The notes beneath the pieces are model-generated. The model was not told the DNA's origin and did no database searches. It saw only the letters and a list, made by a program, of their open reading frames with translations. A program made the position numbers and the translations under genes. Below are positions 1-64,000 of a DNA stretch of 64,000 nucleotides, piece after piece. The stretch's first letter is position 1; each line of letters begins with the position of its first letter. Source of the DNA: Rhodocyclaceae bacterium (GTDB taxonomy: Bacteria; Pseudomonadota; Gammaproteobacteria; Burkholderiales; Rhodocyclaceae); NCBI GenBank assembly GCA_013791905.1, contig VMSX01000030.1, positions 476,044-540,043 on the forward strand, given 5' to 3'.

Positions 1-766
1 GCACGATCTTCGCACCCCGCTCTACTGCCAATACCGCCGCCGCCACACTGGCATGAATCCGCGCAACGCCATTCGGCTGGCCGGTCACGGCACCCAGCAT
101 CGACTTGCGCGATAGGCCGGCCAGCATCGGCACGCCCAGATCGTTGAAACGCGGCAGTTCACGCAACAAAGTGTAGTTGTGATCGACTGTTTTGCCGAAG
201 CCGAAACCGGGATCGATCAGCAGCCGCTCGCGTGGAATGCCGGCTGCCATGCAGGCCGCGACCCGTGCAGCAAGAAAATCACGTACTTCCCCCGTCACGT
301 CGGCGTACTGCGGGTTGGCTTGCATGGTGCGCGGCTCGCCCTGCATGTGCATCAAGCACACGGCCGCGTCGCTGGCAGCGACCACCGCCAGCGCACCGGT
401 CGCCTGCAGGGCCAAAATGTCATTGATCATGGCGGCGCCGGCGTCAATCGCCGCGCGCATCACCTCCGGCTTGGCGGTATCGACCGAGATCGGCAGGCCC
501 CAGTCGCGCACTGCGTGCAGGACCAGCAGCAAACGGGCAATCTCGACCTCGGCCGGCACTGGCGCAGCACCGGGACGGGACGACTCCGCGCCCAGATCAA
601 GCATGTCCGCACCGGCATCCCGCTGCGCCGCCGCATGCGCGATGCCGGCAGCGGCACTGTCACCCACCCCGTCGCCAGAAAACGAATCGGGCGTCAGGTT
701 GACGATGCCCATGATGAGGGGGCGCGCAAGGGAGAGGCGGAAGGAACCGCAGTGCAGAAGTGTCAT
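1..766 (-). CDS. folP: Dihydropteroate synthase, 3' end cut by the window edge
   Basis: Condenses the pterin pyrophosphate with p-aminobenzoate to give dihydropteroate in folate synthesis; cytosolic. The reading frame from the ATG at 766 gives about 255 residues before the window ends. It contains the family hallmark MGIVNLTPDSF near the N-terminus, then a D-G-A-E-S-S-R-P pterin-loop region, DP-G-FGF-KT and a GLSRKS segment near the visible C-terminal end. The family is about 270-285 residues, so only a short C-terminal piece is missing. It lies 33 bp downstream of the outer-membrane protein gene on the same strand, so co-transcription is possible but not shown. Identity is firm from the motifs. 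Confidence 0.95.
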   Translation of the reverse strand, partial: MTLLHCGSFRLSLARPLIMGIVNLTPDSFSGDGVGDSAAAGIAHAAAQRDAGADMLDLGAESSRPGAAPVPAEVEIARLLLVLHAVRDWGLPISVDTAKPEVMRAAIDAGAAMINDILALQATGALAVVAASDAAVCLMHMQGEPRTMQANPQYADVTGEVRDFLAARVAACMAAGIPRERLLIDPGFGFGKTVDHNYTLLRELPRFNDLGVPMLAGLSRKSMLGAVTGQPNGVARIHASVAAAVLAVERGAKIV

Positions 767-799
767 TGCCGCCGGATTTTACCGAACTGCGCCGGCAAC

Positions 800-2083
800 T
801 CAGAAATAGAAGCGGGCCATCAATTCCAGCTTGCGGGCGTTCTGCTTTTCGCCGAACTCGCTGCCCGCCTTGCCTGACAGCCAGCTGGCGCGCAGGCGTA
901 GGTCGAGATTCGTGATGCCGGTGTAGAGCAGTTCCGGCGTCAGCGAGTAGCTGCGATCATCTAGATTGGTGATTATGGTCAGTGAAGGGGTGAAATAGAC
1001 GATGTCGAAGGGTTCCTTCTGACTCGCACGCAGGTACAGGTAACGCTCGCCGGGGTTGGCGCGGGCATAACTTGGGCCGAGTTGCCGCGCCTTGCTCAGC
1101 AACGCATCGCTCCCGGTGGCCTGAAACTGGGCGAGGCCGTTGTCGATCAGTTGATAATAATCCCGCGTCTGATGTTCGCTATAGCCGGTGCCGTTGCGGT
1201 AATACTCCAGGATGTAGGTCGTATCCTGTTCGGTCAGATAACGCAAACCGAGCAGAGCGCTTGTCACATTGCGGCGCTCTGAGGTGACTGCGCCGCTCGC
1301 TGCTACGCTGCGCAGATCGAAATCGCGGATCTTCGCCCATTCGCCGTGAATCTCCAGCGCACTGCTCAGGTTGCGCGAGAAATCGACGCCGAAACGCGGT
1401 GAGCGGCTGCCGCGTCCCAGCCAGGTGAAGTCGATATCGGTATCCCGATAGAGCAGATAAAGCTTGGCGGCGGCATTCAGGTGGTCGGGCTTGCCGAAAT
1501 CGGCATTGACCTGTGAACTGACCGGCAGGATGACGGGTGTGAAGGCAACTGTTTTCAGATCGCCAGCGAAGTTGCGGATGAAGTCAGCGGCAAGCATCGT
1601 GAAACCTTCGCGCGCCAGTTCGACATCGTTGGCATCCTTCGGCCGTTCGACAAAACCAACGGGATTCCAGGCATAACCCTTGCCCCACTTGAGCGCCTGC
1701 TTGCCGACATCGAGCGTGAAACCCGGGTCGGGTTTCCAGGACAGATAGGCTTCGTCGAAACGGTTGATGCGCTCGCTGGTCAGCGCGTCGCGGCGTACCT
1801 CGGCATCGGCGCGAAAGCGCAGGACAAAATCATCGCGGGTGAATTTGCCGTCCAGCTTGAGCGTCGCGGCGGTGCGATCCAGCGTATCGCTCGCTGCGCG
1901 GTCGTAGAAGTTGAGCTTGTACAGCGCGCCATCGTGGTTGAGCCAGGCGCGTTCAGTCTTAAGCTCCAGATAACCGCCAAATTCGAAAGGCTTCTTGTCG
2001 AATTCGGCGGCATCGAACTTGAACTCTTCGGCCTGGACACCGCCGGCCAACAGGCAGGCCAGCAGCACCAGCATCCGCTTCAT
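800..2083 (-). CDS. Predicted outer-membrane beta-barrel protein
   Basis: 427 residues. The start chosen is the ATG at 2083, because it gives a clean signal peptide (MKRMLVLLACLLAGGVQA) and lies 7 bp after the stop of the preceding gene. The mature chain is rich in alternating polar/aromatic beta-strand segments and ends in the aromatic ARFYF, the terminal-Phe signature of BAM-inserted barrels. It is last in a four-gene minus-strand set: ABC ATPase, permease, LolA-like protein, barrel. That order suggests export or placement of something, possibly a lipoprotein or lipid, at the outer membrane. The substrate cannot be read from sequence and I recognise no specific family name. Confidence 0.75.
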   Translation of the reverse strand: MKRMLVLLACLLAGGVQAEEFKFDAAEFDKKPFEFGGYLELKTERAWLNHDGALYKLNFYDRAASDTLDRTAATLKLDGKFTRDDFVLRFRADAEVRRDALTSERINRFDEAYLSWKPDPGFTLDVGKQALKWGKGYAWNPVGFVERPKDANDVELAREGFTMLAADFIRNFAGDLKTVAFTPVILPVSSQVNADFGKPDHLNAAAKLYLLYRDTDIDFTWLGRGSRSPRFGVDFSRNLSSALEIHGEWAKIRDFDLRSVAASGAVTSERRNVTSALLGLRYLTEQDTTYILEYYRNGTGYSEHQTRDYYQLIDNGLAQFQATGSDALLSKARQLGPSYARANPGERYLYLRASQKEPFDIVYFTPSLTIITNLDDRSYSLTPELLYTGITNLDLRLRASWLSGKAGSEFGEKQNARKLELMARFYF

Positions 2084-2090
2084 TTGCGCC

Positions 2091-2816
2091 TCATTTGCGC
2101 AGATCCTCGACGCGCGGCAGGTTGTTGAGCGTGAACACCTCGTCGGCAAAGCTGCGTTTCTTGATCTGCGCATACAGCATCACCGACTTGTAGTCCTTGT
2201 ACAGCGGGCTGTCGGTTTCGAGTGTCGCGGGTCGCTTGATGCCGCCGCCGAAGTCCTTGACATCCTTGAAGCGCAGCGTCTTGATCAGCATGCCGCTGGC
2301 AGCGTAGCACTCGATGGTGACGGGCAAGAGCGCTTTCTTGTCCACCCACATCTTCAGGCGGTCGTAGGCCACCTCGCCGGTCTTGGCCTTGAGCTTGAGC
2401 AGATGCTGGCCCTGGTCGTCCTCGACCGACTCGACGTTGTATTCCTCGGCGTAGTCGATGCGCAGGATGTCGGCATTGTTGAAGACGCCGCCGGTCACCG
2501 ATTGCAGGCTGGTGATGCGGATCGGCTTGCCCACCTCGGGGATGTAGAGCCACATGTTGTCGTCCAGGCGCAAAGTCGCGCGGCCCTTGTCGCTTTGCGG
2601 TGCCAGGAACAGCGCCACCACCTTGTCGCGTCCCTTCTTCACCGAATACAGCACGAACTCCTTGCGCTTGCCGTCCGGCTCCACGTTGATGAGCTTGCGC
2701 ATCATCTCGTAGGACTCGGGTTCGAGATTGCGGTCCACTTTTTTGAGGATCTCCCCACCGTCGAGTGCGACGGCGGGCAGGGCGAAAAAGCACAGCAGGG
2801 CGAGAATTGTTTTCAT
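2091..2816 (-). CDS. Periplasmic LolA-like outer-membrane lipoprotein-sorting protein
   Basis: 241 residues with a signal peptide ending near ALDGG. The mature part resembles the outer-membrane lipoprotein-sorting family (LolA-like fold, COG2834 type): a conserved W-L-Y-I-P sheet segment, R-I-T-S-L-Q-S-V-T-G-G, and a C-terminal part giving predicted beta strands. Known relatives sit beside ABC permeases and are thought to carry a hydrophobic ligand across the periplasm. Here it is 6 bp downstream of an FtsX/MacB-like permease and 7 bp upstream of a predicted outer-membrane barrel, which supports an envelope trafficking unit. It is distinct from housekeeping LolA, which lacks this operon context. 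The ligand is unknown. Confidence 0.75.
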   Translation of the reverse strand: MKTILALLCFFALPAVALDGGEILKKVDRNLEPESYEMMRKLINVEPDGKRKEFVLYSVKKGRDKVVALFLAPQSDKGRATLRLDDNMWLYIPEVGKPIRITSLQSVTGGVFNNADILRIDYAEEYNVESVEDDQGQHLLKLKAKTGEVAYDRLKMWVDKKALLPVTIECYAASGMLIKTLRFKDVKDFGGGIKRPATLETDSPLYKDYKSVMLYAQIKKRSFADEVFTLNNLPRVEDLRK

Positions 2817-2822
2817 ATTGGC

Positions 2823-4062
2823 TTACACATGACGTAAAGCGGTAATCGGGTCCATGCGCGAGGCCTTCCAGGCCGGCTGCAGGCTGGCGATGATGGCGAC
2901 GATGACCACCAGACCGGCGATCATCAGCACGTCACCGGCAGCGATGGTCGGCGCCATCACCAGACCCTTCTGCATCCCGAAGTCGAAAGTCGGCTTCCAG
3001 ACATTGATGCCGTAAATCCCCGCGAGGCTGAGGACGATGCCGGCGAGCGTGCCGGCAATGCCCAGCATCAGCCCCTCGGCGAGGAACAGCGAAAGGATGC
3101 GCGACGGCGGCGTGCCGATGGCCGCAATCGTGCCGATCTCGCGGATGCGCTCATACACGGCCATGATCATCACGTTCATCACGGAAACCAGCACAATCGA
3201 AACCAGCACGATCTTGATGAACAGCGTCATCAGGTCGATCATTTTCGCGATGTTGGCAAAGGGCGAAAGCTGGGTCCACTCATGCACCTCCAGCACCGGC
3301 TTGCCTTCCTTGTTGGTCAGCCCCTCGACCGCCGCCTTGATCTGGCCGCCGACCCGCTCGAGTTGTGAAAAATCCTTCAGCCGCACGACGATCTCGCTCA
3401 CCTGATTTTCAGTCATGCGCAATATCTCGCGCGCATCGTCGATGTGGATGTAGCCATCGCGCCCGCCAGGACCGGAAATGCTTTCGAGAATGCCGCGCAC
3501 GACAAAAGTTTTGCCATTCACCGAGCCGTCGCGGTTGGTAGCCACGACAACGACCGTGTCGCCCAGCTGGGTCTTCATGCCGCGCGCCAGCAGCAAGGGA
3601 ATGACGATCTGGCCGCGTTCGACCAGCGCTGCGGTTTTGTCGCCCTCCTGCAGACGGCCGGACAAAAGCGGCACGGTGGCGGCTTCGCGCGCCGGGTCGA
3701 TGCCGTTGATGCGGATGCTGGTGGTTTCAGCGAAGTTGCTGAACATGCCGCCGAACTTGATGCGCGGCGACCAGGCGGCGATGGCGGGATTGCCATCCAG
3801 CGTTTCCTCGATTTTGGCGAGCATGTTCGGCCGCATGTTGAGGTTGAGCGGCAGACTGTCGATGGAGGCGACGTAGCCCTTGCGATGCAGCTGGACGTGG
3901 CCCAACACCGAATCGGTGATCTGGCCGACCATCATGGACTTGAAGGAACCGGCGACGGCGATGAACAGCAGCACCGCAACCATGCCGATGACGATCAGCA
4001 GCAGGGTCAGCATCGTGCGACGGCCATAGCGCAGGAGATTGCGACTGGCGATGCCAAGAATG

Positions 4063-4070
<8 letters not shown>
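2823..4070 (-). CDS. ABC transporter permease, MacB/FtsX (LolCE-like) family
   Basis: 415 residues; the ATG at 4070 is preferred because it overlaps the ATPase stop by 8 bp and begins MFDILGIASRNLLRYGRR, a typical cytoplasmic start before the first membrane helix. One N-terminal transmembrane segment (about 15-40) is followed by a periplasmic domain of roughly 250 residues and then three C-terminal transmembrane helices (about 280-400), the FtsX topology. Together with the ATPase directly upstream it forms a type VII ABC system, which uses mechanotransmission to move lipids or lipoproteins or to pump from the periplasm. The neighbours (LolA-like protein, outer-membrane barrel) favour an envelope role. 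Confidence 0.85.
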
Positions 4071-4764
<694 letters not shown>

Positions 4765-4962
4765 GGGATTTTCCTTGCCGGTTGTTTTTCGGACACTGCC
4801 ATAGCGGGCGCCATTTCACCACTCGGGATGCGCTTCACCACATGCCGGTTGTATCCACACGTAACAGGACAGTGGATTGTTACATGAGGTTACACGCAGT
4901 CAAAATACCCTCACCGGGATTAAACTGCACCCTTCGATAGCCCCCCTGGCATCAAGCCGGCC

Positions 4963-5787
4963 ATGTTATTTGAAGTATCAGGTGTTGTCGTTCCCGTCTG
5001 GCTGCCGCCGCTGGTGGCTTTTGCCATTTCGCTGTTCACCTCGATGGTCGGGATATCCGGCGCGTTCCTGCTGTTGCCATTCCAGATGAGCGTGCTCGGC
5101 TATGTCGCGCCATCGGTATCGGCGACCAATCTGGTCTTCAACCTGGTTGCCATCCCCGCCGGCGTCTGGCGCTACGCCCACGAACAGCGCATGGACTGGC
5201 CGCTCGCCTGGGTGATCACCGCCGGCACCTTGCCGGGCCTGCTGGCGGGCTGGTGGCTGCGCGTGCATTGGCTGCCTGATCCACGCGATTTCAAGTTTTT
5301 TGTCGGTCTGGTTTTGCTGGGGCTGGCGGTTAAGCTGCTGCTGAACAGACACAATAACGGCAAACAGGTGGTTGAGGTTGCCGATCGCAAATGGCGGGCA
5401 GTTCCGGTTCTTTCGGTCGCCCTGGTCATCGGCGTGGTTGGCGGTACTTACGGCATCGGCGGCGGCGCGATCATGGCGCCAGTGCTGGTGGCCATCTTCA
5501 GCATGTCGATCCACGGCCTGGCCGGCGCAACCTTGTTTGGTACGCTGGTCACCTCCGTCGCCGGCGTGGCGCTCTACCAGTTCATGCCCGCGCCACCGGG
5601 CATGGCAACACGCCCCGATTGGGCGCTGGGCATCCTGTTCGGGATGGGCGGCGCGGCGGGAATGTATGCCGGCGCCCGGCTGCAAAAACACCTACCACAG
5701 CGCGCACTTGAAGTCGGCATCGCGCTGGTGCTGGGCTTGCTGGCGAGCGCTTATGTCGTGGGCTACTGGCTCAGCGCAAGCGGCTGA
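4963..5787 (+). CDS. Sulfite exporter TauE/SafE family membrane protein
   Basis: 274 residues and almost entirely hydrophobic, with about eight predicted transmembrane helices. Two related halves begin with glycine-rich helices (TSMVGISGAFLLLP near residue 26 and GVVGGTYGIGGGAIMAP near 155), the repeat typical of the TauE/SafE permease family. Members move small organic or inorganic anions such as sulfite or sulfoacetate across the inner membrane; the substrate here is unknown. It is divergent from the ABC operon and followed by a small hairpin at 5788-5802. Confidence 0.85.
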   Translation: MLFEVSGVVVPVWLPPLVAFAISLFTSMVGISGAFLLLPFQMSVLGYVAPSVSATNLVFNLVAIPAGVWRYAHEQRMDWPLAWVITAGTLPGLLAGWWLRVHWLPDPRDFKFFVGLVLLGLAVKLLLNRHNNGKQVVEVADRKWRAVPVLSVALVIGVVGGTYGIGGGAIMAPVLVAIFSMSIHGLAGATLFGTLVTSVAGVALYQFMPAPPGMATRPDWALGILFGMGGAAGMYAGARLQKHLPQRALEVGIALVLGLLASAYVVGYWLSASG

Positions 5788-5802
5788 GGGGGCAAAGCCC
5801 CC
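5788..5802 (+). terminator. Short GC hairpin after the TauE/SafE gene
   Basis: Immediately after the stop codon a six-base G/C stem (GGGGGC-AAA-GCCCCC) can form. No T-run follows, so intrinsic termination is uncertain. It may act bidirectionally between the convergent TauE and small secreted protein genes. Confidence 0.4.
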
Positions 5803-5825
5803 CGCCGGTCATGCAATGACAAGAA

Positions 5826-6158
5826 TTATTTGAAAAGGCCCCGCGCCTTCATGCGATCGCAGGCGTTCTGACGCGGCCCGGGCAACTTGAGCCCCTTCTC
5901 CTTGGCCCGCGCTTCCATGGCTGCGTGATGCTCGTTCTGCGCGGCCTTACACTCCTCGTAGGTCTTGGCGGACAGCATCGTGTCGCGATGGGCAATGCGC
6001 TCTTCAGGCGTCATCAGCGCCCAACCACGCGTATTGTCCTGGTCGAAGGCGAACCGGCCACCCCCGCCCGGCCCCATGCCCATGCCTTGCTGCGCCAGCG
6101 TAGGCGCGGCAACGACTGCACCCAGCAGGGCAATCATCGTGATGTGGTGAAGTTTCAT
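5826..6158 (-). CDS. Small secreted protein of unknown function
   Basis: 110 residues. The ATG at 6158 is chosen because it opens a signal peptide (MKLHHITMIALLGAVVAAPTLA) with AQQ following the cleavage site. The mature protein starts with a Gly/Met-rich stretch (GMGMGPGGGG), then has a charged helical core with LMTPEER, AHRDTML and EECKAAQNEHH, and ends ARGLFK. The helical MTPEER-type motif recalls small periplasmic helical proteins such as the CpxP/Spy group, but the resemblance is too weak to name. Divergent from mfd. Confidence 0.65.
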   Translation of the reverse strand: MKLHHITMIALLGAVVAAPTLAQQGMGMGPGGGGRFAFDQDNTRGWALMTPEERIAHRDTMLSAKTYEECKAAQNEHHAAMEARAKEKGLKLPGPRQNACDRMKARGLFK

Positions 6159-6314
6159 GATTGTTTCCTTCCTTTCTGCTTGCTTCAGATTTCCGACGCT
6201 GTGTCGGTCCGCTTTCATTGAAGGACGCGCCAACGCAACTTGCAATATGCATTTCGAAACCAAATGTAAATGCCCGCCAGTCACCGGGAGCGGCAACGCG
6301 CAGTCGCCGCTGCG

Positions 6315-6320
6315 TATAAT
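6315..6320 (+). promoter_or_regulatory. Probable -10 element for mfd
   Basis: A perfect TATAAT lies 28 bp before the mfd start codon. No good -35 match is seen 16-18 bp upstream, so the promoter assignment rests on the -10 box alone. Confidence 0.4.
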
Positions 6321-6347
6321 TCACATCCCATCAGTACCCTGCATTCC

Positions 6348-9300
6348 ATGACGTCCTTCCTGCAACTGCCCGCGCCACCCAAAGCCGGCCAGCGCATCCC
6401 GCTTCCGGAACTCGCCACCTCTGCCGACGCCCTGGCCATCGTGCAACTGGCCAGGACAACGTGCGCCGGCCGCTTGCTCACCGTCATCACGGCCAGCCCG
6501 CTCGAAGCGCAGCGTCTCACTGAAGAAATTGCCTGGTTCGCGCCGGACCTGCGCGTGCATCTGCTGCCGGACTGGGAAACCCTGCCCTACGACCACTTTT
6601 CACCGCACCAGGACCTGATTTCCGAGCGGCTGGCCACGCTGTTTGCTGTCACGCAAGGCCACTGCGATGTGCTGCTGGTTGCTGCAGCGACGGCAGTGAC
6701 TCGGCTGGCGCCACCGGCCTTCCTGGCCGCCCACACCTTTTTCATGAAAAAGGGCGACCGCCTGGAACTCGACAAGCTGCGCGCGCAGATGACGCTGGCC
6801 GGCTACCAGCACGTCACGCAGGTTGTCGCGCCGGGCGAATACAGCGTGCGCGGCGGGCTCATCGATCTGTTCCCGATGGGCACCGTGCTCCCCTATCGCA
6901 TCGAGCTCTTCGACGACGAGATCGAGACGCTGCGCAGTTTCGATGTCGATAGCCAGCGCACGCTCTATCCGGTGCCTGAAATCCGCCTGCTGCCGGCGCG
7001 CGAAATGCCGGCCGGCGAAGCGGGACGCACCACTTTCCGCCAGCGGTTTCGCGACACTTTCGAAGGCGACGCCTCGCGCATCGGCCTGTACAAGGATGTT
7101 TCCAACGGCATCATGCCCGCTGGCATCGAGTATTACCTGCCGCTGTTCTTCGAAAAAACCGCCACGCTGTTCGACTATCTGCCGACGGAAACCACCCTGC
7201 TGCTGCATGGTGACGTGCCCGCGGCGCTCACCGAGTTCTGGACCGACACGCAGGGCCGCTACAAGATGCTGGATGGCGACCGCGCGCGGCCAATATTGCC
7301 GCCTAGCGAACTGTTTTTGCGCGACGAGGATTTCTTTGTTGCCGCCAATGCTTTTGCGCAGTACGTACAGAAAGTCGGCGCCCGCGAGACGGCGTCAGCC
7401 GAATCGCTCAACCTGACGGAGACGGCGGCAGCCTTGCCCAATCTCGCCGTCAACCGCAAGGCCGACGACCCGTTGGCCGCGCTGCGGCACTTTCTCGACG
7501 GCTTTGCCGGCCGTGTGCTGCTGCTGGCCGAGTCGCCCGGCCGGCGCGAAACGCTGAACGAATATCTTGGCGAGCACGAGCTGCCCGCCACGCCTTGCAC
7601 CGATTTTGCCGCTTTCCGCGACGGCCGAGAGCGGCTGATGCTGGCCACCGGGCCGCTCTCGGCCGGCTTCATCCTCCCGGCCGCGCAGCTTGCCGCTCAG
7701 TTCGCCATAATCACCGAAAACGAGCTTTACGCCGCCACCGCCCGCCCGCGCCACAAACGTTCCGACGCCCGCCGCGCCAACCTCGAAGGCTGGCTGCGCG
7801 ATCTGTCCGAACTGAAAATCGGCGATCCCGTCGTGCATGAAAGCCATGGCATCGGCCGCTATCTCGGCCTGGTGCATCTGGACTACGGCGCCGGCCAAGA
7901 TGGCGAAATGAGCGAGTTCCTGCACCTCGAATATGCCAACGAGACAAAACTCTATGTGCCGGTCGCGCAACTTGAAGTCATCTCGCGCTACAGCGGCGTC
8001 GATCCCGAGGCTGTGCAACTGCACACGCTCGGTTCCGGCCAATGGGACAAGGCGAAGAAAAAGGCTGCCGAACAGGTCCGCGACACGGCAGCCGAGTTGC
8101 TTAATCTTTACGCTCTGCGCGCCATGCGCGAGGGCCACCAGTTCAGCTTCAAACAGCAGGATCTGGAAGCCTTCGCCGAAGGTTTCGGCTTCGAGGAAAC
8201 ACCCGACCAGCAAGCCGCCATCGAAGCCGTAATCGCCGACATGCAATCCGGCAAACCGATGGACCGGCTGGTGTGCGGCGATGTCGGCTTCGGCAAGACC
8301 GAAGTCGCCATGCGTGCCGCCTTCGTCGCCATCGCCGATGGCAAGCAGGTCGCCGTGCTGTGTCCGACCACGCTGCTGGCCGAGCAGCATTACCAGAACT
8401 TCGCCGACCGTTTCGCCAGCTTCGCCGTCAAGGTCGCCGAAATCTCGCGTTTCAAGAGTAAAGAGGAGCAGGCAGCAGCCATCGAACTGCTCGGCCAGGG
8501 CAAGATCGACATCCTCATCGGCACGCACCGGCTGCTGCAAAAGGACGTGCATTTCGAACGCCTTGGCCTGGTCATCATCGACGAGGAACATCGCTTTGGC
8601 GTGCGCCAGAAGGAGGCACTCAAGGCACTGCGCGCCTCGGTCGACGTGCTGACCCTGACCGCAACGCCGATCCCGCGCACGCTGGGGCTGTCCCTTGAGG
8701 GGTTGCGCGACTTTTCAGTGATCGCCACGCCGCCGCAGAAACGCCTGGCGATCAAGACCTTCGTCAGCCGCTGGTCGACTGGCCAAGTGCGCGAGGCCGC
8801 CTTGCGCGAATTCAAGCGTGGTGGCCAGGTGTATTTCCTGCACAACGAAGTCGACACCATCGAGAACATGCGGGAGCGACTGGCCAAGTTGCTGCCGGAG
8901 GCGCGCATCGTCATCGGCCACGGCCAGTTGCCAGAGCGCGAACTCGAACGCGTGATGCGCGAATTCACCCAGCAGAAACACAATCTGCTGCTGTGTTCGA
9001 CGATCATCGAGACCGGCATCGACAACCCGCACGCCAATACCATCATCATCAACCGCGCCGACAAGTTCGGCCTTGCGCAACTGCACCAGTTGCGCGGTCG
9101 GGTTGGCCGCAGCCACCACCAGGCCTACGCCTACCTGCTCACCGACGAAAATGCCAAACCGACGACACAGGCGCAGCGCCGGCTCGACGCGATCCAGGCC
9201 ATGGAAGAACTCGGCTCCGGGTTTTTTCTCGCCATGCACGACCTCGAAATCCGCGGCGCCGGCGAAGTGCTGGGCGAAAGTCAGTCGGGCGAGATCCACG

Positions 9301-9827
9301 AGATCGGTTTCGCGCTCTACACCAACATGCTCAATGCGGCAGTGCGGGCCCTCAAGGACGGCAAGGAAATCCCCGACCTCACCCAGCCGCTTGCCATCAC
9401 TGCCGAGATCAACCTGCGCACTCCCGCCCTGCTGCCCGACGCCTATTGTCCCGACGTGCACGAGCGTTTGACGCTGTACAAGCGACTGGCCAACTGCGAC
9501 GCCGAAGACGACTTGCGCGCCATGCAGGAAGAACTGATCGACCGTTTTGGCGAGCTGCCGCCACAAACCCAGGCACTGATCGAAACGCACCGCCTGCGCC
9601 TGCTCGGCCATCCACTCGGCATCGCCAAACTCGATGCCGGGCCAAATATCATCCAGCTACAGTTCATCCCGCAGCCGCCGATCGACCCCGCCAACATCAT
9701 CAAGCTCATCCAGTCCAATCGCGCCTTCAAGCTGGCCGGGCCGGACAAGCTGAGCTGGCAGAAACCGACCGCCACGCTCAAGGAACGCGTGCTGGCGGTC
9801 AAGGAATTATTCAACAAACTTTCCTGA
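6348..9827 (+). CDS. mfd: Transcription-repair coupling factor Mfd
   Basis: 1159 residues, the normal length for Mfd. It removes RNA polymerase stalled at lesions and recruits UvrA. Domains in order: UvrB-like N-terminal module (about 1-330), CarD/RNA polymerase-interacting domain (about 480-580, with KIGDPVVHESHGIGRYLG), SF2 helicase core with Walker A GDVGFGKTE and Walker B IIDEEHRFG, the C-terminal helicase lobe with RGRVGRSHHQAYAYLL, and the TRCF C-terminal domain. The ATG at 6348 begins MTSFLQLPAPP; an upstream in-frame ATG at 6270 lies before the -10 box and is rejected. A hairpin with a T-rich tail follows at 9874. Confidence 0.97.
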   Translation: MTSFLQLPAPPKAGQRIPLPELATSADALAIVQLARTTCAGRLLTVITASPLEAQRLTEEIAWFAPDLRVHLLPDWETLPYDHFSPHQDLISERLATLFAVTQGHCDVLLVAAATAVTRLAPPAFLAAHTFFMKKGDRLELDKLRAQMTLAGYQHVTQVVAPGEYSVRGGLIDLFPMGTVLPYRIELFDDEIETLRSFDVDSQRTLYPVPEIRLLPAREMPAGEAGRTTFRQRFRDTFEGDASRIGLYKDVSNGIMPAGIEYYLPLFFEKTATLFDYLPTETTLLLHGDVPAALTEFWTDTQGRYKMLDGDRARPILPPSELFLRDEDFFVAANAFAQYVQKVGARETASAESLNLTETAAALPNLAVNRKADDPLAALRHFLDGFAGRVLLLAESPGRRETLNEYLGEHELPATPCTDFAAFRDGRERLMLATGPLSAGFILPAAQLAAQFAIITENELYAATARPRHKRSDARRANLEGWLRDLSELKIGDPVVHESHGIGRYLGLVHLDYGAGQDGEMSEFLHLEYANETKLYVPVAQLEVISRYSGVDPEAVQLHTLGSGQWDKAKKKAAEQVRDTAAELLNLYALRAMREGHQFSFKQQDLEAFAEGFGFEETPDQQAAIEAVIADMQSGKPMDRLVCGDVGFGKTEVAMRAAFVAIADGKQVAVLCPTTLLAEQHYQNFADRFASFAVKVAEISRFKSKEEQAAAIELLGQGKIDILIGTHRLLQKDVHFERLGLVIIDEEHRFGVRQKEALKALRASVDVLTLTATPIPRTLGLSLEGLRDFSVIATPPQKRLAIKTFVSRWSTGQVREAALREFKRGGQVYFLHNEVDTIENMRERLAKLLPEARIVIGHGQLPERELERVMREFTQQKHNLLLCSTIIETGIDNPHANTIIINRADKFGLAQLHQLRGRVGRSHHQAYAYLLTDENAKPTTQAQRRLDAIQAMEELGSGFFLAMHDLEIRGAGEVLGESQSGEIHEIGFALYTNMLNAAVRALKDGKEIPDLTQPLAITAEINLRTPALLPDAYCPDVHERLTLYKRLANCDAEDDLRAMQEELIDRFGELPPQTQALIETHRLRLLGHPLGIAKLDAGPNIIQLQFIPQPPIDPANIIKLIQSNRAFKLAGPDKLSWQKPTATLKERVLAVKELFNKLS

Positions 9828-9864
9828 TGCGCAGGCTACGCCCCCGATCATGAAAGACGCCCGC

Positions 9865-10080
9865 CCCCCTTCACCCCCTCGCGGGGGGTTCTTTACTGCT
9901 CGCATCGCTCGAATATCACGGGGCGGCCTTTCCAGCACACGAGCGGATTACGGCTGCGCCGCGTGCCGCGTTTGCTTGGCAGCCCTCTCCCTTAATCCCT
10001 CTCCCGCAAGCGGGAGAGGGAAGCTATCTGCCTCCTCTCTCCCTCTGGGAGAGAGGTCGGGAGAGAGGGATTGGCCCGGC
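9865..10080 (+). repeat. Intergenic dispersed repeat (copy A) plus purine/pyrimidine hairpins
   Basis: The 361-bp mfd-DAHP synthase gap holds no gene. About 9865-9985 resembles the interval 23640-23790: both have a CCCTCGCGGGG hairpin, GCTCG-GCTCG spaced direct words, ATATCACGGGG or CTATCACGGGG, then CGGATTACGGCTGCGCCGCGTG (here) against the matching CGGACTGCGGC block. From about 9990 to 10070 there are two further hairpins built on CCCTCTCCCGC/GCGGGAGAGGG and CTCTCTCCC/GGGAGAGAG. This is the pattern of REP-like extragenic elements. Confidence 0.6.
9874..9894 (+). terminator. Probable intrinsic terminator downstream of mfd
   Basis: A CCCCC/GGGGG stem with a four-base TCGC loop is followed by TTCTTT. 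It lies 46 bp after the mfd stop, at the edge of a dispersed repeat copy. Confidence 0.55.
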
Positions 10081-10188
10081 GCAAACGCTGAGTTTTTCAC
10101 ATTAACTCGCCTGAGCGAAGCTGATCGGGCATACATGCGGATAAAATCAACACTCCCCTCCAAAATTCATCAGCGGCACACACCCGAT

Positions 10189-11265
10189 ATGCAACAAACC
10201 GAAAACCTCAATATTGCTTCCTTCGACCCGATGCCCACGCCGGAGGAAATCCATGCCCGCGTGCCGCTTACCGAAACTGCGGCAAAGTCGGTGGTGACGG
10301 GACGGCGCACGTTGGAAGCGATTCTCGACCGCCGCGATGCCCGCCTGTTTGTCGTCGTCGGCCCCTGCTCGATCCACGACCCGGTCGCCGGCCTCGACTA
10401 CGCTAAGCGCTTGAAGGTGCTCGCCGACGAGGTCGCCAGCACCATGGTGCTGGTAATGCGCGTCTATTTCGAGAAACCGCGCACGGCAACCGGCTGGAAG
10501 GGCTTCATCAACGATCCGTACATGGACGACTCCTTCAAGATCGAGGAAGGCATCCAGAAGGCACGCGAATTCCTGCTTGCCGTCAATGAACTCGGCCTGC
10601 CCGCCGGCACCGAGGCGCTCGACCCGATCTCGCCCCAGTACATGGGCGACCTGATTTCCTGGACAGCCATTGGCGCACGCACCTCGGAATCACAGACCCA
10701 TCGTGAAATGGCCTCCGGCCTGTCGACACCGGTCGGTTTCAAAAATGGCACCGATGGTTCGCTAACAGCGGCGCTTAACGCCATCATCTCGGCGAGCAGC
10801 CCGCACAACTTCCTCGGCATCAACATGCAGGGCCGCTCGTCGGTGGTGCGCACCTGCGGCAACCGTTATGGCCACCTGGTGCTGCGTGGCGGCGGCGACC
10901 GGCCGAATTACGACACGGTGAGCGTGGCACTGGCAGAAAACGCCCTGGCCAAGGCGAAGCTGCAACAGAATATCGTCGTCGATTGCTCGCACGCCAACAG
11001 CTACAAGAAGCCGGAACTGCAACCCCTGGTGATGCTGGACGTGGTTAACCAGATCCGGCTCGGCAACAAGTCCATCGTCGGCATGATGATCGAGAGCAAC
11101 ATCGAAGCCGGCAACCAGCCGATCCCCGCGGATCTTTCCAAGCTCAAATACGGCTGCTCGGTGACCGATGCCTGCGTCGATTGGCCCACCACGGAAAAGA
11201 TGATCCGCGAAGCGCACGATGCCCTGCGCGGCCCCCTGGCCGGACGGGCCGGACAGGCCAAATAG
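10189..11265 (+). CDS. aroG: 3-deoxy-7-phosphoheptulonate synthase (DAHP synthase, class I)
   Basis: First committed step of aromatic amino-acid synthesis: phosphoenolpyruvate plus erythrose 4-phosphate to DAHP; cytosolic. 358 residues, the usual size. Motifs include VVVGPCSIHD, MRVYFEKPRT, KGFINDPYMDDS, PAGTEALDPISPQY and DCSHANSYKK. The ATG at 10189 gives an N-terminus MQQTENLNIASFDPMPTPEE like known enzymes. A longer upstream frame runs through repeat DNA and is rejected. Which feedback inhibitor (Phe, Tyr or Trp) it responds to cannot be settled by eye, so the symbol is a family-level assignment. The next gene starts 5 bp later. Confidence 0.93.
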   Translation: MQQTENLNIASFDPMPTPEEIHARVPLTETAAKSVVTGRRTLEAILDRRDARLFVVVGPCSIHDPVAGLDYAKRLKVLADEVASTMVLVMRVYFEKPRTATGWKGFINDPYMDDSFKIEEGIQKAREFLLAVNELGLPAGTEALDPISPQYMGDLISWTAIGARTSESQTHREMASGLSTPVGFKNGTDGSLTAALNAIISASSPHNFLGINMQGRSSVVRTCGNRYGHLVLRGGGDRPNYDTVSVALAENALAKAKLQQNIVVDCSHANSYKKPELQPLVMLDVVNQIRLGNKSIVGMMIESNIEAGNQPIPADLSKLKYGCSVTDACVDWPTTEKMIREAHDALRGPLAGRAGQAK

Positions 11266-11269
11266 GCTG

Positions 11270-12526
11270 ATGGTCACGCTGATTAAGCCCTTTCGCGGAC
11301 TGCGCCCCGCTCCCGGCCGCGCTGCCGAGGTTGCCGCCCCGCCCTATGACGTACTATCGACCGACGAAGCGCGCCTGCGCGCGGCGGGCAAGCCTTGGTC
11401 GTTCCTGCACGTCTCCCGGCCAGAAATCGACCTGGCCGCTGACATCAATCCCTACGACCCGTCCGTGTATGCCAAGGCAGCCGAAAACATCGACGCGATG
11501 CTGGCCGCCGGAGTACTGAAGCGAGATTCCGCTCCGTGTTACTACGCTTATCGGCTGACGCTGCACACCCCTGCGGGAAAACACGAGCAGACCGCACATG
11601 TACAGACCGGATTGGTCGCCACAGCGTCCGTGGCCTGCTATTCCAACAATCGCATCAAGAAGCATGAATTCACCCGCCCCGACAAGGAAGATGACCGGGT
11701 GCGGCAAATCGAGGCGACCAATGCCCAGACCGGGCCGGTGCTGCTCGCCTATCCGGCTTCGGCCACCGCGGATGCGCTGATCGACGCCATCGCCCAGGGC
11801 AAGGCTGCCGCCGACGTTACTGCCGACGACGGCATCCGCCACCAGATCTGGGTGCTGGACGATGCCGAGCGCGTCGACGCCATCACGCGCTGTTTCGACG
11901 GCATGGAGGCGCTGTACATCGCCGATGGCCACCACCGCTCCGCCGCCGCGGCGCGAGTTGCCGCCGCCCGCCGCCAGGAAGACCATGAAATGCCGTCAGA
12001 TTATTTCTTGTCGGTGCTTTTCCCGCACCACGAGATGATGATCCTCGACTACAACCGTGTCGTAAGAGACCTGCACGGCATGGAAAAGTCGGCGTTGGTG
12101 GGACGGCTCGGCGAGACGTTTACGGTCGAGGAAAGCAAGCAGCGGGTCAAACCCGCGCAGCCCGGCGAGTTCGGCATGTATCTGGCCGGCCAGTGGTACA
12201 AACTGACCATAAAAGCCGAACTGATTCCCGCCGATCCGGTGGCGCGGCTTGATGTCTCACTGCTGTCCGACCATCTGCTGGGTCCGCTGCTCGGCATCAC
12301 CGACCTGCGCCGCGACAAGCGCATCGAGTTCGTCGGCGGCATTCGCGGCTTGGGCGAACTGGAACGACGCGTCAATTCCGGCGAAATGGCGGTCGCCTTC
12401 GCCCTCCATCCGACGCGCATGGATCAACTCATGGCCGTCGCCGACAGCAATCAGGTGATGCCACCCAAATCGACCTGGTTCGAACCGAAGCTGGCCGACG
12501 GGCTGGTTTCGCACGTACTCGATTAA
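11270..12526 (+). CDS. DUF1015 family protein
   Basis: 418 residues starting at the ATG 5 bp after the DAHP synthase stop. It shows the family landmarks: KPFRGLRP near the start, AAPPYDVLS, and the conserved IADGHHRSAAAARVA at about residue 216-230. The family is widespread and uncharacterised; the position after aroG hints at a metabolic role, but that is weak. Downstream is copy B of the dispersed repeat in place of a clear terminator. Confidence 0.85.
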   Translation: MVTLIKPFRGLRPAPGRAAEVAAPPYDVLSTDEARLRAAGKPWSFLHVSRPEIDLAADINPYDPSVYAKAAENIDAMLAAGVLKRDSAPCYYAYRLTLHTPAGKHEQTAHVQTGLVATASVACYSNNRIKKHEFTRPDKEDDRVRQIEATNAQTGPVLLAYPASATADALIDAIAQGKAAADVTADDGIRHQIWVLDDAERVDAITRCFDGMEALYIADGHHRSAAAARVAAARRQEDHEMPSDYFLSVLFPHHEMMILDYNRVVRDLHGMEKSALVGRLGETFTVEESKQRVKPAQPGEFGMYLAGQWYKLTIKAELIPADPVARLDVSLLSDHLLGPLLGITDLRRDKRIEFVGGIRGLGELERRVNSGEMAVAFALHPTRMDQLMAVADSNQVMPPKSTWFEPKLADGLVSHVLD

Positions 12527-12544
12527 GCCCACAAATCCAGCAGC

Positions 12545-12700
12545 TTTGCCGCCGGGCCGCCCTTATTGACCAATGAGGCAAAGCGGCACGCGGCGCCAGC
12601 CGTAATCCGCACCACCGCAAACAACAACGCTCCGCGTGATAGTCGAGCGTAGCGAGCCACAGTCACCTCCCCGTGAGGGGAGGCTGGGAGGGGCGGGCCC
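12545..12700 (-). repeat. Intergenic dispersed repeat (copy B)
   Basis: The DUF1015-tpx gap matches the reverse complement of 23640-23790 over most of its length: GCCGCCGGGCCGCCC, GCACGCGGCG, CGTGATAG-CGAGCG-AGCGAGC, and CACCTCCCCG-GAGGGGAGG followed by GGGAGGGGCGGGCC. No reading frame of interest. The palindromic CCTCCCC-GGGGAGG core could terminate transcription from both sides of this convergent gene pair. Confidence 0.7.
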
Positions 12701-13201
12701 TTACAGCACTTTCAGTGCCGCGGCATAGTCAGGTTCGTTGCCGATCTCGGGCACCAGATCGCTATACAGTACGCGGTCTTTTTCATCGAGGACCACGACA
12801 GCGCGCGCTGTCAGGCCATGCAGCGGGCCCTCAGCCATTGCGACACCCCAGGCTTTCATGAACTCCGGGTGACGGAAGGTCGACAGGTGCCCGACGTTCT
12901 TCAGCCCTTCGACTGAGCAGAAACGGCCAGCCGCGAAGGGCAGATCGCCCGAGACGACCAGCACTACGGTGTTTTTCAGGGTCGTGGCGGATTCGTTGAA
13001 CTTGCGGGTCGAGGTCGCGCAGGTCGGTGTATCGAGGCTCGGCACAATATTCAGCACCTTGCGTTTTCCTGCATAACTGGAAAGCGTGACATCGGCCAGT
13101 TCGCCATTGGTCAGGTTGAGTGCGGGCGCTTGCGTGCCCACGGCGGGAAGGGTGCCATCGACGCGGAATGGGGTGCCGTGCAGGGTGACTGTAGTGCTCA
13201 T
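12701..13201 (-). CDS. tpx: Thiol peroxidase Tpx
   Basis: Reduces hydrogen peroxide and alkyl hydroperoxides using thioredoxin. 166 residues from the ATG at 13201 (MSTTVTLHG). The peroxidatic cysteine is C61 in [15 protein letters not shown] and the resolving cysteine C95 in RFCSVEG, the atypical 2-Cys Tpx pair. Its start overlaps the tatD stop by 4 bp (ATGA), so it is translationally coupled as the last gene of the minus-strand isc-tatD-tpx string; an oxidant-defence gene behind an Fe-S operon makes functional sense. Confidence 0.95.
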
Positions 13202-14025
13202 GGTTTTCCTCTCTCTGTGTTGTGTTGAAATTCTTTGAGGCGCGGCAACGCCGCGCGAGCATTGGCGCATGTCGCCGCCGCGATCTCGGCCAGCGGCAGA
13301 CCGCGTAATTGTGCCAGTGTTTCGGCAATCGGCAATAGGTCAGCCGGCGTGTTGCGGGCACCGACTTTCCATTGCGGTGGAATATCCGGCGCATCGGTTT
13401 CGAGCACGATGCTGTCGAGCGGCAGTGTGGCAGCCAACGTGCGGATGCGTTTTGAACCACTGTAGGTCATCGCCCCGCCAAAACCAAGTTTGAAACCGAG
13501 CTTGATAAATTCATCCGCCTGCTGGCGGCTGCCATTGAAGGCATGGGCGATACCGCCCGGCACGGGCATGCGGCGCAGGTGTTTCAGCACTTGATCAATC
13601 GCCCGGCGCACATGCAGCAGCACCGGCAGTTCGTGCTGGCGGGCAATCTCGAGTTGGGCAAGAAAATAGCGCTCCTGTAAAGCCTCATCACGATCCGGCA
13701 CAAAGTTGTCGAGACCAACTTCACCAACCGCAACGCAAGGATTCTCGCGCAGGGTGTCATCGAGGGCGGCAAGGTCTTCTTCACGCGCACGACCCACAAA
13801 CAGGGGATGGATGCCATAGGCGGGAACACACCCGGCAAACTCGCGACAGATGCTCGCCACCGTGCCAAAGTTGGCACGCTCGATGGCCGGCACCACGATT
13901 GTCGTTACGCCGGCAGTGGCAGCAGCAGCAGCAATTGCCTCACGGTCGCCGTCGAATTCGGCGGCATCCAGATGGCAGTGGGTGTCAATGAGGCCCGTAT
14001 CAGCAAGGCCTGCCGGCAACTTCAT
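13198..14025 (-). CDS. TatD family metal-dependent hydrolase
   Basis: 275 residues, a TIM-barrel metallo-hydrolase of the TatD DNase family. Visible metal ligands: IDTHCHLD at about 14-21, the glutamate in VGEVGLDN near residue 97, HVRRAID, AHAFNGS, and the terminal aspartate in [11 protein letters not shown]. Relatives are 3'-5' exonucleases or hydrolases of unknown substrate. It overlaps both neighbours by 4 bp (iscX upstream, tpx downstream), so it is embedded in the operon. Confidence 0.9.
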
Positions 14026-14216
14026 TCAAGCTCGTCGATCCAGGCCTGCTGAATCGCTTCCAGTTGTTTCTCACCACAGTGACTCTGGTTTTCCTCAAAG
14101 CCGGGCAAGGCCATCACCCAGCGCATCAGGTCGACGAAGTTGATCGCCGTGGGGTCCACTTCCGGATGGCGTTCGGCCAGTTCTATTGCAATGTCCAGGC
14201 TATCGGTCCACTTCAT
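14022..14216 (-). CDS. iscX: Fe-S cluster assembly adaptor IscX
   Basis: 64 residues, the normal size. MKWTDSLDIAIELAE, the conserved HPEVDPTAINFVDLMRWV and the acidic C-terminal [13 protein letters not shown] are characteristic. IscX binds IscS and is proposed to modulate cluster assembly. Start at 14216, overlapping the ferredoxin stop by 4 bp. Confidence 0.95.
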   Translation of the reverse strand: MKWTDSLDIAIELAERHPEVDPTAINFVDLMRWVMALPGFEENQSHCGEKQLEAIQQAWIDELE

Positions 14217-14560
14217 TTTTTCGAGTGTCCTTCCTTTGCCATGTTGATCGTGTATTTTGGAATTTCCACCACCAGCGGCGTTTCGGTCACCAGCGCCTGG
14301 CAGGAGAGCCGCGAGTTCGGTTCCAGCCCCCACGCCTTGTCGAGCAAATCTTCCTCGATTTCCTCTGCGGATTCAAGTGTTTCGAAGCCTTCGCGGATCA
14401 CCACATGACAGGTGGTGCAGGCACAGGACTTTTCGCAGGCATGCTCGATATCAATGTCATTTTCGAGCAAGGCATCGCAAATGGACGTGCCGGGAGCCGC
14501 CTCGATTACCGCGCCCTCCGGACACAGTTCAACGTGTGGCAAAACAATAATTTGGGTCAC
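14213..14560 (-). CDS. fdx: ISC-type [2Fe-2S] ferredoxin
   Basis: 115 residues. Four cluster cysteines are in the adrenodoxin pattern: C42, C48, C51 and C87 (ACEKSCACTTCHVVI and RLSCQAL), with C46 as an extra cysteine also seen in bacterial ISC ferredoxins. It supplies electrons during cluster assembly on IscU. The preferred start is a GTG at 14560 (VTQIIVLPHVELCPEG); upstream ATG readings enter the repeat. It is separated from hscA by about 109 bp of repeat DNA. Confidence 0.94.
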   Translation of the reverse strand: MTQIIVLPHVELCPEGAVIEAAPGTSICDALLENDIDIEHACEKSCACTTCHVVIREGFETLESAEEIEEDLLDKAWGLEPNSRLSCQALVTETPLVVEIPKYTINMAKEGHSKK

Positions 14561-14566
14561 AGTTCC

Positions 14567-14668
14567 TCCGCCGGGCCGCCCCAAGGAGGGACAGCCAAAA
14601 CATGGAGCGGGCAGCGCCCGCGAACAATCGTCACCCCATTACTCGGGAAGGGGGATGGGGGGATGGGG
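14567..14668 (-). repeat. Short repeat between hscA and fdx (copy D)
   Basis: Nearly identical over most of about 100 bp to 17528-17628, which separates iscU from iscA: GGGCCGCCCCAAG, AACATGGAGCGGGC, AGCCCGCGAACAATCGTC or its variant, then a G-rich tract. Both share the GCCGGGCCGCCCCAAG end with the longer dispersed repeats. A GCGGGC-AGC-GCCCGC hairpin lies in its middle. Confidence 0.7.
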
Positions 14669-14669
14669 T

Positions 14670-16538
14670 TCATAAATTTACCTCGTCAACTTTCCGTCCG
14701 GCCAGTGCGCGCCGGACGCCTTGATTCATGCGGCGTGCCGCGAATTCTGCCGTACCTTTGGAGAGTGCGTCCAGCCCGGCGTCAATGGCCCGCCGGTCGT
14801 CGCCGAGCAGCACCGACTGCAGTTTGCTCAGACAACTGTCGATATGGGCGCGTTCGAGTGTGGACAGCAGGTGCGCATCTTCCTTCAGGGCCGACTGCAC
14901 CGCCTCGACCAGCCGCTGCGCCTCGACCTGCGCCTCGCGCAGGGCGCGCCGGAACGCATCGTCCGAAGCGTGCGTATAACCATCCTTGAGCATCGAAGTG
15001 ACTTCGTCATCATTCAACCCGTAGGAAGGTTTCACTTCGACACGGGCCTCATGACCGGTGGTCTGCTCGCGTGCGGTGACTGACAGCAGCCCGTCGGCAT
15101 CCACCTGAAAAGTGACGCGAATGCGTGCCGCACCGGCCACCATCGGCGGAATGCCGCGCAGTTCAAAACGTGCCAGCGAGCGGCAGTCCGAGACCAGTTC
15201 GCGCTCGCCCTGCACCACTTGCAGGGCCAGCGCGGTCTGACCATCCTTGAAAGTGGTGAATTCCTGTGCGCGTGCGACAGGAATCGTTGAGTTGCGCGGG
15301 ATGATTTTCTCCACCAGGCCACCCATGGTTTCGATGCCCAGCGACAACGGAATCACATCGAGCAGCAGCCAGTCGTCGCCGGAAGCACGATTGCCGGCGA
15401 GCAGGTTGGCCTGGATCGCGGCGCCGAGCGCAACCACCTTGTCCGGATCGAGATTGTTCAGCGGCTCCTTGCCGAAGAATGCCTCGACCGCGTGCTGGAC
15501 CTGCGGCATGCGCGTAGCACCACCGACCATCACCACGCCCTTGATGTCTTCGGGAGTCAGTCCGGCATCGCGCAACGCCTTCTTCGTCGGCCCAAGGGTT
15601 TTTTGTACCAGCGTGCGGGTAATTTCCGCAAATATTTCAGATGTCAGCTTCAGATCGACGAATTCTCCCGTCGACAGCTTGGCGGTAATCGGCGCCTCGC
15701 CATGCTGGGTCAGAAATTCCTTGGCCTCGCGGGCACGCATTTGCAGCAGGCGTGCATCGCCCAGCGAGACGGGTGAAAGCTGGGCCTGTTCGCCGACCCA
15801 GCAGAACACGCGATGATCGAAGTCGTCGCCACCCAGCGCGGAATCCCCGCCGGTGGACAACACTTGAAACACGCCTTTCGACAGTTTGAGGATCGAAATA
15901 TCGAAGGTGCCGCCGCCCAGATCGTAAACCGCGTAGATACCTTCCGCGGCATTGTCCAGACCATAGGCAATCGCCGCCGCGGTCGGCTCGTTCAAAAGAC
16001 GCAGCACCGACAAACCGGCCAGCCGGGCAGCATCCTTGGTGGCCTGGCGCTGCGCATCGTCAAAATAGGCGGGCACGGTAATCACCGCACCGGTAAGCGC
16101 ACCACCCAGCGCAAGTTCGGCGCGTTCGCGCATGGCCTTGAGGATGTCTGCCGAAACCTCGACCGGGTTTTTCACTCCCTGTGCAGTCTTCAGCTTGATC
16201 ATGCCCTCGGCTTCGATGAAGTCGTAAGGCATCGATTCGATGTGGGCGATATCCTTGAGAGCGCGCCCCATGAATCGTTTCACCGAAACAATGGTGTTTT
16301 TTGGATCGGCTGATTGATGCGACTGCGCGCTAAAGCCGACCTCGATCGGCCCGGCAGCGCTGTAGCGCACCACGGAAGGCAGCAGCGAGCGTCCCAACTC
16401 ATCATTGACCACGACAGCCATGCCGCTCCTGACTGTAGCGACCAGCGAATTTGTGGTGCCCAGATCAATGCCGACCGCCAGCCGATGTTCGTGCGGCGCG
16501 GTCGATTGTCCGGGCTCGGATAATTGCAGTAGTGCCAT
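14670..16538 (-). CDS. hscA: Fe-S assembly chaperone HscA (Hsp70 class)
   Basis: 622 residues, the HscA length. Nucleotide-binding domain: [14 protein letters not shown] near residue 22, [13 protein letters not shown], and [13 protein letters not shown]. Substrate-binding domain from about 395 on. HscA with HscB binds the LPPVK loop of IscU to drive cluster transfer, and that loop is intact in this operon's IscU. Located between hscB (108 bp upstream) and fdx (109 bp downstream); both gaps carry GC-rich repeat-like sequence, an unusually loose spacing for an isc operon. Confidence 0.96.
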
Positions 16539-16646
16539 TCTTTTTATTTGCTCCCTACGAAATTCGTTGCGGCCGTAGTGAAAAACAACTCCCCCAGGAG
16601 GCCAAGAAACACTTTGGGCGGCCCGGCGTGTTTCTTATCTTTGTTC

Positions 16647-17189
16647 TTATCTTTCGATCACTTCCAGCGCGTCATCGACTTCCTGAATCAGCTTTTCCTG
16701 AAACATCAGCTGCCTGACCAGTTCGCCAGCACGTTCGAGCATGTTGGCATCGAATGTTTGCTGCAGCAGTGTGTATTCAGCGCGAATGTCTTTTTTCAAT
16801 CGCCGGTGCAAAACATCGAGTGCGTCCGCGTCGCCAGCATCTCTAGCATCGATCACCGCTTCGCGAAGTTCCATTTGCTCGACCAGGAACTCGGTCGGCA
16901 TGGCCGTGTTGGTTTCCAGCCGCACATCATGGCCGGCCAGTTTCAACAGGTAACGCGCGCGCTTCAGCGGATCCTTGAGCGTCTGGTAGGCCTCATTGAC
17001 ATGAGTCGACCACTGCATCGCCAGGCGCTTCTCGCTGTCGGAAAGATATGCGTGCTTGTCCGGATGCACCTTGGCCTGAATGTCCCGGTAAAGCTGTTCC
17101 AGCCGGTCGACATCGAGCCCCTGCTGACGCGGCAACCCGAACAGGCTAAAGAAGTCCTGCCGGAGGGCCTCAGAATCGAAGCTCGACAT
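16647..17189 (-). CDS. hscB: Fe-S assembly co-chaperone HscB
   Basis: 180 residues with an N-terminal J-domain; the HPD triad is at 42-44 (QAKVHPDKHAYLSD). The C-terminal three-helix domain that binds IscU follows from about 85. It stimulates the HscA ATPase and delivers IscU. The ATG at 17189 overlaps the iscA stop by one base (TGATG). Confidence 0.95.
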   Translation of the reverse strand: MSSFDSEALRQDFFSLFGLPRQQGLDVDRLEQLYRDIQAKVHPDKHAYLSDSEKRLAMQWSTHVNEAYQTLKDPLKRARYLLKLAGHDVRLETNTAMPTEFLVEQMELREAVIDARDAGDADALDVLHRRLKKDIRAEYTLLQQTFDANMLERAGELVRQLMFQEKLIQEVDDALEVIER

Positions 17190-17512
17190 CAAACGTGAAA
17201 GCTCTCGCCGCAGCCGCACTCATCCTTGACGTTCGGATTGATGAATTTAAAGCCTTCGTTCAAGCCCTCGCGCGTGAAGTCGAGTTCCGTGCCGTCCAGA
17301 TAGGGCAGGCTTTTCGGGTCGATCAGCACCTTGAGTCCGTGACTGTCGAAGATGATGTCATCCGGCTCGCTACTGTCGGCAAATTCGAGCTTGTAGGCCA
17401 TGCCCGAACAGCCGGAAGTCTTCACCCCGAGACGAATGCCTATACCCTTGCCACGCTTGGCGATGAAGCCCGCGACATGCTTGGCAGCAGCTTCGGATAA
17501 TGTGACGCCCAT
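17189..17512 (-). CDS. iscA: A-type Fe-S carrier IscA
   Basis: 107 residues with the three conserved cysteines C35 (TSGCSGMAY), C99 and C101 (DECGCGESF). Accepts and delivers Fe-S clusters downstream of IscU. One-base overlap with hscB. Confidence 0.96.
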
Positions 17513-17527
17513 TTAATTTGCTCCTTC

Positions 17528-17628
17528 GCAGGGCCGCCCCAAGAAGGAGCGGACAACAACATGGAGCGGGCAAAGCCCGCGAACAATCGTCACCCCCTGC
17601 CCGAGGAAGGGGGGCGGGGGGAAGGCAG
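17528..17628 (-). repeat. Short repeat between iscU and iscA (copy E)
   Basis: Sister of copy D at 14567-14668, in the same orientation relative to the operon. Carries a GCGGGC-AAA-GCCCGC hairpin and a poly-G tract. Such an element inside an operon could set transcript stability or partial termination between iscU and iscA; that is inference. Confidence 0.7.
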
Positions 17629-18015
17629 TCATGCCGCTGCCTGCTTTTTCTTGTAGTCGGCTACCGCCGCCTTGATGGCATCCTCGGCGAGAATCGAACA
17701 GTGGATCTTCACCGGCGGCAGCGCCAGCTCATTGGCGATATGGGTGTTCTTGATGTCGAGCGCCTGATCAAGCGTCTTGCCCTTGACCCACTCGGTAACC
17801 AGCGAGCTCGATGCAATCGCCGAACCGCAACCATAGGTCTTGAACTTGGCATCCTCGATGACGCCATCCTTGCCAACCTTGATCTGCAGCTTCATGACGT
17901 CGCCGCAGGCCGGCGCGCCGACCATGCCAGTCGCCACACCTGCCTCATCCTTGCCAAAGGAACCAACGTTGCGGGGATTTTCGTAGTGGTCGATAACTTT
18001 TTCGCTATATGCCAT
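17629..18015 (-). CDS. iscU: Fe-S scaffold IscU
   Basis: 128 residues. Cluster ligands C37 (GAPACGDV), C63 (TYGCGSAI) and C106 (VKIHCSIL) plus D39, and the HscA-recognition motif LPPVK at 99-103. Scaffold on which IscS-derived sulfur and iron form the cluster. 30 bp downstream of iscS. Confidence 0.97.
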   Translation of the reverse strand: MAYSEKVIDHYENPRNVGSFGKDEAGVATGMVGAPACGDVMKLQIKVGKDGVIEDAKFKTYGCGSAIASSSLVTEWVKGKTLDQALDIKNTHIANELALPPVKIHCSILAEDAIKAAVADYKKKQAAA

Positions 18016-18045
18016 GATGTTTTCCTTGAATCAGATTTACAGATT

Positions 18046-19260
18046 TTAATGTGCGGCCCACTGGACAGATTCCAGGTCCACGCCGTCCTTGAACATTTCC
18101 CACAAAGGCGAAAGTTCGCGCAGCTTGCCCAGCTTGTCGTGCAGCAGCTTGATGGTGAAATCGATCTCTTCTTCGGTGGTGAAGCGGCCGATGGTAAAGC
18201 GGATTGAACTGTGGGCGAGTTCGTCGGAACGGCCCAGCGCCCGCAACACATATGAGGGTTCAAGCGAAGCCGAGGTACAGGCGGAACCCGAAGACACCGC
18301 GATATCCTTGATCGCCATGATCAGCGACTCGCCCTCGACGAAGTTGAAGCTGACGTTGAGGTTATGCGGCACGCGGTTGTCGATATGGCCGTTGACATAG
18401 GTTTCCTCGATGTCCTGCAAGCCCTTCAGCAGACGATCGCGCAGCATGCGAATCCGTTCGTTCTCGATCGCCATTTCCTCGCGGGCCAGGCGGAAGGCCT
18501 CGCCCATGCCGATGATCTGGTGCGTCGCCAGCGTGCCGGAGCGCATGCCGCGCTCATGACCACCACCGTGCATCTGCGCTTCAAGGCGGATGCGCGGCTT
18601 GCGTCGCACATACAGTGCGCCGATGCCCTTGGGGCCATAGGTTTTATGCGCCGAGAAGGACATCAGGTCGACTTTCAGCGCGGCCAGGTCGAGCGGCATC
18701 TTGCCCGTCGCTTGCGCAGCATCGACGTGAAAGATCACGCCGGCCTCGCGGCAGATTTCGCCCAGTTCGGCGATCGGCTGGATCACGCCGATTTCGTTGT
18801 TCACCGCCATCACGGAAGCCAGCACGGTGTCCTTGCGCAGGGCGGCCTTGAGCTGCTCTGGCGTAATCAGGCCATCCGACTGCGGCTCCAGATAGGTCGC
18901 CTCGAAACCCTGGCGCTCAAGCTCCTTGACTGTGTCGAGCACGGCCTTGTGCTCGGTGGCTACCGTGACGATGTGCTTGCCGCGGGTTGCAGCATAAAAA
19001 TGCGCCGCACCTTTGATGGCGAGGTTATTTGATTCAGTCGCGCCCGAAGTAAAGATAATTTCCTTCGGATCGGCATTCACCAGCTTGGCGACTTCAGCGC
19101 GTGCGTCCTCGACGGCCTTGTCAGCTTCCCAGCCAAACGGATGCGAGCGCGAAGCCGGGTTGCCGAAGTGTTCAGTCAACCAGGGAATCATCTTCGCGGC
19201 CACGCGCGGATCGACAGGGGTCGTTGCCGAGTAGTCGAGATAGATGGGCAATTTCAGCAT
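18046..19260 (-). CDS. iscS: Cysteine desulfurase IscS
   Basis: 404 residues, exactly the canonical IscS length. PLP lysine in [11 protein letters not shown], the active-site loop cysteine in [17 protein letters not shown] near residue 328, and the C-terminal tail of group I desulfurases. Provides persulfide sulfur to IscU and tRNA thiolation. The ATG at 19260 ([15 protein letters not shown]) is chosen over a longer frame that runs into the preceding gene. Confidence 0.97.
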
Positions 19261-19276
19261 TTTCTTGGACTCCAGG

Positions 19277-20455
19277 TCAGTGGGCCGCAGTGGAAATTGC
19301 GGCCATTGATTGCAAATCGGATACGGTGGCGGACAAAGCCTGCAAGAAGCCGGCAATTTCCGTCGCCGAGGTTTCAGGCCCGAGGCTCACGCGCACGGCG
19401 CCACGCGCCGTCGCTGGCGCGATGCCCATGGCCAGTAATACATGCGAGGGTTCCGGGTTGGCCGACGAACAGGCCGCGCCGCTGGCAACGGCATAACCTG
19501 AACGGTCAAGCTTTGCCACCAGTGTTTCGCCATCCAGCCCGGGCAATGAAAAATAAGTCGTATTGGGCAGTCGCGCCGCATTGCTGGCAAAGATCACGGC
19601 ACCCCGGGCGGCGAGACCATGCTCCAAGTCGTCACGCAAACCCCGCAGTCTTGCTGCAGTTTCGGCCATCCGCACGATTGCCTCCTCGCACGCAACGCCG
19701 AAACCGACGATGGCTGGAACGTTTTCGGTGCCGGAACGCAGGCCGCGCTCATGGCCGCCGCCGGCAATCAAAGGCGCCAGATCGACGCGCTTATCGACCA
19801 CCAGCGCGCCCGCCCCCTTGGGGCCACCCAGCTTGTGGGCGGAAAGCGTCAGGGCATGCACGCCCGCCGCGTTCAGGGATCGGAAATCGAGTGGAATCTT
19901 GCCCAGCGCCTGCACCGCGTCGCTGTGAAACCAGGCACGGGAATCCTGCGCAATGGTGGCCAGCCGCGCCACATCCTGCACCACACCGGTTTCATTATTG
20001 GCAAACATCACTGAAACAATCGTGGAAACTGCGGCGGGCTTTTCTGCCAGTGCCGCCACAAAGTCGGCGCTGGCGATACGGCAATCGACATCAACGGCAA
20101 TCTCGCGCAACTGCCAGCCCTGGCGCCGCAAAGTCCTAGCGGGCTCGCGCACGCAGGGGTGCTCGATGGCCGAGATGGCGGCGAGGCCGGCCGGCAGATT
20201 GGCCGCAACGCCCTTGATAAACAGATTGTTCGCCTCCGACCCGCCACTGGTAAACACCACCTCGGTCGGGTGGGCGCCGACGGCAAAAGCCACCCGCTGG
20301 CGCGCCGTGTCGATGGCCCGGCGGGCCGCCCGGCCATACTCGTGGCGACTCGACGCATTGCCGTACTGCTGCCCGAAAAATGGCAGCATCGCCTCAAGCA
20401 CCCGCGGCGCCACTGGCGTAGTGGCGTTATGGTCGAGATAGGCTGGAGCAAACAT
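19277..20455 (-). CDS. Second, NifS-like cysteine desulfurase in the isc operon
   Basis: 392 residues, class V aminotransferase fold: [13 protein letters not shown] at the start, PLP lysine in [13 protein letters not shown], and the catalytic-loop cysteine in [17 protein letters not shown]. It is clearly related to but much diverged from the IscS encoded 16 bp downstream. Position between iscR and iscS means it should share IscR control. It could be a spare sulfur donor or feed another acceptor; sequence alone cannot decide. All catalytic residues are intact, so it is not a relic. Confidence 0.92.
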
Positions 20456-20478
20456 GGGCAATGACAGAAAATGAGGCC

Positions 20479-20976
20479 TTAAGCGGTAGCCATCAACGAA
20501 ATACGTCGCGGCTGACGGGCAGAACCATTCTTCTGCTGCACATTGGCCGCATTTTCGGCGCAAGGCGTGCCATGCTGCTGGAGCACCAACTCTTCAAGAT
20601 TCACCGAGCTCAGGTATTCGTACATGCGCGTATTGAGACCGGTCCACAGGCTGTGCGTCATGCAGGGATGATTATCATCGTGGCAATTGCCCATCCCGCC
20701 GCAGCCGGTAGCATCGAGGGGTTCATCGACCGCACTGATAATGGCAGCGACGGAGACACTCGACATGGGCTTGGCCAAAGTGTAACCACCCCCTGGACCG
20801 CGCGTGCTCGCTACCAGTTCGTTGCGGCGCAGCTTGCCGAATAATTGTTCAAGATAGGACAGGGATATTTTCTGACGTTCGGCAATACTGGCCAGAGTCA
20901 CCGGCCCGCCGTGCTGGCGTAGCGCCATGTCAATCATTGCGGTTACCGCAAAACGTCCTTTGGTCGTCAATCTCAT
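20479..20976 (-). CDS. iscR: Fe-S responsive transcriptional regulator IscR
   Basis: 165 residues, Rrf2 family. Winged helix at about 1-80 (MRLTTKGRFAVTAMIDMAL), then the [2Fe-2S] ligands C92, C98, C105 and H108 (GCGGMGNCHDDNHPCMTH). With cluster bound it represses the isc operon; apo-IscR controls other targets. First gene of the operon. A candidate type 1 site overlaps its promoter at 21054-21086. Confidence 0.96.
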   Translation of the reverse strand: MRLTTKGRFAVTAMIDMALRQHGGPVTLASIAERQKISLSYLEQLFGKLRRNELVASTRGPGGGYTLAKPMSSVSVAAIISAVDEPLDATGCGGMGNCHDDNHPCMTHSLWTGLNTRMYEYLSSVNLEELVLQQHGTPCAENAANVQQKNGSARQPRRISLMATA

Positions 20977-21053
20977 GGGGGTACCTCGCGTTTGGTCTCG
21001 TTGGAGTGCTGTGAATGATGTGTCGGTCTAGTTACATTCCGACCGATACTTTC

Positions 21054-21086
21054 AAGATATAGTTCCCGATCAAATTAGTCAACTAT
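21054..21086 (-). promoter_or_regulatory. isc operon promoter with overlapping candidate IscR site
   Basis: On the minus strand TTGACT (21082-21077) and TATCTT (21059-21054) are separated by 17 bp, about 80 bp before iscR. The interval 21062-21086 reads ATAGTTGACT at its upstream end and fits the E. coli type 1 IscR consensus with about three mismatches. The site overlaps the cysE stop codon, so this promoter sits inside the 3' end of the upstream gene. Confidence 0.6.
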
Positions 21087-21827
21087 TTTGGATAAGTATT
21101 TTGGATCGAACTTGTCTGCAGTAGCGACATCATCCTCGACCGACACACCAGCACGCTCGATAACCTTGAGCAGCGTTTCGATGCGGCGATCGGTTTCCAC
21201 GGCGTGATCGAGGAGACCGTGAATCGCCATGGCCAGCGGGTCGTCTTCGTTGCGCGTGACCGCATAAGCCGAAAACCCGAGGTTTTCGGCCTTTTCCTGA
21301 CGCAACAGTTCCTGACCTGGCTGGATGACCCGTGCCGGGATGCCCACCGCCGTTGCACCAGGTGGCACATCGCGGACCACTACGGAATTCGAGCCGACCT
21401 TGGCGCCCTCGCCCACCGTGATTGGCCCCAGTATCTTGGCGCCGGCGCCGATCACCACACCAGTATCCAGCGTTGGGTGACGCTTGCCCTTGTTCCAGGA
21501 GGTACCACCCAGCGTCACCCCGTGATACAGCGTGCACTCGTCGCGGATCTCGGCCGTTTCACCAATCACCACACCCATGCCATGGTCGATGAACACGCGC
21601 CGGCCGATGGTCGCGCCCGGATGGATTTCGATGCCGGTGATAAAACGAGTGACATGCGAAGTCAGCCGCGCCAGCCAGCGCAAACGATGGCCCCACAACC
21701 AATGCGCAAGCCTGTGCAGTGTCAATGCGTGAAAACCCGGATAGCAGGTCAGCACCTCCCAGGTGGAGCGGGCAGCGGGGTCGCGTTCAAAAACGCAGGC
21801 AATATCTTCTCGCAGGCGGTTAAACAT
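21075..21827 (-). CDS. cysE: Serine O-acetyltransferase
   Basis: Makes O-acetylserine from serine and acetyl-CoA, the first step of cysteine synthesis. 250 residues: N-terminal helical part, then left-handed beta-helix hexapeptide repeats (about 60-180) with [29 protein letters not shown] and [25 protein letters not shown]. The last residues overlap the isc promoter. Cysteine supply placed next to cysteine desulfurases is a recurrent, sensible arrangement. Confidence 0.95.
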
Positions 21828-21921
21828 TGAGGTCAGTCAAAGCCCTATAAGGAATGGGTGAATTCTAGAATTCCCGATAATGTCGGTCAACTTATCAGGC
21901 TTTATGGGGGGTTCGGATTCT

Positions 21922-22731
21922 TTAATCCTCGCCCTTGGAATCTGCCGTCTTATGTCGCCGGCCGGTCGACTGGCGAAACGAGGCCAGCAAGCCACGCAGA
22001 ATGCTGACCTCTTCTGTTTCGAGGCCGCTTCTGGCAAACAAGCGACGCAAGCGCAACATCAAGCGTCCCGGCCGTTCGGGGTCGAGAAAACCCGAGTCGA
22101 CGGCCGAGGCTTCAAAATGCTTCAACAGTCCCTCAATCTCTTCATGCGTTGCCGGCACACCAGCACCGGCAATCGTCGGCACCGGCAAGCTGCCGCACAG
22201 CGCCAGACGCAGTTCATAACAGATCACCTGTACCGCCGCAGCCAGGTTCAGCGACGAATAGTCGGGGTTGGCCGGGATCATCGCCCAGCGGCCGCACTGC
22301 GACAGTTCCTCGTTCGACAGCCCGGAAGTTTCGTTGCCGAACACCAAGGCAATCTCGCCGCCACCTTCAGCAACATCCCGCGCAGCCACGACGGCAAGCT
22401 CGGCGGCAGCATCGCGCGCCCACAACGGCTCGGTCGCCAGTTCGCGCCGCCGCGCCGTCAGGGCCAGCGCCAGAACCGTGCCGCCAAGGGCTTCCTGGAG
22501 TGTAGAGCAGACTTGGGCAGCGGCCAGCACATCATCTGCGCCAGCAGCCATCGCGATAGCCTGCGGATCGGGGAATATCTTCGGATTAACCAGCACCAGA
22601 CGTGAAAACCCCATCGTCCGCATGGCCCGCGCCGCCGCGCCGATGTTTCCCGGATGGCTCGTGTGGGAAAGCACGACGCGGACGCGGCGCATGGATTCCG
22701 GCACGGCAGGTGCTGACAGTTTAGAATTCAT
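21922..22731 (-). CDS. trmJ: tRNA (cytidine/uridine-2'-O-)-methyltransferase TrmJ
   Basis: SPOUT-class enzyme methylating position 32 of tRNAs. Motifs of the trefoil knot: SHPGNIGAAARAMRTMGF near the start, ALVFGNETSGLSNEEL and NPDYSSLNLAAAVQVICYEL. The length of 269 residues assumes the ATG at 22731 (MNSKLSAP); in-frame ATGs at 22749 and 22770 are alternatives and none has a strong ribosome site. Divergent from suhB. Confidence 0.92.
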   Translation of the reverse strand: MNSKLSAPAVPESMRRVRVVLSHTSHPGNIGAAARAMRTMGFSRLVLVNPKIFPDPQAIAMAAGADDVLAAAQVCSTLQEALGGTVLALALTARRRELATEPLWARDAAAELAVVAARDVAEGGGEIALVFGNETSGLSNEELSQCGRWAMIPANPDYSSLNLAAAVQVICYELRLALCGSLPVPTIAGAGVPATHEEIEGLLKHFEASAVDSGFLDPERPGRLMLRLRRLFARSGLETEEVSILRGLLASFRQSTGRRHKTADSKGED

Positions 22732-22827
22732 ATTTTCCAGTTCCGGCATTTCGCCTGCCCACCCAGGCATTAAGCCTTTTCAAATTCATTATCGTTTGGG
22801 CCAAGCGCCCTGATTGCCACTGCCGCC

Positions 22828-23634
22828 ATGCATCCAATGCTCAACACCGCCATCAAGGCCGCGCGCCGCGCCGGTAGTCTCATCAACCGCGCCAGCCTTG
22901 ATATCAGCCAGATCAAGGTCAACACCAAACAGCAAAATGACTTCGTCACCGAAGTTGATCGCGCCGCCGAAGCCACCATCATCGAAACCTTGCGCGAAGT
23001 CTACCCCAGCCATGCCATTCTGGCCGAGGAGTCAGGCGACTCCCGGCCCGACGCCGATAGCGAATATCAGTGGATCATCGACCCACTCGACGGCACCACC
23101 AACTTCATCCACGGCTTTCCGCAATACGCCATTTCCATCGCGCTGGCCCACAAGGGCGCGCTGACGCAAGCTGTCATCTTCGACCCCAACCGCAATGAAC
23201 TATTCACTGCCAGCAAAGGTGGAGGCGCTTTCCTCAACGACAAGAGAATCCGCGTCAGCAACCGCGCCAAAATCGACGAGGCCCTGCTCGGCACCGGCTT
23301 CCCCTACCGCATGTTCGACCACGTCGACGCTTACCTGGCGATCTTCAAGGACATGACGCGCCGCTGCGCCGGCGTGCGCCGTCCGGGCGCCGCATCGCTC
23401 GATCTGGCCTATGTTGCCGCCGGCCGTCTCGACGGCTTCTGGGAATTCGGCCTGGCCCCCTGGGACATGGCGGCCGGCGCCCTGCTGATCATCGAAGCCG
23501 GCGGACTGGTCAGCGACCTCGCCGGCGAAAGCGACTACCTCAATACCGGCAACATCGTCGGCGGCAATCCGAAAGTCTTCAACCAACTGTTGCAGGCCAT
23601 CCAGCCACATCGCACCGCCGCCCTGCAGGCGTAA
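22828..23634 (+). CDS. suhB: Inositol-1-monophosphatase family protein SuhB
   Basis: 268 residues. Metal-binding signature [12 protein letters not shown] at about 86-97, EESGD upstream of it, and the C-terminal [15 protein letters not shown]. Hydrolyses inositol phosphates and in enterobacteria also joins the rRNA antitermination complex. Followed by the dispersed repeat copy C. Confidence 0.95.
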
Positions 23635-23639
23635 CCCAG

Positions 23640-23795
23640 GCCCGCCCCTCCCGGCCTCCCCTCGCGGGGAGGTGACTTTTAGCTCGCTGCGCTCGTCTAT
23701 CACGGGGAGCCCCCGTTCGTGGTTGGGCGCGGACTGCGGCTTTCGCCGCGTGTCGCCTTGCCTTGGGGCGGCCCGGCGGCAAGGCTGCCAATGTG
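23640..23795 (+). repeat. Intergenic dispersed repeat (copy C)
   Basis: Between suhB and tRNA-Gly: GCCCGCCCCTCCC, CTCCCCTCGCGGGGAG hairpin, GCTCGCTGCGCTCG, TATCACGGGG, CGCGGACTGCGGC, CGCGTGTCGCCTTG and GGGGCGGCCCGGCGG. The same word order appears at 9865-9985 and inverted at 12545-12700. Confidence 0.7.
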
Positions 23796-23824
23796 ATAAG
23801 TAAAATAAATTTGTCGTCAGTCGG

Positions 23825-23852
23825 TTGACAGCAAACAAAGCGCCGGTACAAT
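23825..23852 (+). promoter_or_regulatory. Promoter of the tRNA-Gly gene
   Basis: TTGACA at 23825-23830 and TACAAT at 23847-23852 with a 16-bp spacer, 11 bp before the tRNA. Confidence 0.65.
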
Positions 23853-23863
23853 GCGCACCTCTC

Positions 23864-23939
23864 GCGGGAGTAGCTCAGTTGGTAGAGCGATACCTTGCCA
23901 AGGTATAGGTCGAGAGTTCGAGACTCTTCTCCCGCTCCA
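23864..23939 (+). tRNA. tRNA-Gly (GCC)
   Basis: 76 nt with encoded CCA. Acceptor stem GCGGGAG/CTCCCGC, D-arm AGCTCAGTTGG, anticodon loop TTGCCAA (GCC), T-arm GAGAGTTCGAGACTC. Reads codon GGC and, by wobble, GGU. Confidence 0.97.
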
Positions 23940-23946
23940 GCACACT

Positions 23947-23973
23947 GGGGGAAAGCAATGCTTTCCCCCTTTT
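23947..23973 (+). terminator. Hairpin between tRNA-Gly and tRNA-Cys
   Basis: GGGGGAAAGC / GCTTTCCCCC stem with a minimal loop followed by TTTT. Could terminate or mark processing of the tRNA transcript. Confidence 0.65.
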
Positions 23974-24014
23974 ATCTTCAAAGTCCCAGGCCGAAGTTCC
24001 AGCCGATGGGCAGC

Positions 24015-24088
24015 GGCGCGATGGCAGAGTGGTTATGCAGCGGCCTGCAAAGCCGTGTACCTCGGTTCGATTCCGGGTCGCGCCTCCA
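24015..24088 (+). tRNA. tRNA-Cys (GCA), prophage target gene
   Basis: 74 nt with encoded CCA. Acceptor GGCGCGA/TCGCGCC, anticodon loop CTGCAAA (GCA), T-arm CGGTTCGATTCCG. Its 3' part from the anticodon stem onward is duplicated at 63431, so the intact copy is kept at the left prophage junction. Confidence 0.97.
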
Positions 24089-24092
24089 AATA
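24041..24092 (+). repeat. attL, left prophage attachment site
   Basis: 52 bp identical to 63431-63482, spanning the tRNA-Cys from the anticodon stem to 4 bp beyond the CCA. Flanking bases differ on both sides, which sets the repeat limits. Confidence 0.95.
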
Positions 24093-24113
24093 ATTCCCTG
24101 ATAAATCAAAGAC

Positions 24114-24142
24114 AAGCCCGCGTATTGCGGGCTTTTTCTTTT
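24114..24142 (+). terminator. Intrinsic terminator just inside attL
   Basis: AAGCCCGC/GCGGGCTT stem with a GTATT loop and TTTTTCTTTT tail. Lies on the phage side of attL and now terminates the tRNA-Cys transcript. Confidence 0.8.
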
Positions 24143-24255
24143 GCGGTTTTGCTTGCTAAAAGGTGGGGAAACGGGGCAGAATGTGGCAAAAGCCACCCGC
24201 AAAAGGTGGCATTCCACCCGGAATATGGAGGATTGTCCGTGTACGCGAGTTTGTC

Positions 24256-25371
24256 ATGGCGATGAAAAGGCGCAAGGCCGGTGCCTGGGAATACTGCATC
24301 AAGCGCCAGGGCCTGCTGCCGCGCCCGGTGTATTTGAGATTCAAGGATGAGGCCGAGGGTGACGCCTATATCGCGCGCCTTGAAAAGCTGCTTGATGCCG
24401 GGCAGGTGCCGCCCGAGTTCGCGCGTGCCGCCGATGCGCCGGTGACAATTGGCGAGGCGATCGACAGTTATTGCGTCAAGGTATCTGTGCCGGATTCGGA
24501 TGAGCGCGTGCTGATCTCGATGGGCAAGTCCATCGGCAATGTGGCGCTGTCGCAGATCGATTACGCATGGGGCGAGCGTTTCGTGAAGTCGGCCAAGCAG
24601 GTCGGGCAGCTTGCGCCTTCGACGATCCGCCACCAGGTCGGGGCGATGGCGCGCATGTTCGACTTTCTGTTGCGCCGTGGTGAGTTGGTGAGCAACCCGC
24701 TGCGCTTGCTGCCGAAGGGGTATGCCAGTTACACGCCGGGCGATTCGGCGGTGCTGGCGGCCATTGGCAAGGATGCGCGAGAGGATCAGTCACGCGATCG
24801 GCGCATGAGCGTAGACGAGGAAGCGGCCATCCGGCGCATCTTTGATTTCGAGAAGCCGGAAGGCAAGGAGCGGGCCTTTGCCTTGCCCGAGCGCGACAAA
24901 CTGCTGCTGCTGTTCGATCTGGCGCTTGAGACCGCCATGCGCTTGCGGGAGTGCTACACGCTGACGCTTGACCAGATCGATCTGCCACGCCGCACGATCT
25001 TTCTGGATAGGACGAAGAACGGCGACAATCGCCAGGTGCCGCTGTCGAGCGTGGCGGTCAAGGCGCTTGAACCATACGGAGGAGACGCGCGCAATGGTCT
25101 GGTGTTCCCTTGGTGGGATGGCGACCCGTCCGAGGCGTCGCTGCGGCGCACGACATCCCGACTATCGCGCGCCTTCGCGCGGATCGCCGATGCGGCCGGC
25201 TGCGGCGACTTGCGCTTTCATGACTTGCGCCACGAGGCGACTAGCCGCCTGTTTGAGAAAACAACGCTATCGGAGTTCGAGATTGCCAAGATCACCGGCC
25301 ATCGCAGCCCGCGCATGCTGATGCGCTACGCCAATTTGCGCGGATCCAATCTCGCTGAAAAACTGTGGTGA
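24256..25371 (+). CDS. int: Phage tyrosine integrase
   Basis: Catalyses site-specific integration into and excision from tRNA-Cys. 371 residues from the ATG at 24256 (MAMKRRKAGAWEYCIKRQG); a longer frame from 24163 is possible. An N-terminal arm-binding and SAM-like core domain covers about 1-170. The catalytic domain has the first arginine in ETAMRLRECYTL, then HDLRHEATSRLF, TGHRSP and the nucleophile tyrosine in MLMRYANL. Reads inward from attL, the usual place for this integrase type. It is unrelated in detail to the second recombinase at 62085. Confidence 0.93.
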   Translation: MAMKRRKAGAWEYCIKRQGLLPRPVYLRFKDEAEGDAYIARLEKLLDAGQVPPEFARAADAPVTIGEAIDSYCVKVSVPDSDERVLISMGKSIGNVALSQIDYAWGERFVKSAKQVGQLAPSTIRHQVGAMARMFDFLLRRGELVSNPLRLLPKGYASYTPGDSAVLAAIGKDAREDQSRDRRMSVDEEAAIRRIFDFEKPEGKERAFALPERDKLLLLFDLALETAMRLRECYTLTLDQIDLPRRTIFLDRTKNGDNRQVPLSSVAVKALEPYGGDARNGLVFPWWDGDPSEASLRRTTSRLSRAFARIADAAGCGDLRFHDLRHEATSRLFEKTTLSEFEIAKITGHRSPRMLMRYANLRGSNLAEKLW

Positions 25372-25373
25372 CT

Positions 25374-25544
25374 TCAGCCCGCCACCAGCCACACAGCCCC
25401 AGCCCCGACCAGGCACCCAACCGCAAACGCCACCACCAGCAGGCGCTTGACAGCGCGGGCCAGGGACTCGCCGAAGGCGTCGTCTTCGTTGATCATGATC
25501 AACACCCACTCGGCCATGTCAGTACACGGGATCTTCGGGGCCAT
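25374..25544 (-). CDS. Small single-span membrane protein
   Basis: 56 residues (MAPKIPCTDMAEWV start at 25544) with one C-terminal hydrophobic helix AVKRLLVVAFAVGCLVGAG. Last gene of the leftward late operon, beside the convergent integrase. Possibly a lysis accessory; no family recognised. Confidence 0.5.
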   Translation of the reverse strand: MAPKIPCTDMAEWVLIMINEDDAFGESLARAVKRLLVVAFAVGCLVGAGAVWLVAG

Positions 25545-25725
25545 CACTCCACCGCTTATGGGGCGGCAGTGGGGTGAATTCCGGGCAGTTGTCGCCGATG
25601 ACGATGGCCTGATAGTGGCGCGTCCAGGTGCCAGGGGTGATGGGCGGTGCATTGAAATCGCTCTTCGCGCACTTGGTCATCAGCGGGCAGGCCCAGCCGT
25701 GGCAGATGCCGATGGGGGAATTCAT
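25519..25725 (-). CDS. Small phage protein of unknown function
   Basis: 68 residues starting MNSPIGICHGWACPLMTKC, with a cysteine cluster in the first 20 positions and a Pro-rich remainder. Its start overlaps the Rz1-like stop by 4 bp and its end overlaps the next small gene. Function unknown. Confidence 0.5.
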   Translation of the reverse strand: MNSPIGICHGWACPLMTKCAKSDFNAPPITPGTWTRHYQAIVIGDNCPEFTPLPPHKRWSDGPEDPVY

Positions 25726-26048
25726 GGCGCGGCCCAGATGCTTTTTGCCCAGCGCTGGATGGCCAGCAGGCGGCTGCGCAGGTCGTTGGCGATCTCGCCG
25801 TTGATGGCGAGATTGTCGAGCAGGTCTTCGGGCGTCACGTCACCGGGCGGCAGATAGACTGGCGGCGGGACGGGGGCGGTGATCTCGATTGGCGCGTAGG
25901 GTTGCGGGGAGGCCGATATCGAGGGCGCTGTCCCACAGCCCGACAAAATCAGCACTAAAGCGCACAGGGACAGCACCAGCAGCAGTTCGCCCGGCGTCAA
26001 GTCCGGGGCCACAGACCACCAGCGGTTCGGATTGCGGTCGTGTCGCAT
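25722..26048 (-). CDS. Rz1-like outer-membrane spanin lipoprotein
   Basis: 108 residues with an N-terminal hydrophobic segment ending in a lipobox (LILSGC, lipid-carrying C38) and a proline-rich stretch after it, the look of an o-spanin. It starts inside the Rz-like gene in another frame, the classical Rz/Rz1 arrangement. With Rz it would fuse inner and outer membranes in the last step of lysis. Confidence 0.7.
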   Translation of the reverse strand: MRHDRNPNRWWSVAPDLTPGELLLVLSLCALVLILSGCGTAPSISASPQPYAPIEITAPVPPPVYLPPGDVTPEDLLDNLAINGEIANDLRSRLLAIQRWAKSIWAAP

Positions 26049-26307
26049 GCTTGAGTCTCCTTTGATATTCGGTGCGATCGGTGGCAGCCTGCTCCTGGTC
26101 TGCGGCGCGCAGGCCGTGGATAACCTGCATGGCTGCCGCCCAGCCGTCGACGGTGGCGACATAGGTGGCGTGCGTGGTGCGCTCGGCATCGAGGCGGGCG
26201 GCGTCTTCTTTCCAGCCGCGCATCTTCCACCCGCCCGCGGCGGATACCGCCAGCGCGACGGCGATGGCAGTGGCGCGCAGGATGGCGGGCGATGGCAGCG
26301 GGATCAC
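25840..26307 (-). CDS. Rz-like inner-membrane spanin
   Basis: 155 residues: one N-terminal membrane helix (AILRATAIAVALAVSAAGGW) and a charged, helical periplasmic part (about 28-90). The C-terminal 70 codons overlap the Rz1-like lipoprotein in a different frame. Four-base overlap with the endolysin upstream completes a holin-endolysin-Rz-Rz1 lysis cassette. Confidence 0.7.
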   Translation of the reverse strand: MIPLPSPAILRATAIAVALAVSAAGGWKMRGWKEDAARLDAERTTHATYVATVDGWAAAMQVIHGLRAADQEQAATDRTEYQRRLKHATRPQSEPLVVCGPGLDAGRTAAGAVPVRFSADFVGLWDSALDIGLPATLRANRDHRPRPAASLSAAR

Positions 26308-26651
26308 ATCACACCTTCGTACTCGAAGGAATAGTGGTTTCCATCTGGTCGCCTGAAATCACCACCCCAGCGCGCCAGCGGGTGCTGCTGCTTCCACCAC
26401 TCGCCAAGCGCGCGATGCGACTCGGTGTCGTCGCGGTACTTGCCATCCTTGAATAGATTGAAGTCGCGCGCCAGGCGCAGCTTGTGCGCGCTTTTCGGGT
26501 GTCCATACCCCTTACTTTCGCCAAGGTTCCCGAATACGCGCGGGTCCCGATAGGCATCGCCATTGGTCACTTCATAGCCAAGCTCGCGGGCCTTTGCAGG
26601 AATGCCGCTCGACAATATGGCGAATTCTGATTGGAGTTTTCTTAGGGTCAT
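26304..26651 (-). CDS. Endolysin, M15 family L,D-peptidase
   Basis: 115 residues. Zinc ligands fit the VanY/M15C pattern: H56 in PKSAHKLRLARD, D63, and H106 in PDGNHYSF; GDAYRDPRVFG precedes them. Cuts peptide cross-links of peptidoglycan during lysis. Overlaps the holin gene by 4 bp upstream and Rz downstream. Confidence 0.9.
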   Translation of the reverse strand: MTLRKLQSEFAILSSGIPAKARELGYEVTNGDAYRDPRVFGNLGESKGYGHPKSAHKLRLARDFNLFKDGKYRDDTESHRALGEWWKQQHPLARWGGDFRRPDGNHYSFEYEGVM

Positions 26652-26974
26652 GGCGTCTTGTCCGTTACCTTGCCGAAGCGCGCCTCGGCCCAGCGCTCGA
26701 ATATATAAATGGCGCGGCTGCCCATGTGGCCGCTGATGCCGACCAGCGCGGCGGTGACCAGCGGCGGCGTGCCGGTGTGCTCGCACAGCCAGAAGGTGAG
26801 GATGCCGGCGAAGGCGCTGGTCATCAGCTCGCCGATCAATTCCATGATGTTGAATGGCCGCGTGTCACCGGAATTGCGCTTGCGCAGCCAGCTGACAGCG
26901 CCGCCCCAGGCCGAAAGCAGGATCACCCATGTGTAGGTGACGAGGGCGAAATTTGTGGGGTCTTTTTCAGGCAA
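26648..26974 (-). CDS. Holin, LydA-like family
   Basis: 108 residues with two or three hydrophobic segments (TYTWVILLSAWGGAVSWL; ELMTSAFAGILTFWL; PLVTAALVGISGHMGSRAI), a charged N-terminus and C-terminus. This resembles the P1 LydA holin group. Forms the membrane lesion that releases the endolysin. Confidence 0.8.
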   Translation of the reverse strand: MPEKDPTNFALVTYTWVILLSAWGGAVSWLRKRNSGDTRPFNIMELIGELMTSAFAGILTFWLCEHTGTPPLVTAALVGISGHMGSRAIYIFERWAEARFGKVTDKTP

Positions 26975-27185
26975 GGCGCTCTCCTTCGTCGGGTTCGATG
27001 TTCTTTTCGCAGTGGTTTTTGTCGAACAAATCCATGAAGCGGCACAGCACGCAGCCCCAGCGGCGGCCCTTGCGCTGCGCTTTGGCGGCGCGGCTGGATA
27101 CGGTTTCGTCCGGGTCGCCGCGCATAAACACGACGTTGATGCCCTGATCGAACCAGATGATGATGTTCCAGAGGTAAGCCTTCAT
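26967..27185 (-). CDS. Conserved small phage protein
   Basis: 72 residues beginning MKAYLWNIIIWFDQGINVV; includes GDPDETVSSRAAKAQRKG and two cysteines in the C-terminal half. Lies between tail fibre assembly gene and holin, overlapping both by a few bases. A GTG at 27191 is an alternative start. Function unknown. Confidence 0.6.
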   Translation of the reverse strand: MKAYLWNIIIWFDQGINVVFMRGDPDETVSSRAAKAQRKGRRWGCVLCRFMDLFDKNHCEKNIEPDEGERLA

Positions 27186-27763
27186 GGCCACACCATCGCC
27201 GGCAGTTCGGCCAGCAGTTCAGCGGCGGTCGGGATCGGGCGGGTGCCGGCCTGTACGTCGGCGAGCACCTGGTAGCAGTGCGCCCACACCGCATCGCGCC
27301 AGACGACACCGGCGTTACCCTCGGCCGAGAATGTCGGGTTTGTGCTGGCGGCGTAGCTGGCCAACGACAGAACGCCGTCATAGCTGCGGGTGCGCGCCTC
27401 GGCATCGAGGTGCGACTGCACGGCGGCCGTCACTTGCGCCACGATCTCTTCAGCCGTGGGCGGCGGCGGCGGGTTGTCGACCCACTGCAGCGTCGTCCAG
27501 TCCCAGACGTGAGACTGGCTGGGCGGCATACCTTGCGGTGCGATGGCCTGCGTTGCCAGGTCAAGTACGTACACCCCCAGCGCGCCGGACCAGTCGTAGG
27601 CCATGATCGCCGTATCGATGGCCGGATCGTTCGCCGCTGCGATATCCGGCACGCGGCACAGCATCATCACGTCGGTCAGCGCACCAGCCGGAGCCACGCG
27701 CTTACGCAGGGTCATGGTCGAAACGTCGAGGGCGGTTTCGAGAATGCGCGTCATAGCCATCAT
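27182..27763 (-). CDS. Probable tail fibre assembly or tail-tip accessory protein
   Basis: 193 residues. The middle WDWTTLQWVDNPPPPPTAEE is typical of tail-fibre assembly-like proteins, followed by a helical C-terminal part (VTAAVQSHLDAEARTRSYD, then WRDAVWAHCYQVL). Start ATG at 27763 overlaps the stop of the large tail-tip protein. Probably a chaperone for, or appendage of, the adhesin encoded just upstream. Confidence 0.65.
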   Translation of the reverse strand: MMAMTRILETALDVSTMTLRKRVAPAGALTDVMMLCRVPDIAAANDPAIDTAIMAYDWSGALGVYVLDLATQAIAPQGMPPSQSHVWDWTTLQWVDNPPPPPTAEEIVAQVTAAVQSHLDAEARTRSYDGVLSLASYAASTNPTFSAEGNAGVVWRDAVWAHCYQVLADVQAGTRPIPTAAELLAELPAMVWP

Positions 27764-30700
27764 CTCGCGTTCGCCGGCACGGCACCATGGCCGGTGGTAT
27801 CGAGCCAGGTGATCAGGTTGCTGTAGCGGGAATTCATGACGATGGTGTTCGGGTCGTAGAACTCGATGAGGATGTAGCCGGGGCCGCCGTTTCCACCGCT
27901 GCCGTAAAGCGGTGACGCCATGGTGTATGTATTTCCCCAAGCGCCGCCGCCACCACCGCTGCCGAGAGAACCATTCCCCCCATTAAGCGTTCCAGATGCG
28001 GTACCAGCAACACCACCAACAGCAGAATATGAGGCACCACCGGCGCCGCCACCACTTGCACCACCTGCAGTGCCACCAACACCATGAATAATCGTTGCAA
28101 AACCATTCCACCCCGCTGGGCGATAGCTTTCGCTGCGCGCACCGCCTGTACCCGCCGTTACGGAATAAGTTGATCCATAAACAACTTGCGTTGATCCACC
28201 GCCTGCAGCATTCGAAACTGCGGTGTAAGACGCCGCATATGCACCCGCCGTACCGGCTCCACCGGCACCCACGGTAACTGAAACATTCTGACCAGGCGTG
28301 GCACTGATTCCGTCGTAAATAACACGGCTACCTGCACCACCAGCACCGCCGCCGCCATACGGCCGCGAATAGTAGGTTGTACCGACATCTGTCGACATGA
28401 AGCCACCGCAGCCACCACCCCCGGCACCGATCAGCGTGATCCGCATCTTCATCGCCGTCCAGCCAGCCTTAAGCGCCGGAATAGTTAGATTGAATCCTCC
28501 TGCAGCAGCGTATTCATACTGATAGGAATCGAACGCGGCATGATCCAACACCCCCGCCGACAGCACACCGGAAAACGTCCCCGTCGCGCCACTCAGCGCG
28601 CCCGCGAAGGTGCCGCTCGCTGCATTCAGCGCGCCGGTGAAGGTGCCTGTCGCCGCCAGCAACTGCCCGGAAAACGACCCATCCGCCGCGAGCAGATGCC
28701 CGGCGAAGCCGAGCGCGGGCTGGCCGTTGATGGTGCCTACGGTCAGCACCGGCTGCGGCGTGCCGCTGCCGTCCGGCTGCACGAAGGTGAGTTTGTCGGC
28801 CAGCATGACGATGTTGGTCGAGCCGCTCGCGTCGGCGCCGAGGCGCATGCCGGTGATCTTGCCGTTGACATCGGCGACCATGACATAGCTGGTTGCCATG
28901 TTGCCGATCGGGTTGGCCAGTTCGGGCGCCATTTCGGCCAGGGTCAGTTGGCCTTGCAGCAGGTCGAGCATTTCCGCCGCGTTCGACGATGTAGTCGCCG
29001 GCACGCCGTTGGTCGGGCTGGTTGGGAAGAAGTCGGACTGGTTGCCCGAGGTATCGACCACGCGCCCCCAGTAAAACCACTGCTGCGCCGCCGGAAGGCC
29101 GGGGTGCTTCCAGCTCGTGGTCGGGTCTTTTTGCGAGGTGAGCAGCGTGGCGGCGGCGCGGTTGTTGGTGGTGCCGCCCCAGATTTCAATGAAGTCGCGG
29201 TCGTATTGATTCTGCGCAAAGCTCCAGCCGATCTGGTTGAGGAACATGCCGCCAGTGCCCGACAGCGACGCCAGGCCGGCCGGGCGGTTGCCGAGGATGG
29301 TGTAGCTGTAGGCCGTCACGTCGGCGAGCTGCTGCGTGGCGTTGCCGAAGATGTTGAAGCTGGTGAATTTGAGCCAGATCGGGCGGCCGATCAGCTCGCG
29401 CGGCACCACGTATTTGAAGATGGCTTCATCGAGGCGCGCGAACTGCGTGCCGCTGGCATGCGCGCCGATGGCCGTGCCATTCCTGCCGCGCCGTAGATAG
29501 GTGAGGTTGTAGTGATACTGCGTGGTCAGCGTGGCGTTCTGGTACGAGATCAGTTCGCCATCGACCCACAGCAGGCTGTTGCCATCGTCGGCATCGGCCT
29601 GCGACACCGACACCAGCGCGCCGCGGCACAGCGACAGATTCACCGCCAGCGTGTTGGTGGTGTCGGGATCGCTGCCCGTGGCCAGCGCCGACGACAGCGT
29701 GCCGTGGCGCGCCGGATTGACGACGCGGCCGATGTTGCGGAAGGTGGCATTGTCTTCGCTGACCCACACGTCGCAGCCGCCCCACTCGGGCACCGTGCCG
29801 CTCACTGCCACCCAGACTTCGAGGTCGGGCGCGGTCAGGCTGTTCGGCGGCTCGAAGATGGCCGGGGCATTCACCGGGCCGGGCGTGATGTAGGTGTTGA
29901 GCGTGTAGCCGCCACCGTCCTGCGAGGCATAGGTGGCCGCCGACGTGGTGCCGGCGGGGAAGTCTTCGGCGGTCATCAGAAAGCCGCCGTCTTCGCTTTC
30001 TTCGACGGTCAGCACGCGCACCGGCACCTTGTCCATGCCGAGGCTGGCATCGGTCAGCGTCAGGATATCGGTCGGTTCGACCAGCGCGTATTTCCAGCCG
30101 AGGCGGAATTCGTATTCGTTGCGGATGAACAGGGCGCGCTGCAGCTTGATCTGCGCCACGGCGCGCGCCACTTCGGTGCGCGCGATCTCGTGCGCGGCCA
30201 CCGGCTCGGCGGTCAGCAGACCATAGGTGTCGATGGCCGTCTGGTCTTTCGCTTCGGCGATTTCGGCGTTGTACTGGTTCTGCCGATTGACGTACTCGAC
30301 CTGCACCTGGTTGTAGGCGTCGGCGCTGGCGTTGCGGATCACGCGCACAGGTTCGTCCTGGTCGAGATAGTCGTCGTCGGTCAGGTCGTACAACGGCGTG
30401 ACGTTCGGCGTGAATGTGACCGCGTTGCCGGTGATTTGCACATCGCCGAGCGGCGTGCATTTGAGCAGCCCCTCGCTGAAATAAGGCGCGGTGTTCGCCA
30501 GCGCGGTCAGCTTGGTGACGGCCTCGCTGGCCTGTTGCTGATCGCTGTAGGCCGGCGAAAAGAACAGGCCATTCGCCACGCAGTAAGCCGAGAACTGCGT
30601 CCAGTCGCCCAGCTTGCCGGCCGGGAAGCCGACGCCATAGTTCGCATTGGCCAGCAGGTCGGCGAGGATGTCCTTCGGGTTGGCGTCGTCAATGAAGCCC

Positions 30701-31227
30701 GCCTGGTAGGGCAGGCGGCCGGTCACTTCGAAGCTGTGGTTCTGCAGGTAATCGCTGCTGCCCAAGTCGTAGGCGCTGGCGCACACGTAGGCCACGCCCT
30801 GGTAAGGCACCGCTTCGGCCGGGTGGTTGCTGCTCAGGTGGCTCCACACCGATTGCGGATAGGTGCCGAGCTTGATGGTGAAGACGCTGCTGGCATCGGC
30901 GACGAAATCCTTGTCGCGCCAGAAGGCGTGGATGGCGGTGAACGGTCCCTCGCCGAGGCCAAGCGCAAAGGCGGCCGTATAGGTGTAGGTCGTGTGGGTG
31001 CTGGTGACCTCGCCGCCGCCGCCCTTGCCGCCGCCGCCGCTGCTGGTGGTCTCGACATGCGCGATCGCCGTGAAGTCGCCGTACCAGATCATGTTGCCGG
31101 GAATGCGTGTGCGGCCATACACCAGCGGCAGCGTGAGCCCGTATGCCGAGGTCTGGATGCGCAGGCCGGCGGCAACCGGGTCGACCGTGCTGATCGTGGT
31201 GTCGCCGCCGCCGAACATGCCGCTCAT
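27760..31227 (-). CDS. Tail tip / host-specificity protein, J-like, with Gly-rich adhesin end
   Basis: 1155 residues from the ATG at 31227 (MSGMFGGGDTTIS). The N-terminal two thirds follow the gene-transfer-agent/lambda J-type tail hub: VYGRTRIPGNMIWYGDF near residue 50 and tail-hub blocks to about 700. At about 860-910 there are three copies of a TGTFxGAL-type repeat. The last 200 residues are extremely Gly-rich (IGAGGGGCGGF, GAGGAGTAGAY, GGGGGAWGN), resembling the polyglycine-layered receptor-binding domains of some phage adhesins. It should contact the host surface. It follows the NlpC/P60 gene in the usual order for such tails. Confidence 0.88.
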   Translation of the reverse strand: MSGMFGGGDTTISTVDPVAAGLRIQTSAYGLTLPLVYGRTRIPGNMIWYGDFTAIAHVETTSSGGGGKGGGGEVTSTHTTYTYTAAFALGLGEGPFTAIHAFWRDKDFVADASSVFTIKLGTYPQSVWSHLSSNHPAEAVPYQGVAYVCASAYDLGSSDYLQNHSFEVTGRLPYQAGFIDDANPKDILADLLANANYGVGFPAGKLGDWTQFSAYCVANGLFFSPAYSDQQQASEAVTKLTALANTAPYFSEGLLKCTPLGDVQITGNAVTFTPNVTPLYDLTDDDYLDQDEPVRVIRNASADAYNQVQVEYVNRQNQYNAEIAEAKDQTAIDTYGLLTAEPVAAHEIARTEVARAVAQIKLQRALFIRNEYEFRLGWKYALVEPTDILTLTDASLGMDKVPVRVLTVEESEDGGFLMTAEDFPAGTTSAATYASQDGGGYTLNTYITPGPVNAPAIFEPPNSLTAPDLEVWVAVSGTVPEWGGCDVWVSEDNATFRNIGRVVNPARHGTLSSALATGSDPDTTNTLAVNLSLCRGALVSVSQADADDGNSLLWVDGELISYQNATLTTQYHYNLTYLRRGRNGTAIGAHASGTQFARLDEAIFKYVVPRELIGRPIWLKFTSFNIFGNATQQLADVTAYSYTILGNRPAGLASLSGTGGMFLNQIGWSFAQNQYDRDFIEIWGGTTNNRAAATLLTSQKDPTTSWKHPGLPAAQQWFYWGRVVDTSGNQSDFFPTSPTNGVPATTSSNAAEMLDLLQGQLTLAEMAPELANPIGNMATSYVMVADVNGKITGMRLGADASGSTNIVMLADKLTFVQPDGSGTPQPVLTVGTINGQPALGFAGHLLAADGSFSGQLLAATGTFTGALNAASGTFAGALSGATGTFSGVLSAGVLDHAAFDSYQYEYAAAGGFNLTIPALKAGWTAMKMRITLIGAGGGGCGGFMSTDVGTTYYSRPYGGGGAGGAGSRVIYDGISATPGQNVSVTVGAGGAGTAGAYAASYTAVSNAAGGGSTQVVYGSTYSVTAGTGGARSESYRPAGWNGFATIIHGVGGTAGGASGGGAGGASYSAVGGVAGTASGTLNGGNGSLGSGGGGGAWGNTYTMASPLYGSGGNGGPGYILIEFYDPNTIVMNSRYSNLITWLDTTGHGAVPANAR

Positions 31228-31658
31228 GACGTGGGCTCCTTGAGTGTCCAGAAACTGTCGACACGGCCGATCAGCTCGACATCGTTGGCGGCATCGGCCC
31301 GGCTCACCTTGCGGCGGATGTAGGCATGAATCACCACCGGCCAGTCGACCACAATCGCGCCGTGGCTGGCGCAATTCGCAAAGCGAAACATGGCGATGTC
31401 GCCCGGCTGCGGGTCTTCGGTGCGGTCGCAAAACTGCTGCAGCATTTCAAGATAGCGCTCTTCATTGCGATGGAAGTGCCAGTCGGGCGGGTAATAGCCG
31501 GTGTCGATATCGGGGATCAAGCCGCAAGCGTGATAGACGCCGATCAGCAGCTGCGCACAATCGACGCCAGCGCCATTGACGCGTGCCAGGTGATGGAAAG
31601 GTGTGCCCTGCCAGGTCTGCGCTTCGGCAACGACGGCGGCGCGTTGTTCCGGGGTCAT
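31224..31658 (-). CDS. NlpC/P60 family tail-tip peptidoglycan hydrolase
   Basis: 144 residues with the papain-like triad C34 (GAGVDCAQLLIGV), H99 (ASHGAIVVDW) and H111. Such enzymes sit at the tail tip and open peptidoglycan during DNA entry. Four-base overlaps on both sides within the DUF2460-DUF2163-NlpC-J string characteristic of GTA-like siphovirus tails. Confidence 0.9.
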   Translation of the reverse strand: MTPEQRAAVVAEAQTWQGTPFHHLARVNGAGVDCAQLLIGVYHACGLIPDIDTGYYPPDWHFHRNEERYLEMLQQFCDRTEDPQPGDIAMFRFANCASHGAIVVDWPVVIHAYIRRKVSRADAANDVELIGRVDSFWTLKEPTS

Positions 31659-32503
31659 CGGGCTGTCTCGGGCTGGGGGATGTGGGGAAAACCCCGGAAG
31701 TTCGTCAGGTTCACGAACTTGGTGGTGCAGGTGGCCTGCGTTTTGTCGCAGCCGGGATAGGCGGTAAAGGCGTCGCCGGCGGTCGGCACCTGGGGCAGCG
31801 GATTGAGCAGCGCGAAGTTGCCCGGGGTGTAGGACTTGACCGAACGCTTGGTGCCCGCCAGCGCACCACTATCGAAGCGCACATAGCCGAGGTCGAAGTA
31901 ACCTGTCGCCTGTGCCAGAGCGCAGGCCAGCGTGGTGCGCGTGGCGCTCGATACGGTGGCGCCGATGGCCTTGGTGGCGCGGTTGATGCCGCAGTCGGCA
32001 TCGTAAAGCGTGTGCAGGCAGCCGCCCTGGTAGAGGTTGCGCGGGATCTTGACGTTGAGCAGTTCGAGGTCGGAGCGCACGGCGGCCTTGATCTCGGTAC
32101 GCGACATCGAGAAGTCGGACCAGCGGCCCGAGAAATTGATATAGCCGCCAACAATCGCGCCGGCGGCATCCATGAAGACGCGGTCGAGCCGCACCAGGGC
32201 CCCATCAAGCGCGCCCGAAGCGGCAGCGGCCAGCCATGCCTGGCTGCCGGCCATGTGCGCCGGGCCGGGGTAGATCGTCAGGTCGAGCGTATCGACCTCA
32301 ACGCCGATCACGGTGCGCACGCGGCTGCGCTCGATCAGCGGGCCGTCGGCCGAGTAGGTCTGGCCGTAATAGAGCTGGTCGACGTCCCAGCTGGTGTAGC
32401 GCAGGAAGGTGCCGCTCACCAGCGTGAAGGTGTAGAGGTCGGCCATCATGAACTGCTGGCCGCTGTTGAGCAGATCGATGAGGGCCTGCGGTGCGGTTTT
32501 CAC
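31655..32503 (-). CDS. DUF2163-type phage tail protein
   Basis: 282 residues starting at a GTG at 32503 (VKTAPQALIDLLNSGQ), whose GTGA overlaps the upstream stop. The N-terminal part forms the DUF2163 domain (DLYTFTLVSGTFLRYTSWD), the C-terminal part carries a conserved cysteine set (GGCLHTLYDADCGI, GCDKTQATC), a known Fe-S-binding look in GTA tail homologues. Distal tail component. Confidence 0.85.
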   Translation of the reverse strand: MKTAPQALIDLLNSGQQFMMADLYTFTLVSGTFLRYTSWDVDQLYYGQTYSADGPLIERSRVRTVIGVEVDTLDLTIYPGPAHMAGSQAWLAAAASGALDGALVRLDRVFMDAAGAIVGGYINFSGRWSDFSMSRTEIKAAVRSDLELLNVKIPRNLYQGGCLHTLYDADCGINRATKAIGATVSSATRTTLACALAQATGYFDLGYVRFDSGALAGTKRSVKSYTPGNFALLNPLPQVPTAGDAFTAYPGCDKTQATCTTKFVNLTNFRGFPHIPQPETAR

Positions 32504-33102
32504 AGCTTGCGCCCCAGGCTGCCGAAGAACGAGATCTTCTTGAGGCTCCACAAGTCCTGCAGGAAGCCTTCGAAGTCTTCGCTGTCGCGCTCGAAGCGGC
32601 AGCGGTAGTAGTAGTTGCCCGTCCAGGTGAGCGCGGCACCATTGGCCGGGGCGGTGGCGAAAGTCACCATACCGTTGCTGACGGTGTAATGCGTGCCGGC
32701 CGTCTGCAGCACGTCGGCCTTGTAGATCGCCGGGTTGCCGTTGAGGTTCATCACCGGCTCGATGTCGCCGCCGAAGGTGCGCACCAGCTGGAATTGCGTG
32801 GTGGCGCCGTTGCCGGTGCCGAAGCTTTGCGCCGTCACGGCATTGTCGGCGGGGTCGGCATACAGAAAACTATCCCACGACCCCTTGCGGGCGTTGAAGA
32901 AGCCGATCAGCGTCTGGAATTCCTGCTCGGCCCCGCCGCGCAGGAAGTCATGCGTGAGGGTGAATTTGTAGGTCGGGTATTGGCGGAAGGCCGCGCGCAG
33001 TTCGCGGCCGGAGACTGCTTGCTGGATATTGGTTTTCCAGATCGGCGCCTTGGGCTTTGGCCAGGCTACGCCGGGCAGTGAGGGGAAGATTGCATCGGAC
33101 AT
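32500..33102 (-). CDS. DUF2460-type distal tail protein
   Basis: 200 residues. Features of the family: an N-terminal WPKPKAPIWKTNIQQAVSGRE strand set and the RKGSWDSFLYADPADN motif near residue 72-87, then a C-terminal GYYYRCRF-like beta region. Forms the baseplate ring linking tail tube and tip in GTA-like tails. Confidence 0.88.
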   Translation of the reverse strand: MSDAIFPSLPGVAWPKPKAPIWKTNIQQAVSGRELRAAFRQYPTYKFTLTHDFLRGGAEQEFQTLIGFFNARKGSWDSFLYADPADNAVTAQSFGTGNGATTQFQLVRTFGGDIEPVMNLNGNPAIYKADVLQTAGTHYTVSNGMVTFATAPANGAALTWTGNYYYRCRFERDSEDFEGFLQDLWSLKKISFFGSLGRKL

Positions 33103-35493
33103 CTAGCGCCCCTTCACCGGCGTGAAATTGCGCGCCAACTGGCGCAGGCCGGGGGCTAGCGCGTGGCTGTTGCTCTTGAGGTAATCGCGGAATGAACGCG
33201 CGTCCACCGCAGAGATAGTGATGTTCTGCACAGAAGTCGGCGCTGGCGAGACGGCGCCACCTTCGCCAGCCATGCCGCGCACGACATTCGCCAGGTGGGA
33301 GGGGAGCACCATTTCTTCTTCGTGCAACTGGGTCATTGGATTGATGCCCTTGGGGATGTCGTAGCCGCGCGCGGCGGATTTCTTGCTGCCGAGCGCCATG
33401 ACGGCGGCGAACACGGCAGCCATGGCTGCGAGGGCCAGCATCGGGCCGACAATGGGGATCGAGGCTTGCGATGCGGCGGCGCCCGAGCCGGCTTCGGCGG
33501 CGTTGGCGGCGACGACTGCCGTGGTCTCCGCGCCCTTGATGGCGACGGTCGATGCAGCGGCGGCGGTCTCGATGGCTTTTTCTTGCGCGACGAAGCCAAG
33601 TTTCACGGCCAGCATGCGCGCCTGGCTGGCGATCCACTCACCGAGCGGCTTGGTGATGAGGTTCTGCACAAAGCTCTGATAGATGCCCTGGAAGATGCTG
33701 CCGAGCGCCTGCCGCAACGTGGTGGCCGAGGTCAGCAGCGAGTTAGCCATCTGCCCGAATGAATCGCCAACGCCATCGAAGAAGCCGCCAAGGCCGCCTT
33801 CTTCTTGCTGCTTGCCCTGCATGATCTCGCCGCGCCGCAGTTGATAGTTGCGCTCGATCTCCAGCATCTGTTCCTTGATCTGCATCAACATGGCCGGCGA
33901 GGCGTTGGGGTCAGTCTTGGCGAGTTCGAGCCGTTCGAGCAGCGCCTGGTATTCGATTTCGAAGCGGCGGCGGGCGAAGTTTTCTTCGATTTCGAGCAAC
34001 TGGCGTTTGCTGATGTCGCCGTTTTCGCGGGAGAAGTTGGCGTGCTGTTCTTCGAGTTTGATCTGTGCCAGCGCGGCGGCGCGGCGGCTGTCGATCAGCG
34101 TGCCGTCGAGGTCGCGCTGTTCCTTTGCGGACTGGCGGCGGATGTCGAGTTCGAGCGCTGCGGTGCGCTTGGCGATGTTGACGCGGTCTTTGCTGGTGAG
34201 TTCGAGGTTCTGCTGAATCTCGCGCCAGTAGGCCAGTTCCTGTTCCTTGCTGAACTGGCGCAGGGTGTTTTCCTGCTCGAAGGCGTTTTTGCGCAGGGCG
34301 AGCTCGGCTTCGTAATACTGCATGAAGCTGGGGTCGACGGCCTCCTTAGCGGCTTTTGCTTTGCCGTCCTTGCCCATCACGCCGCTGGCGCTGCGTGCGC
34401 CGGTCTTTTCCTTGCCGGCATCCGGCCCATTGACGAACAGGTTGAATATTTTTTCGCGGGCTTCGGCGGCGGAATCGACGATGGTGTCGAATGCGGTGTT
34501 CCAGGTCTGCGACCACACCTTGGGGATGTTGGCGATTTCGGCTTTCGCGCCCTGAAAATCGCCGGTGATGAGCTTCCAGAACGCCACCGAGACGGCGCGG
34601 ATCGGTTCGGTCAGCTGCACCACGGCGGCGTTGATGAGCTGGAAGGCGATGGTGGCGCTGGTCTTGAGGCCCCAGAACAGCGAGATCAGCCCGCCAATGG
34701 CGCCGCGAATCACGACTACCGCGGCCGGCCCGATGTCGGAGAACCACTCGCCGAGCTTGGTGAGTACCGGCATCAGCGCATTGCCGATGATGGTCTTGAA
34801 GCCTTTCATGGTGAGCGTGGCGCGGTCGCCGGCGTCGTCGAAGGCCTCCCAGGCTTTGACGCTTTCTTCGCTGACGACGATGCCGAGGGAACGCATCTGT
34901 TCCTCGACGGAGGCGACGGCCTCTTTATTCATGCGGGCGAGGTTGCTGGTGAGTTCGAAGCCGCGGCCGAAGATGGTTTGCGCGGCGACGGCGCGGTCGG
35001 TGCTCGACCGGAAGTCGCCGAGCAGGCCGATGGCGTCGAGTGTCAGTTCGTTGAGCGGGCGCAGTTCGCCGGCGGCGTTGCGTGTGACCAGGCCGAGCGC
35101 TTGCAGGTCGTCTTCATTTTCGCGCAGCTTGTTGCCCAGGCCCTGCGCGGCGCGCATGAATTCGTCCTGCGAGGTATTGCCGGCTTCGAGCGCTTCGCGC
35201 AGCACGCTGGCTTCGGCGGCGGTCAGGTCGAGCGCGCGGCCGAGCTTCATGCTTTCTTCGGTCATCAGCGCGGCCTGCGCGACGGCTTCCTTGAAGACCG
35301 CGCCGCCGGCGAGGATGGCACCGATAGCGACGAATTTGCTCTGCAGGTTTTCGAGCGGGCCGGTCATGCCGCTGACGGCGCCCTCGCCTTCCTTGCCGAA
35401 CTGCTTGAGATGATCGCCGGCTTCGCGCAGTTTGCGCCGCAGCGGGCCGACGTCGCCGTCGAGGACGATGCTGGCGCGGTTGTCGTCAGCCAC
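33103..35493 (-). CDS. Tail tape measure protein
   Basis: 796 residues. N-terminal coiled coil (about 1-45), a hydrophobic segment near 55-70, long helical middle (380-560) with Gln/Glu/Lys-rich coiled coil, and a C-terminal stretch of Ala/Gly-rich hydrophobic helices (VGPMLALAAMAAVFAAVMALG). Size, position after the frameshifted chaperone and composition fit a tape measure protein setting tail length and forming the DNA channel. Confidence 0.88.
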   Translation of the reverse strand: MADDNRASIVLDGDVGPLRRKLREAGDHLKQFGKEGEGAVSGMTGPLENLQSKFVAIGAILAGGAVFKEAVAQAALMTEESMKLGRALDLTAAEASVLREALEAGNTSQDEFMRAAQGLGNKLRENEDDLQALGLVTRNAAGELRPLNELTLDAIGLLGDFRSSTDRAVAAQTIFGRGFELTSNLARMNKEAVASVEEQMRSLGIVVSEESVKAWEAFDDAGDRATLTMKGFKTIIGNALMPVLTKLGEWFSDIGPAAVVVIRGAIGGLISLFWGLKTSATIAFQLINAAVVQLTEPIRAVSVAFWKLITGDFQGAKAEIANIPKVWSQTWNTAFDTIVDSAAEAREKIFNLFVNGPDAGKEKTGARSASGVMGKDGKAKAAKEAVDPSFMQYYEAELALRKNAFEQENTLRQFSKEQELAYWREIQQNLELTSKDRVNIAKRTAALELDIRRQSAKEQRDLDGTLIDSRRAAALAQIKLEEQHANFSRENGDISKRQLLEIEENFARRRFEIEYQALLERLELAKTDPNASPAMLMQIKEQMLEIERNYQLRRGEIMQGKQQEEGGLGGFFDGVGDSFGQMANSLLTSATTLRQALGSIFQGIYQSFVQNLITKPLGEWIASQARMLAVKLGFVAQEKAIETAAAASTVAIKGAETTAVVAANAAEAGSGAAASQASIPIVGPMLALAAMAAVFAAVMALGSKKSAARGYDIPKGINPMTQLHEEEMVLPSHLANVVRGMAGEGGAVSPAPTSVQNITISAVDARSFRDYLKSNSHALAPGLRQLARNFTPVKGR

Positions 35494-35495
35494 GA

Positions 35496-36211
35496 TCAGA
35501 GGTCCAGAAAATCGAGCAGCGGATCATCGGGGCGGCCTTCGCTGACTGGCAGGCCGGCGGCGGCAGCTTCGCGCAGGGCGTCTTGCGGGGTGCGCGTAGA
35601 CGTCTGCACGCGCGGCTCGGGGATGCCGAGCGCCAGGGCGATGCGCTTGAGCTGCACCGTTGCCGGGGGAACCGCTTGCCAGTGTCGAGTGAGCGCATGG
35701 GCTTGGGGAAAGGTTACGTTGAAGTCGATGTGCTGCCAGGTCCATCCGGTGGCGCTGACGAGGATGGCGTAGAGTTCGTCCCAGTCGATTTCGTCATCAG
35801 CGCCAGCAGCTTTCCCAGGTCGGCCCCGCCCGCCTCCATTTGCGGCAGGCCATTGACGCGGGCGATGGCTTCGACCACCGGGCCAAGTTCCCACAGCGGC
35901 ACGGCGAGCCGCTCGATGGCGGCCGGCGTGGCGCCGAGGCCAAGCGCCAGCACTTGCACCAGGTCGTCGTAGAGCGCCTCGTCGATCTGCCAAGCGGCGA
36001 AGCGCCGCGAGCTGCGGATCAGCGCCGGGATCAGGCACCGCGCCACGCCGAGCGGCACGGCGCGCACGGCGTACACGCGGCCTTCGAGCATGACGGTGTC
36101 GATGCCCGCCAGGCGCAGCAGCAGCCGACGCGACAGCAGGCCGCGCAGGCGTGCCGCAAGGCGCACGCCGTAGCCAGCGCCAGGCAGCGGGCCAATCACC
36201 AGCGCAGCCAT
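35496..36211 (-). CDS. Frameshifted tail assembly chaperone, gpGT-like long product
   Basis: Starts with the same ATG (36211) as the short product, reads 134 codons, then slips -1 at GGGAAAG and continues 104 codons to the stop at 35496, giving about 238 residues. The -1 extension begins AAGADDEIDWDELY and ends PLLDFLDL; it has a conserved WxxxxFN-type region (WTWQHIDFNVTFPQAH). In lambda the G and GT proteins bind tape measure and tail tube during assembly; the same order applies here. The extension has no good start of its own, supporting the fusion. Confidence 0.82.
35714..36211 (-). CDS. Tail assembly chaperone, gpG-like short product
   Basis: 165 residues read without frameshifting, ending in a low-complexity Ser/Thr/Pro tail (about 140-165) that looks like unselected read-through of the other frame. 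The conserved body is Leu/Ala-rich and helical (AAWQIDEALYDDLVQVLALGLGA). Overlaps the major tail protein stop by one base. Confidence 0.8.
   Translation of the reverse strand: MAALVIGPLPGAGYGVRLAARLRGLLSRRLLLRLAGIDTVMLEGRVYAVRAVPLGVARCLIPALIRSSRRFAAWQIDEALYDDLVQVLALGLGATPAAIERLAVPLWELGPVVEAIARVNGLPQMEAGGADLGKLLALMTKSTGTNSTPSSSAPPDGPGSTSTST
35810..35816 (-). promoter_or_regulatory. Programmed -1 frameshift site
   Basis: The heptamer G GGA AAG is in the zero frame (CTG GGA AAG). It is the same slippery sequence used by lambda G-T, and the -1 frame after it is open for 104 codons. Confidence 0.85.
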
Positions 36212-36966
36212 CAGAACAGGCAGAGATAGCCGAGGGAACCGCCAGCATCGGCGAAGGCTTCGGCCTCGAAGTCGTAGATGGCGAAGTCGTCGGACTTGAG
36301 CGGCAGCGACAATTTGCCGGAGACGCAGCGATTGAGTTTGCAGACGAGGTTTTTGCCGTCGTAACCGTTTTGCAGCAGCAACGTAAAGCTCGGGGTGTAA
36401 CCCATGGTCTCATTGGTCAGCGACCAGACCTGCCCGCCGGCGGCGGCGCTGTATTCATAGCTGATCTTGACGACCTTGGCGGTATCGGCCGCGGCGAAGG
36501 TGTAGGCGCCGGTGCCCACGTTGACCGAATACTGGCCGGCGGCCGGGGCGCTGGCGACGCGGGTAAGCTGCACGCCTGTGGCGTCGAACATCACGCCCAG
36601 GTCGGCGACGTAGGTGCCGCTGTTCGGCGGCGTCATGGTGAGTTGATAGGGTGTACCGGGGATGGTGCCGGACGAATCGAACACGGCGGCCTTGATGCCG
36701 GCGGTGGCGGCTTTGCCGAAGAACAGCGAGCCGAGGATGCCGCCGTCAATCTCGGCATACTTCGCCTTGATTTCGGTCTTGCCCTTGCCCTGCCCGACCG
36801 CGATCGGGTAGCGCTTGGAACCGTAGAGCGTCTTGATCTCGACCGAGAGGTCGAGGCTGATGTCCTGCATGGTGCCGAGCACGACCGGCGTGGGGTTGGC
36901 GATGGCGGTGCCATCGGCCAGGTTGGTCGGGACGGCAATGAGTTTTCCTGCGCCAAAGTTGATCAT
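36211..36966 (-). CDS. Major tail tube protein
   Basis: 251 residues: beta-rich (TVVLGTMQDISLDLS, KTEIKAKYAEIDGGILGSLFFG, GYTPSFTLLLQNGY), with Gly/Thr-rich loops. Position before the G/GT chaperone and after the tail terminator matches the tail tube of lambda-type siphoviruses. A non-contractile tail is implied because no sheath gene is present. Confidence 0.85.
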   Translation of the reverse strand: MINFGAGKLIAVPTNLADGTAIANPTPVVLGTMQDISLDLSVEIKTLYGSKRYPIAVGQGKGKTEIKAKYAEIDGGILGSLFFGKAATAGIKAAVFDSSGTIPGTPYQLTMTPPNSGTYVADLGVMFDATGVQLTRVASAPAAGQYSVNVGTGAYTFAAADTAKVVKISYEYSAAAGGQVWSLTNETMGYTPSFTLLLQNGYDGKNLVCKLNRCVSGKLSLPLKSDDFAIYDFEAEAFADAGGSLGYLCLF

Positions 36967-36982
36967 GGTGGACTCCTAACGG

Positions 36983-37411
36983 TTACGAAATGGCCCGGGT
37001 GAAGTCCCCCGGTCGGACAAAAACCTGCATCTGGTAGCGGGCGGTAAGCCGGCCGATCACACGGTCGGTGCTTTCGCCTTGGGTGTCGGTAGCGGTGCAG
37101 CGCAGGCCACGCCCCAGCGCGGCGAGCGGTGCATCGGCCAGCAGCGTGGCATGCACCTGCATGTGCAGCGCATCGGCGGCGGATTCCCACGCGCCAGCGG
37201 TGGTGACGTAGTGCTCAATGTCGAAGCCGACGCTGATGCGTTCGCCATGGGTGCCGATGGCGTCGATGTTGCTGTCGGCGCGGCGCAGATTGACGGCGGG
37301 CAGCTCGTCATCATTAAAGGCATCGACGCGGCCACGAAACACGGAGAGCCCGGCGGCGGCCAGGCAGGCTGCGACGCGGGCGAGGATCTGTTCGATGACG
37401 GAGGCGCTCAT
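36983..37411 (-). CDS. Tail terminator-like minor tail protein
   Basis: 142 residues, alpha/beta composition with SVFRGRVDAFNDDELPAVNLR near residue 23 and FDIEHYVTTAG in the middle. Similar in size and position to lambda gpU-type tail completion proteins. Four-base overlap with the head-tail connector gene upstream. Identity inferred mainly from gene order. Confidence 0.65.
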   Translation of the reverse strand: MSASVIEQILARVAACLAAAGLSVFRGRVDAFNDDELPAVNLRRADSNIDAIGTHGERISVGFDIEHYVTTAGAWESAADALHMQVHATLLADAPLAALGRGLRCTATDTQGESTDRVIGRLTARYQMQVFVRPGDFTRAIS

Positions 37412-37710
37412 GCTTTGGCCAGCGGCACGACGGCTTCGAGTCCGTCGGCCCCGATGAGCTGCGCGGCTTCGCGCGCGGTGTAGGCCACGCCGGCGACCAT
37501 GATTGCGTCGCCGCGCTTGATGTTGGGAAATGTCGCCAGCGGGTATTGCAGGCTGTAGTCGGTGACGATCTGCTCGCCGCCGAGGATCACGGCGCCCGGC
37601 ATGTCGAGAATGGCCAGGCCGGTGACCGGCGCGCCACCAGCGGCCGGCGTCAGTGTGGCCGTCTGGCCGAAGTCAGAATAAAAGAGGGCGATGTCGGCAG
37701 CGAAATCCAT
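37408..37710 (-). CDS. Head-tail joining protein (FII-like)
   Basis: 100 residues; MDFAADIALFYSDFGQTAT at the start and RGDAIMVAGVAYTAREAAQL near the end fit the short head-tail connector family. The start is 24 nt downstream of a 27-bp dyad element that recurs before two other structural genes. Confidence 0.65.
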   Translation of the reverse strand: MDFAADIALFYSDFGQTATLTPAAGGAPVTGLAILDMPGAVILGGEQIVTDYSLQYPLATFPNIKRGDAIMVAGVAYTAREAAQLIGADGLEAVVPLAKA

Positions 37711-37734
37711 GCACCGCAGTTTCGCGGCAGGGCG

Positions 37735-37761
37735 GCGACATGACTACCGGAAGAATGTCGC
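37735..37761 (-). repeat. 27-bp dyad element, copy 1
   Basis: Arms GCGACAT and ATGTCGC flank 13 bp containing TACCGGAAGA. Lies between the repetitive Ala/Ser protein gene and the head-tail connector, 24 nt before the latter's ATG. Copy 3 at 45882 matches it and ten flanking bases exactly. Confidence 0.85.
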
Positions 37762-37762
37762 G

Positions 37763-38545
37763 TCAGCGGCGCGTCTCTATCGAGTGGCGGCGACCGGGAA
37801 TATAGCCGCGATGCTTGAGTCTTGACGCCGTTGACCTGACGAAGCGCAGCATGTCGGTGCCATGATTAAGCAGTGCGCTGCCGCCAGACAATTGCGCGCC
37901 AGCCTGCGCCAACGCAGCGGCATCGGCGTCGAGCAGGATTTGCGTGGTGAGACTGCCTGATGAAATAGCGCTGGATAGCGCCTGCGCGGTGAGGCTGATG
38001 GTTACGGTCAGCGTGCCGATGGCGTAGGCGGTGGCTACCGCTGCGCCGGAGAGGTCGATGCTGCCGGAGAATAGCGCGCCATTGGCGGCGGCTTGCGCGA
38101 TGGCCGCACCGGATAGTTTGATTTGCGTCGACAAGGCCGCGCTGGCGCTGGCGCTGGCCTGCGCATTGCCTTCAAGGCCGCCGCTGGATGTGGTGAGCGC
38201 GGCGGCAGCGCCTGCCTGCGCACTGGCCGCGCCGAGCATCTGAATGGCGGTTATCAGCGCTCCATCGGAAGCGGCTTGCGCTACAGCGGCGGCAGTCATA
38301 GTGATGCCGGTGGCCAGCAGCGCGCTCGATACTGCCTGTGCGATGGCGCTGCCGGAGAGGACGATCTGCGCGGTGAGGCTGCCGCTGGCGGTACTGGTTG
38401 AGACTGATGAGCCTGCGAGTGGGATGGCGGTGGTCAGTGATCCGGTGGCAGATGCAACGCCAAACGCAGCGGCTTCAAGTATGGCACCACTACCACCCCC
38501 CGTCGCCTGCGTATCAAACTCAACCCATGTCAGCCGGATCGCCAT
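37763..38545 (-). CDS. Ala/Ser/Thr-rich repetitive virion protein candidate
   Basis: 260 residues. From about residue 22 to 215 it is built of roughly ten imperfect repeats of 20-22 residues around the words LSGAAIAQA and SGSLTTQI, with almost no charge, and then a basic tail (LKHRGYIPGRRHSIETRR). Regular spacing of small residues suggests a beta-solenoid or extended fibre. Placed among head genes, so a decoration or fibre protein is likely; function not known. Confidence 0.65.
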   Translation of the reverse strand: MAIRLTWVEFDTQATGGGSGAILEAAAFGVASATGSLTTAIPLAGSSVSTSTASGSLTAQIVLSGSAIAQAVSSALLATGITMTAAAVAQAASDGALITAIQMLGAASAQAGAAAALTTSSGGLEGNAQASASASAALSTQIKLSGAAIAQAAANGALFSGSIDLSGAAVATAYAIGTLTVTISLTAQALSSAISSGSLTTQILLDADAAALAQAGAQLSGGSALLNHGTDMLRFVRSTASRLKHRGYIPGRRHSIETRR

Positions 38546-39687
38546 TACGTGCTTGCCACTTCAACGGCCAACTTACTGTAATCGGTGATGTTCGCCGCTT
38601 CGCCGCTGCTCAGTGCAATGGTGCCGCCATAGCCCGCACCGATTTCACCGGCTGTCTTGGTCTGCGTGGCGATCAGCTTAGGCGCGTCGAAGTAGCTGAT
38701 GCGCTGGCGGGGCTTGAAGATTTGCCATGGGTTGTCGGACAGGGATGCTATCTCTGCACCTGATAGTTCTCTATCCCAGACTAACGCGATTAATGCACTA
38801 TCTTTCCATACCTCGGTTATACCACTTGCCGCCATATAAACTAGGTTGCTACCTGTTTGCGACCGCGAAGCCGAAATCGTTTTTGACTCAACTAATCCCC
38901 CCGACCTGTAAAACTTTAGCGATGTTCCATTAATACTCACAGCAACGGACGTTTCTATTCTTGAGGCAATGCTGTATGTGGCTTCTAGGTAATCTGCAAT
39001 CCCAGTCAGTGTAAATACCTGCTTTGTCAGATTACCACTGCCACTTCCGCCAACAGCAGAATATCTCCCATACTTCCAGCTTTTTCCAGCCATAATGATT
39101 CTGGCGTTATCACCGCCATAATAGTCACCAGATGGATCGCCTAACCATATACTGAAACAGGTAAGCGCAGAAGGCGCATCTAATTCAGGACTATTGGCTA
39201 ACGTAGCGTACGCCGTACTGCCATTGCCTTGGTGCATTAACCCAAACCGGCAAGTGGCCTGACTTGGCGCTGCATTCCACACCATCTTCCTCCCTGTAGA
39301 ATCAACAGGGGGAGTTTTTGACCCTGGATTAATTGCTACACGCAACCTCCGCGTCAGCGGATTATTCCAGTCAATCCCCACCGGCACCTGTGGCTGACTT
39401 CTCCAGGGTTGCTTACTCGTCACAATCCCCGGAGCCTGCCCGGTTTCCAGCACACGCACAATCAGGCCACGATCACCATCGCCGGTAGCCCGGTAGCGCA
39501 GAACGTGATCGTTATCGTTGCCGGGATCGGTAGTCGCGCCGAGTTGAACGCGGGCGATCTGTCCGGCTGACGATGCGGAGATGTTGTCCGTGTCGCTGGC
39601 GGTCGTTTCATCGACTTCTGTGTAGAGCGCCGCCCCGGTCGATGACCAGCCGGTAATCAGGTCGGCAGATGGGCGGATGATCGCCAT
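38545..39687 (-). CDS. Possible virion surface protein with a LamG-like middle
   Basis: 380 residues. N-terminal 75 residues look like a phage beta-domain (MAIIRPSADLITGWSSTG; DHVLRYRATGDGDRGL). The central part (about 100-310) has a lectin/LamG-like pattern (STAYATLANSPELDAP, CFSIWLGDPSGDYYGGDN, ALIALVWDRELSGAEI). The C-terminal IGAGYGGTIALSSGEAANITDY is again phage-like. The central DNA (about 38740-39330) is visibly AT-richer than its surroundings, as if swapped in. Confidence 0.6.
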   Translation of the reverse strand: MAIIRPSADLITGWSSTGAALYTEVDETTASDTDNISASSAGQIARVQLGATTDPGNDNDHVLRYRATGDGDRGLIVRVLETGQAPGIVTSKQPWRSQPQVPVGIDWNNPLTRRLRVAINPGSKTPPVDSTGRKMVWNAAPSQATCRFGLMHQGNGSTAYATLANSPELDAPSALTCFSIWLGDPSGDYYGGDNARIIMAGKSWKYGRYSAVGGSGSGNLTKQVFTLTGIADYLEATYSIASRIETSVAVSINGTSLKFYRSGGLVESKTISASRSQTGSNLVYMAASGITEVWKDSALIALVWDRELSGAEIASLSDNPWQIFKPRQRISYFDAPKLIATQTKTAGEIGAGYGGTIALSSGEAANITDYSKLAVEVAST

Positions 39688-39690
39688 GTC

Positions 39691-40146
39691 TTAAGCGGCG
39701 TAATCGTCGGAATAGCGGCGGAACTTCACCGTGTTGCCCGATGCCGCCAGCGCAACACCAGTATTGTTCGACAGGGCCAACTTGAAGTTCCCCGGCGGCA
39801 GGTCAAGTTGCTTGGTCACCAATCTGCGCGCTGTGGTTGCCGCGTCGAGCGGGAATGAATCCACGTAATACTTGCTCATGTACTCGTTGCCGGTCGTGCT
39901 GGTAGAGGCGTCGGGATAGTTCGTGTCGTCGACTTCAGGCACCAGATAGAGCGCACAGAACGCCCCGACAGAGCGCGCAGCAGTGGCGGCAATGACAACT
40001 TCAACCTCCATGTACGGCCAGCGTTTGCCGGACGTGGTGTTGTCTATCTCAGCGGATACGGCACAAATCGACCCGTTGGCGAGGGAGTTAAGTTCCGTGC
40101 TGAGTGCTGTGGCAATCGTATCTTCGGCGGTGTATCTACGTGGCAT
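39691..40146 (-). CDS. Phage structural protein of unknown role
   Basis: 151 residues beginning MPRRYTAEDTIATALSTELNS. Beta-rich centre (GKRWPYMEVEVVIAATAA; GAFCALYLVPEVDD) and a C-terminal KLALSNNTGVALAASGNTVKF that looks like a jelly-roll edge. Sits 3 bp from both neighbours in the head-decoration cluster. Function unknown. Confidence 0.6.
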   Translation of the reverse strand: MPRRYTAEDTIATALSTELNSLANGSICAVSAEIDNTTSGKRWPYMEVEVVIAATAARSVGAFCALYLVPEVDDTNYPDASTSTTGNEYMSKYYVDSFPLDAATTARRLVTKQLDLPPGNFKLALSNNTGVALAASGNTVKFRRYSDDYAA

Positions 40147-40149
40147 GGC

Positions 40150-40560
40150 TTATCCCCTCAGTGCTTTGGCAACGTCGGCGTTGCTGATGAATTGCCCGAA
40201 CGCAGGCACCTGTACCTGCGCCACGGCCTTGAGTTTGTCGGCGTTGGCTTGCGTCAGCGCCCCGGCTGTCACCATTCCGTCGAGCGTGCCGCGCACCAGG
40301 GCAGAGTCGAGGCGCAAGCGGCCTTGCTCAAGTAATGGCTTGACATGGCGGAAGTCTGGAGTGGCGTAGAGCACGTCCAGCAGTCCGTTGCCGGCAGCAA
40401 GGCCGATGGCTTCCAGTATCGTGCCGACACCGATTTCAGTGGGCTTGTATCCGGTCACGGTGTCAGAATTCATCGCCTGGGCGATGGGTTCGTCAGCACC
40501 GGCAGCGGCTTCAGCCGGGTAGTTGGCGAGGATGTAGGTTTTTAGGGCGGCGTAGTCCAT
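40150..40560 (-). CDS. Phage protein of unknown function
   Basis: 136 residues from the ATG at 40560 (MDYAALKTYILANYPAEA). All-helical; the pattern of helices (LRLDSALVRGTLDGMVTAGALTQ, ADKLKAVAQVQVPAFG) recalls short phage proteins encoded beside capsid decorations. No firm family. Confidence 0.6.
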   Translation of the reverse strand: MDYAALKTYILANYPAEAAAGADEPIAQAMNSDTVTGYKPTEIGVGTILEAIGLAAGNGLLDVLYATPDFRHVKPLLEQGRLRLDSALVRGTLDGMVTAGALTQANADKLKAVAQVQVPAFGQFISNADVAKALRG

Positions 40561-40562
40561 GA

Positions 40563-41063
40563 TCAGTTGTCGATCTGGATGGTCGCAGCACCCGCGGCGA
40601 AACTCGGTGCGGCATCGCCGCTGTTGATGGTCTTGTTGATGGTGAGCGCGGAATAAATCCACAGGTTGCCGCCAGACGCGGCGTCGAGGACGCCCCAGCA
40701 GACTACGGTGCCCCAGTTGGCTGTGGGCGCCGGGAAGGTGATCGTGCCGTTGTTGCTGGTGGTGCCGCTGGTGCCGCTTGATGCTGTGGTGCTGGCTGCG
40801 GCTTGCGTGCCAGCCCAGTTGGCCAGGCTTGACGTGACCGCTACGCGGGCATAGCTGCCGCCAGTGACTTCAGTGCCAGCCGTTGAGTCGGTCGGACAGA
40901 CGGTATAGAGGGCGACGTAGCCGGTGGCGGGTGCGCCAATCGCTTGGCCGCGCAATACTGCGTCGACCAGCTTGTTTTCTGCGAAGTCGGTGAGCGCGCC
41001 GGCGTGCGCGAAGTTGGCGACGGCGAGCAGCAGGCTGGCGAGGATGAGGCGGATGGACTTCAT
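40563..41063 (-). CDS. Phage virion-like protein with an N-terminal signal peptide
   Basis: 166 residues from the ATG at 41063. Residues 1-21 form a textbook Sec signal peptide (MKSIRLILASLLLAVANFAHA). The rest (GALTDFAENKLVDAVLRGQ, VALYTVCPTD) matches the type of small phage tail-fibre/decoration proteins that normally lack any signal. Such proteins assemble in the cytoplasm, so the signal is odd; the protein may act in the envelope or be a modified moron. Confidence 0.65.
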   Translation of the reverse strand: MKSIRLILASLLLAVANFAHAGALTDFAENKLVDAVLRGQAIGAPATGYVALYTVCPTDSTAGTEVTGGSYARVAVTSSLANWAGTQAAASTTASSGTSGTTSNNGTITFPAPTANWGTVVCWGVLDAASGGNLWIYSALTINKTINSGDAAPSFAAGAATIQIDN

Positions 41064-41136
41064 GGCGTTTCTCCTAAGGTTCATGTGAAAACGGCCCGGC
41101 GCATGCCAGGCCGCTTTGTGGTCGTGCTGGCATGAT

Positions 41137-41394
41137 TCAGGCCGGTTTGTCGGTTTCCCTGGCAGCGGCTTTCGCCATGCCTTCGGCGGCCCTGAGCATT
41201 TCGCGGCTGGCGGTGTTGCGGCCGCCCTTGTCGAAGTCGTCTTCGCGCTTGATGTAGAGCGCTCGGTTGGCGGCCACCAGATCGGCGGCGATGTCCTTCG
41301 GCACGTCCGGCATGTCGCCGACGCTTTGATGCTGCCCGCCGCGGTCGTCGCGCAGATCGACAAGGCAGGCTTCGGTGATGAGTAGTTTTGGCAT
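41137..41394 (-). CDS. Small phage head-region protein
   Basis: 85 residues starting MPKLLITEACLVDLRDDRGG, acidic then basic and Ala-rich (REMLRAAEGMAKAAARE). Directly downstream of the capsid gene where head completion or decoration genes are common. Function unknown. Confidence 0.6.
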   Translation of the reverse strand: MPKLLITEACLVDLRDDRGGQHQSVGDMPDVPKDIAADLVAANRALYIKREDDFDKGGRNTASREMLRAAEGMAKAAARETDKPA

Positions 41395-41459
41395 GTCTGT
41401 TTCCTTTGGTGTTCTGGCGGCGCCCGGCGGTGCTTTGCCGGGCGGGTCAGGTGGCGTTA

Positions 41460-43562
41460 TCAGGCGGTCAGGACGTCTTTCATGGCGGCGAAGCTGGCCA
41501 CACGGCGCACGGCGATATCGACGTCTTGCAGGGCAACGACGCGCTTGGTGCCGGCTGTCGCGCCGCTGTAGGGGTCGAGGATCATGTCGAGGCCGCCCCA
41601 CATACCGATGAGCAGGTCGGCCCAGTTGCCGTAGGCGATGGCCGAGCAGACGCCGGTGCTGGTGCCTTTGTCGAGGGTGGATGGCATGCTGTTGGTAACG
41701 ACGGCGTCGTAGCCGAGCACGTCGCCGATGCCGCGTTCGCTGCCGCTGGTCCAGACTGCCTTGCCGTTGGTGCTGGCGAATTCCTGCGTTTTACGCAGGG
41801 TGCCGCGAACCTTGGCGTTGGTGCAATATGCCATGGAGCCCGCATCGGCGTTGGCGATGGCGACAGCGGATTCGAGGTCGACCATGTGTGCGTAGGTTGG
41901 CGCGAGGCCGTTGGTGCCGCCGGCGACGGAGCCGATGCCGGAGGTGTTAAGCAGGCCAGTGGGCTGGTTGCTTGAACCGCTGCCGTTGAGGGCAGCGAGC
42001 TGCAGGGCCTGGCCGATCTGCATGGCGAGGTCGGCGCGCACAAAGGCTTCGACGTCGACGGAGCTTTGCAGCAGCAGGCGGCGGGAATAGTCTGTCCAGG
42101 CGCCGACGGTCTTGGGTGTCAGTGTGACCTGGCCGACGGTTTGCTGCGATTCGGTCACCGCGCCGTTTTCAGCGACCCAGTAGGTGGTGGCGGCGCCGGT
42201 TTGATTGGGAATGGCGATGTTGCCGTTTAGATCGCGCAGCCAGGTGATGCCCAACTTGTCGAGCACCATGGCGTTGCGCAGCAGGTTGATGAAGCTGGAG
42301 CCGAGCAGCTCGGTGGCGACGAGGTTGCCACCAGCGCCAGCCGTTCCAGCGACGAGGTCGCGGTACATGACAGACATGTCGGCGCTGCCACGCTGGGCGC
42401 GGGCGATCAGGTTGCTGGCGATGGCTTTTGCCATGCCGTCGTTGAGCGCGATGCCGCGTGTCAGCACGTCGATGGGGATGGTGATGGCGGCTTCGCGGGT
42501 CTTGTCGCGGCTGTCGCCGCGCTTGTCTTGCGCGGCGCGCGAGCATTCCATTTCAAACGGGGCATGCTTGGCGGCGTGCAGCGGGTCGGCAGCGGCCAGC
42601 AGGGCGCGGCAGAAGCTGAACTGCTCGACGTCTTTTTTGCTCATGCCGATCTCGGGCGATTCGGCGGGACGCAGCGCGCCATTATCAACCAGCTTGTCGA
42701 GGGCAAACTTGCGGAATGCGTCGGTGCTGGCGCCGGATTCGATGGCTTTGTCGGCATCGCCTTCGAGCTTGAACTGGCGGCCAATGGCCTGAATTTCCCG
42801 CATGCGGTCGCGTTCGGCGAGCAGCGGATCGGGACCGCTGGTGGCGGCGCGGGTGGCGGTTTGGGGTTCTGCCGCCGGAGGATTGGTGACTGCTTGATTC
42901 ATGGAGTGTTCTCCTTGGGTTGTTTGCCCGGCGGGCGTGAGGTCCACCACGCGATAACGCGGGGCAGAGGCTTCTGTTTGCTGATCTGCGGCGCGGCCTA
43001 GGCCAACGGTGGCGTCGGCGGGGATGTCGACCAGCGAGATTTCAAAGGGCGTCCAGTTGCTGACGCGATATTCGTCCGGCTCGCCTTTGCTGGGCGCGGC
43101 CTTGGTGAGCATGCGTTCGTTGATCTGGTAGCCGATGGAGACGTTGCGCACCAGGCCGTCGGCGATGTCTTGCCGCAGGTCGGCCAGCGCGTCGCGGCGG
43201 CTGATGACGATATCGGCGCGCAGCTGATCGCCTTCGATCCAGGCACGCTCGACGGCGCCGATGCTGGCGAGCGGCGTATTGCCGACGGCCATGTGGCGGT
43301 CATGGTTGGCAAGCACCGGGGCGCCGCCGTTGAGGCGGTCGAGCTCGATTTCGCCGGATTTGTGGCCGAGCACTTCAACCCACGGATCATCGAACCAACT
43401 TTGCCGCAGGTATGGCGTCTCGGATGAAACGGACAATTGCAGCCGCAGGCGGCCGTCGCTGGCCTGGTCTGGCGCGGCCTCGCGGATTACGAGGGTGGCG
43501 GGCAGGCTGCGGTGCAGGGTGCCGTCGATGCGGCTCTTACTGCCAAGGGCGTGTTTTGTCAT
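41460..43562 (-). CDS. Fused HK97-type prohead protease and major capsid protein
   Basis: 700 residues. About 1-190 is an S78 prohead protease with H87 (LANHDRHMAVG) and S142 (VRNVSIGYQIN) as catalytic residues. A flexible Pro/Thr/Ala linker with an internal ATG (MNQAVTNPP, near 220) leads to the HK97-fold capsid domain (about 410-700; GAGGNLVATELL, AAIAYGNWADLLIGMWGG). Between them lies the scaffold-like delta region. Start ATG 43562 is chosen because its spacing from the dyad element equals that of two other genes. Fusion implies self-cleavage during head maturation. Confidence 0.92.
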   Translation of the reverse strand: MTKHALGSKSRIDGTLHRSLPATLVIREAAPDQASDGRLRLQLSVSSETPYLRQSWFDDPWVEVLGHKSGEIELDRLNGGAPVLANHDRHMAVGNTPLASIGAVERAWIEGDQLRADIVISRRDALADLRQDIADGLVRNVSIGYQINERMLTKAAPSKGEPDEYRVSNWTPFEISLVDIPADATVGLGRAADQQTEASAPRYRVVDLTPAGQTTQGEHSMNQAVTNPPAAEPQTATRAATSGPDPLLAERDRMREIQAIGRQFKLEGDADKAIESGASTDAFRKFALDKLVDNGALRPAESPEIGMSKKDVEQFSFCRALLAAADPLHAAKHAPFEMECSRAAQDKRGDSRDKTREAAITIPIDVLTRGIALNDGMAKAIASNLIARAQRGSADMSVMYRDLVAGTAGAGGNLVATELLGSSFINLLRNAMVLDKLGITWLRDLNGNIAIPNQTGAATTYWVAENGAVTESQQTVGQVTLTPKTVGAWTDYSRRLLLQSSVDVEAFVRADLAMQIGQALQLAALNGSGSSNQPTGLLNTSGIGSVAGGTNGLAPTYAHMVDLESAVAIANADAGSMAYCTNAKVRGTLRKTQEFASTNGKAVWTSGSERGIGDVLGYDAVVTNSMPSTLDKGTSTGVCSAIAYGNWADLLIGMWGGLDMILDPYSGATAGTKRVVALQDVDIAVRRVASFAAMKDVLTA

Positions 43563-43566
43563 GGCG

Positions 43567-45309
43567 TCAGTCTCCATTTGAAGGCGCGACATAACTACCG
43601 GAAGAATGTCGCCGCATTGGGTGGGCATGCTCACGCACGGCGACGAGCGGCGCGCGGCGGATGGTTTTGTTGGCTGTTTTCGGGTCGACCTCTTCGTCTT
43701 GATCGGCCGGGTCTGTGGTGTCTCCGGCGTCGTCTCCGGCGTCGTCTTCGGCCGGCACGTCCTGCGGCGCGGCGGCGTCGATCAGCCCGAAGATTTCTTC
43801 TTCGGCGTCGATTTCGGCGAATACTTCGTCGGGGTCTTCGCCGCGCTCGAGGATCAGGCGGCGGCGGCTGGTGAGCTTTAAGCGCAGGTTGGTTTCGTTG
43901 GCGTTGGCTTCTTTGACGGGGTCGATGCCGGCCCAGCGACGCGGCTGCCAACTGACGGCGGCGAGGTAGTTGGCAACGCGAGACATATCCAGCCCCGGCG
44001 TGGCCAGCACGATGCCGGGCAGCGCGGCGGTGATTATTTCGTCATGCAGCCAGGCGCGCAGCATGCCCTGCATGGCTTTGAAGTGTTCGCGCTCGCTGAC
44101 GATGCCAACGCGGGCGCTTGAATAATTGACGGATTCGAGGTCGTTGCCGAGGCTGACGTAGCTCATGCCGCGCGCGGCAGACCAGCCGCGCAGCTGCTGC
44201 TTGACGTAGCTGCCCGATTCGATGGTCGGCCATTTGGATTCGTAGGGCCGGAAGTCGTAGCCGACCGGCAGGGTGTCGTATTGCCCCGGCAGCGTGGTGG
44301 CGTATTTTTCGGCGGCGGCGGTGATGGCCTGCACTTCGTCCGTCGTGAGCACCTTGCCGGATGCCTTGGCGCTTTCGAGCACGCCGGAAATGATGGTGTC
44401 GGCGAAGCCGCGCGGGGCTTCGCCGTCCGGGCTGACAAAGAACCCCTGGCGCTTGGCCGCGTTGCTGCTGGCGACGGCGGCGGATTCTTCGAAGTCGTGC
44501 AACATCCAGAGCCGGCGGGCGCCGCCGGAGAGTTCCGGGTAGCCGCGCAACTGGCCGACTTCATGGCGAATGAAGCGATGGCGGATCTGCGTGGCTGGCA
44601 CGCGGATGTGGCGGCCGACGCTAACGAGTTCTGACGGGGCATCGCCGGTTTTATTCATCAGCAGCCAGTAGGCGACCGGGGCGCCGTCGTCGGTGATTTC
44701 GACGCCCATGCGCACGCGTCGGCCTTGCCACTCGCGGTGCAGGCTGACATCGAGCAGCGATGGGTCGAGCATTTGAATCTGGAACTTGAACTGGCCGGCG
44801 AGCGGGCGCATGCGATAGAGCAGTTCGCCATCGACGATCATGCTTTTCAGTGCGAGCGATTCGACTTCGCGCCAGGACAGGCCGGATACGTCGGCTGCAC
44901 TGGACCAGCGCGTGAAGCCGGCTTCGATGCGGTTGTTGTTTGTGGTGTCTGGCGTGCCGTCTCGATGTTTCAGGCGCATCTGCAGGCGCATGCCGGATTC
45001 GCCGAGCACCTGGTCGTCCAGCTGCAGCAGGTAGCCGATGGCCCATTCGTTGTTGCGCGCCATGCCGCGCGCGCGGGCTCGCAGGGTGGGTAGTTGCCGG
45101 GCGAGGTCGTCGTTGATCGGCGCGGCGTTGGTGGGCCATGAATCGGTCCATGCGGGTGTTTCGGCGGCTTCGAAGCTGCGGCGGGCGGTGCGTATTTCGG
45201 CGAGGAAGTGCTGCTGCGCCTGCGCGGCGGCGCCGCTGACGGCCTGGTCGAGCCAGGCGGCACGCTCGGCGGACGTCTCACGCTTGAATAGCTTGTCGAG
45301 GAAGCCCAT
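43567..45309 (-). CDS. Portal protein, lambda gpB family
   Basis: 580 residues from the ATG at 45309 (MGFLDKLFKRETSAER). Portal landmarks: ARARGMARNNEWAIGYLLQLDDQVLG, the AYWLLM strand set, FIRHEVGQLRGYPEL and AARGMSYVSLGNDLESVNYSSARVG. Forms the dodecameric DNA gate. The last codons run through dyad element copy 2, so that regulatory-looking sequence encodes part of the C-terminus. Confidence 0.92.
   Translation of the reverse strand: MGFLDKLFKRETSAERAAWLDQAVSGAAAQAQQHFLAEIRTARRSFEAAETPAWTDSWPTNAAPINDDLARQLPTLRARARGMARNNEWAIGYLLQLDDQVLGESGMRLQMRLKHRDGTPDTTNNNRIEAGFTRWSSAADVSGLSWREVESLALKSMIVDGELLYRMRPLAGQFKFQIQMLDPSLLDVSLHREWQGRRVRMGVEITDDGAPVAYWLLMNKTGDAPSELVSVGRHIRVPATQIRHRFIRHEVGQLRGYPELSGGARRLWMLHDFEESAAVASSNAAKRQGFFVSPDGEAPRGFADTIISGVLESAKASGKVLTTDEVQAITAAAEKYATTLPGQYDTLPVGYDFRPYESKWPTIESGSYVKQQLRGWSAARGMSYVSLGNDLESVNYSSARVGIVSEREHFKAMQGMLRAWLHDEIITAALPGIVLATPGLDMSRVANYLAAVSWQPRRWAGIDPVKEANANETNLRLKLTSRRRLILERGEDPDEVFAEIDAEEEIFGLIDAAAPQDVPAEDDAGDDAGDTTDPADQDEEVDPKTANKTIRRAPLVAVREHAHPMRRHSSGSYVAPSNGD
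43586..43612 (-). repeat. 27-bp dyad element, copy 2
   Basis: Same arms and core as copies 1 and 3 with one substitution in the interior. Lies inside the last codons of the portal gene, 23 nt before the capsid ATG. Confidence 0.8.
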
Positions 45310-45311
45310 GG

Positions 45312-45857
45312 TCAAAACCTCACATGCACGCGGCCGGGCGTGCCGCCATGCAGCAGCGCGGCGAGCGCGCGTTCGTTGGCGACTTCGCGCTTGTAGTGCG
45401 CAATGAGGTCGGTGATTTCTGTGGCGGTGCGGAATTTCATGCGCCGCCCGGCGATGTCGTATTCGGCGACATGCACCTTGCCGCCAGCGACATAGGCGGC
45501 CAGCGCGGCTTCGGCATCGGCCAGCCCCTTGACGGCCTGGCTGCGGCCGTCGAAGGTTTCGGCGGCCTGCAGGTTGGGCAGGATGGCGACGGCCTGCTGG
45601 TCGAGCGTGACGCGCTCCGCGCCCTTCTCTACCCACGACAGCAGTGTTGCGGCCCCGGCCGTCCAGTCGGTGGTGGCACTGGCGGCCAGGCTGACGGCAT
45701 GAAGGTCGCCTGCGGCAGCGGTGCTGATGGCAACCGCGGCGCCGCCGGCCCAGAGCATTCGATATTTGAGCGCCCAGCCGGCGCTGGCTGGGTAGGCCGG
45801 CAGATCAGCCTCCCAGGAAACCGAGTCCCCGGCGCGAAACGTGGTGGGTGCAGTCAT
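45312..45857 (-). CDS. Head-tail joining protein with a gpW-like C-terminus
   Basis: 181 residues. The first 110 form a beta-rich domain (GDSVSWEADLPAYPASAGW); the last 60 (YDIAGRRMKFRTATEITDLIAHYKREVANE) resemble lambda gpW, which sits at the same genome position between terminase and portal. Probably a head completion protein with an extra N-terminal domain. Start is 24 nt downstream of dyad element copy 3. Confidence 0.65.
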   Translation of the reverse strand: MTAPTTFRAGDSVSWEADLPAYPASAGWALKYRMLWAGGAAVAISTAAAGDLHAVSLAASATTDWTAGAATLLSWVEKGAERVTLDQQAVAILPNLQAAETFDGRSQAVKGLADAEAALAAYVAGGKVHVAEYDIAGRRMKFRTATEITDLIAHYKREVANERALAALLHGGTPGRVHVRF

Positions 45858-45881
45858 GGCCGCGATGGTGGCGGCGCGGCG

Positions 45882-45908
45882 GCGACATGACTACCGGAAG
45901 AATGTCGC
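45882..45908 (-). repeat. 27-bp dyad element, copy 3
   Basis: Identical to copy 1, including about ten flanking bases (37 bp in all). Between a small regulatory-looking gene and the gpW-like gene, 24 nt before the latter's ATG. Confidence 0.85.
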
Positions 45909-45909
45909 G

Positions 45910-46173
45910 TCAGCGCAAGCGCTTGAGCCGCTGGGCATGGCGCACGCTGACGCCGAGCTTGGCGGCAAGCGTCTGACTGTCAAGGTCGGCGTCGAGCTGG
46001 GCGAGCAGTTCGAGCCGCGCGCGCTTGCGGCTGACGGCATTGACATATAAGGTGCTGGCGCCGAAGCGCAGTCCGGCCAGCAGGGTAAAGCGGTCCCAAA
46101 CTTCCGGCGGCACGTCGGATATTTCGCGCCGGGCGATGTCGATCAGGTCGCGCAGGTTGTCAGTGTTGGCCAT
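45910..46173 (-). CDS. Small helix-turn-helix phage protein
   Basis: 87 residues. The C-terminal third (SQTLAAKLGVSVRHAQRLKRL) is a clear helix-turn-helix. It is encoded between terminase and the first head gene, overlapping the terminase end by 14 bp. Could be a late-gene regulator; the dyad element right downstream is a conceivable target, but that is speculation. Confidence 0.6.
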   Translation of the reverse strand: MANTDNLRDLIDIARREISDVPPEVWDRFTLLAGLRFGASTLYVNAVSRKRARLELLAQLDADLDSQTLAAKLGVSVRHAQRLKRLR

Positions 46174-48310
46174 GACGCTGCAGGCGGCGGTCGCGGATCA
46201 TGGCGGCGAGGCGGGTTTGCGCCAGGCTTGGCAGTTCGATGGCGACCGCCGTCTCGCCAGCGCCGACTTTTTCGGCTTCCTCATCCTCCTGTTCCGGTGC
46301 AGACGTCTCCACGGGATCAACTGGCAGCAGCGCGCCCTGGCGCAACCGCAGTTCGGCGATGTCCCATTGCGCCGGGCGGCGCAGGTGCAGGCGCAGGTGG
46401 CGCGAGAGCCAAAGACAAACAACCGTACAGTCGAGACCCTCCTGGCGGCGGTCGGTGCGCGCCTTCCAGGTGCGCCGCTTGGGGTTGTTGCGGCTGGGTA
46501 CCTTGATTTCAGAGAGCAACTGCTCGTAAAAATCGGCGCGCACATCCTGATACCAGTGCATGCGGCCTGGGCCGTTGCCGGCCAGGCGCACGCGCCCGCC
46601 TTCCTGCGCCCAGCCGAGGACCAGGTCCTTGGCCTTGGCCGCGCCAATGATGTGAATTAGCACCCCATATCTGCTCGCCTTCGTGCTGCGATGGTTCGGG
46701 TCGATGGGTTTGGGCGGGGTCCATATCTCAATACGGCCTTCGGCATCGGACGCACCTTTGGTGGCCACCACCGGGCGGCCGGGGCGATTGTGTCTGCGCA
46801 CAAAGCTGTAAGCAGCATCGGAGGTCTGTCCGTCGCCGCAGTCGATACCGCAGGCGGCGAGCGGCAGTTGCGCGCCGCTGGCGTGCGTGACGCTGCGGGC
46901 GAGCAGCTGCTCAAGCTCGATCCAGGCGCCGGCATGGGCAACGACGGTCTGGCCGTATAGCTCGCCCCAGTACGCCAGCCACATTTCCTCGCCGCGGCCG
47001 ACGACCCAGACGGTGACGGCGAGGCGATCGTGCTGCACGTCGACGCCGACAATCGGCATCAGCCCGCCGGCGGGCACGTGCCATTCGAGGTAGGCTTCGG
47101 CGCGCTGGCGAAGTTCGTCTTCTTCGGGCAGTTCGCCGGAGTACTCCCAGCAGATGCCGCGCGTGGCGTTCCAGAAGGCGACCATCTCGGTGGGGTCGCC
47201 GTGGTCCATCAGGTGCTGGGCGCGCAGGAATTTCTCGGCGAGCACGGCGATGCGCGAGCCATCGAAGACGCTCTGCAGCTCGTTGAGGAAGAAGCCGGGG
47301 TCGGCGGCCTCGGCGGTCGGTTCCCAGCCGTAGAGTGGAGCCACGCGCGCCGCGGCGCGGATGTTGGCGATGCGCTCGTCGTCGCTCCACTGCCCGCCGC
47401 AGTGCGGGCATGAATAGTAGGCGTCTTCGTGGCGGGCGCGGCCATACACTTCGCGCTCCGGCCGGCGGGCATCGAGGTCGGGCGCGGCCAGCTCTTCGGG
47501 CGTGAGGTTGAGGCCGGGGATGGTGACGTGCGCCCATTCGACCTCATGGCGATCGCCGCAGTGATGGCAGGCGACCAGGAAGCGGCGCTGGTCGGTGGTG
47601 CGCATTTCCTTTTCGACTTCGCTGGCGCCCTTGGCGGTGGGCGTGCCGCCGATCAGCTCGAAGTTGTCGCGGATCGCCTTGCCGCGCTCGCGCAACAGCG
47701 CGATCGAGTTGCCCTGGCCCTTGACGTCCTTGTTCGAATCGTCCGGCTCTTCGACATAGCGCACCTTGGCGCTGGTCGATTTCACGTCGGCGGGCGAGTT
47801 GGAGGCGACGAACTTGAGCAGCCCGCCTGGGTAGTGCTTGCGCGTGGCGCTGTTGCCATCGCTGCGGCTCTTCAGCCGGATGCTCTTCGCCAGCACCGGA
47901 GTGGCGCGCACCATCGGCGCGAACTTCTCGGCGTCGAAATCCTTGGCCGACTTCTCGCGAGGGAACATCGCCACCTGCACGCAGGGCTTCCAGTGGGTGT
48001 AATAGCCCATCATCGTGCAGACCACGCCGCCGGTCCAGGCGATCTGCGCCGGCTTCTGCGCCACCACGCGGCTCACGCCTTTCTGCCCGCAGGCCGCCAG
48101 CACGCCGCGCAGCACCGGGATGTTGTCGAGATCGAACTTGCCGGCGTAGTCGGGGTTCTCTTCTGACGATAGGCGGCGATACTTCTCGACCCACTCGATC
48201 GGGGAGAGGGGCGGGCGCGGGCGCAGATACGAACGGACGCGGCCCAGCATGGCGTCGAGCGCCTGCGTGGCCCAGGTCTCGACGTCATCAGCCAGCGCCG
48301 CCGGGTTCAA
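46160..48310 (-). CDS. Terminase large subunit, GpA family
   Basis: 716 residues. N-terminal ATPase region with WVEKYRRLSSEENPDYAGK and the HWKPCVQVAMFPREKSAKDF block, a zinc ribbon (CHHCGDRHEVEW and CPHCGGQWSDDE), and the nuclease part with IVGVDVQHDRLAVTVWVVG. Packages DNA through the portal; GpA-type enzymes cut at cos sites, so cohesive ends are likely. Four-base overlap with the small subunit gene. Confidence 0.93.
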   Translation of the reverse strand: MNPAALADDVETWATQALDAMLGRVRSYLRPRPPLSPIEWVEKYRRLSSEENPDYAGKFDLDNIPVLRGVLAACGQKGVSRVVAQKPAQIAWTGGVVCTMMGYYTHWKPCVQVAMFPREKSAKDFDAEKFAPMVRATPVLAKSIRLKSRSDGNSATRKHYPGGLLKFVASNSPADVKSTSAKVRYVEEPDDSNKDVKGQGNSIALLRERGKAIRDNFELIGGTPTAKGASEVEKEMRTTDQRRFLVACHHCGDRHEVEWAHVTIPGLNLTPEELAAPDLDARRPEREVYGRARHEDAYYSCPHCGGQWSDDERIANIRAAARVAPLYGWEPTAEAADPGFFLNELQSVFDGSRIAVLAEKFLRAQHLMDHGDPTEMVAFWNATRGICWEYSGELPEEDELRQRAEAYLEWHVPAGGLMPIVGVDVQHDRLAVTVWVVGRGEEMWLAYWGELYGQTVVAHAGAWIELEQLLARSVTHASGAQLPLAACGIDCGDGQTSDAAYSFVRRHNRPGRPVVATKGASDAEGRIEIWTPPKPIDPNHRSTKASRYGVLIHIIGAAKAKDLVLGWAQEGGRVRLAGNGPGRMHWYQDVRADFYEQLLSEIKVPSRNNPKRRTWKARTDRRQEGLDCTVVCLWLSRHLRLHLRRPAQWDIAELRLRQGALLPVDPVETSAPEQEDEEAEKVGAGETAVAIELPSLAQTRLAAMIRDRRLQRHGQH

Positions 48311-48777
48311 GCGCCATCCTCCTCATCGACATCGTCGGCATGCGCCCAGTCGGCCAGCCGGTGCAGGAAGGCTTCAAGCTCGGCCTGCAGCATGTCTTCA
48401 CGGCCTGGCACGTCGCTCGGCAGTTCGCGCGCCAGGCGGTAGCGCGCATCGAGGAAGTTCTCGCGCGCGAAGATATGCGCGGCCCGCAGCTTCGGCTCCA
48501 ACTGGTCGGCCTGAATCAGCTGCCCGCGCCGCTCGGCGTTCTCCATTTCGATCTTGTCGGCCTGCACCCGCGCCAAGCGATCCTGCGGCCGCTCGTTCTG
48601 GACCTTCCTGACCTCGCGCTCGACCAGCCAGTTGATGCAGGTCTCGGAGTCGTATTCGCTCGGCACCCCCGGCCCGCCGCGCGCCGCCACCGGGAAGCCT
48701 TGCTCCTGCCACTCGACCACCGTCTTCGGCGCCACGCCGAACACTGCAGCAATCTGCTCCTGGCCGATAATGCGCAC
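48307..48777 (-). CDS. Terminase small subunit, Nu1-like
   Basis: 156 residues: N-terminal winged helix-turn-helix (IGQEQIAAVFGVAPKTVVEWQEQGFPV) and a helical oligomerisation region with the EREVRKVQNERPQDRLARVQADKIEMENAERRG-type coil (about 52-85). Recognises the packaging site; the 107-bp gap upstream (48778-48884) is a candidate cos region. Confidence 0.85.
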   Translation of the reverse strand: MRIIGQEQIAAVFGVAPKTVVEWQEQGFPVAARGGPGVPSEYDSETCINWLVEREVRKVQNERPQDRLARVQADKIEMENAERRGQLIQADQLEPKLRAAHIFARENFLDARYRLARELPSDVPGREDMLQAELEAFLHRLADWAHADDVDEEDGA

Positions 48778-48884
48778 GACTTACTTACCCCCCTGACACT
48801 CAGAAAACTGGCGAATTCCCGAGGTCCTTTGGCGCCGTGTGGGTTTTGGCTGGGAAGGACCCGTGAAGACATGCGCAGACGTCT

Positions 48885-49484
48885 TCACTTGACGTACCCC
48901 TTCATCACGGCCCGTAGCTCGCGCTTAAAGTTGGCATCAAATCGCTTGAGCATGACCTCACGCACCACGCTGTTGATGCGCCTGGTGTTGAACATCTGCG
49001 GCACGTCAATCGAGGTCACCGTCTTGATCGGCATGCGATCCTTACCAGTGCGAAGAAAGACCGCACGGCCACCCGTCCTGCGATTGGTCGCCACGAACAT
49101 GCCTGGGATAGTCTTCCTTCCACCGGTACGCTTGACCTGGAACTTCACCTGCCCGAGCTTTCCTTTCTTGGTCCGCTTCGGGATCGTGGTGACAAAGTGA
49201 ATCAGGTTCATGCCGCGCCCTTTGGTCTTGCGCCCGGCCTGCAGGATTGCCTGAAACTTAACCTCGCGGCCATTACTGCGGGCGCGCTTGACCAGCAACC
49301 GATCCTTGACCTGGCCGATAGTTACTCGAAACTCTTTCGCGATTGTTCGTGCCATCGCCGTCTTGCCTTGCTCGGCCGCTGCATTGAGCGATCGCACCAT
49401 GACCTTGTCGGCAACCTGACCGCCCAAACGCTCCATCGCTTTAGCGACCTGCGGAAAGTTGTTGCGAATATTGATCTTGATCAT
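48885..49484 (-). CDS. Minor tail protein Z-like (GpZ family)
   Basis: 199 residues, strongly basic. NNFPQVAKAMERLGGQVADKVMVRSLNAAAEQGKTA-type helix at the start (about 7-40), then beta hairpins (KFQAILQAGRKTKGRG, VKFQVKRTGGRKTIPGMF), the pattern of prophage minor tail protein Z. It is placed upstream of terminase, far from the other tail genes, which is unusual for that family. ATG at 49484 overlaps the preceding small gene. Confidence 0.7.
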   Translation of the reverse strand: MIKINIRNNFPQVAKAMERLGGQVADKVMVRSLNAAAEQGKTAMARTIAKEFRVTIGQVKDRLLVKRARSNGREVKFQAILQAGRKTKGRGMNLIHFVTTIPKRTKKGKLGQVKFQVKRTGGRKTIPGMFVATNRRTGGRAVFLRTGKDRMPIKTVTSIDVPQMFNTRRINSVVREVMLKRFDANFKRELRAVMKGYVK

Positions 49485-49723
49485 GCTGCTTTCCTTTCCG
49501 CGTTGATGCGCGACTCGGCGGCGCGGCACAGGGCCGTCATGCGCTCAAGGCCGCTCATGTCTTCAAGCCAGGCTTGCCAGCAGGCGAGGATCTCCGGATC
49601 GCCGGCATCGAGGGCGGCGCGGATCGCGGCCGAGATCTCCGCCTGATCCGTCTCTGACCAACCCTCCCAGACCGCGGCGACCTTGAAGCATCGGCGCATG
49701 CGTGCGGTTTCCGCGGGGCTCAT
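49481..49723 (-). CDS. Small helical phage protein
   Basis: 80 residues from the ATG at 49723 (MSPAETARMRRCFKVAAVWEGW). All-helical, Trp/Glu-rich. Lies just downstream of the inverted repeat cluster. Function unknown. Confidence 0.6.
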   Translation of the reverse strand: MSPAETARMRRCFKVAAVWEGWSETDQAEISAAIRAALDAGDPEILACWQAWLEDMSGLERMTALCRAAESRINAERKAA

Positions 49724-49724
49724 G

Positions 49725-49986
49725 TTCCTAACCTCGGAGAGGTTGGGCAGAGGTTGGGAAGCCGGAAACCCTGATGGCACGGTCTTGTTCCTAACCTTCC
49801 TAACCTTCCTAACGTTAAATGAGGCAGGGGAGCGCGCGCACGCGCGTCCGCGCGCCCCCGTGCATACGCATGCACACGCGCCTGTACGCGCGGGGAGGAA
49901 CAGGTTCGGAAGGTTAGGAAGGTTAGGAAGAAGCCCATCTGGTGCGGGTTTGCAGGTTCCCAACCTGTTCCCAACCTTCCGGACCT
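49725..49986. repeat. Iteron-like inverted repeat cluster, possible replication origin
   Basis: About 260 bp without a gene. CTAACCTTC units are repeated at 49789-49812 and occur inverted as GAAGGTTAG at 49915-49930; related GGTTGGG/CCCAACC units flank them at 49741-49759 and 49955-49978. The centre (49835-49900) is alternating purine-pyrimidine GCGCGC/GCATGC DNA. It sits directly downstream of the primase-helicase gene, a usual place for phage origins. Confidence 0.55.
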
Positions 49987-49993
49987 TGTTGGC

Positions 49994-52372
49994 TTAAAAA
50001 TCGACATCGTCGACCTCCAAACCATGCTGCGCAGACACGCCAGTCTTCGACGACGCCTCGTTCTTGACGGGAGGCTTGTACCAGTACCGGATCATGCCGT
50101 TGCGTTTTTCGATGCGCGTGCAGCCCAGCTTGCGCAGGGCAATGCCGAGGCGGGTCTGCAGGTCGCGCGTGAGTTTCGAGGCGTCGAGCTTGAGGCAATC
50201 GGCCGCCACGTCATAGATCGAGAAGTCGGCAATGCGGCCCCACACCCAGTCATGCACCGCATCGACCAGGCTGTCCTGTTGCTCGACCTTGAGCTGCTCG
50301 GGATCGAACAGCGTGCGCTGCTCCTCCGCCGAGGGATGGCAGGGCACGCCGGCCTCGACCAACACCCGCGCCTCGGCATACAGCTGGTCGAGCACATCGC
50401 GCAGGCCGTCGAGATTGAACTCGCCATGACACTCCACCGGCCAGAAACGTCGGCCGCCGGTCGGGTCCTTGTTCCACTCGAATTCGTTGGTGCTGCCGCC
50501 GAACACCAGCTGCCGCGGCGCCTTGATCTCGCGCCGGCCATAGACCGGGCGATACTCGTCGATCGTGCGCGACAGGAAGCTCTTCTGCCGCTTCTCTTCA
50601 CTGCGCGCCAGGGCGCCCAGTTCGGCGATCTCATACACCCACTTGCCGCGCAGGGCAGACATCGAATCCTTGTGCGACAGATCGAGGTCTGTGTCGCCAA
50701 ACCAGTCGCGACCGAGGATACGCAGCGCCGTGCTCTTGCCCTTGCCCTGCGGCCCTTCCAGCACCAGACAATAGTCGAACTTGCAGCCCGGCTGCAGCAC
50801 GCGCTTGACCGCGCCCATCAGCCACCACTTGGCCACGCGCATCGAGTATTCCGCGCGCGCCACGCCGAGATAATCTTCCAGCCACATCTCGAGGCGCGGC
50901 GTGCCATCCCACGTCAGGCTGGCGAGGTATTCGCGCACCGGATGGAAGGCATTGGCCCGGCCGAGCACCTCGACCGCCTCGGCGACCAGATCGGAAGATG
51001 GCGTGAAGGTCCAGTCGGGATTCAGCTGCGCCAGCCACATGGCCGTGCGCGAATCATCTGTCGAATCCCACTCGCCGACCGTGCCGCCATCGTAGGGCGG
51101 CGGCTTGCGCTTGACGATGCACAGGGCGAATTCGTCATACCCCACCACCTCAGACCACTCCGGCCGGTGCGCTAGGATCTGATACACGTTCGACAGGCAA
51201 TTCTTCAGGCCGTCACGGCCCCAGATCAGGCCGGGGATATGCGGTCCCTTTTTCTCTTTGCCCGCGCCAGCCTTGGTAGGGGTAGAAATGGGATCGGCTG
51301 TCACGCGCTCGACCAACTGCGTGCGCACATGGGCCGCCAGGTCCGCCCCGCGCAGACCTTCCTCAATCGCATCGGCCACATCCCAGCCGTCCGGCTTCTC
51401 GCCGGGCGCCTCGATGGTCATGTCCCACCAGCGCCCGCCCTGTGCCAGCACAACCTCGCCGATCTTGGCCATGGCCATCACGCCAGGCTGCTTCTCTGGC
51501 GGCAATAGCGGCTTCGAATCCTCGGCCACCTTGGCTTCGCGTTCTTCCTTCGTCAAGCGTTCGCGCTTCGCATCGCAATCCGCCCATCCGCCCGCCTTGC
51601 GGCCGGCCAGCGGGCTCCAGTCTGCCTTACCGACGGCCTTGCCGCCTCCTGGCCACGACACCACCACTAGCTCGGACAGCTCCGCCTGGGCGGCATCAAC
51701 GCACTTCTCGCCCTCGACCAGCAGCACGAAAGCCACCGGCCGAGCAGCGAGCCGGTCCAGCCCGTAGAGCGGGCGTGGTTCTGGAAAGGAAATCCACTCC
51801 CACTTGAATTCGCCACTCTCGCTGCTCTGGCACCACGTCAGCGGCAGGATCTCCTTGCCGCCGCTGGCCTTTTCGAAACGACAGGTGAAACCGAGCAACC
51901 GGCCCGCCGCATCGCGATATTCCCAGCGCATCGAATACTTGCCCCGGTAACGATGCGCCACCGGCGGCTCCGGTGCATCCTCCGGCACCGGCAGGATCGG
52001 CACCCACTCGGTTTTTGGCTTGTCCTCGACCGGCGCTGGCGAGGTCGAGGCTGGCTGCTTCACCGGGCGCGTGACTGATTCGGCTGCCGGCAGATCGCCG
52101 ACATCCGCCCCCAGGGCACGACAGGCATCGTGAAACGACAAACCCTCGAACTCCTGGAGGAACTTGATCGCGTCGCCATTCTCACCGCAGCCAAAGCAGT
52201 GATAAAACTGCTTCGCCGGATTGACCTTGAACGAGGGCGTCGCCTCATTGTGAAACGGGCAGCACGCCTCGAATTCCGCGCCGCTCTTCTTCAGCGGCAC
52301 GCGCGCATCGATGACCTTGACGATATCGACTGTCGCCAGCAGGGCCGCCGTATCAATCATTGGCTTAGTCAT
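49994..52372 (-). CDS. Phage primase-helicase (CHC2 zinc finger, Toprim, VirE-type ATPase)
   Basis: 792 residues. Zinc finger at about 36-64 (CCPFHNEATPSFKV ... YHCFGCGENGD), then a Toprim-like region (FVLLVEGEKCVDAA near 217). The C-terminal VirE/D5-type helicase begins HPVREYLASLTWDGTPRLE with Walker A LEGPQGKGKSTALRI and IAELGALARSE. It would prime and unwind at the phage origin. Overlaps the zinc-ribbon gene upstream by 4 bp. Confidence 0.9.
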   Translation of the reverse strand: MTKPMIDTAALLATVDIVKVIDARVPLKKSGAEFEACCPFHNEATPSFKVNPAKQFYHCFGCGENGDAIKFLQEFEGLSFHDACRALGADVGDLPAAESVTRPVKQPASTSPAPVEDKPKTEWVPILPVPEDAPEPPVAHRYRGKYSMRWEYRDAAGRLLGFTCRFEKASGGKEILPLTWCQSSESGEFKWEWISFPEPRPLYGLDRLAARPVAFVLLVEGEKCVDAAQAELSELVVVSWPGGGKAVGKADWSPLAGRKAGGWADCDAKRERLTKEEREAKVAEDSKPLLPPEKQPGVMAMAKIGEVVLAQGGRWWDMTIEAPGEKPDGWDVADAIEEGLRGADLAAHVRTQLVERVTADPISTPTKAGAGKEKKGPHIPGLIWGRDGLKNCLSNVYQILAHRPEWSEVVGYDEFALCIVKRKPPPYDGGTVGEWDSTDDSRTAMWLAQLNPDWTFTPSSDLVAEAVEVLGRANAFHPVREYLASLTWDGTPRLEMWLEDYLGVARAEYSMRVAKWWLMGAVKRVLQPGCKFDYCLVLEGPQGKGKSTALRILGRDWFGDTDLDLSHKDSMSALRGKWVYEIAELGALARSEEKRQKSFLSRTIDEYRPVYGRREIKAPRQLVFGGSTNEFEWNKDPTGGRRFWPVECHGEFNLDGLRDVLDQLYAEARVLVEAGVPCHPSAEEQRTLFDPEQLKVEQQDSLVDAVHDWVWGRIADFSIYDVAADCLKLDASKLTRDLQTRLGIALRKLGCTRIEKRNGMIRYWYKPPVKNEASSKTGVSAQHGLEVDDVDF

Positions 52373-52782
52373 GGCATCAGCTGACGCGTGATATCTGCAG
52401 TCCGTTCGAAAGCGCCAGCCACCAGCAGCCGCGAAGTGCTGGCCGGCAACTGCGCCAGCAGCCGGTCATAGGCCATCAGCCACAGCTGCAGGGCCAGCGC
52501 GCACTGCTCGGAGCGTCGCTCGAAACCCAGATCGGCCAGCGCCAGCGCCGGCGGCTTCGGCGGGCCGACGACGCGGCGCACCCCCAGCGGCACACGCACA
52601 CGCGGCACAGGAAGCACGCCGTTCTTCGCGTACAGGTCAAGGTGATACATGCTGCGCCAGTGGCCGTTCGGGCAACGCTTGCCGCTGCGCTCGTTCCAGC
52701 CCATGAACGACACCCCGCAATCCGGGCAGACATACGCCCGCCGCGGCGCGCGCCCCTTTGACTTCTCCCCGGTGACAGCCAT
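52369..52782 (-). CDS. Phage zinc-ribbon protein
   Basis: 137 residues. N-terminal CPDCGVSFMGWNERSGKRCPNGH forms one zinc ribbon; the rest has a basic, proline-rich linker (PRVRVPLGVRRVVGPPKPP) and a helical end. Between the CII-like regulator (one-base overlap) and primase, so probably a replication accessory. Confidence 0.7.
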   Translation of the reverse strand: MAVTGEKSKGRAPRRAYVCPDCGVSFMGWNERSGKRCPNGHWRSMYHLDLYAKNGVLPVPRVRVPLGVRRVVGPPKPPALALADLGFERRSEQCALALQLWLMAYDRLLAQLPASTSRLLVAGAFERTADITRQLMP

Positions 52783-53225
52783 CAGCGCTTGCCGCCCTTG
52801 CTGGCCAGCACGCCCTGCAAGCGCATCGCCGACGCCACCATCTCGGCCAGCTCGTTTTCCAGCATGCGGCGCTCGTTCGGCGTCACCCGACCGTCGCGCA
52901 TCGACTCATCCACCTTGCGAAGGTAATCGCCGAACTCGGCACACAAGCCAGACAACGCATGCGCCACATCCTCATCATCCACCGCGCCAGGCTTGGGGAT
53001 GCACACATAATTCAGTTCATCGGCATGGGCGAACAAAATGCGGCAATCGCCGCTCGCCTGCTCGATGCGCACCGCCTCATCGAGCATCAGATGGTTGCGG
53101 TCGCAGGTCGGCGAGACCTTATTGATCAGCACCTGCAGCTTGATGCCAGTGCGCTCGGCAACATCCCGGGCGCGATCGCGGTTGGCATGCACCAGCGCGT
53201 ACGCTGCATTCTCCACTCGGCTCAT
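52782..53225 (-). CDS. CII-type phage regulatory protein
   Basis: 147 residues resembling the phage regulatory CII family: a helix-turn-helix-like N-terminus (VAERTGIKLQVLINKVSP) followed by HLMLDEAVRIEQASGDCRILFAHADELNYVCIP, and a helical tail with RRMLENELAEMVASAMRL. Would activate lysogeny promoters and couple to replication gene expression. Position downstream of the Cro-like gene fits. Confidence 0.8.
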   Translation of the reverse strand: MSRVENAAYALVHANRDRARDVAERTGIKLQVLINKVSPTCDRNHLMLDEAVRIEQASGDCRILFAHADELNYVCIPKPGAVDDEDVAHALSGLCAEFGDYLRKVDESMRDGRVTPNERRMLENELAEMVASAMRLQGVLASKGGKR

Positions 53226-53229
53226 GGCG

Positions 53230-53397
53230 TTACCTCAGAGAAAAAATGGTGACGCCACGGCGGCAGAAGGCCACCATGCAGTCACGGAATAAAAAAGCCG
53301 CCAGGGAAACCCCGGCGGCAAGGCCGGCAAGGATGCCAGCTAGGAGGAGACGAAAGGAGACCAGCCCATGACGAATAGAATTGAAGCTCTCACACAT
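53230..53397 (-). CDS. Possible small membrane protein
   Basis: 55 residues with one strong hydrophobic helix (LVSFRLLLAGILAGLAAGVSLAAF without charges). It would precede the CII-like gene by 4 bp in the same operon and has AGGTTG just before the ATG. Very short, so real coding is uncertain. Confidence 0.4.
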   Translation of the reverse strand: MCESFNSIRHGLVSFRLLLAGILAGLAAGVSLAAFLFRDCMVAFCRRGVTIFSLR

Positions 53398-53419
53398 CAA
53401 CCTACCGAAAGGACTGGCC

Positions 53420-53704
53420 ATGACACTGGAAGATCGGCTGGAGCATATCGAAGACAACCTGCACGCCCTGGCCACGCAACACATCGCACTGATGGAAATA
53501 TGCACGGTCATGCTCCCCTGGATAACTCTTTCACGGGGCGACATGGAGAAAATATTAACAATTGCTTACGACGCAGCCGCAAAGCGGACAGAGGAAGAGC
53601 AGCACAGCAGCGACTTCCAGGCGGACGTGCGGCACTGGCTAGATGCCCTTTCGTCCCGAATACTTTCTTTGAAGCCGGAAATCGCAAAACTGCCGGACGC
53701 TTAG
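53420..53704 (+). CDS. Small helical phage protein in the immunity region
   Basis: 94 residues (MTLEDRLEHIEDNLHALATQ); GAAAGGA 8 bp upstream is a fair ribosome site. N-terminal coiled coil and an amphipathic centre (HIALMEICTVMLPWITLS). It points against the surrounding minus-strand genes, between the Cro-like and CII-like genes, so its transcript would be antisense to the lytic operon. Function unknown. Confidence 0.55.
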   Translation: MTLEDRLEHIEDNLHALATQHIALMEICTVMLPWITLSRGDMEKILTIAYDAAAKRTEEEQHSSDFQADVRHWLDALSSRILSLKPEIAKLPDA

Positions 53705-53742
53705 CCGCCGCCAGTTTGGCAAACCGATCCCAGAAGCGCTGG

Positions 53743-54018
53743 TCAAGCATGCGATGCCTGCCTTTCCGGTTCGTGCGCCGTCTCACCAGCGCCGATTTCG
53801 GCCGGACAATTCGTTGCGCGCAGATAGGCCCAATCAACATCCGGGCGAAGTTCCTCGCAGCGCACGGCGCCGCTGGTGGCTTTTTCGATTTCGATGCAGC
53901 GCTCGATTGGCACCTTGCCAACCTCCCACTGACTGACGGCTCCGGACGTAACACCGAGCATTGAAGCCAGACATTTCTGGCTTCCCACGGCATCGCAGGC
54001 TTTTTTGATTGCATCCAT
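53743..54018 (-). CDS. Cro/YdaS-type HTH regulator
   Basis: 91 residues. MDAIKKACDAVGSQKCLASMLGVTSGAVSQWEVGKVPIERC-type layout (residues 1-41) is the YdaS/Cro-like helix-turn-helix, in which Q14-K and A-V-S-Q-W mark the recognition helix. First gene of the leftward lytic operon and divergent from the repressor across 81 bp of operator DNA. The C-terminal 25 residues are probably disordered. Confidence 0.8.
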   Translation of the reverse strand: MDAIKKACDAVGSQKCLASMLGVTSGAVSQWEVGKVPIERCIEIEKATSGAVRCEELRPDVDWAYLRATNCPAEIGAGETAHEPERQASHA

Positions 54019-54099
54019 AACCGCCAGTTTAGGCTGGCTATACCCGATATGTCAAGCCCCCCTAAACCACAATATTCAGCAGACCTTTATTCTGACGCG
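54019..54099. promoter_or_regulatory. Divergent operator/promoter region of the immunity switch
   Basis: Between the Cro-like and repressor genes. Contains TTTAGG and CCTAAA in inverted orientation (around 54028 and 54061), a TATACCC word and AT-rich DNA. Likely repressor/Cro binding sites, not resolved further. Confidence 0.5.
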
Positions 54100-54486
54100 A
54101 TGAGTATCGGTAAACGCATCAGAGTATTGCGTACGCGCAACAAACTCACCCAGGACCAGCTTGGCGAAATCTGCGATGCGACGAAGGGCGCGGTGTCGCA
54201 GTGGGAAAGCGACGCCACAATACCAGCCACGCGCAACCTTCTATTGCTGCATGAAAAGCTGGATTTTTCCCTGGATTGGCTGCTACTCGGATTGGCCGAC
54301 TACACCATAAAGCAGACACACTCGCTATTCATCAATGAGCAGACGCTGGAACCCATAGACAGCGGCCTTCTCAGCACACTCTACGAACTGGCAAAACTTA
54401 TCAACGACGACGGCCTTCGCGAGCTGATCGGCTTTGCGCGCTGCCTTACCGGAACACACCCAGCCGCTAAAGCAAAGCGCGCATAA
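54100..54486 (+). CDS. Phage repressor, XRE family
   Basis: 128 residues from the ATG at 54100 (MSIGKRIRVLRTRNKLTQDQ); a start at 54049 would add 17 residues over the presumed operator. N-terminal XRE helix-turn-helix (about 3-60: LTQDQLGEICDATKGAVSQWES) and a helical C-terminal part (LLSTLYELAKLINDDGLREL). No LexA/CI-type peptidase domain (no Ser-Lys dyad), so induction would not be by RecA-stimulated self-cleavage of this protein. Confidence 0.8.
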   Translation: MSIGKRIRVLRTRNKLTQDQLGEICDATKGAVSQWESDATIPATRNLLLLHEKLDFSLDWLLLGLADYTIKQTHSLFINEQTLEPIDSGLLSTLYELAKLINDDGLRELIGFARCLTGTHPAAKAKRA

Positions 54487-54560
54487 TTTCCATGGCGGAA
54501 TGGCGGCAGAGTATTATGCAAACTTCCTTATGTTATGACAATTGAGCGAAAGGCATAGAC

Positions 54561-54890
54561 ATGGAAGCCGCCAGTAAAACTGCAGACGAAAAATATTGCC
54601 ATGAGTGCGGCGCCGTGATCAGGATGAAAGCTGAGCTATGCCCAAAATGCGGCGTGCGGCAGCCACCCGTGCTAGGCGTGCTGTCTGGCATACCCGGGCA
54701 GCGCCGCTGCAACGTTTGCGGGTTTTCAGGCCACATGAAAACATGGCTGGCAAATTACAACGGGCCGCAATTTCTCGCGCTTCTGCTGCTACTTTTATGG
54801 ATTCTGCCCGGCATAATATTTATCGCTTGGGGCTGGGGAAAATACAAGTGCCCGCAGTGCGGAAAGGTTGGTGAAAATGTCCCCACATAA
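54561..54890 (+). CDS. Zinc-ribbon membrane protein, likely moron
   Basis: 109 residues. N-terminal zinc ribbon CHECGAVIRMKAELCPKCG (about 14-32), a second pair CNVCG at about 50-54, a hydrophobic helix FLALLLLLLWILPGIIFIAW (70-89), and a third CPQCG at the end. Lies behind the repressor and would be expressed in the lysogen. Its end overlaps the lipoprotein gene, implying coupled translation. Confidence 0.65.
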   Translation: MEAASKTADEKYCHECGAVIRMKAELCPKCGVRQPPVLGVLSGIPGQRRCNVCGFSGHMKTWLANYNGPQFLALLLLLLWILPGIIFIAWGWGKYKCPQCGKVGENVPT

Positions 54891-55164
54891 AGCGCGGGTC
54901 GCAGCTGCGATCATAATTACAACAGTCCTCGTCGCATGCGCCGGCACGCCATTCGAGTGGAATAGCGCCAGGCAGCTACGGGCCGGCATGACCGAAGCCG
55001 AAGTCACCGAGATCATGGGGCCGCCCTATCTGGTGAAGAGCGATCCAGCAGGCCTGACGTGGGTTTGGAGCTATGCCAACAGCTTTTCAGGTGTGCGCAC
55101 CCTCTCTGTGACATTGAAAGACGGCAAGGTAGTCAAAGCACCAGAAATACCGCGATCCTTCTAG
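54877..55164 (+). CDS. BamE/SmpA-like lipoprotein, likely moron
   Basis: 95 residues. Signal peptide with lipobox LVAC (lipidated C21) and a small domain with the BamE/OmlA-type pattern LRAGMTEAEVTEIMGPPY, then WVWSYAN and a final VTLKDGKVV strand. Probably exported and lipid-anchored. Located beside the repressor in the lysogenically expressed arm, it could alter the envelope of the lysogen, for example to block superinfection; that role is inference. Confidence 0.65.
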   Translation: MSPHKARVAAAIIITTVLVACAGTPFEWNSARQLRAGMTEAEVTEIMGPPYLVKSDPAGLTWVWSYANSFSGVRTLSVTLKDGKVVKAPEIPRSF

Positions 55165-55211
55165 TTGGCACGGTCGGAATCGGCCTTGTTCGAATAAATG
55201 TTTAGTAGCGC

Positions 55212-55241
55212 TTGACAGTCTTAGTTAAGCGGGACTATACT
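55212..55241 (+). promoter_or_regulatory. Sigma70-type promoter of the rightward operon
   Basis: TTGACA at 55212-55217 and TATACT at 55236-55241 with an 18-bp spacer; GGAGG lies 8 bp before the first ATG at 55273. Genes from here to 63418 are all on the plus strand and closely packed, so this is the best candidate to drive the cassette array too. Confidence 0.7.
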
Positions 55242-55272
55242 CGCCTCAGGTACTCACCCACCGGAGGCGCAA

Positions 55273-55461
55273 ATGACCGACAAACCCCACATCAGCACCG
55301 ACGAGCGTAGAGCGGCATTCAACCGCATCAAGGCGCTGCGGTTCTTTGGCTGGACCTTTGAGCGCGCCCAAGCATGGGCGCCACTGCGCATCGCACTCGA
55401 AATGTCGGCGCTGGCGAGACGGCGGCGCTATGCCCTGCCCGTCCAGCCGAGGCTGCTGTGA
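55273..55461 (+). CDS. Small basic phage protein
   Basis: 62 residues (MTDKPHISTDERRAAFNRIKALRFFGW), basic and helical. First gene after the promoter with a strong GGAGG ribosome site. Function unknown. Confidence 0.6.
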   Translation: MTDKPHISTDERRAAFNRIKALRFFGWTFERAQAWAPLRIALEMSALARRRRYALPVQPRLL

Positions 55462-55613
55462 TGCCCGCCCACTACATCCCCCTGCGCGCGCTGCGCCTCT
55501 GCTGCCGCTGGGTGGCCGAACGCGCAACGCCCCTGCAGATCCCCGTGGTCGTCAGTCGCCCGGCGCACGTCGACCACGGGTGCATCGTCCTGCTGACCCG
55601 GAGCGCGCCATGA
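55461..55613 (+). CDS. Very small phage protein
   Basis: 50 residues starting MPAHYIPLRALRLCCRWVAE. The ATG overlaps the preceding stop by one base and its stop overlaps the next start by 4, which supports coding. Function unknown. Confidence 0.5.
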   Translation: MPAHYIPLRALRLCCRWVAERATPLQIPVVVSRPAHVDHGCIVLLTRSAP

Positions 55614-55828
55614 CACTCAAGACCTGCCCGCCTCTCACCATCACCGAGCGCGACATTCACTACACCACCGCATTCGGCGCCAGCGTCGACATCGAGATCG
55701 ACGGCGCGCTGCGCGCCGGCATGACACTCGAGCTCGTCTATTGCGAACTGGCGGCGCGCACCCGCACCATCGCCGACCAGATCGTCGCCAACCATCTGCG
55801 CAAGGAGGCCGAGACATGCGACGGCTGA
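55610..55828 (+). CDS. Small phage protein
   Basis: 72 residues: MTLKTCPPLTITERDIHYTT, then a beta-hairpin-like DIEIDGALRAGMTLELVYCE and a helix. Coupled to both neighbours by ATGA-type overlaps. Function unknown. Confidence 0.55.
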   Translation: MTLKTCPPLTITERDIHYTTAFGASVDIEIDGALRAGMTLELVYCELAARTRTIADQIVANHLRKEAETCDG

Positions 55829-55914
55829 TCCTCACCTGGCGCCTGTGGCGCGACCAACACCTGGCATTCACCCTGCGCCGTGCCTGGCGCACCTCACGGA
55901 GGCTTGCATCATGA
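55816..55914 (+). CDS. Mini-ORF, Arg/Trp-rich peptide
   Basis: 32 residues (MRRLILTWRLWRDQHLAFTL...), extremely Arg/Trp/Leu-rich, overlapping its neighbours by 13 and 4 bp. Translation is plausible from the overlaps but unproven. Confidence 0.4.
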   Translation: MRRLILTWRLWRDQHLAFTLRRAWRTSRRLAS

Positions 55915-56009
55915 CCACCTGTACCGTCGTCGGAATCCTGATTGGCTGCGCCATTGCCACCACTTTGCTCGTTGCTTGGGGCTGGCGCGCCATGAATCCG
56001 TTTGAATGA
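55911..56009 (+). CDS. Mini-ORF, single-span membrane peptide
   Basis: 32 residues, mostly one hydrophobic helix (VVGILIGCAIATTLLVAWGW) ending NPFE. GGAGG lies 12 bp before its ATG. Short membrane peptides are common in phage early operons; function unknown. Confidence 0.45.
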   Translation: MTTCTVVGILIGCAIATTLLVAWGWRAMNPFE

Positions 56010-56016
56010 TGCCGCG

Positions 56017-56217
56017 ATGAGCGAGCGCGGCGACATCATCGACCAGGCCAACGATCGCGCGGCCGAATTCGTCGGCGATCGCGAGGCCGAGATCCGCCGC
56101 GCCGCGGCCGGCATTCCCGCTGGCGAACCCGGCGACTGCGACCACTGCGGCCTGCCAAATCCCCGTCTCGTCAACGGCGCCTGCGCTCGTTGTCGCGACA
56201 AGTACCGACTGCCCTGA
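56017..56217 (+). CDS. TraR/DksA-type zinc-finger protein
   Basis: 66 residues. Ends with the TraR/DksA finger CDHCGLPNPRLVNGACARCRDKY, preceded by a helix rich in E/R. Phage and plasmid relatives bind the RNA polymerase secondary channel and alter host transcription. Short length fits TraR more than DksA. Confidence 0.8.
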   Translation: MSERGDIIDQANDRAAEFVGDREAEIRRAAAGIPAGEPGDCDHCGLPNPRLVNGACARCRDKYRLP

Positions 56218-56238
56218 CACCACTTACCGGAGAACCCC

Positions 56239-58021
56239 ATGAGCACATCCTTACCCGCTGACGCGGTTGCCGTGGCCATGCTGCCAATGGGCGAGATCGT
56301 TCCCTCGCCCAGCAACCCGCGCAAACACTTTGACGACGCCTACCTCGCCGAGCTGGCCGAATCGATCAAGTCCCACGGGCTGATTCAGCCCATCACCGTG
56401 CGGCCGCTGCCGTTCGAGAACTTCCTGGAATTCAACAAGCGCCGCCCAGGCGGCCGGCCTGACCGAGATTCCCGGCTTCTGGCGCGCACTCGACGACAAG
56501 CAGGTGCTCGAAATCCAGGTCATCGAAAACCTGCAGCGCCGCGACGTGCATCCGCTTGAAGAAGCCGAAGGCTATCAGCAGCTGATGCAGCGCCACGGCT
56601 ACAGCGCCGACACCATCGCCGCCAAGATCGGCAAGAGCAGGGGCTACGTCTATGCCCGCCTCAAGCTGCTCGCGCTCGGTCAACCGGCGCGCGAGGCTTT
56701 CTTCGCCAGCAACCTCGACGCCAGCACCGCGCTGCTGATCGCGCGCGTGCCGGCCTCCCTGCAGGCCAAGGCGCTGGCCTCGGTCATCACCGGCTATGAC
56801 GGCGTGCCGCTGTCCTATCGCGCCGCCAAGGCCACCCTGCAACGCAATTTCACTGTCGAACTGCACGACGCCACCTGGCCACTCGACGACGCGACGCTGT
56901 GCCCGGTCGCCGGCAGCTGCAGCGCCTGCCCCAAGCGCGCCGGCAACGACCTGGTCATGACAGCCGACGGCATCGATGCAAACGTCTGCACGGATATCCC
57001 GTGCTTCGACGAAAAGAAAACCGCGCGCCGCGCCCAGCTGATTGTCTCTGCCGAGGCGAACGGCATTCAGGTCTTCACCGGCGAAGCCGCGCGCGAACTG
57101 ATGCCATGGGGGCCGCGTGACATCGACCGCGGCGCCTACGTCAGCCTCGACATGGACGTGCCGGGCGATCCCGCGGACCGCACCTACCGCCAGATCCTCG
57201 GTGACGCGGCGCCCGTCGCCGCCCTGGTCGAGTCGCGCGATGGCGACATGCTCGAACTGGCCGAACCCACGGCACTGGCCCGGGCGCTGCAGCAAGCCGG
57301 TTACCAACCCGACCCGCAGCCAGAGACTGCTGCAGATCAAGCCAGCGCCGAAAAAGCCGCGGCGCGATCGCAGCGGCAAGCCGAGGCCGCTGCCCGCGAA
57401 GCCGCGGCCGAAGCCGAAGGTGAGCGGCGCAAGGCCCTGGCCGACACGCTGTTTGCGCGCGCGCGCACCCTCTACGATGAGGGCGATCTGAATGCCGACC
57501 ACGTGCTCAACCTGCTGGCCGTGGCCAGCATGCGCATGGACTGCAGCTACAACGGCAAGCCCGACGCACCGCGCCTTAAGCAGTTTGGCGTAACCCTGCC
57601 CGAGGAGACCTGCGACGACGACAACGGCACCACCATCATGGAAGCCACCGCCGCCGCCATGCGCCAGTGGTCGCCCGGTACCGCGCTCGCCTACCTGCTC
57701 GACGGCCTGACCGCCGAAGAACGGCATGTCAATCGCTGGAATTACGACGCCGCCGAAGACCGCCCCTTCATCCTCGACGATCTGGCCGTCTTCCTGACGG
57801 CCGCCGACCCCACGCAAGCTGCGCAAGCGCACGGAGAAGGGGGCGCGAACCCGGCTGCACCGGCGAAACCGAAAGGCAAGAAAACGGCCGCGGCGAAGGA
57901 CAAAGCCAAGACCGCTCCAGCGCCGACTGCGTCGGCGAACAAACCGGCTGCGCCGGTTAAACCCCTGGGCGACTGGCCGTTCCCGACGACGAACGAATTC
58001 TCCCGGGAAGCGACGACATGA
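56239..58021 (+). pseudogene. ParB/RepB-like partition protein gene, split by a frameshifting deletion
   Basis: The first frame (56239-56559) gives a normal ParB N-terminus (PSPSNPRKHFDDAYLAELAE, SHGLIQPITVRPLP) to about residue 68. The family then expects an AGERR box, which is missing. The protein resumes in the +1 frame at about 56450 with AAQAAGLTEIPGFWRAL and IENLQRRDVHPLEEAEGY, then runs open to 58021 with an HTH, an Ala/Glu-rich coil and a Lys/Ala-rich tail. The ParB CTP-binding box is thus lost. The downstream part could be translated alone from a GTG at 56504 (505 residues). Either decay in this copy or a sequencing error. Confidence 0.75.
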
Positions 58022-58266
58022 ACACAGACAAGCCTGCATGCGCATGGCAATGCGACGAATGCCTCACCGTGCACGACGATGAAGACGAAGCATATGAATG
58101 TTGCCGGCCGCAAGTCATTGAAGGTCATCTCTGCCCGATCTGCGATGGCTTTCACCAACTGAAACAAGACGCGATTGACTGCTGTGACTTTAATCCTGAC
58201 GACTTCCCACCAAGGCCCCATGCGTTCGAGCTCGAAGCCGCTGGTCAAGAACGCTTGTTTCCATAA
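58018..58266 (+). CDS. Small zinc-finger phage protein
   Basis: 82 residues with cysteine pairs CDEC, ECC, CPIC and a later DCC, probably two zinc sites. Starts in an ATGA overlap with the ParB-like gene. Function unknown. Confidence 0.65.
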   Translation: MNTDKPACAWQCDECLTVHDDEDEAYECCRPQVIEGHLCPICDGFHQLKQDAIDCCDFNPDDFPPRPHAFELEAAGQERLFP

Positions 58267-58286
58267 TTTCAACTGAAAGGATAACC

Positions 58287-58715
58287 ATGCTCCTCACCGG
58301 AATAGCGCGCCTCGGCCGCGACTGCGAACTGCGCTACCTGCCCGACGGCACCGCCGTCGCCAATCTGGCCCTGGCCTTCAACTACGGCGCCAAGGCCGCC
58401 GACGGCAAGCGCCCGACGCAATGGCTCGACGGCGCCATCTTTGGCAAGCGCGCCGAGGCCCTCAAGCCGCACCTGCTCAAGGGCACCGCGCTCGGCGTCA
58501 CGCTGTCCGACCCGCACATCGAAACCTTTGCGCGCAAGGACGGCACGCGCGGCGAGAAACTCGTCGGCCGCATCATCGACCTGGAATTCGCCGGAGGCGC
58601 AGCCCAGCCCGCCCAGCCCACGAACACGACGGCCCCCGCCGCTGCACCAGCTGCCTCGCCCAGTGCGCCAGCAGCAGGTGGGTTCAATGACTTTGAAGAC
58701 GACGTGCCCTTCTAG
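58287..58715 (+). CDS. ssb: Single-stranded DNA-binding protein
   Basis: 142 residues. OB-fold region 1-105 (GIARLGRDCELRYLPDGTAVANLALAF; WLDGAIFGKRAEAL), a Pro/Ala/Thr linker and the SSB acidic tip DFEDDVPF. Protects single-stranded phage DNA. It is also of interest because folded single-stranded attC sites in the array downstream are substrates that SSB influences in known integrons. Confidence 0.92.
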   Translation: MLLTGIARLGRDCELRYLPDGTAVANLALAFNYGAKAADGKRPTQWLDGAIFGKRAEALKPHLLKGTALGVTLSDPHIETFARKDGTRGEKLVGRIIDLEFAGGAAQPAQPTNTTAPAAAPAASPSAPAAGGFNDFEDDVPF

Positions 58716-58716
58716 G

Positions 58717-59010
58717 ATGTGGCCCGACCTCATCAACGGCAGCTTCGAGCTCGTCGGCGCCTACTTCACCTGGCGCAACTGGCTGCAGCTGCGCCGCGAT
58801 CGCCACCTCGCCGGGGTCTATTGGCCGACCACGGCATTCTTCTCCGCCTGGGGCCTGTGGAATCTCGTCTACTACCCGGCGCTCGATCAATGGGCCAGCT
58901 TCGCCGGCGGCGTGCTGCTCGTCTCCGGCAACGTGGCTTGGGTAGTGCTGGCTGTGCGGTTGCGTATCAACGACACGCTCAATGCGCCAGATGGGAGCGG
59001 AAAGGATTGA
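58717..59010 (+). CDS. Small membrane protein of phage early operons
   Basis: 97 residues with two or three membrane helices (WPTTAFFSAWGLWNLVYYPA; FAGGVLLVSGNVAWVVLAVRL) and MWPDLINGSFELVGAYFTWRN at the start. The last phage gene before the cassette array begins. Function unknown. Confidence 0.65.
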   Translation: MWPDLINGSFELVGAYFTWRNWLQLRRDRHLAGVYWPTTAFFSAWGLWNLVYYPALDQWASFAGGVLLVSGNVAWVVLAVRLRINDTLNAPDGSGKD

Positions 59011-59011
59011 T

Positions 59012-59215
59012 ATGCCTGACACCGATGACGCTTATAGGCTCGGCGCTGCCGCATACAAGAACGACAGAACACTATCTGAAAACCCGTTTGATTCTGGTGA
59101 TTCTAGGTTTGATGAATGGGAAGACGGCTGGAGTGAAGCGCTTGATGCGGAGTTGCTCAACGCCGGAGTTCAGGCCGCGCCGCTTCGCGGCGTCGCGCCT
59201 GGAACGGATAGTTAG
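59012..59215 (+). CDS. Cassette 1 gene, small acidic protein
   Basis: 67 residues (MPDTDDAYRLGAAAYKNDRT, DSRFDEWEDGWSEALDAEL). AAAGGA 8 bp before the ATG. The C-terminal 18 residues are encoded by attC1 and the stop TAG lies in its R' box. Resembles small acidic phage proteins of unknown role with a GxxAxxxG-DEW pattern. No matching 5' boundary is seen upstream, so this may be a fixed first cassette. Confidence 0.6.
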   Translation: MPDTDDAYRLGAAAYKNDRTLSENPFDSGDSRFDEWEDGWSEALDAELLNAGVQAAPLRGVAPGTDS

Positions 59216-59217
59216 CC
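59155..59217 (+). repeat. attC1
   Basis: 63 bp. R'' GCTCAAC, R' GTTAGCC. Inner arms GTTCAGG and CCTGGAAC pair with an unpaired base offset, and a GCCGC-GCGGC stem closes the loop. Confidence 0.85.
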
Positions 59218-59240
59218 GGAACGCCCGGCAGAGAGGATTG

Positions 59241-59549
59241 ATGATGGCTGTAGTAATCCAACTGACGCAAGAGCAATGGGAGGCGCTGACGATTGAGCGC
59301 GCAAAGCTCGGCGAAATGGAAGTGGCAAAGGCTCCGGGGATGATGATCGCCCAAGTGTTCGGCGACCACATGAAGGTGGCAGTGATCGACAACGATAAGG
59401 CGCGTGCTATCCAGCGAGCGTTCGGAGTAGCGAACGATGGGAAGACATGTCGCACGGCCTACGATGTGCCGGCTAACGACAAAGCTCATGGGAGATGCGC
59501 GGATTCATGCGCCGAATCCCCTGCAGCGGCGGGTTCGGCGGCTGATTGA
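59241..59549 (+). CDS. Cassette 2 gene, unknown function
   Basis: 102 residues from MMAVVIQLTQEQWEAL. Helical-beta core (MMIAQVFGDHMKVAVIDNDKA) and a tail from about residue 77 encoded by attC2, so only the first 76 residues are likely to be functional. AGAGGA 7 bp before the ATG. No family recognised. Confidence 0.6.
   Translation: MMAVVIQLTQEQWEALTIERAKLGEMEVAKAPGMMIAQVFGDHMKVAVIDNDKARAIQRAFGVANDGKTCRTAYDVPANDKAHGRCADSCAESPAAAGSAAD
59471..59539 (+). repeat. attC2
   Basis: 69 bp. R'' GGCTAAC mirrors the cassette start GTTAGCC; with flanks, CCGGCTAAC against GTTAGCCGG (9 bp). R' is GTTCGGC. GGATTC/GAATCC forms the inner stem. Confidence 0.85.
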
Positions 59550-59561
59550 TCGGAGAAAGAA

Positions 59562-59828
59562 ATGACAGATGGCGAAAAAGAACTGTACATAGCCGCCGTT
59601 ACTGCTGGGCTAGTGGCAGAATTTTGCGAACTTTATGCGAGCGGTAAGCGATACCGCTGGTTGCGCGAAAACCCTGCATGGGTTGGTTATGACGCAGATT
59701 ACAGGCCAGATCAGATCGACATGGCGATTGATCACGCGATGACTCAGCCGCCGAACGATGCAGTTCAGGGGAGCAAGCCGGCCTCATCGGCGCAGCTTCC
59801 CGCTGGAACGGAGGGTTCGACACCATGA
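59562..59828 (+). CDS. Cassette 3 gene, unknown function
   Basis: 88 residues (MTDGEKELYIAAVTAGLVAE, YRWLRENPAWVGYDADYRPD). The pattern CELYASGKRYRWLRENP is common in small phage proteins. Tail encoded by attC3; the stop overlaps the next ATG by 4 bp. GGAGAAAGAA lies before the ATG. Confidence 0.65.
   Translation: MTDGEKELYIAAVTAGLVAEFCELYASGKRYRWLRENPAWVGYDADYRPDQIDMAIDHAMTQPPNDAVQGSKPASSAQLPAGTEGSTP
59750..59821 (+). repeat. attC3
   Basis: 72 bp. R'' with flank GCCGCCGAAC is the exact complement of cassette 3's start GTTCGGCGGC (10 bp). R' GTTCGAC. Inner arms GTTCAG and CTGGAAC with one extra base on the left arm, and GGGAGC/GCTTCCC. Confidence 0.88.
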
Positions 59829-60100
59829 GTTTTAGAGGATACAGACAGGCAAGCCGCGTCGACTGGGGCAAAGAAGAATCAAAAGGCTGCACACTTGAGC
59901 AGATAAACACTGGTGCCTTTCTTCGCATCGCGGACGCAACCGAGAAGATGGCCGAGCGACACACTGAACTGATACGGCAGCGAGACTACCTCGATGGCGA
60001 GGTAAAGCGCCTGCGGGCTATCCGCGAGCATTTGGAGCGCAGCAATGCAAGCCTTCGTGGGCATCTGAAAAGGGCGAAGAAGGTGGTGTCGAACGCCTGA
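59825..60100 (+). CDS. Cassette 4 gene, small coiled-coil protein
   Basis: 91 residues (MSFRGYRQASRVDWGKEESK), then a long charged helix ATEKMAERHTELIRQRDYLD to the end, probably a coiled coil. The ATG is only 9 bp inside the cassette; its GGAGGG ribosome site (59810) lies in the preceding attC. Stop just after the R'' box of attC4. Confidence 0.65.
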   Translation: MSFRGYRQASRVDWGKEESKGCTLEQINTGAFLRIADATEKMAERHTELIRQRDYLDGEVKRLRAIREHLERSNASLRGHLKRAKKVVSNA

Positions 60101-60154
60101 AATAACCGGCGTGCCGGCATTATCGGCACGTCCGCGTTGATTGATTAGTTGGGC
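60088..60154 (+). repeat. attC4
   Basis: 67 bp. R'' with flank GGTGTCGAAC complements cassette 4's start GTTCGACACC (10 bp). R' GTTGGGC. GTGCCG/CGGCAC closes the hairpin. Confidence 0.85.
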
Positions 60155-60172
60155 CTTTTGCGGAGAAAGATC

Positions 60173-60364
60173 ATGGCAGAACGCTGGCTTGAATGTTCCA
60201 CTTGTTGCACAACAATCGTTATTCCCGACGTCCTCGCCACAGTGAAATGGGTGGACGGCGATCCGATATGCCCGACGTGCGGAAATCCGGCGCGGTACTA
60301 CGACGTTCAAGAAGTCGGCGCTGACGACACGGCGGACACAGGAGGACTGAATGCAAGCAGCTAA
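60173..60364 (+). CDS. Cassette 5 gene a, zinc-ribbon protein
   Basis: 63 residues with CSTCC and CPTCG pairs, the layout of a small zinc ribbon (MAERWLECSTCCTTIVIP). GGAGAAAGATC lies before the ATG. Overlaps gene b by 14 bp. Function unknown. Confidence 0.6.
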   Translation: MAERWLECSTCCTTIVIPDVLATVKWVDGDPICPTCGNPARYYDVQEVGADDTADTGGLNASS

Positions 60365-60668
60365 CTACGCCCCAATTTACGCGGCCTGTCTCTACCCTGA
60401 ATTGGCTGAATCGTTTCGAGTCAAAGGCTGGGCGTTGGCAGTGCATGGGAGCCTTGCACGGGACTTTGATCTAGTAGCTATCCCGTGGCACCACGAGCCG
60501 GTAGCGCCGCAGCGGTGCGTGGATGGCATCTGCCACTATCACGGACTAACGCAGGTAGGGCCGGCAGTCACAAAGCTGCACGGGCGGCAGGTATTCGCGC
60601 TTGCGCTCAAATTCGGTGAGTGCTTCCTCGACCTATCGTTCATGCCGACCGAGAGGCCCAACGCCTGA
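60351..60668 (+). CDS. Cassette 5 gene b, phage-like protein of unknown function
   Basis: 105 residues. ESFRVKGWALAVHGSLARDFDLVAIPW has the look of a small nucleotidyltransferase-like core (GSLARDFDLV, resembling a GS-x-DxD signature), but the second acidic residue set is not clear. Ends RPNA with its last codons in attC5. Second gene of a two-gene cassette. Confidence 0.6.
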   Translation: MQAANYAPIYAACLYPELAESFRVKGWALAVHGSLARDFDLVAIPWHHEPVAPQRCVDGICHYHGLTQVGPAVTKLHGRQVFALALKFGECFLDLSFMPTERPNA

Positions 60669-60718
60669 ATTCACAGGCGGGCGGCTTTTCGCCCGTCCTG
60701 TGGAATGACGGGTTAGGT
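60656..60718 (+). repeat. attC5
   Basis: 63 bp and the most canonical site: R'' GCCCAAC fits RYYYAAC and R' GTTAGGT fits GTTRRRY. R'' with flank AGGCCCAAC complements cassette 5's start (9 bp). Inner arms CACAGG/CCTGTG and GGGCG/CGCCC. Confidence 0.92.
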
Positions 60719-60725
60719 GACGGCG

Positions 60726-61127
60726 ATGGCATACGCGAACAAGGACGATTACAAGAAGTGGTACATGGCGAACCGCGAACGGCTGATTGCGAAGGCCAGG
60801 GCGGCAGATTTGGCAAACCCAGATCTGGCTGCTCAAAGGAAACGCGAGTATGCGGAGCGGCACCCGGACAGAGTGAAGGATGCAGGACGCCGTTACTCGC
60901 GGAAACCGGAAGCACTGGCGAAACAACGCGCACTAAAAGCGAAGCCAGAGCAGCGGGAGAAGGCAAAGCTGTTGCGAGAACACTACCGCGACACGCTGCA
61001 CGATTGTTTTGTGCGCCGATGCTTGGCGCAACACCTGAAGATAAAAGGCAGCGAGATACCGCAAACACTGGTTGATGCACACCGAGAACTGTTGAGACTG
61101 AAAAGGGCGATAAATGAAAAACTGTGA
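60726..61127 (+). CDS. Cassette 6 gene a, HNH-associated-type basic protein
   Basis: 133 residues, very basic. The N-terminal repeats DDYKKWYMANRERLIAKARA and REYAERHPDRVKDAGRRYSR resemble the Lys/Arg-rich helical lead of phage HNH proteins, but no HNH motif is present. The ATG at 60726 has AGGTGA from the attC5 R' box as its ribosome site; a GTG at 60717 is the alternative. Confidence 0.55.
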   Translation: MAYANKDDYKKWYMANRERLIAKARAADLANPDLAAQRKREYAERHPDRVKDAGRRYSRKPEALAKQRALKAKPEQREKAKLLREHYRDTLHDCFVRRCLAQHLKIKGSEIPQTLVDAHRELLRLKRAINEKL

Positions 61128-61359
61128 CGAACTGCGAACTGAACTTGCTCTGACCTTTGAGAAGTTGAAGGCCGGAGAAATCAAGCCCGGAGAAGCCGCA
61201 GAACTGGCGAACCTTGCAGGGAAGATGATTGGAAGCGCCAAGGTGCAAGTGGAGTATTACGCGCTGCGGAAAGAGCAGCCGCGCATCGAGTGGCTTGAGT
61301 CACCTAACGTAGAGCTAAGGGGCGGGCCGGCGGTTTCATCGCCGGAACGTCCCGCTTGA
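61114..61359 (+). CDS. Cassette 6 gene b, small helical protein
   Basis: 81 residues. MKNCDELRTELALTFEKLKAGEIKPGEAAELANLAGKM-type (residues 1-38) helical layout is common in phages, with IGSAKVQVEYYALRKEQPRI after it. The tail from about residue 63 is encoded by attC6. Overlaps gene a by 14 bp. Confidence 0.65.
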   Translation: MKNCDELRTELALTFEKLKAGEIKPGEAAELANLAGKMIGSAKVQVEYYALRKEQPRIEWLESPNVELRGGPAVSSPERPA

Positions 61360-61373
61360 GCGCCGGGTTGGCC
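61302..61373 (+). repeat. attC6
   Basis: 72 bp. R'' ACCTAAC with flank (GTCACCTAAC) complements cassette 6's start GTTAGGTGAC (10 bp). R' GTTGGCC. Inner arms GCTAAG/CTTGAGC region and CCGGCG/CGCCGG. Confidence 0.88.
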
Positions 61374-61388
61374 GGCGAGGAGGTTGCT

Positions 61389-61625
61389 ATGGATGATGAG
61401 TACGAATGGTCGGATGCGCGGTGCCCGAAGTGCCAGCACTCCCCTACGCACATGCGAACCTGCACTAGCCTTGGCTGTGACGACGGCTGTTTCGATGAGT
61501 ACGAGGACGACCCCATCAACGCGCTGCCCGGTGAATTCTCGATCTGCGCGGAGTGCGGCGGGACAGGGATTGAGCATTGGTGCCCCAAGTGCGGCCACGA
61601 CATGAACACGACGGCCAACGCATAG
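61389..61625 (+). CDS. Cassette 7 gene, zinc-ribbon protein
   Basis: 78 residues (MDDEYEWSDARCPKCQHSPT). Cysteine pairs CPKC, CAECG and CPKCG suggest two zinc ribbons around an acidic DDGCFDEYEDD stretch. AGGAGG 8 bp before the ATG. Stops in the attC7 R'' region. Confidence 0.65.
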   Translation: MDDEYEWSDARCPKCQHSPTHMRTCTSLGCDDGCFDEYEDDPINALPGEFSICAECGGTGIEHWCPKCGHDMNTTANA

Positions 61626-61681
61626 GTAAGCGGCCTTCGCCGGCCTTATGGCGAAGGTCGCGCTTGACCGACGGGTTATGC
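61613..61681 (+). repeat. attC7
   Basis: 69 bp. R'' CGGCCAAC complements cassette 7's start GTTGGCCG (8 bp). R' GTTATGC. Inner arms CCTTCGCC/GGCGAAGG. Confidence 0.88.
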
Positions 61682-61709
61682 CCCGGCGGAACTGAGAAAA
61701 GGAACTGTG

Positions 61710-62054
61710 ATGGATGACTTTTACTGCCCGACATGCCGCGCCGCGCCACTGATAACAGACTACTGCCCCGCATGCTCACGCATACCCACACCGGGCATTG
61801 ACGCATGGGTGAAGGGGTTGCCAGAGTATGACGCCGACCGCGAAAAGGTGAGTCTGCGGCTGAAGGTGCGTCACCTTCTGGATGTCCTCGAAAGCATAGC
61901 CAACGCCGACCCGAGCAAGTGGGAGCCGGACATGCGCGACCAGTTCCAACAATGGGCGCAGAACCGGGCAAGGCACACGATTGAGAAAGTCGGCGCTGGC
62001 ACCGCGGCGACCGAGGGGCATAACTTAAATTCTCCGACACCCACAGACGGTTAA
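61710..62054 (+). CDS. Cassette 8 gene, zinc-ribbon protein
   Basis: 114 residues with an N-terminal zinc ribbon CPTC ... CPACS (about 6-24), then a charged helical region (VSLRLKVRHLLDVLESIAN). GGAA precedes the ATG; a GTG three bases earlier is possible. The tail is encoded by the truncated attC8. Confidence 0.6.
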   Translation: MDDFYCPTCRAAPLITDYCPACSRIPTPGIDAWVKGLPEYDADREKVSLRLKVRHLLDVLESIANADPSKWEPDMRDQFQQWAQNRARHTIEKVGAGTAATEGHNLNSPTPTDG

Positions 62055-62056
62055 CG
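62018..62056 (+). repeat. attC8, truncated or atypical
   Basis: R'' with flank GGGGCATAAC complements cassette 8's start GTTATGCCCC (10 bp), proving the left half. After about 25 bp a GTTAACG follows, but no inner arm pairing is seen, so the right half seems lost or replaced next to intI. Confidence 0.65.
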
Positions 62057-62084
62057 CAGCACAAAACCACAGAGGGCCGCACCA

Positions 62085-63113
62085 ATGCTCACACTTGAAA
62101 AACCAAACGCGACAAGCGCGCCGGCGTTACCCGACACGGAACACCAGCAGCCGAAGCTGCTCGACCGCATGCGCGCGGCCATCCGTGTGCTGCACTATTC
62201 GCTGGCCACCGAGCGAAACTACATCCATTGGGCCAAGCGCTTCATTTACTTCCACGGCAAGCGCCACCCGAAGGACATGGGCGCCGCCGAAGTCGAGGCA
62301 TTTCTTTCCGATCTAGCTACCGGGCGCAACGTCAGTGCCAGCACGCAGAACCAGGCCATGCACGCGCTGCTGTTCCTCTACCGAAACGTACTCGGCATCA
62401 CCCTACCCTGGCTCGACGGTATCACCCGCGCCAAAGTATCGAAGCGCCTGCCATCCGTGCTCACAATCGCCGAGACGCAAGCCCTGCTGCGCAAGCTGCC
62501 CGACGACACCAATGGCCTGATCGTCCGGCTGCTCTACGGCACCGGCATGCGCATCAAGGAATGCCTGCGGCTACGCGTCAAGGACGTGGACTTTGCCCGG
62601 CACCAGATAACCATCCGCGAAGGCAAGGGCGGCAAGGATCGCGTCACCATGCTGCCCAACGCACTGGTGCCGGCGCTGGAAGCACACATCATCGAACGCC
62701 GCCGAATTCACGACGTCGACCTCGCCACCGGGCATGCCGATGTCGAGCTGCCCGACGCCATCGATCGCAAATACCCGAAGGCCGCCATGGAGTGGGCCTG
62801 GCAATACATCTTCGCCGCGCCAAGCTACAGCACCGACCCGCGCACCGGCGCATACCGCCGGCATCACTGGGGCGAGCGCAATATACAGCGCGCCGTGAAG
62901 TCCGCCGCCAGCGCCGCCGGAATCCACAAGCTGGTGCATCCCCACACGCTGCGTCATTCCTTCGCCACACACCTACTCGAAGCGGGGCACGACATCCGCA
63001 CCGGTCAGGAGCTGCTGGGACATTCCGACGTCAGCACCACGATGATTTATACCCACGTCCTCAACAAGGGCGGGCATGGCGTCACCAGCCCGCTAGATCG
63101 GATCACACTATGA
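62085..63113 (+). CDS. intI: Integron integrase (IntI-type tyrosine recombinase)
   Basis: 342 residues. Tyrosine recombinase with R156 ([17 protein letters not shown]), H287 and R290 ([14 protein letters not shown]), H313 ([10 protein letters not shown]) and nucleophile Y322 (MIYTHVL). The insertion unique to integron integrases is present at about 221-262 ([20 protein letters not shown] and STDPRTG then RRHH). The C-terminus [12 protein letters not shown] is also IntI-like. It binds folded single-stranded attC. Located at the 3' end of the array and in the same direction; no separate promoter or LexA box was seen, so it is probably read with the cassettes. An HTH gene overlaps its stop. Confidence 0.95.
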
Positions 63114-63418
63114 AAACCCACACCCTGGACACCGCCGCCGAACTGCTGGCCACTGACCCCACCACCGTGCGGGCGCTGATCGAGGACGGCACTATTCCGG
63201 CCGCCAAGATAGGACGCGCGTGGGTTATGATCGAGGATGATCTGGCAGAATATCTGCGGCAGCGCATCCGCGAGCAAACCGCCGAGCGCATCGAAGTGGC
63301 AGCGAGCGGGACGAAGCGCCGCCAGCGTACGGAGGCCAGCCAGACAAGCCGCTATCGCAAGCGCGCCCTGCCCGATCTTTCAGCCATCGGTGGCGATCTT
63401 GCGCAAAGCCAGACATAG
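63110..63418 (+). CDS. Excisionase-like HTH protein
   Basis: 102 residues. N-terminal MerR/excisionase-type helix-turn-helix ([20 protein letters not shown] ... [20 protein letters not shown]) and a basic tail ([18 protein letters not shown]). ATGA overlap with intI makes them a translational pair. Twelve bases before attR. It could be the directionality factor for the phage integrase or a partner of IntI. Confidence 0.7.
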
Positions 63419-63430
63419 ACCAAAACCGAA

Positions 63431-63482
63431 CGGCCTGCAAAGCCGTGTACCTCGGTTCGATTCCGGGTCGCGCCTCCAAATA
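63431..63482 (+). repeat. attR, right prophage attachment site
   Basis: Exact 52-bp copy of 24041-24092 (3' part of tRNA-Cys). No complete tRNA is formed here because the 5' half is replaced by phage DNA. Confidence 0.95.
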
Positions 63483-63487
63483 TATCG

Positions 63488-63725
63488 TTGAATTACAATG
63501 ATATATCCGCAAGCAAGGCCATCAAGGTTCCGCCCCGCCGCATCAATGAGATTGTGCATGGTCTGCGCGGCATCACTGCAGATACGGCCTTGCGTCTGGC
63601 GGCGTTCTTCGGCACTGAAGCGCAAAGCTGGCTCAATCTGCAAACCCACTATGACGCTGAAACCGCGCGAGGCCATGCGGGATGTTTTGTCGCGTATCCA
63701 TCGGTTTGCGCTTGCACAAGCATAA
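63488..63725 (+). pseudogene. HigA-type antitoxin remnant
   Basis: KVPPRRINEIVHGLRGITADTALRL and FFGTEAQSWLNLQTHYD are typical of HigA/VapI antidotes, but the N-terminal helix of the HTH is missing and the C-terminus REAMRDVLSRIHRFALAQA is in another frame. Truncated at the prophage junction side and frameshifted near the end. No toxin gene is visible in the window. Confidence 0.65.
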
Positions 63726-63787
63726 GCCCCGCCCCCCTTGTCCGGCCAGAGGATTCGCCGCTGTGGCCCTGGCCGCTCGGACTTTAA

Positions 63788-63956
63788 GGAAGCACTGATC
63801 AAGTCCGTCACACCGGCGTAGGCCAGTGTCCAGCTGTTTGATTTTCCGGGATTCCAGCTTGCGCCGGAATAATGGAATGGTCGCCCCTCCCTAAACGGCA
63901 TCAATGTGCCAAAGTGAAGTCGTGACACTTACACTTAAACGAAAGGGGCGACCGAT
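63788..63956. other. Gene-free stretch before the IS element
   Basis: No coding frame. Contains TTCCGGGATTCCAGCTTGCG-type words like widespread extragenic repeats and the presumed left end of the IS110-family element; its exact terminus cannot be fixed without the other end. Confidence 0.4.
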
Positions 63957-64000
63957 ATGAATCTTAAGACGATTGGTATGGATTTGGCAAAGAACGTAAT
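63957..64000 (+). mobile_element. IS110-family transposase, start only
   Basis: The 14 visible codons read MNLKTIGMDLAKNV, the conserved N-terminus of IS110-type DEDD transposases with the first catalytic aspartate. GAAAGGGG precedes the ATG. The rest lies outside the window. Confidence 0.75.

What the first reader, a model, noticed from the sequence alone, without database searches (positions are those of the whole stretch)
59012..63113. Integron cassette array carried by a temperate siphovirus-type prophage
Seven complete attC-like sites alternate with small genes and end at a gene for an integron-type integrase, all between ssb and attR of a lambda-like prophage. Integrons are classically known from chromosomes, transposons and plasmids; a phage with its own cassette-capturing unit would be a route for moving cassettes between hosts by infection. 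The att repeat places the whole array inside the phage.
Basis: partly seen in the sequence, partly recalled or inferred. Interest (0 to 1): 0.96.

Follow-up and report, generated by a model that had tools for sequence, protein, structure and literature searches.

The report
Phage integron with flipped gene cassettes
A predicted dormant virus in a bacterial genome carries its own integron, a gene-swapping platform, whose gene cassettes read the opposite way from most of those in bacterial integrons; close relatives sit in dozens of viral sequences, and the platform likely lets these viruses trade genes, some of which would help them past bacterial DNA restriction.

Summary
A covariance model trained on attCs of other bacteria finds exactly the seven sites (E 7.5e-11 to 3.1e-6; next hit 1.6). 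The recombinase is a true IntI, and the array lies inside a 39.4-kb prophage bounded by a 52-bp tRNA-Cys repeat. An attI lies 63-67 bp before intI, so the array starts there and runs away from intI, as usual.

Unusual: the cassette genes are inverted relative to their attCs. They point toward intI, along the run ssb, array, intI, xis. The IntI falls in a tree group of 42 viral contigs, the window and 2 MAG contigs. In 28 loci of that kind 71 of 78 resolved cassettes are inverted; in 24 chromosomal integron loci, 5 of 107. Near-identical viral contigs from different samples carry different arrays joined at the same attI base, so cassettes move in nature. Cargo in relatives includes DNA methyltransferases, Mom-like and restriction-alleviation genes.

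Integrons in phages were published in 2023. A phage-borne IntI group with its own attI and inverted cassettes appeared in none of nine searches. Transcription, enzyme activity and counter-defence function are inferred, not tested.

The parts
24041..24092 (+). attL: 52-bp repeat, 3' end of the tRNA-Cys gene (24015-24088)
   Evidence: exact repeat; tRNA
63431..63482 (+). attR: second copy of the 52-bp repeat
24163..25371 (+). phage's own tyrosine integrase next to attL
   Evidence: phrog_1 E 2.8e-38, phrog_216
46160..48310 (-). large terminase
   Evidence: phrog_15 E 5.1e-148
43567..45636 (-). portal protein
   Evidence: phrog_21
41460..43634 (-). major head protein
   Evidence: phrog_617
33103..35493 (-). 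tail tape measure protein
   Evidence: phrog_27190
55212..55241 (+). promoter-like site (11 of 12) upstream of the parB-ssb-array-intI run; no plus-strand terminator-like site from 53876 to 63600
   Evidence: consensus scan only; number of promoter-like sites no better than shuffles
58287..58715 (+). ssb, upstream of the array, same strand as the cassette genes
   Evidence: PF00436 40.4 bits, cut-off 26; NCBIfam ssb models match below their cut-offs
59155..59217 (-). attC of cassette 7 (most distal)
   Evidence: model R1 E 3.6e-7
59471..59539 (-). attC of cassette 6
   Evidence: model R1 E 1.9e-7
59750..59821 (-). attC of cassette 5
   Evidence: model R1 E 3.1e-6
60088..60154 (-). attC of cassette 4
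   Evidence: model R1 E 5.5e-7
60656..60718 (-). attC of cassette 3
   Evidence: model R1 E 7.5e-11
61302..61373 (-). attC of cassette 2; 94% identical over 82 bp to an attC stretch of viral locus L030
   Evidence: model R1 E 1e-9
61613..61681 (-). attC of cassette 1 (next to attI)
   Evidence: model R1 E 5.7e-7
59242..59549 (+). ORF of cassette 7 (inverted relative to its attC)
59562..59828 (+). ORF of cassette 6 (inverted)
59825..60100 (+). ORF of cassette 5 (inverted)
60351..60668 (+). ORF of cassette 4 (inverted); a second small ORF at 60173-60364 with a sub-threshold zinc-ribbon match
60717..61127 (+). ORF of cassette 3 (inverted); 67 homologues, best 96% identity; second ORF 61114-61359
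   Evidence: direction unresolved by ORF length alone
61389..61625 (+). ORF of cassette 2 (inverted); 2 homologues at 57-60% beside its own record
   Evidence: direction unresolved by ORF length alone
61707..62054 (+). ORF of cassette 1 (inverted), ends inside attI
   Evidence: this cassette was not in the script's count
62018..62084 (-). attI: R box facing cassette 1 at 62018-62024, then the phage attI motif AACTTAAATTCNNCGACA, 63 bp before the intI start
62085..63113 (+). intI, 342 aa, six catalytic residues present (R156 K184 H287 R290 H313 Y322)
   Evidence: TIGR02249 450 bits; 2a3v E 8.4e-84 over residues 29-340; residues
63110..63418 (+). excisionase-like gene overlapping the end of intI by four bases
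   Evidence: TIGR01764 38.5 bits, cut-off 28.8; phrog_1840

Best explanation
The window holds a predicted prophage with an integron of a phage-borne group (intI, attI and seven attC-bounded cassettes) whose cassette genes point toward intI, inverted relative to their attC sites, so that the phage's own operon, rather than an integron promoter at attI, likely reads the cassettes and then intI. Shown by sequence and calls: IntI family and catalytic residues, attI, seven attCs, box register, gene direction, the IntI group, the same inversion in other viral loci, array differences between near-identical viral contigs that begin at attI or inside attCs, and cassettes shared between otherwise different phages. 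Inferred: (1) transcription from the parB-ssb side runs through the array into intI, so IntI would be made when that operon is on; (2) IntI inserts cassettes at attI as in bacterial integrons; (3) because attC and attI fix the orientation of insertion, only cassettes with an inverted gene would be useful to the phage, so a separate phage cassette pool arose; (4) the cargo seen in relatives (DNA methyltransferases, Mom-like, Lar restriction alleviation, exonuclease, PAPS-reductase-like, DHH phosphoesterase) is a swappable set of DNA-modification and counter-restriction genes. The functions of the window's own cassette genes are unknown.
For: IntI. attCs: model R1, built without window or viral sequence, finds exactly the seven, all on the minus strand; in 33 loci (30 viral, 2 MAG contigs, the host's chromosomal L006) 147 of 150 matches lie opposite to intI. 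Direction with model-called attCs: phage set of 28 loci (25 viral, 2 MAG contigs, window), 104 cassettes: 71 inverted, 7 usual, 26 unresolved; chromosomal set of 24 loci, 122 cassettes: 5 inverted, 102 usual, 15 unresolved. Fisher p 1.9e-36; by locus majority, tallied by hand, 25 to 0 with 1 tie and 2 without a resolved cassette against 1 to 23, p 4e-13. Stem scan: viral 41 inverted, 5 usual, 12 unresolved of 58; others 9, 144, 23 of 176, the two MAG contigs counted there as chromosomal. Check of the reading: best plus-strand ORFs of phage cassettes (101) hit 62 PHROG and 14 Pfam families, best minus-strand ORFs (90) 3 and 1. Group. Phage nature: a large terminase of one of three families in 22 of 28 viral records. 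Natural recombination: L020, L022/L023 and L193 are 99.8-100% identical from the attI base through intI (1.3-2.9 kb) but have three different first cassettes; L030 and L031 differ by cassettes between blocks of 99.0% and 99.9% identity; L008/L031 and L020/L031 share one cassette each at 89% and 86% DNA identity while intI is 76% and 66% identical. Pool: 0 of 102 against 33 of 102 and 22 of 102. attI.
Against: No transcript, excision or virion data. 26 of 104 phage cassettes and 2 of 6 window cassettes are unresolved by ORF length; 7 are in the usual orientation and L035 is mixed (3 to 2). The 45-row group has moderate support (84/81) and the root is a midpoint; the nested 31- and 21-row groups have 95/81 and 100/97. 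L203, in the phage set, sits just outside the 45 rows. One search lists IntI proteins 76-87% identical that sources name from bacterial genomes (a gammaproteobacterial MAG, Thiobacillus denitrificans, Sulfuricella denitrificans, Mizugakiibacter); I could not see their surroundings, so they may be prophages or chromosomal. One further genome of the class has a 71%-identical IntI on the same contig as a terminase; its attCs are weak and its array gave one usual cassette with very short ORFs. A few chromosomal loci have inverted cassettes (5 of 107; L123 2 of 2). L037 and L113 also have attCs downstream of intI. Many loci on both sides of the pool test show no array: 44 of 98 chromosomal and 33 of 93 viral loci gave a cassette by the stem scan. 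The promoter scan found no more sites than expected from shuffles. The window's cassette genes have no known function; the 20 ORFs of relatives annotated singly (7 methyltransferases) were picked for length.
Confidence: 0.8

Rival explanations
1. A stretch of the host's own chromosomal integron was picked up by the prophage, as described for Vibrio phage Va_90-11-286_p16, and means little for the phage.
For: The host has a chromosomal integron with an IntI 64% identical; such capture is published (PMC9892861).
Against: The host's IntI lies outside the phage group; its attI differs; chromosomal cassettes are mostly in the usual orientation; two published phage integrons that I re-scored are also mostly usual: Shewanella M16-3 9 usual, 0 inverted, 1 unresolved of 10; Vibrio p16 10, 2, 1 of 13.
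Confidence: 0.04
2. The inversion is an artefact of ORF calling: the real genes lie on the other strand and the plus-strand ORFs are shadows.
For: ORF length alone leaves 26 of 104 phage cassettes unresolved.
Against: The same procedure gives the usual orientation in chromosomes; plus-strand ORFs hit 62 PHROG families and minus-strand ORFs 3; the ORF of window cassette 3, unresolved by length, has 67 homologues.
Confidence: 0.03
3. A relic: in this prophage the array and intI are carried passively and no longer recombine.
For: No activity was measured, and the turnover evidence comes from relatives, not from the window's own copy.
Against: Intact reading frame and catalytic residues; perfect box register in 7 of 7 cassettes; array turnover among near-identical relatives.
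Confidence: 0.1
4. IntI is the phage's integration enzyme rather than a cassette recombinase.
For: intI sits at the attR end beside xis, where an integrase gene often lies (recalled); the order intI-xis-int recurs (L008, L013, L038, L280).
Against: The prophage has its own integrase at attL, and the att repeat is a tRNA end.
Confidence: 0.03

Closest known systems
Chromosomal integrons of Proteobacteria (IntI up to 67% identical, phage-type hits aside)
   Same: IntI family, attC structure and orientation relative to intI, attI just upstream of intI, R-box register
   Different: Cassette genes run away from intI (102 of 107 resolved); attI reads AACGT in 13 of 16 listed, not AACTTAAATTC
Phage-borne integrons of Qi et al. 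2023 (Vibrio Va_90-11-286_p16, Shewanella M16-3, a P1 isolate; PMC9892861)
   Same: Integron in a temperate phage; methyltransferases among phage cassettes; their suggestion that phages gain counter-restriction genes this way
   Different: IntI below 60% identical to this one; described as taken from a host integron (Vibrio), 95.3% identical to a Shewanella IntI, or class 1 (P1); the two re-scored here have mostly usual orientation
'Reverse' integron of Treponema (PMC3607928, PMC4909258; passages seen)
   Same: intI and cassette genes on the same strand
   Different: There intI is transcribed toward attI; here intI and attI keep the usual layout and the genes are inverted inside the cassettes
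CALINs of virulent phages such as TJE1 (PMC9892861)
   Same: attC arrays in phages
   Different: No intI; model R1 found only one site in the 49,000 bases of TJE1 that I searched, so its gene orientation was not judged

Membership tests
Integron | intI gene with the IntI-specific region and tyrosine recombinase residues | tested here: met
   TIGR02249 450.3 bits, cut-off 265; match to 2a3v over residues 29-340; residues
Integron | attC sites with R and L boxes on one strand | tested here: met
   seven sites, independent model, one strand; box register 7 of 7
Integron | attI next to intI | tested here: met
   R box at 62018-62024 and conserved motif 63 bp before intI; relatives with different arrays become identical from that base
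Integron | recombination activity | not testable with these tools
   natural array turnover in relatives is indirect
Usual bacterial-type integron | cassette genes read in the sense of their attC, away from attI | tested here: not met
   inverted in 4 of 6 scored window cassettes, 2 unresolved; the two unresolved have plus-strand homologues. Chromosomal integrons hold a minority of such cassettes (5 of 107)
Usual bacterial-type integron | Pc promoter at attI/intI driving the array | tested here: inconclusive
   no minus-strand promoter-like site near attI in the scan, but the scan is weak
Usual bacterial-type integron | LexA box at the intI promoter | tested here: inconclusive
   strict box in 2 of 70 loci of the viral set (the window is in the set and has none) and 6 of 83 other loci
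Temperate phage (prophage) | att repeats, integrase, structural genes | tested here: met
Temperate phage (prophage) | inducible, packages the array | not testable with these tools
Reverse (Treponema-type) integron | intI transcribed toward attI | tested here: not met
   attI lies upstream of the intI start codon; definition from a passage of PMC3607928

The most novel reading that the evidence does not exclude
Tailed phages run their own class of integron. It has a phage IntI clade and a phage attI, and its cassettes are built back to front so that the phage's own operon reads them and makes IntI last. The cassettes form a private market of DNA-modification and counter-restriction genes that is traded among unrelated phages and kept apart from the bacterial cassette pool: a viral mirror image of the bacterial integron.
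Probability: 0.6. Interest if true: 0.95.

Novelty: new variant of a known kind. Interest (0 to 1): 0.88.

Why it matters
Integrons are the textbook bacterial system for capturing genes. A phage group that has taken over the recombinase, uses its own attI and has the genes turned round would show that viruses keep a combinatorial store of accessory genes, and could explain how related phages swap counter-restriction genes. It gives a testable rule (gene orientation relative to attC follows the reading promoter, Pc or phage operon), a possible natural barrier between phage and bacterial cassette pools, and a genomic marker (AACTTAAATTC attI before intI) for finding more.

Tried and rejected
Rejected: that attC and intI share a direction. 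My first scanner took the extrahelical base on the wrong side, so I first read the array as running toward intI; the chromosomal control and the independent model corrected this: the attCs are in the usual orientation and the genes are turned. Rejected: a shortened intI-attI gap in phages; the distances overlap once the differing alignment starts are allowed for. Rejected: LexA boxes as a difference. Not supported: a plasmid home of the group; the best-scoring 5000 plasmid records (a capped list) are all below 60% identity. Virus Rctr41k has an IntI-like gene (43.5%) but no convincing attC. Rfam gave no hit for these sites at its gathering cut-offs. Of 46 loci with the attI motif, 20 have no IntI behind it and are probably chance matches.

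Rows left out before counts: one search dropped truncated or stop-bearing IntIs, 11 named outlying rows and chromosomal rows without a resolved array (8 kept by hand); identical proteins were merged. One search was given 31 loci (29 viral, 2 MAG contigs) chosen by me for a usable array side; L029 was left out as a copy of L031. One search was given 24 of the 47 chromosomal loci, and only the best 150 of 201 matches went into. L030 and L031 are the same phage and both count. Searches kept the best 80 of 569 and of 177 matches.
Full report
WHAT IS THERE. The window carries a prophage of about 39.4 kb between two copies of an exact 52-bp repeat, the 3' end of tRNA-Cys (24041-24092 and 63431-63482). 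It has a tyrosine integrase beside attL, tape measure, head, portal and terminase genes, a primase-helicase, a repressor-like gene, a parB-like region and ssb. The array lies between ssb and attR, followed by intI and an excisionase-like gene that overlaps intI by four bases.

attC SITES. A covariance model from 55 attCs of chromosomal integrons of other genomes finds the seven sites at 36-57 bits (E 7.5e-11 to 3.1e-6), all on the minus strand; the next hit in 64 kb has E 1.6. The boxes that bound each cassette are exactly complementary in 7 of 7 cassettes, the last against the attI box; 1 of 5040 orderings does this. The eighth, shortened site is attI.

IntI AND attI. IntI scores 450 bits on the integron-integrase model (cut-off 265), aligns over residues 29-340 with the solved recombinase 2a3v (E 8.4e-84), and has all six catalytic residues (the residue set is recalled). 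The attI motif AACTTAAATTC lies 63 bp before intI. Within 260 bp upstream of intI it is exact in 25 of 73 loci of the viral set (window included) and in 1 of 96 others, that one being a 78%-identical partial IntI in a genome of the same family. The longer motif is in 3 of 150 genomes of the family, own genome included, each with an IntI 63 bp behind it (77, 86 and 100% identity), and in 1 of 369 genomes of the class, the own one. In 13 of 16 chromosomal loci listed, attI reads AACGT.

THE INVERSION. attC orientation relative to intI is the usual one, but the genes are turned. In the window the last plus-strand ORF of each of the seven cassettes stops 7 to 73 bases past the cassette boundary, so the next attC or attI supplies the stop codon (coordinates). 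The script resolves 4 of 6 window cassettes, all inverted; the other two have plus-strand homologues, 67 proteins for cassette 3 and 2 beside its own record for cassette 2; cassette 1 was not scored. With model-called attCs the phage set (28 loci: 25 viral, 2 MAG contigs, window; 104 cassettes) has 71 inverted, 7 usual and 26 unresolved, the chromosomal set (24 loci, 122 cassettes) 5, 102 and 15 (tests). The best plus-strand ORFs of phage cassettes (101) hit 62 PHROG and 14 Pfam families, the best minus-strand ORFs (90) 3 and 1.

A PHAGE GROUP. Two scans of viral contigs gave 55 and 41 further loci (the second kept the best 80 of 177). In the careful tree of 111 IntIs the window falls in a group of 45 rows: 42 viral contigs, the window and 2 MAG contigs (84/81, midpoint root), with nested groups of 31 (95/81) and 21 rows (100/97); an earlier tree of 131 rows has a 31-row group with SH-aLRT 99. 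One of the two MAG contigs carries a terminase beside IntI (G090:C31). Of 28 viral records tested, 16 have GpA-type, 2 Terminase_6N and 4 TerL_ATPase large terminases, 22 in all, so the module sits on different phage types. Apart from phage-type hits, IntIs in 61 relatives and in the genome collection reach 67%; phage records in INPHARED stay below 60% (9 records) and so do the best 5000 plasmid records. A genome of another genus of the family has an 86%-identical IntI with the same attI, followed by xis- and int-like genes. Of 369 genomes of the class, one other has a match at E 1e-143 or better: 71% identity, with a terminase on the same 49-kb contig; its attCs are weak and one cassette scored usual with very short ORFs. 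One search lists proteins 76-87% identical named from bacterial genomes whose surroundings I could not see.

IT RECOMBINES IN NATURE. L020, L022/L023 and L193, from different samples, are 99.8-100% identical from the attI base through intI (1,335 to 2,857 bp) but carry three different first cassettes. L020 and L023 are also 99.9% identical for 7.2 kb on the other side, so 2.75 kb of array in one faces 0.36 kb in the other. L030 and L031 differ by cassettes between a left block of 99.0% (2.1 kb, which includes a cassette) and a right block of 99.9% identity (4.1 kb) that begins ten bases before the attI motif. One cassette is shared by L008 and L031 (89% DNA identity over 467 bp, attC to attC) and another by L020 and L031 (86% over 923 bp), while intI is 76% and 66% identical. 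With search spaces of equal size (1.23 and 1.21 Mb), 0 of 102 phage-array ORFs (94 viral, 6 window, 2 MAG) match one of 98 chromosomal integron loci, 33 match somewhere in another viral locus and 22 match a cassette ORF of another locus; 44 of those 98 loci showed a cassette by the stem scan, 174 in all.

CARGO. Hits of the phage cassettes include Dam-type, N6/N4 and C5 DNA methyltransferases, Mom, Lar restriction alleviation, a 3'-5' exonuclease, PAPS-reductase-like and DHH phosphoesterase proteins. Of 20 long ORFs annotated singly (chosen for length), 7 are methyltransferases. The window's own cassette genes reach no Pfam cut-off (7 of its ORFs scanned).

HOW IT LIKELY WORKS. Inferred: transcription enters from the parB-ssb side, reads the cassettes in order and makes IntI last. 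A promoter-like site at 55212 and the lack of a plus-strand terminator-like site from 53876 to 63600 fit this but prove nothing. IntI would insert cassettes at attI, next to its own gene. Because attC fixes the direction of insertion, a phage that reads the array from the far side can use only cassettes with turned genes, which would keep its pool apart from that of bacteria.

WHAT IS KNOWN. Qi et al. 2023 (PMC9892861; I read parts 1-4 of 7, which hold the main text) screened 10,705 phage genomes and found 3 complete integrons, one lone intI and 17 attC clusters; they noted methyltransferases in phage cassettes and proposed a counter-restriction role. Two of their integrons, re-scored here, have mostly usual orientation. 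The Treponema 'reverse' integron differs (passages). Nine searches (listings seen, passages of a few papers) showed no report of a phage IntI group or of cassettes inverted as a rule; the library holds no preprints and few subscription papers.

Noticed in passing
window 56239-56559 and 56504-58021, plus strand: The parB-like gene of the prophage seems split over two reading frames; natural frameshift or sequencing error not decided.
   Followed up: no
L006 (host contig C20), IntI 9057-10103: The host has a second, chromosomal integron with a BrnT/BrnA-like pair in a cassette (names recalled, not searched); its IntI is 64% identical to the phage one and its attI is different.
   Followed up: partly
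L022, L023, L029-L031, L034 and the window: An ssb gene lies near intI in several phages (tblastn 30-71%); attC recombination uses single-stranded DNA (recalled), so this may not be chance.
   Followed up: no
L037 11610-13038 and L113 11297-11368: attC matches also lie downstream of intI (4 in L037, 1 in L113), which the simple layout does not explain.
   Followed up: no
L233 (KX853513.1) 4680-5678: Virus Rctr41k has an IntI-like gene after a run of small same-strand genes, but no convincing attC by this model.
   Followed up: partly
L201, L215, L059, L220, L222, L224, L216, L217, L223, L225-L228: A second cluster of 13 viral IntI rows (86/91) apart from the main phage group, with few attC arrays seen; L222, L224 and L225 have one inverted cassette each.
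   Followed up: no
window 63488-63787 and 63957 onward: Right of attR lie a HigA-like fragment and the start of an IS110-like transposase (both names from reading the ORFs, not searched).
   Followed up: no
L123 (Halothiobacillus MAG): IntI of chromosomal type with 2 of 2 scored cassettes inverted by the stem scan; could be a prophage or a local exception.
   Followed up: no
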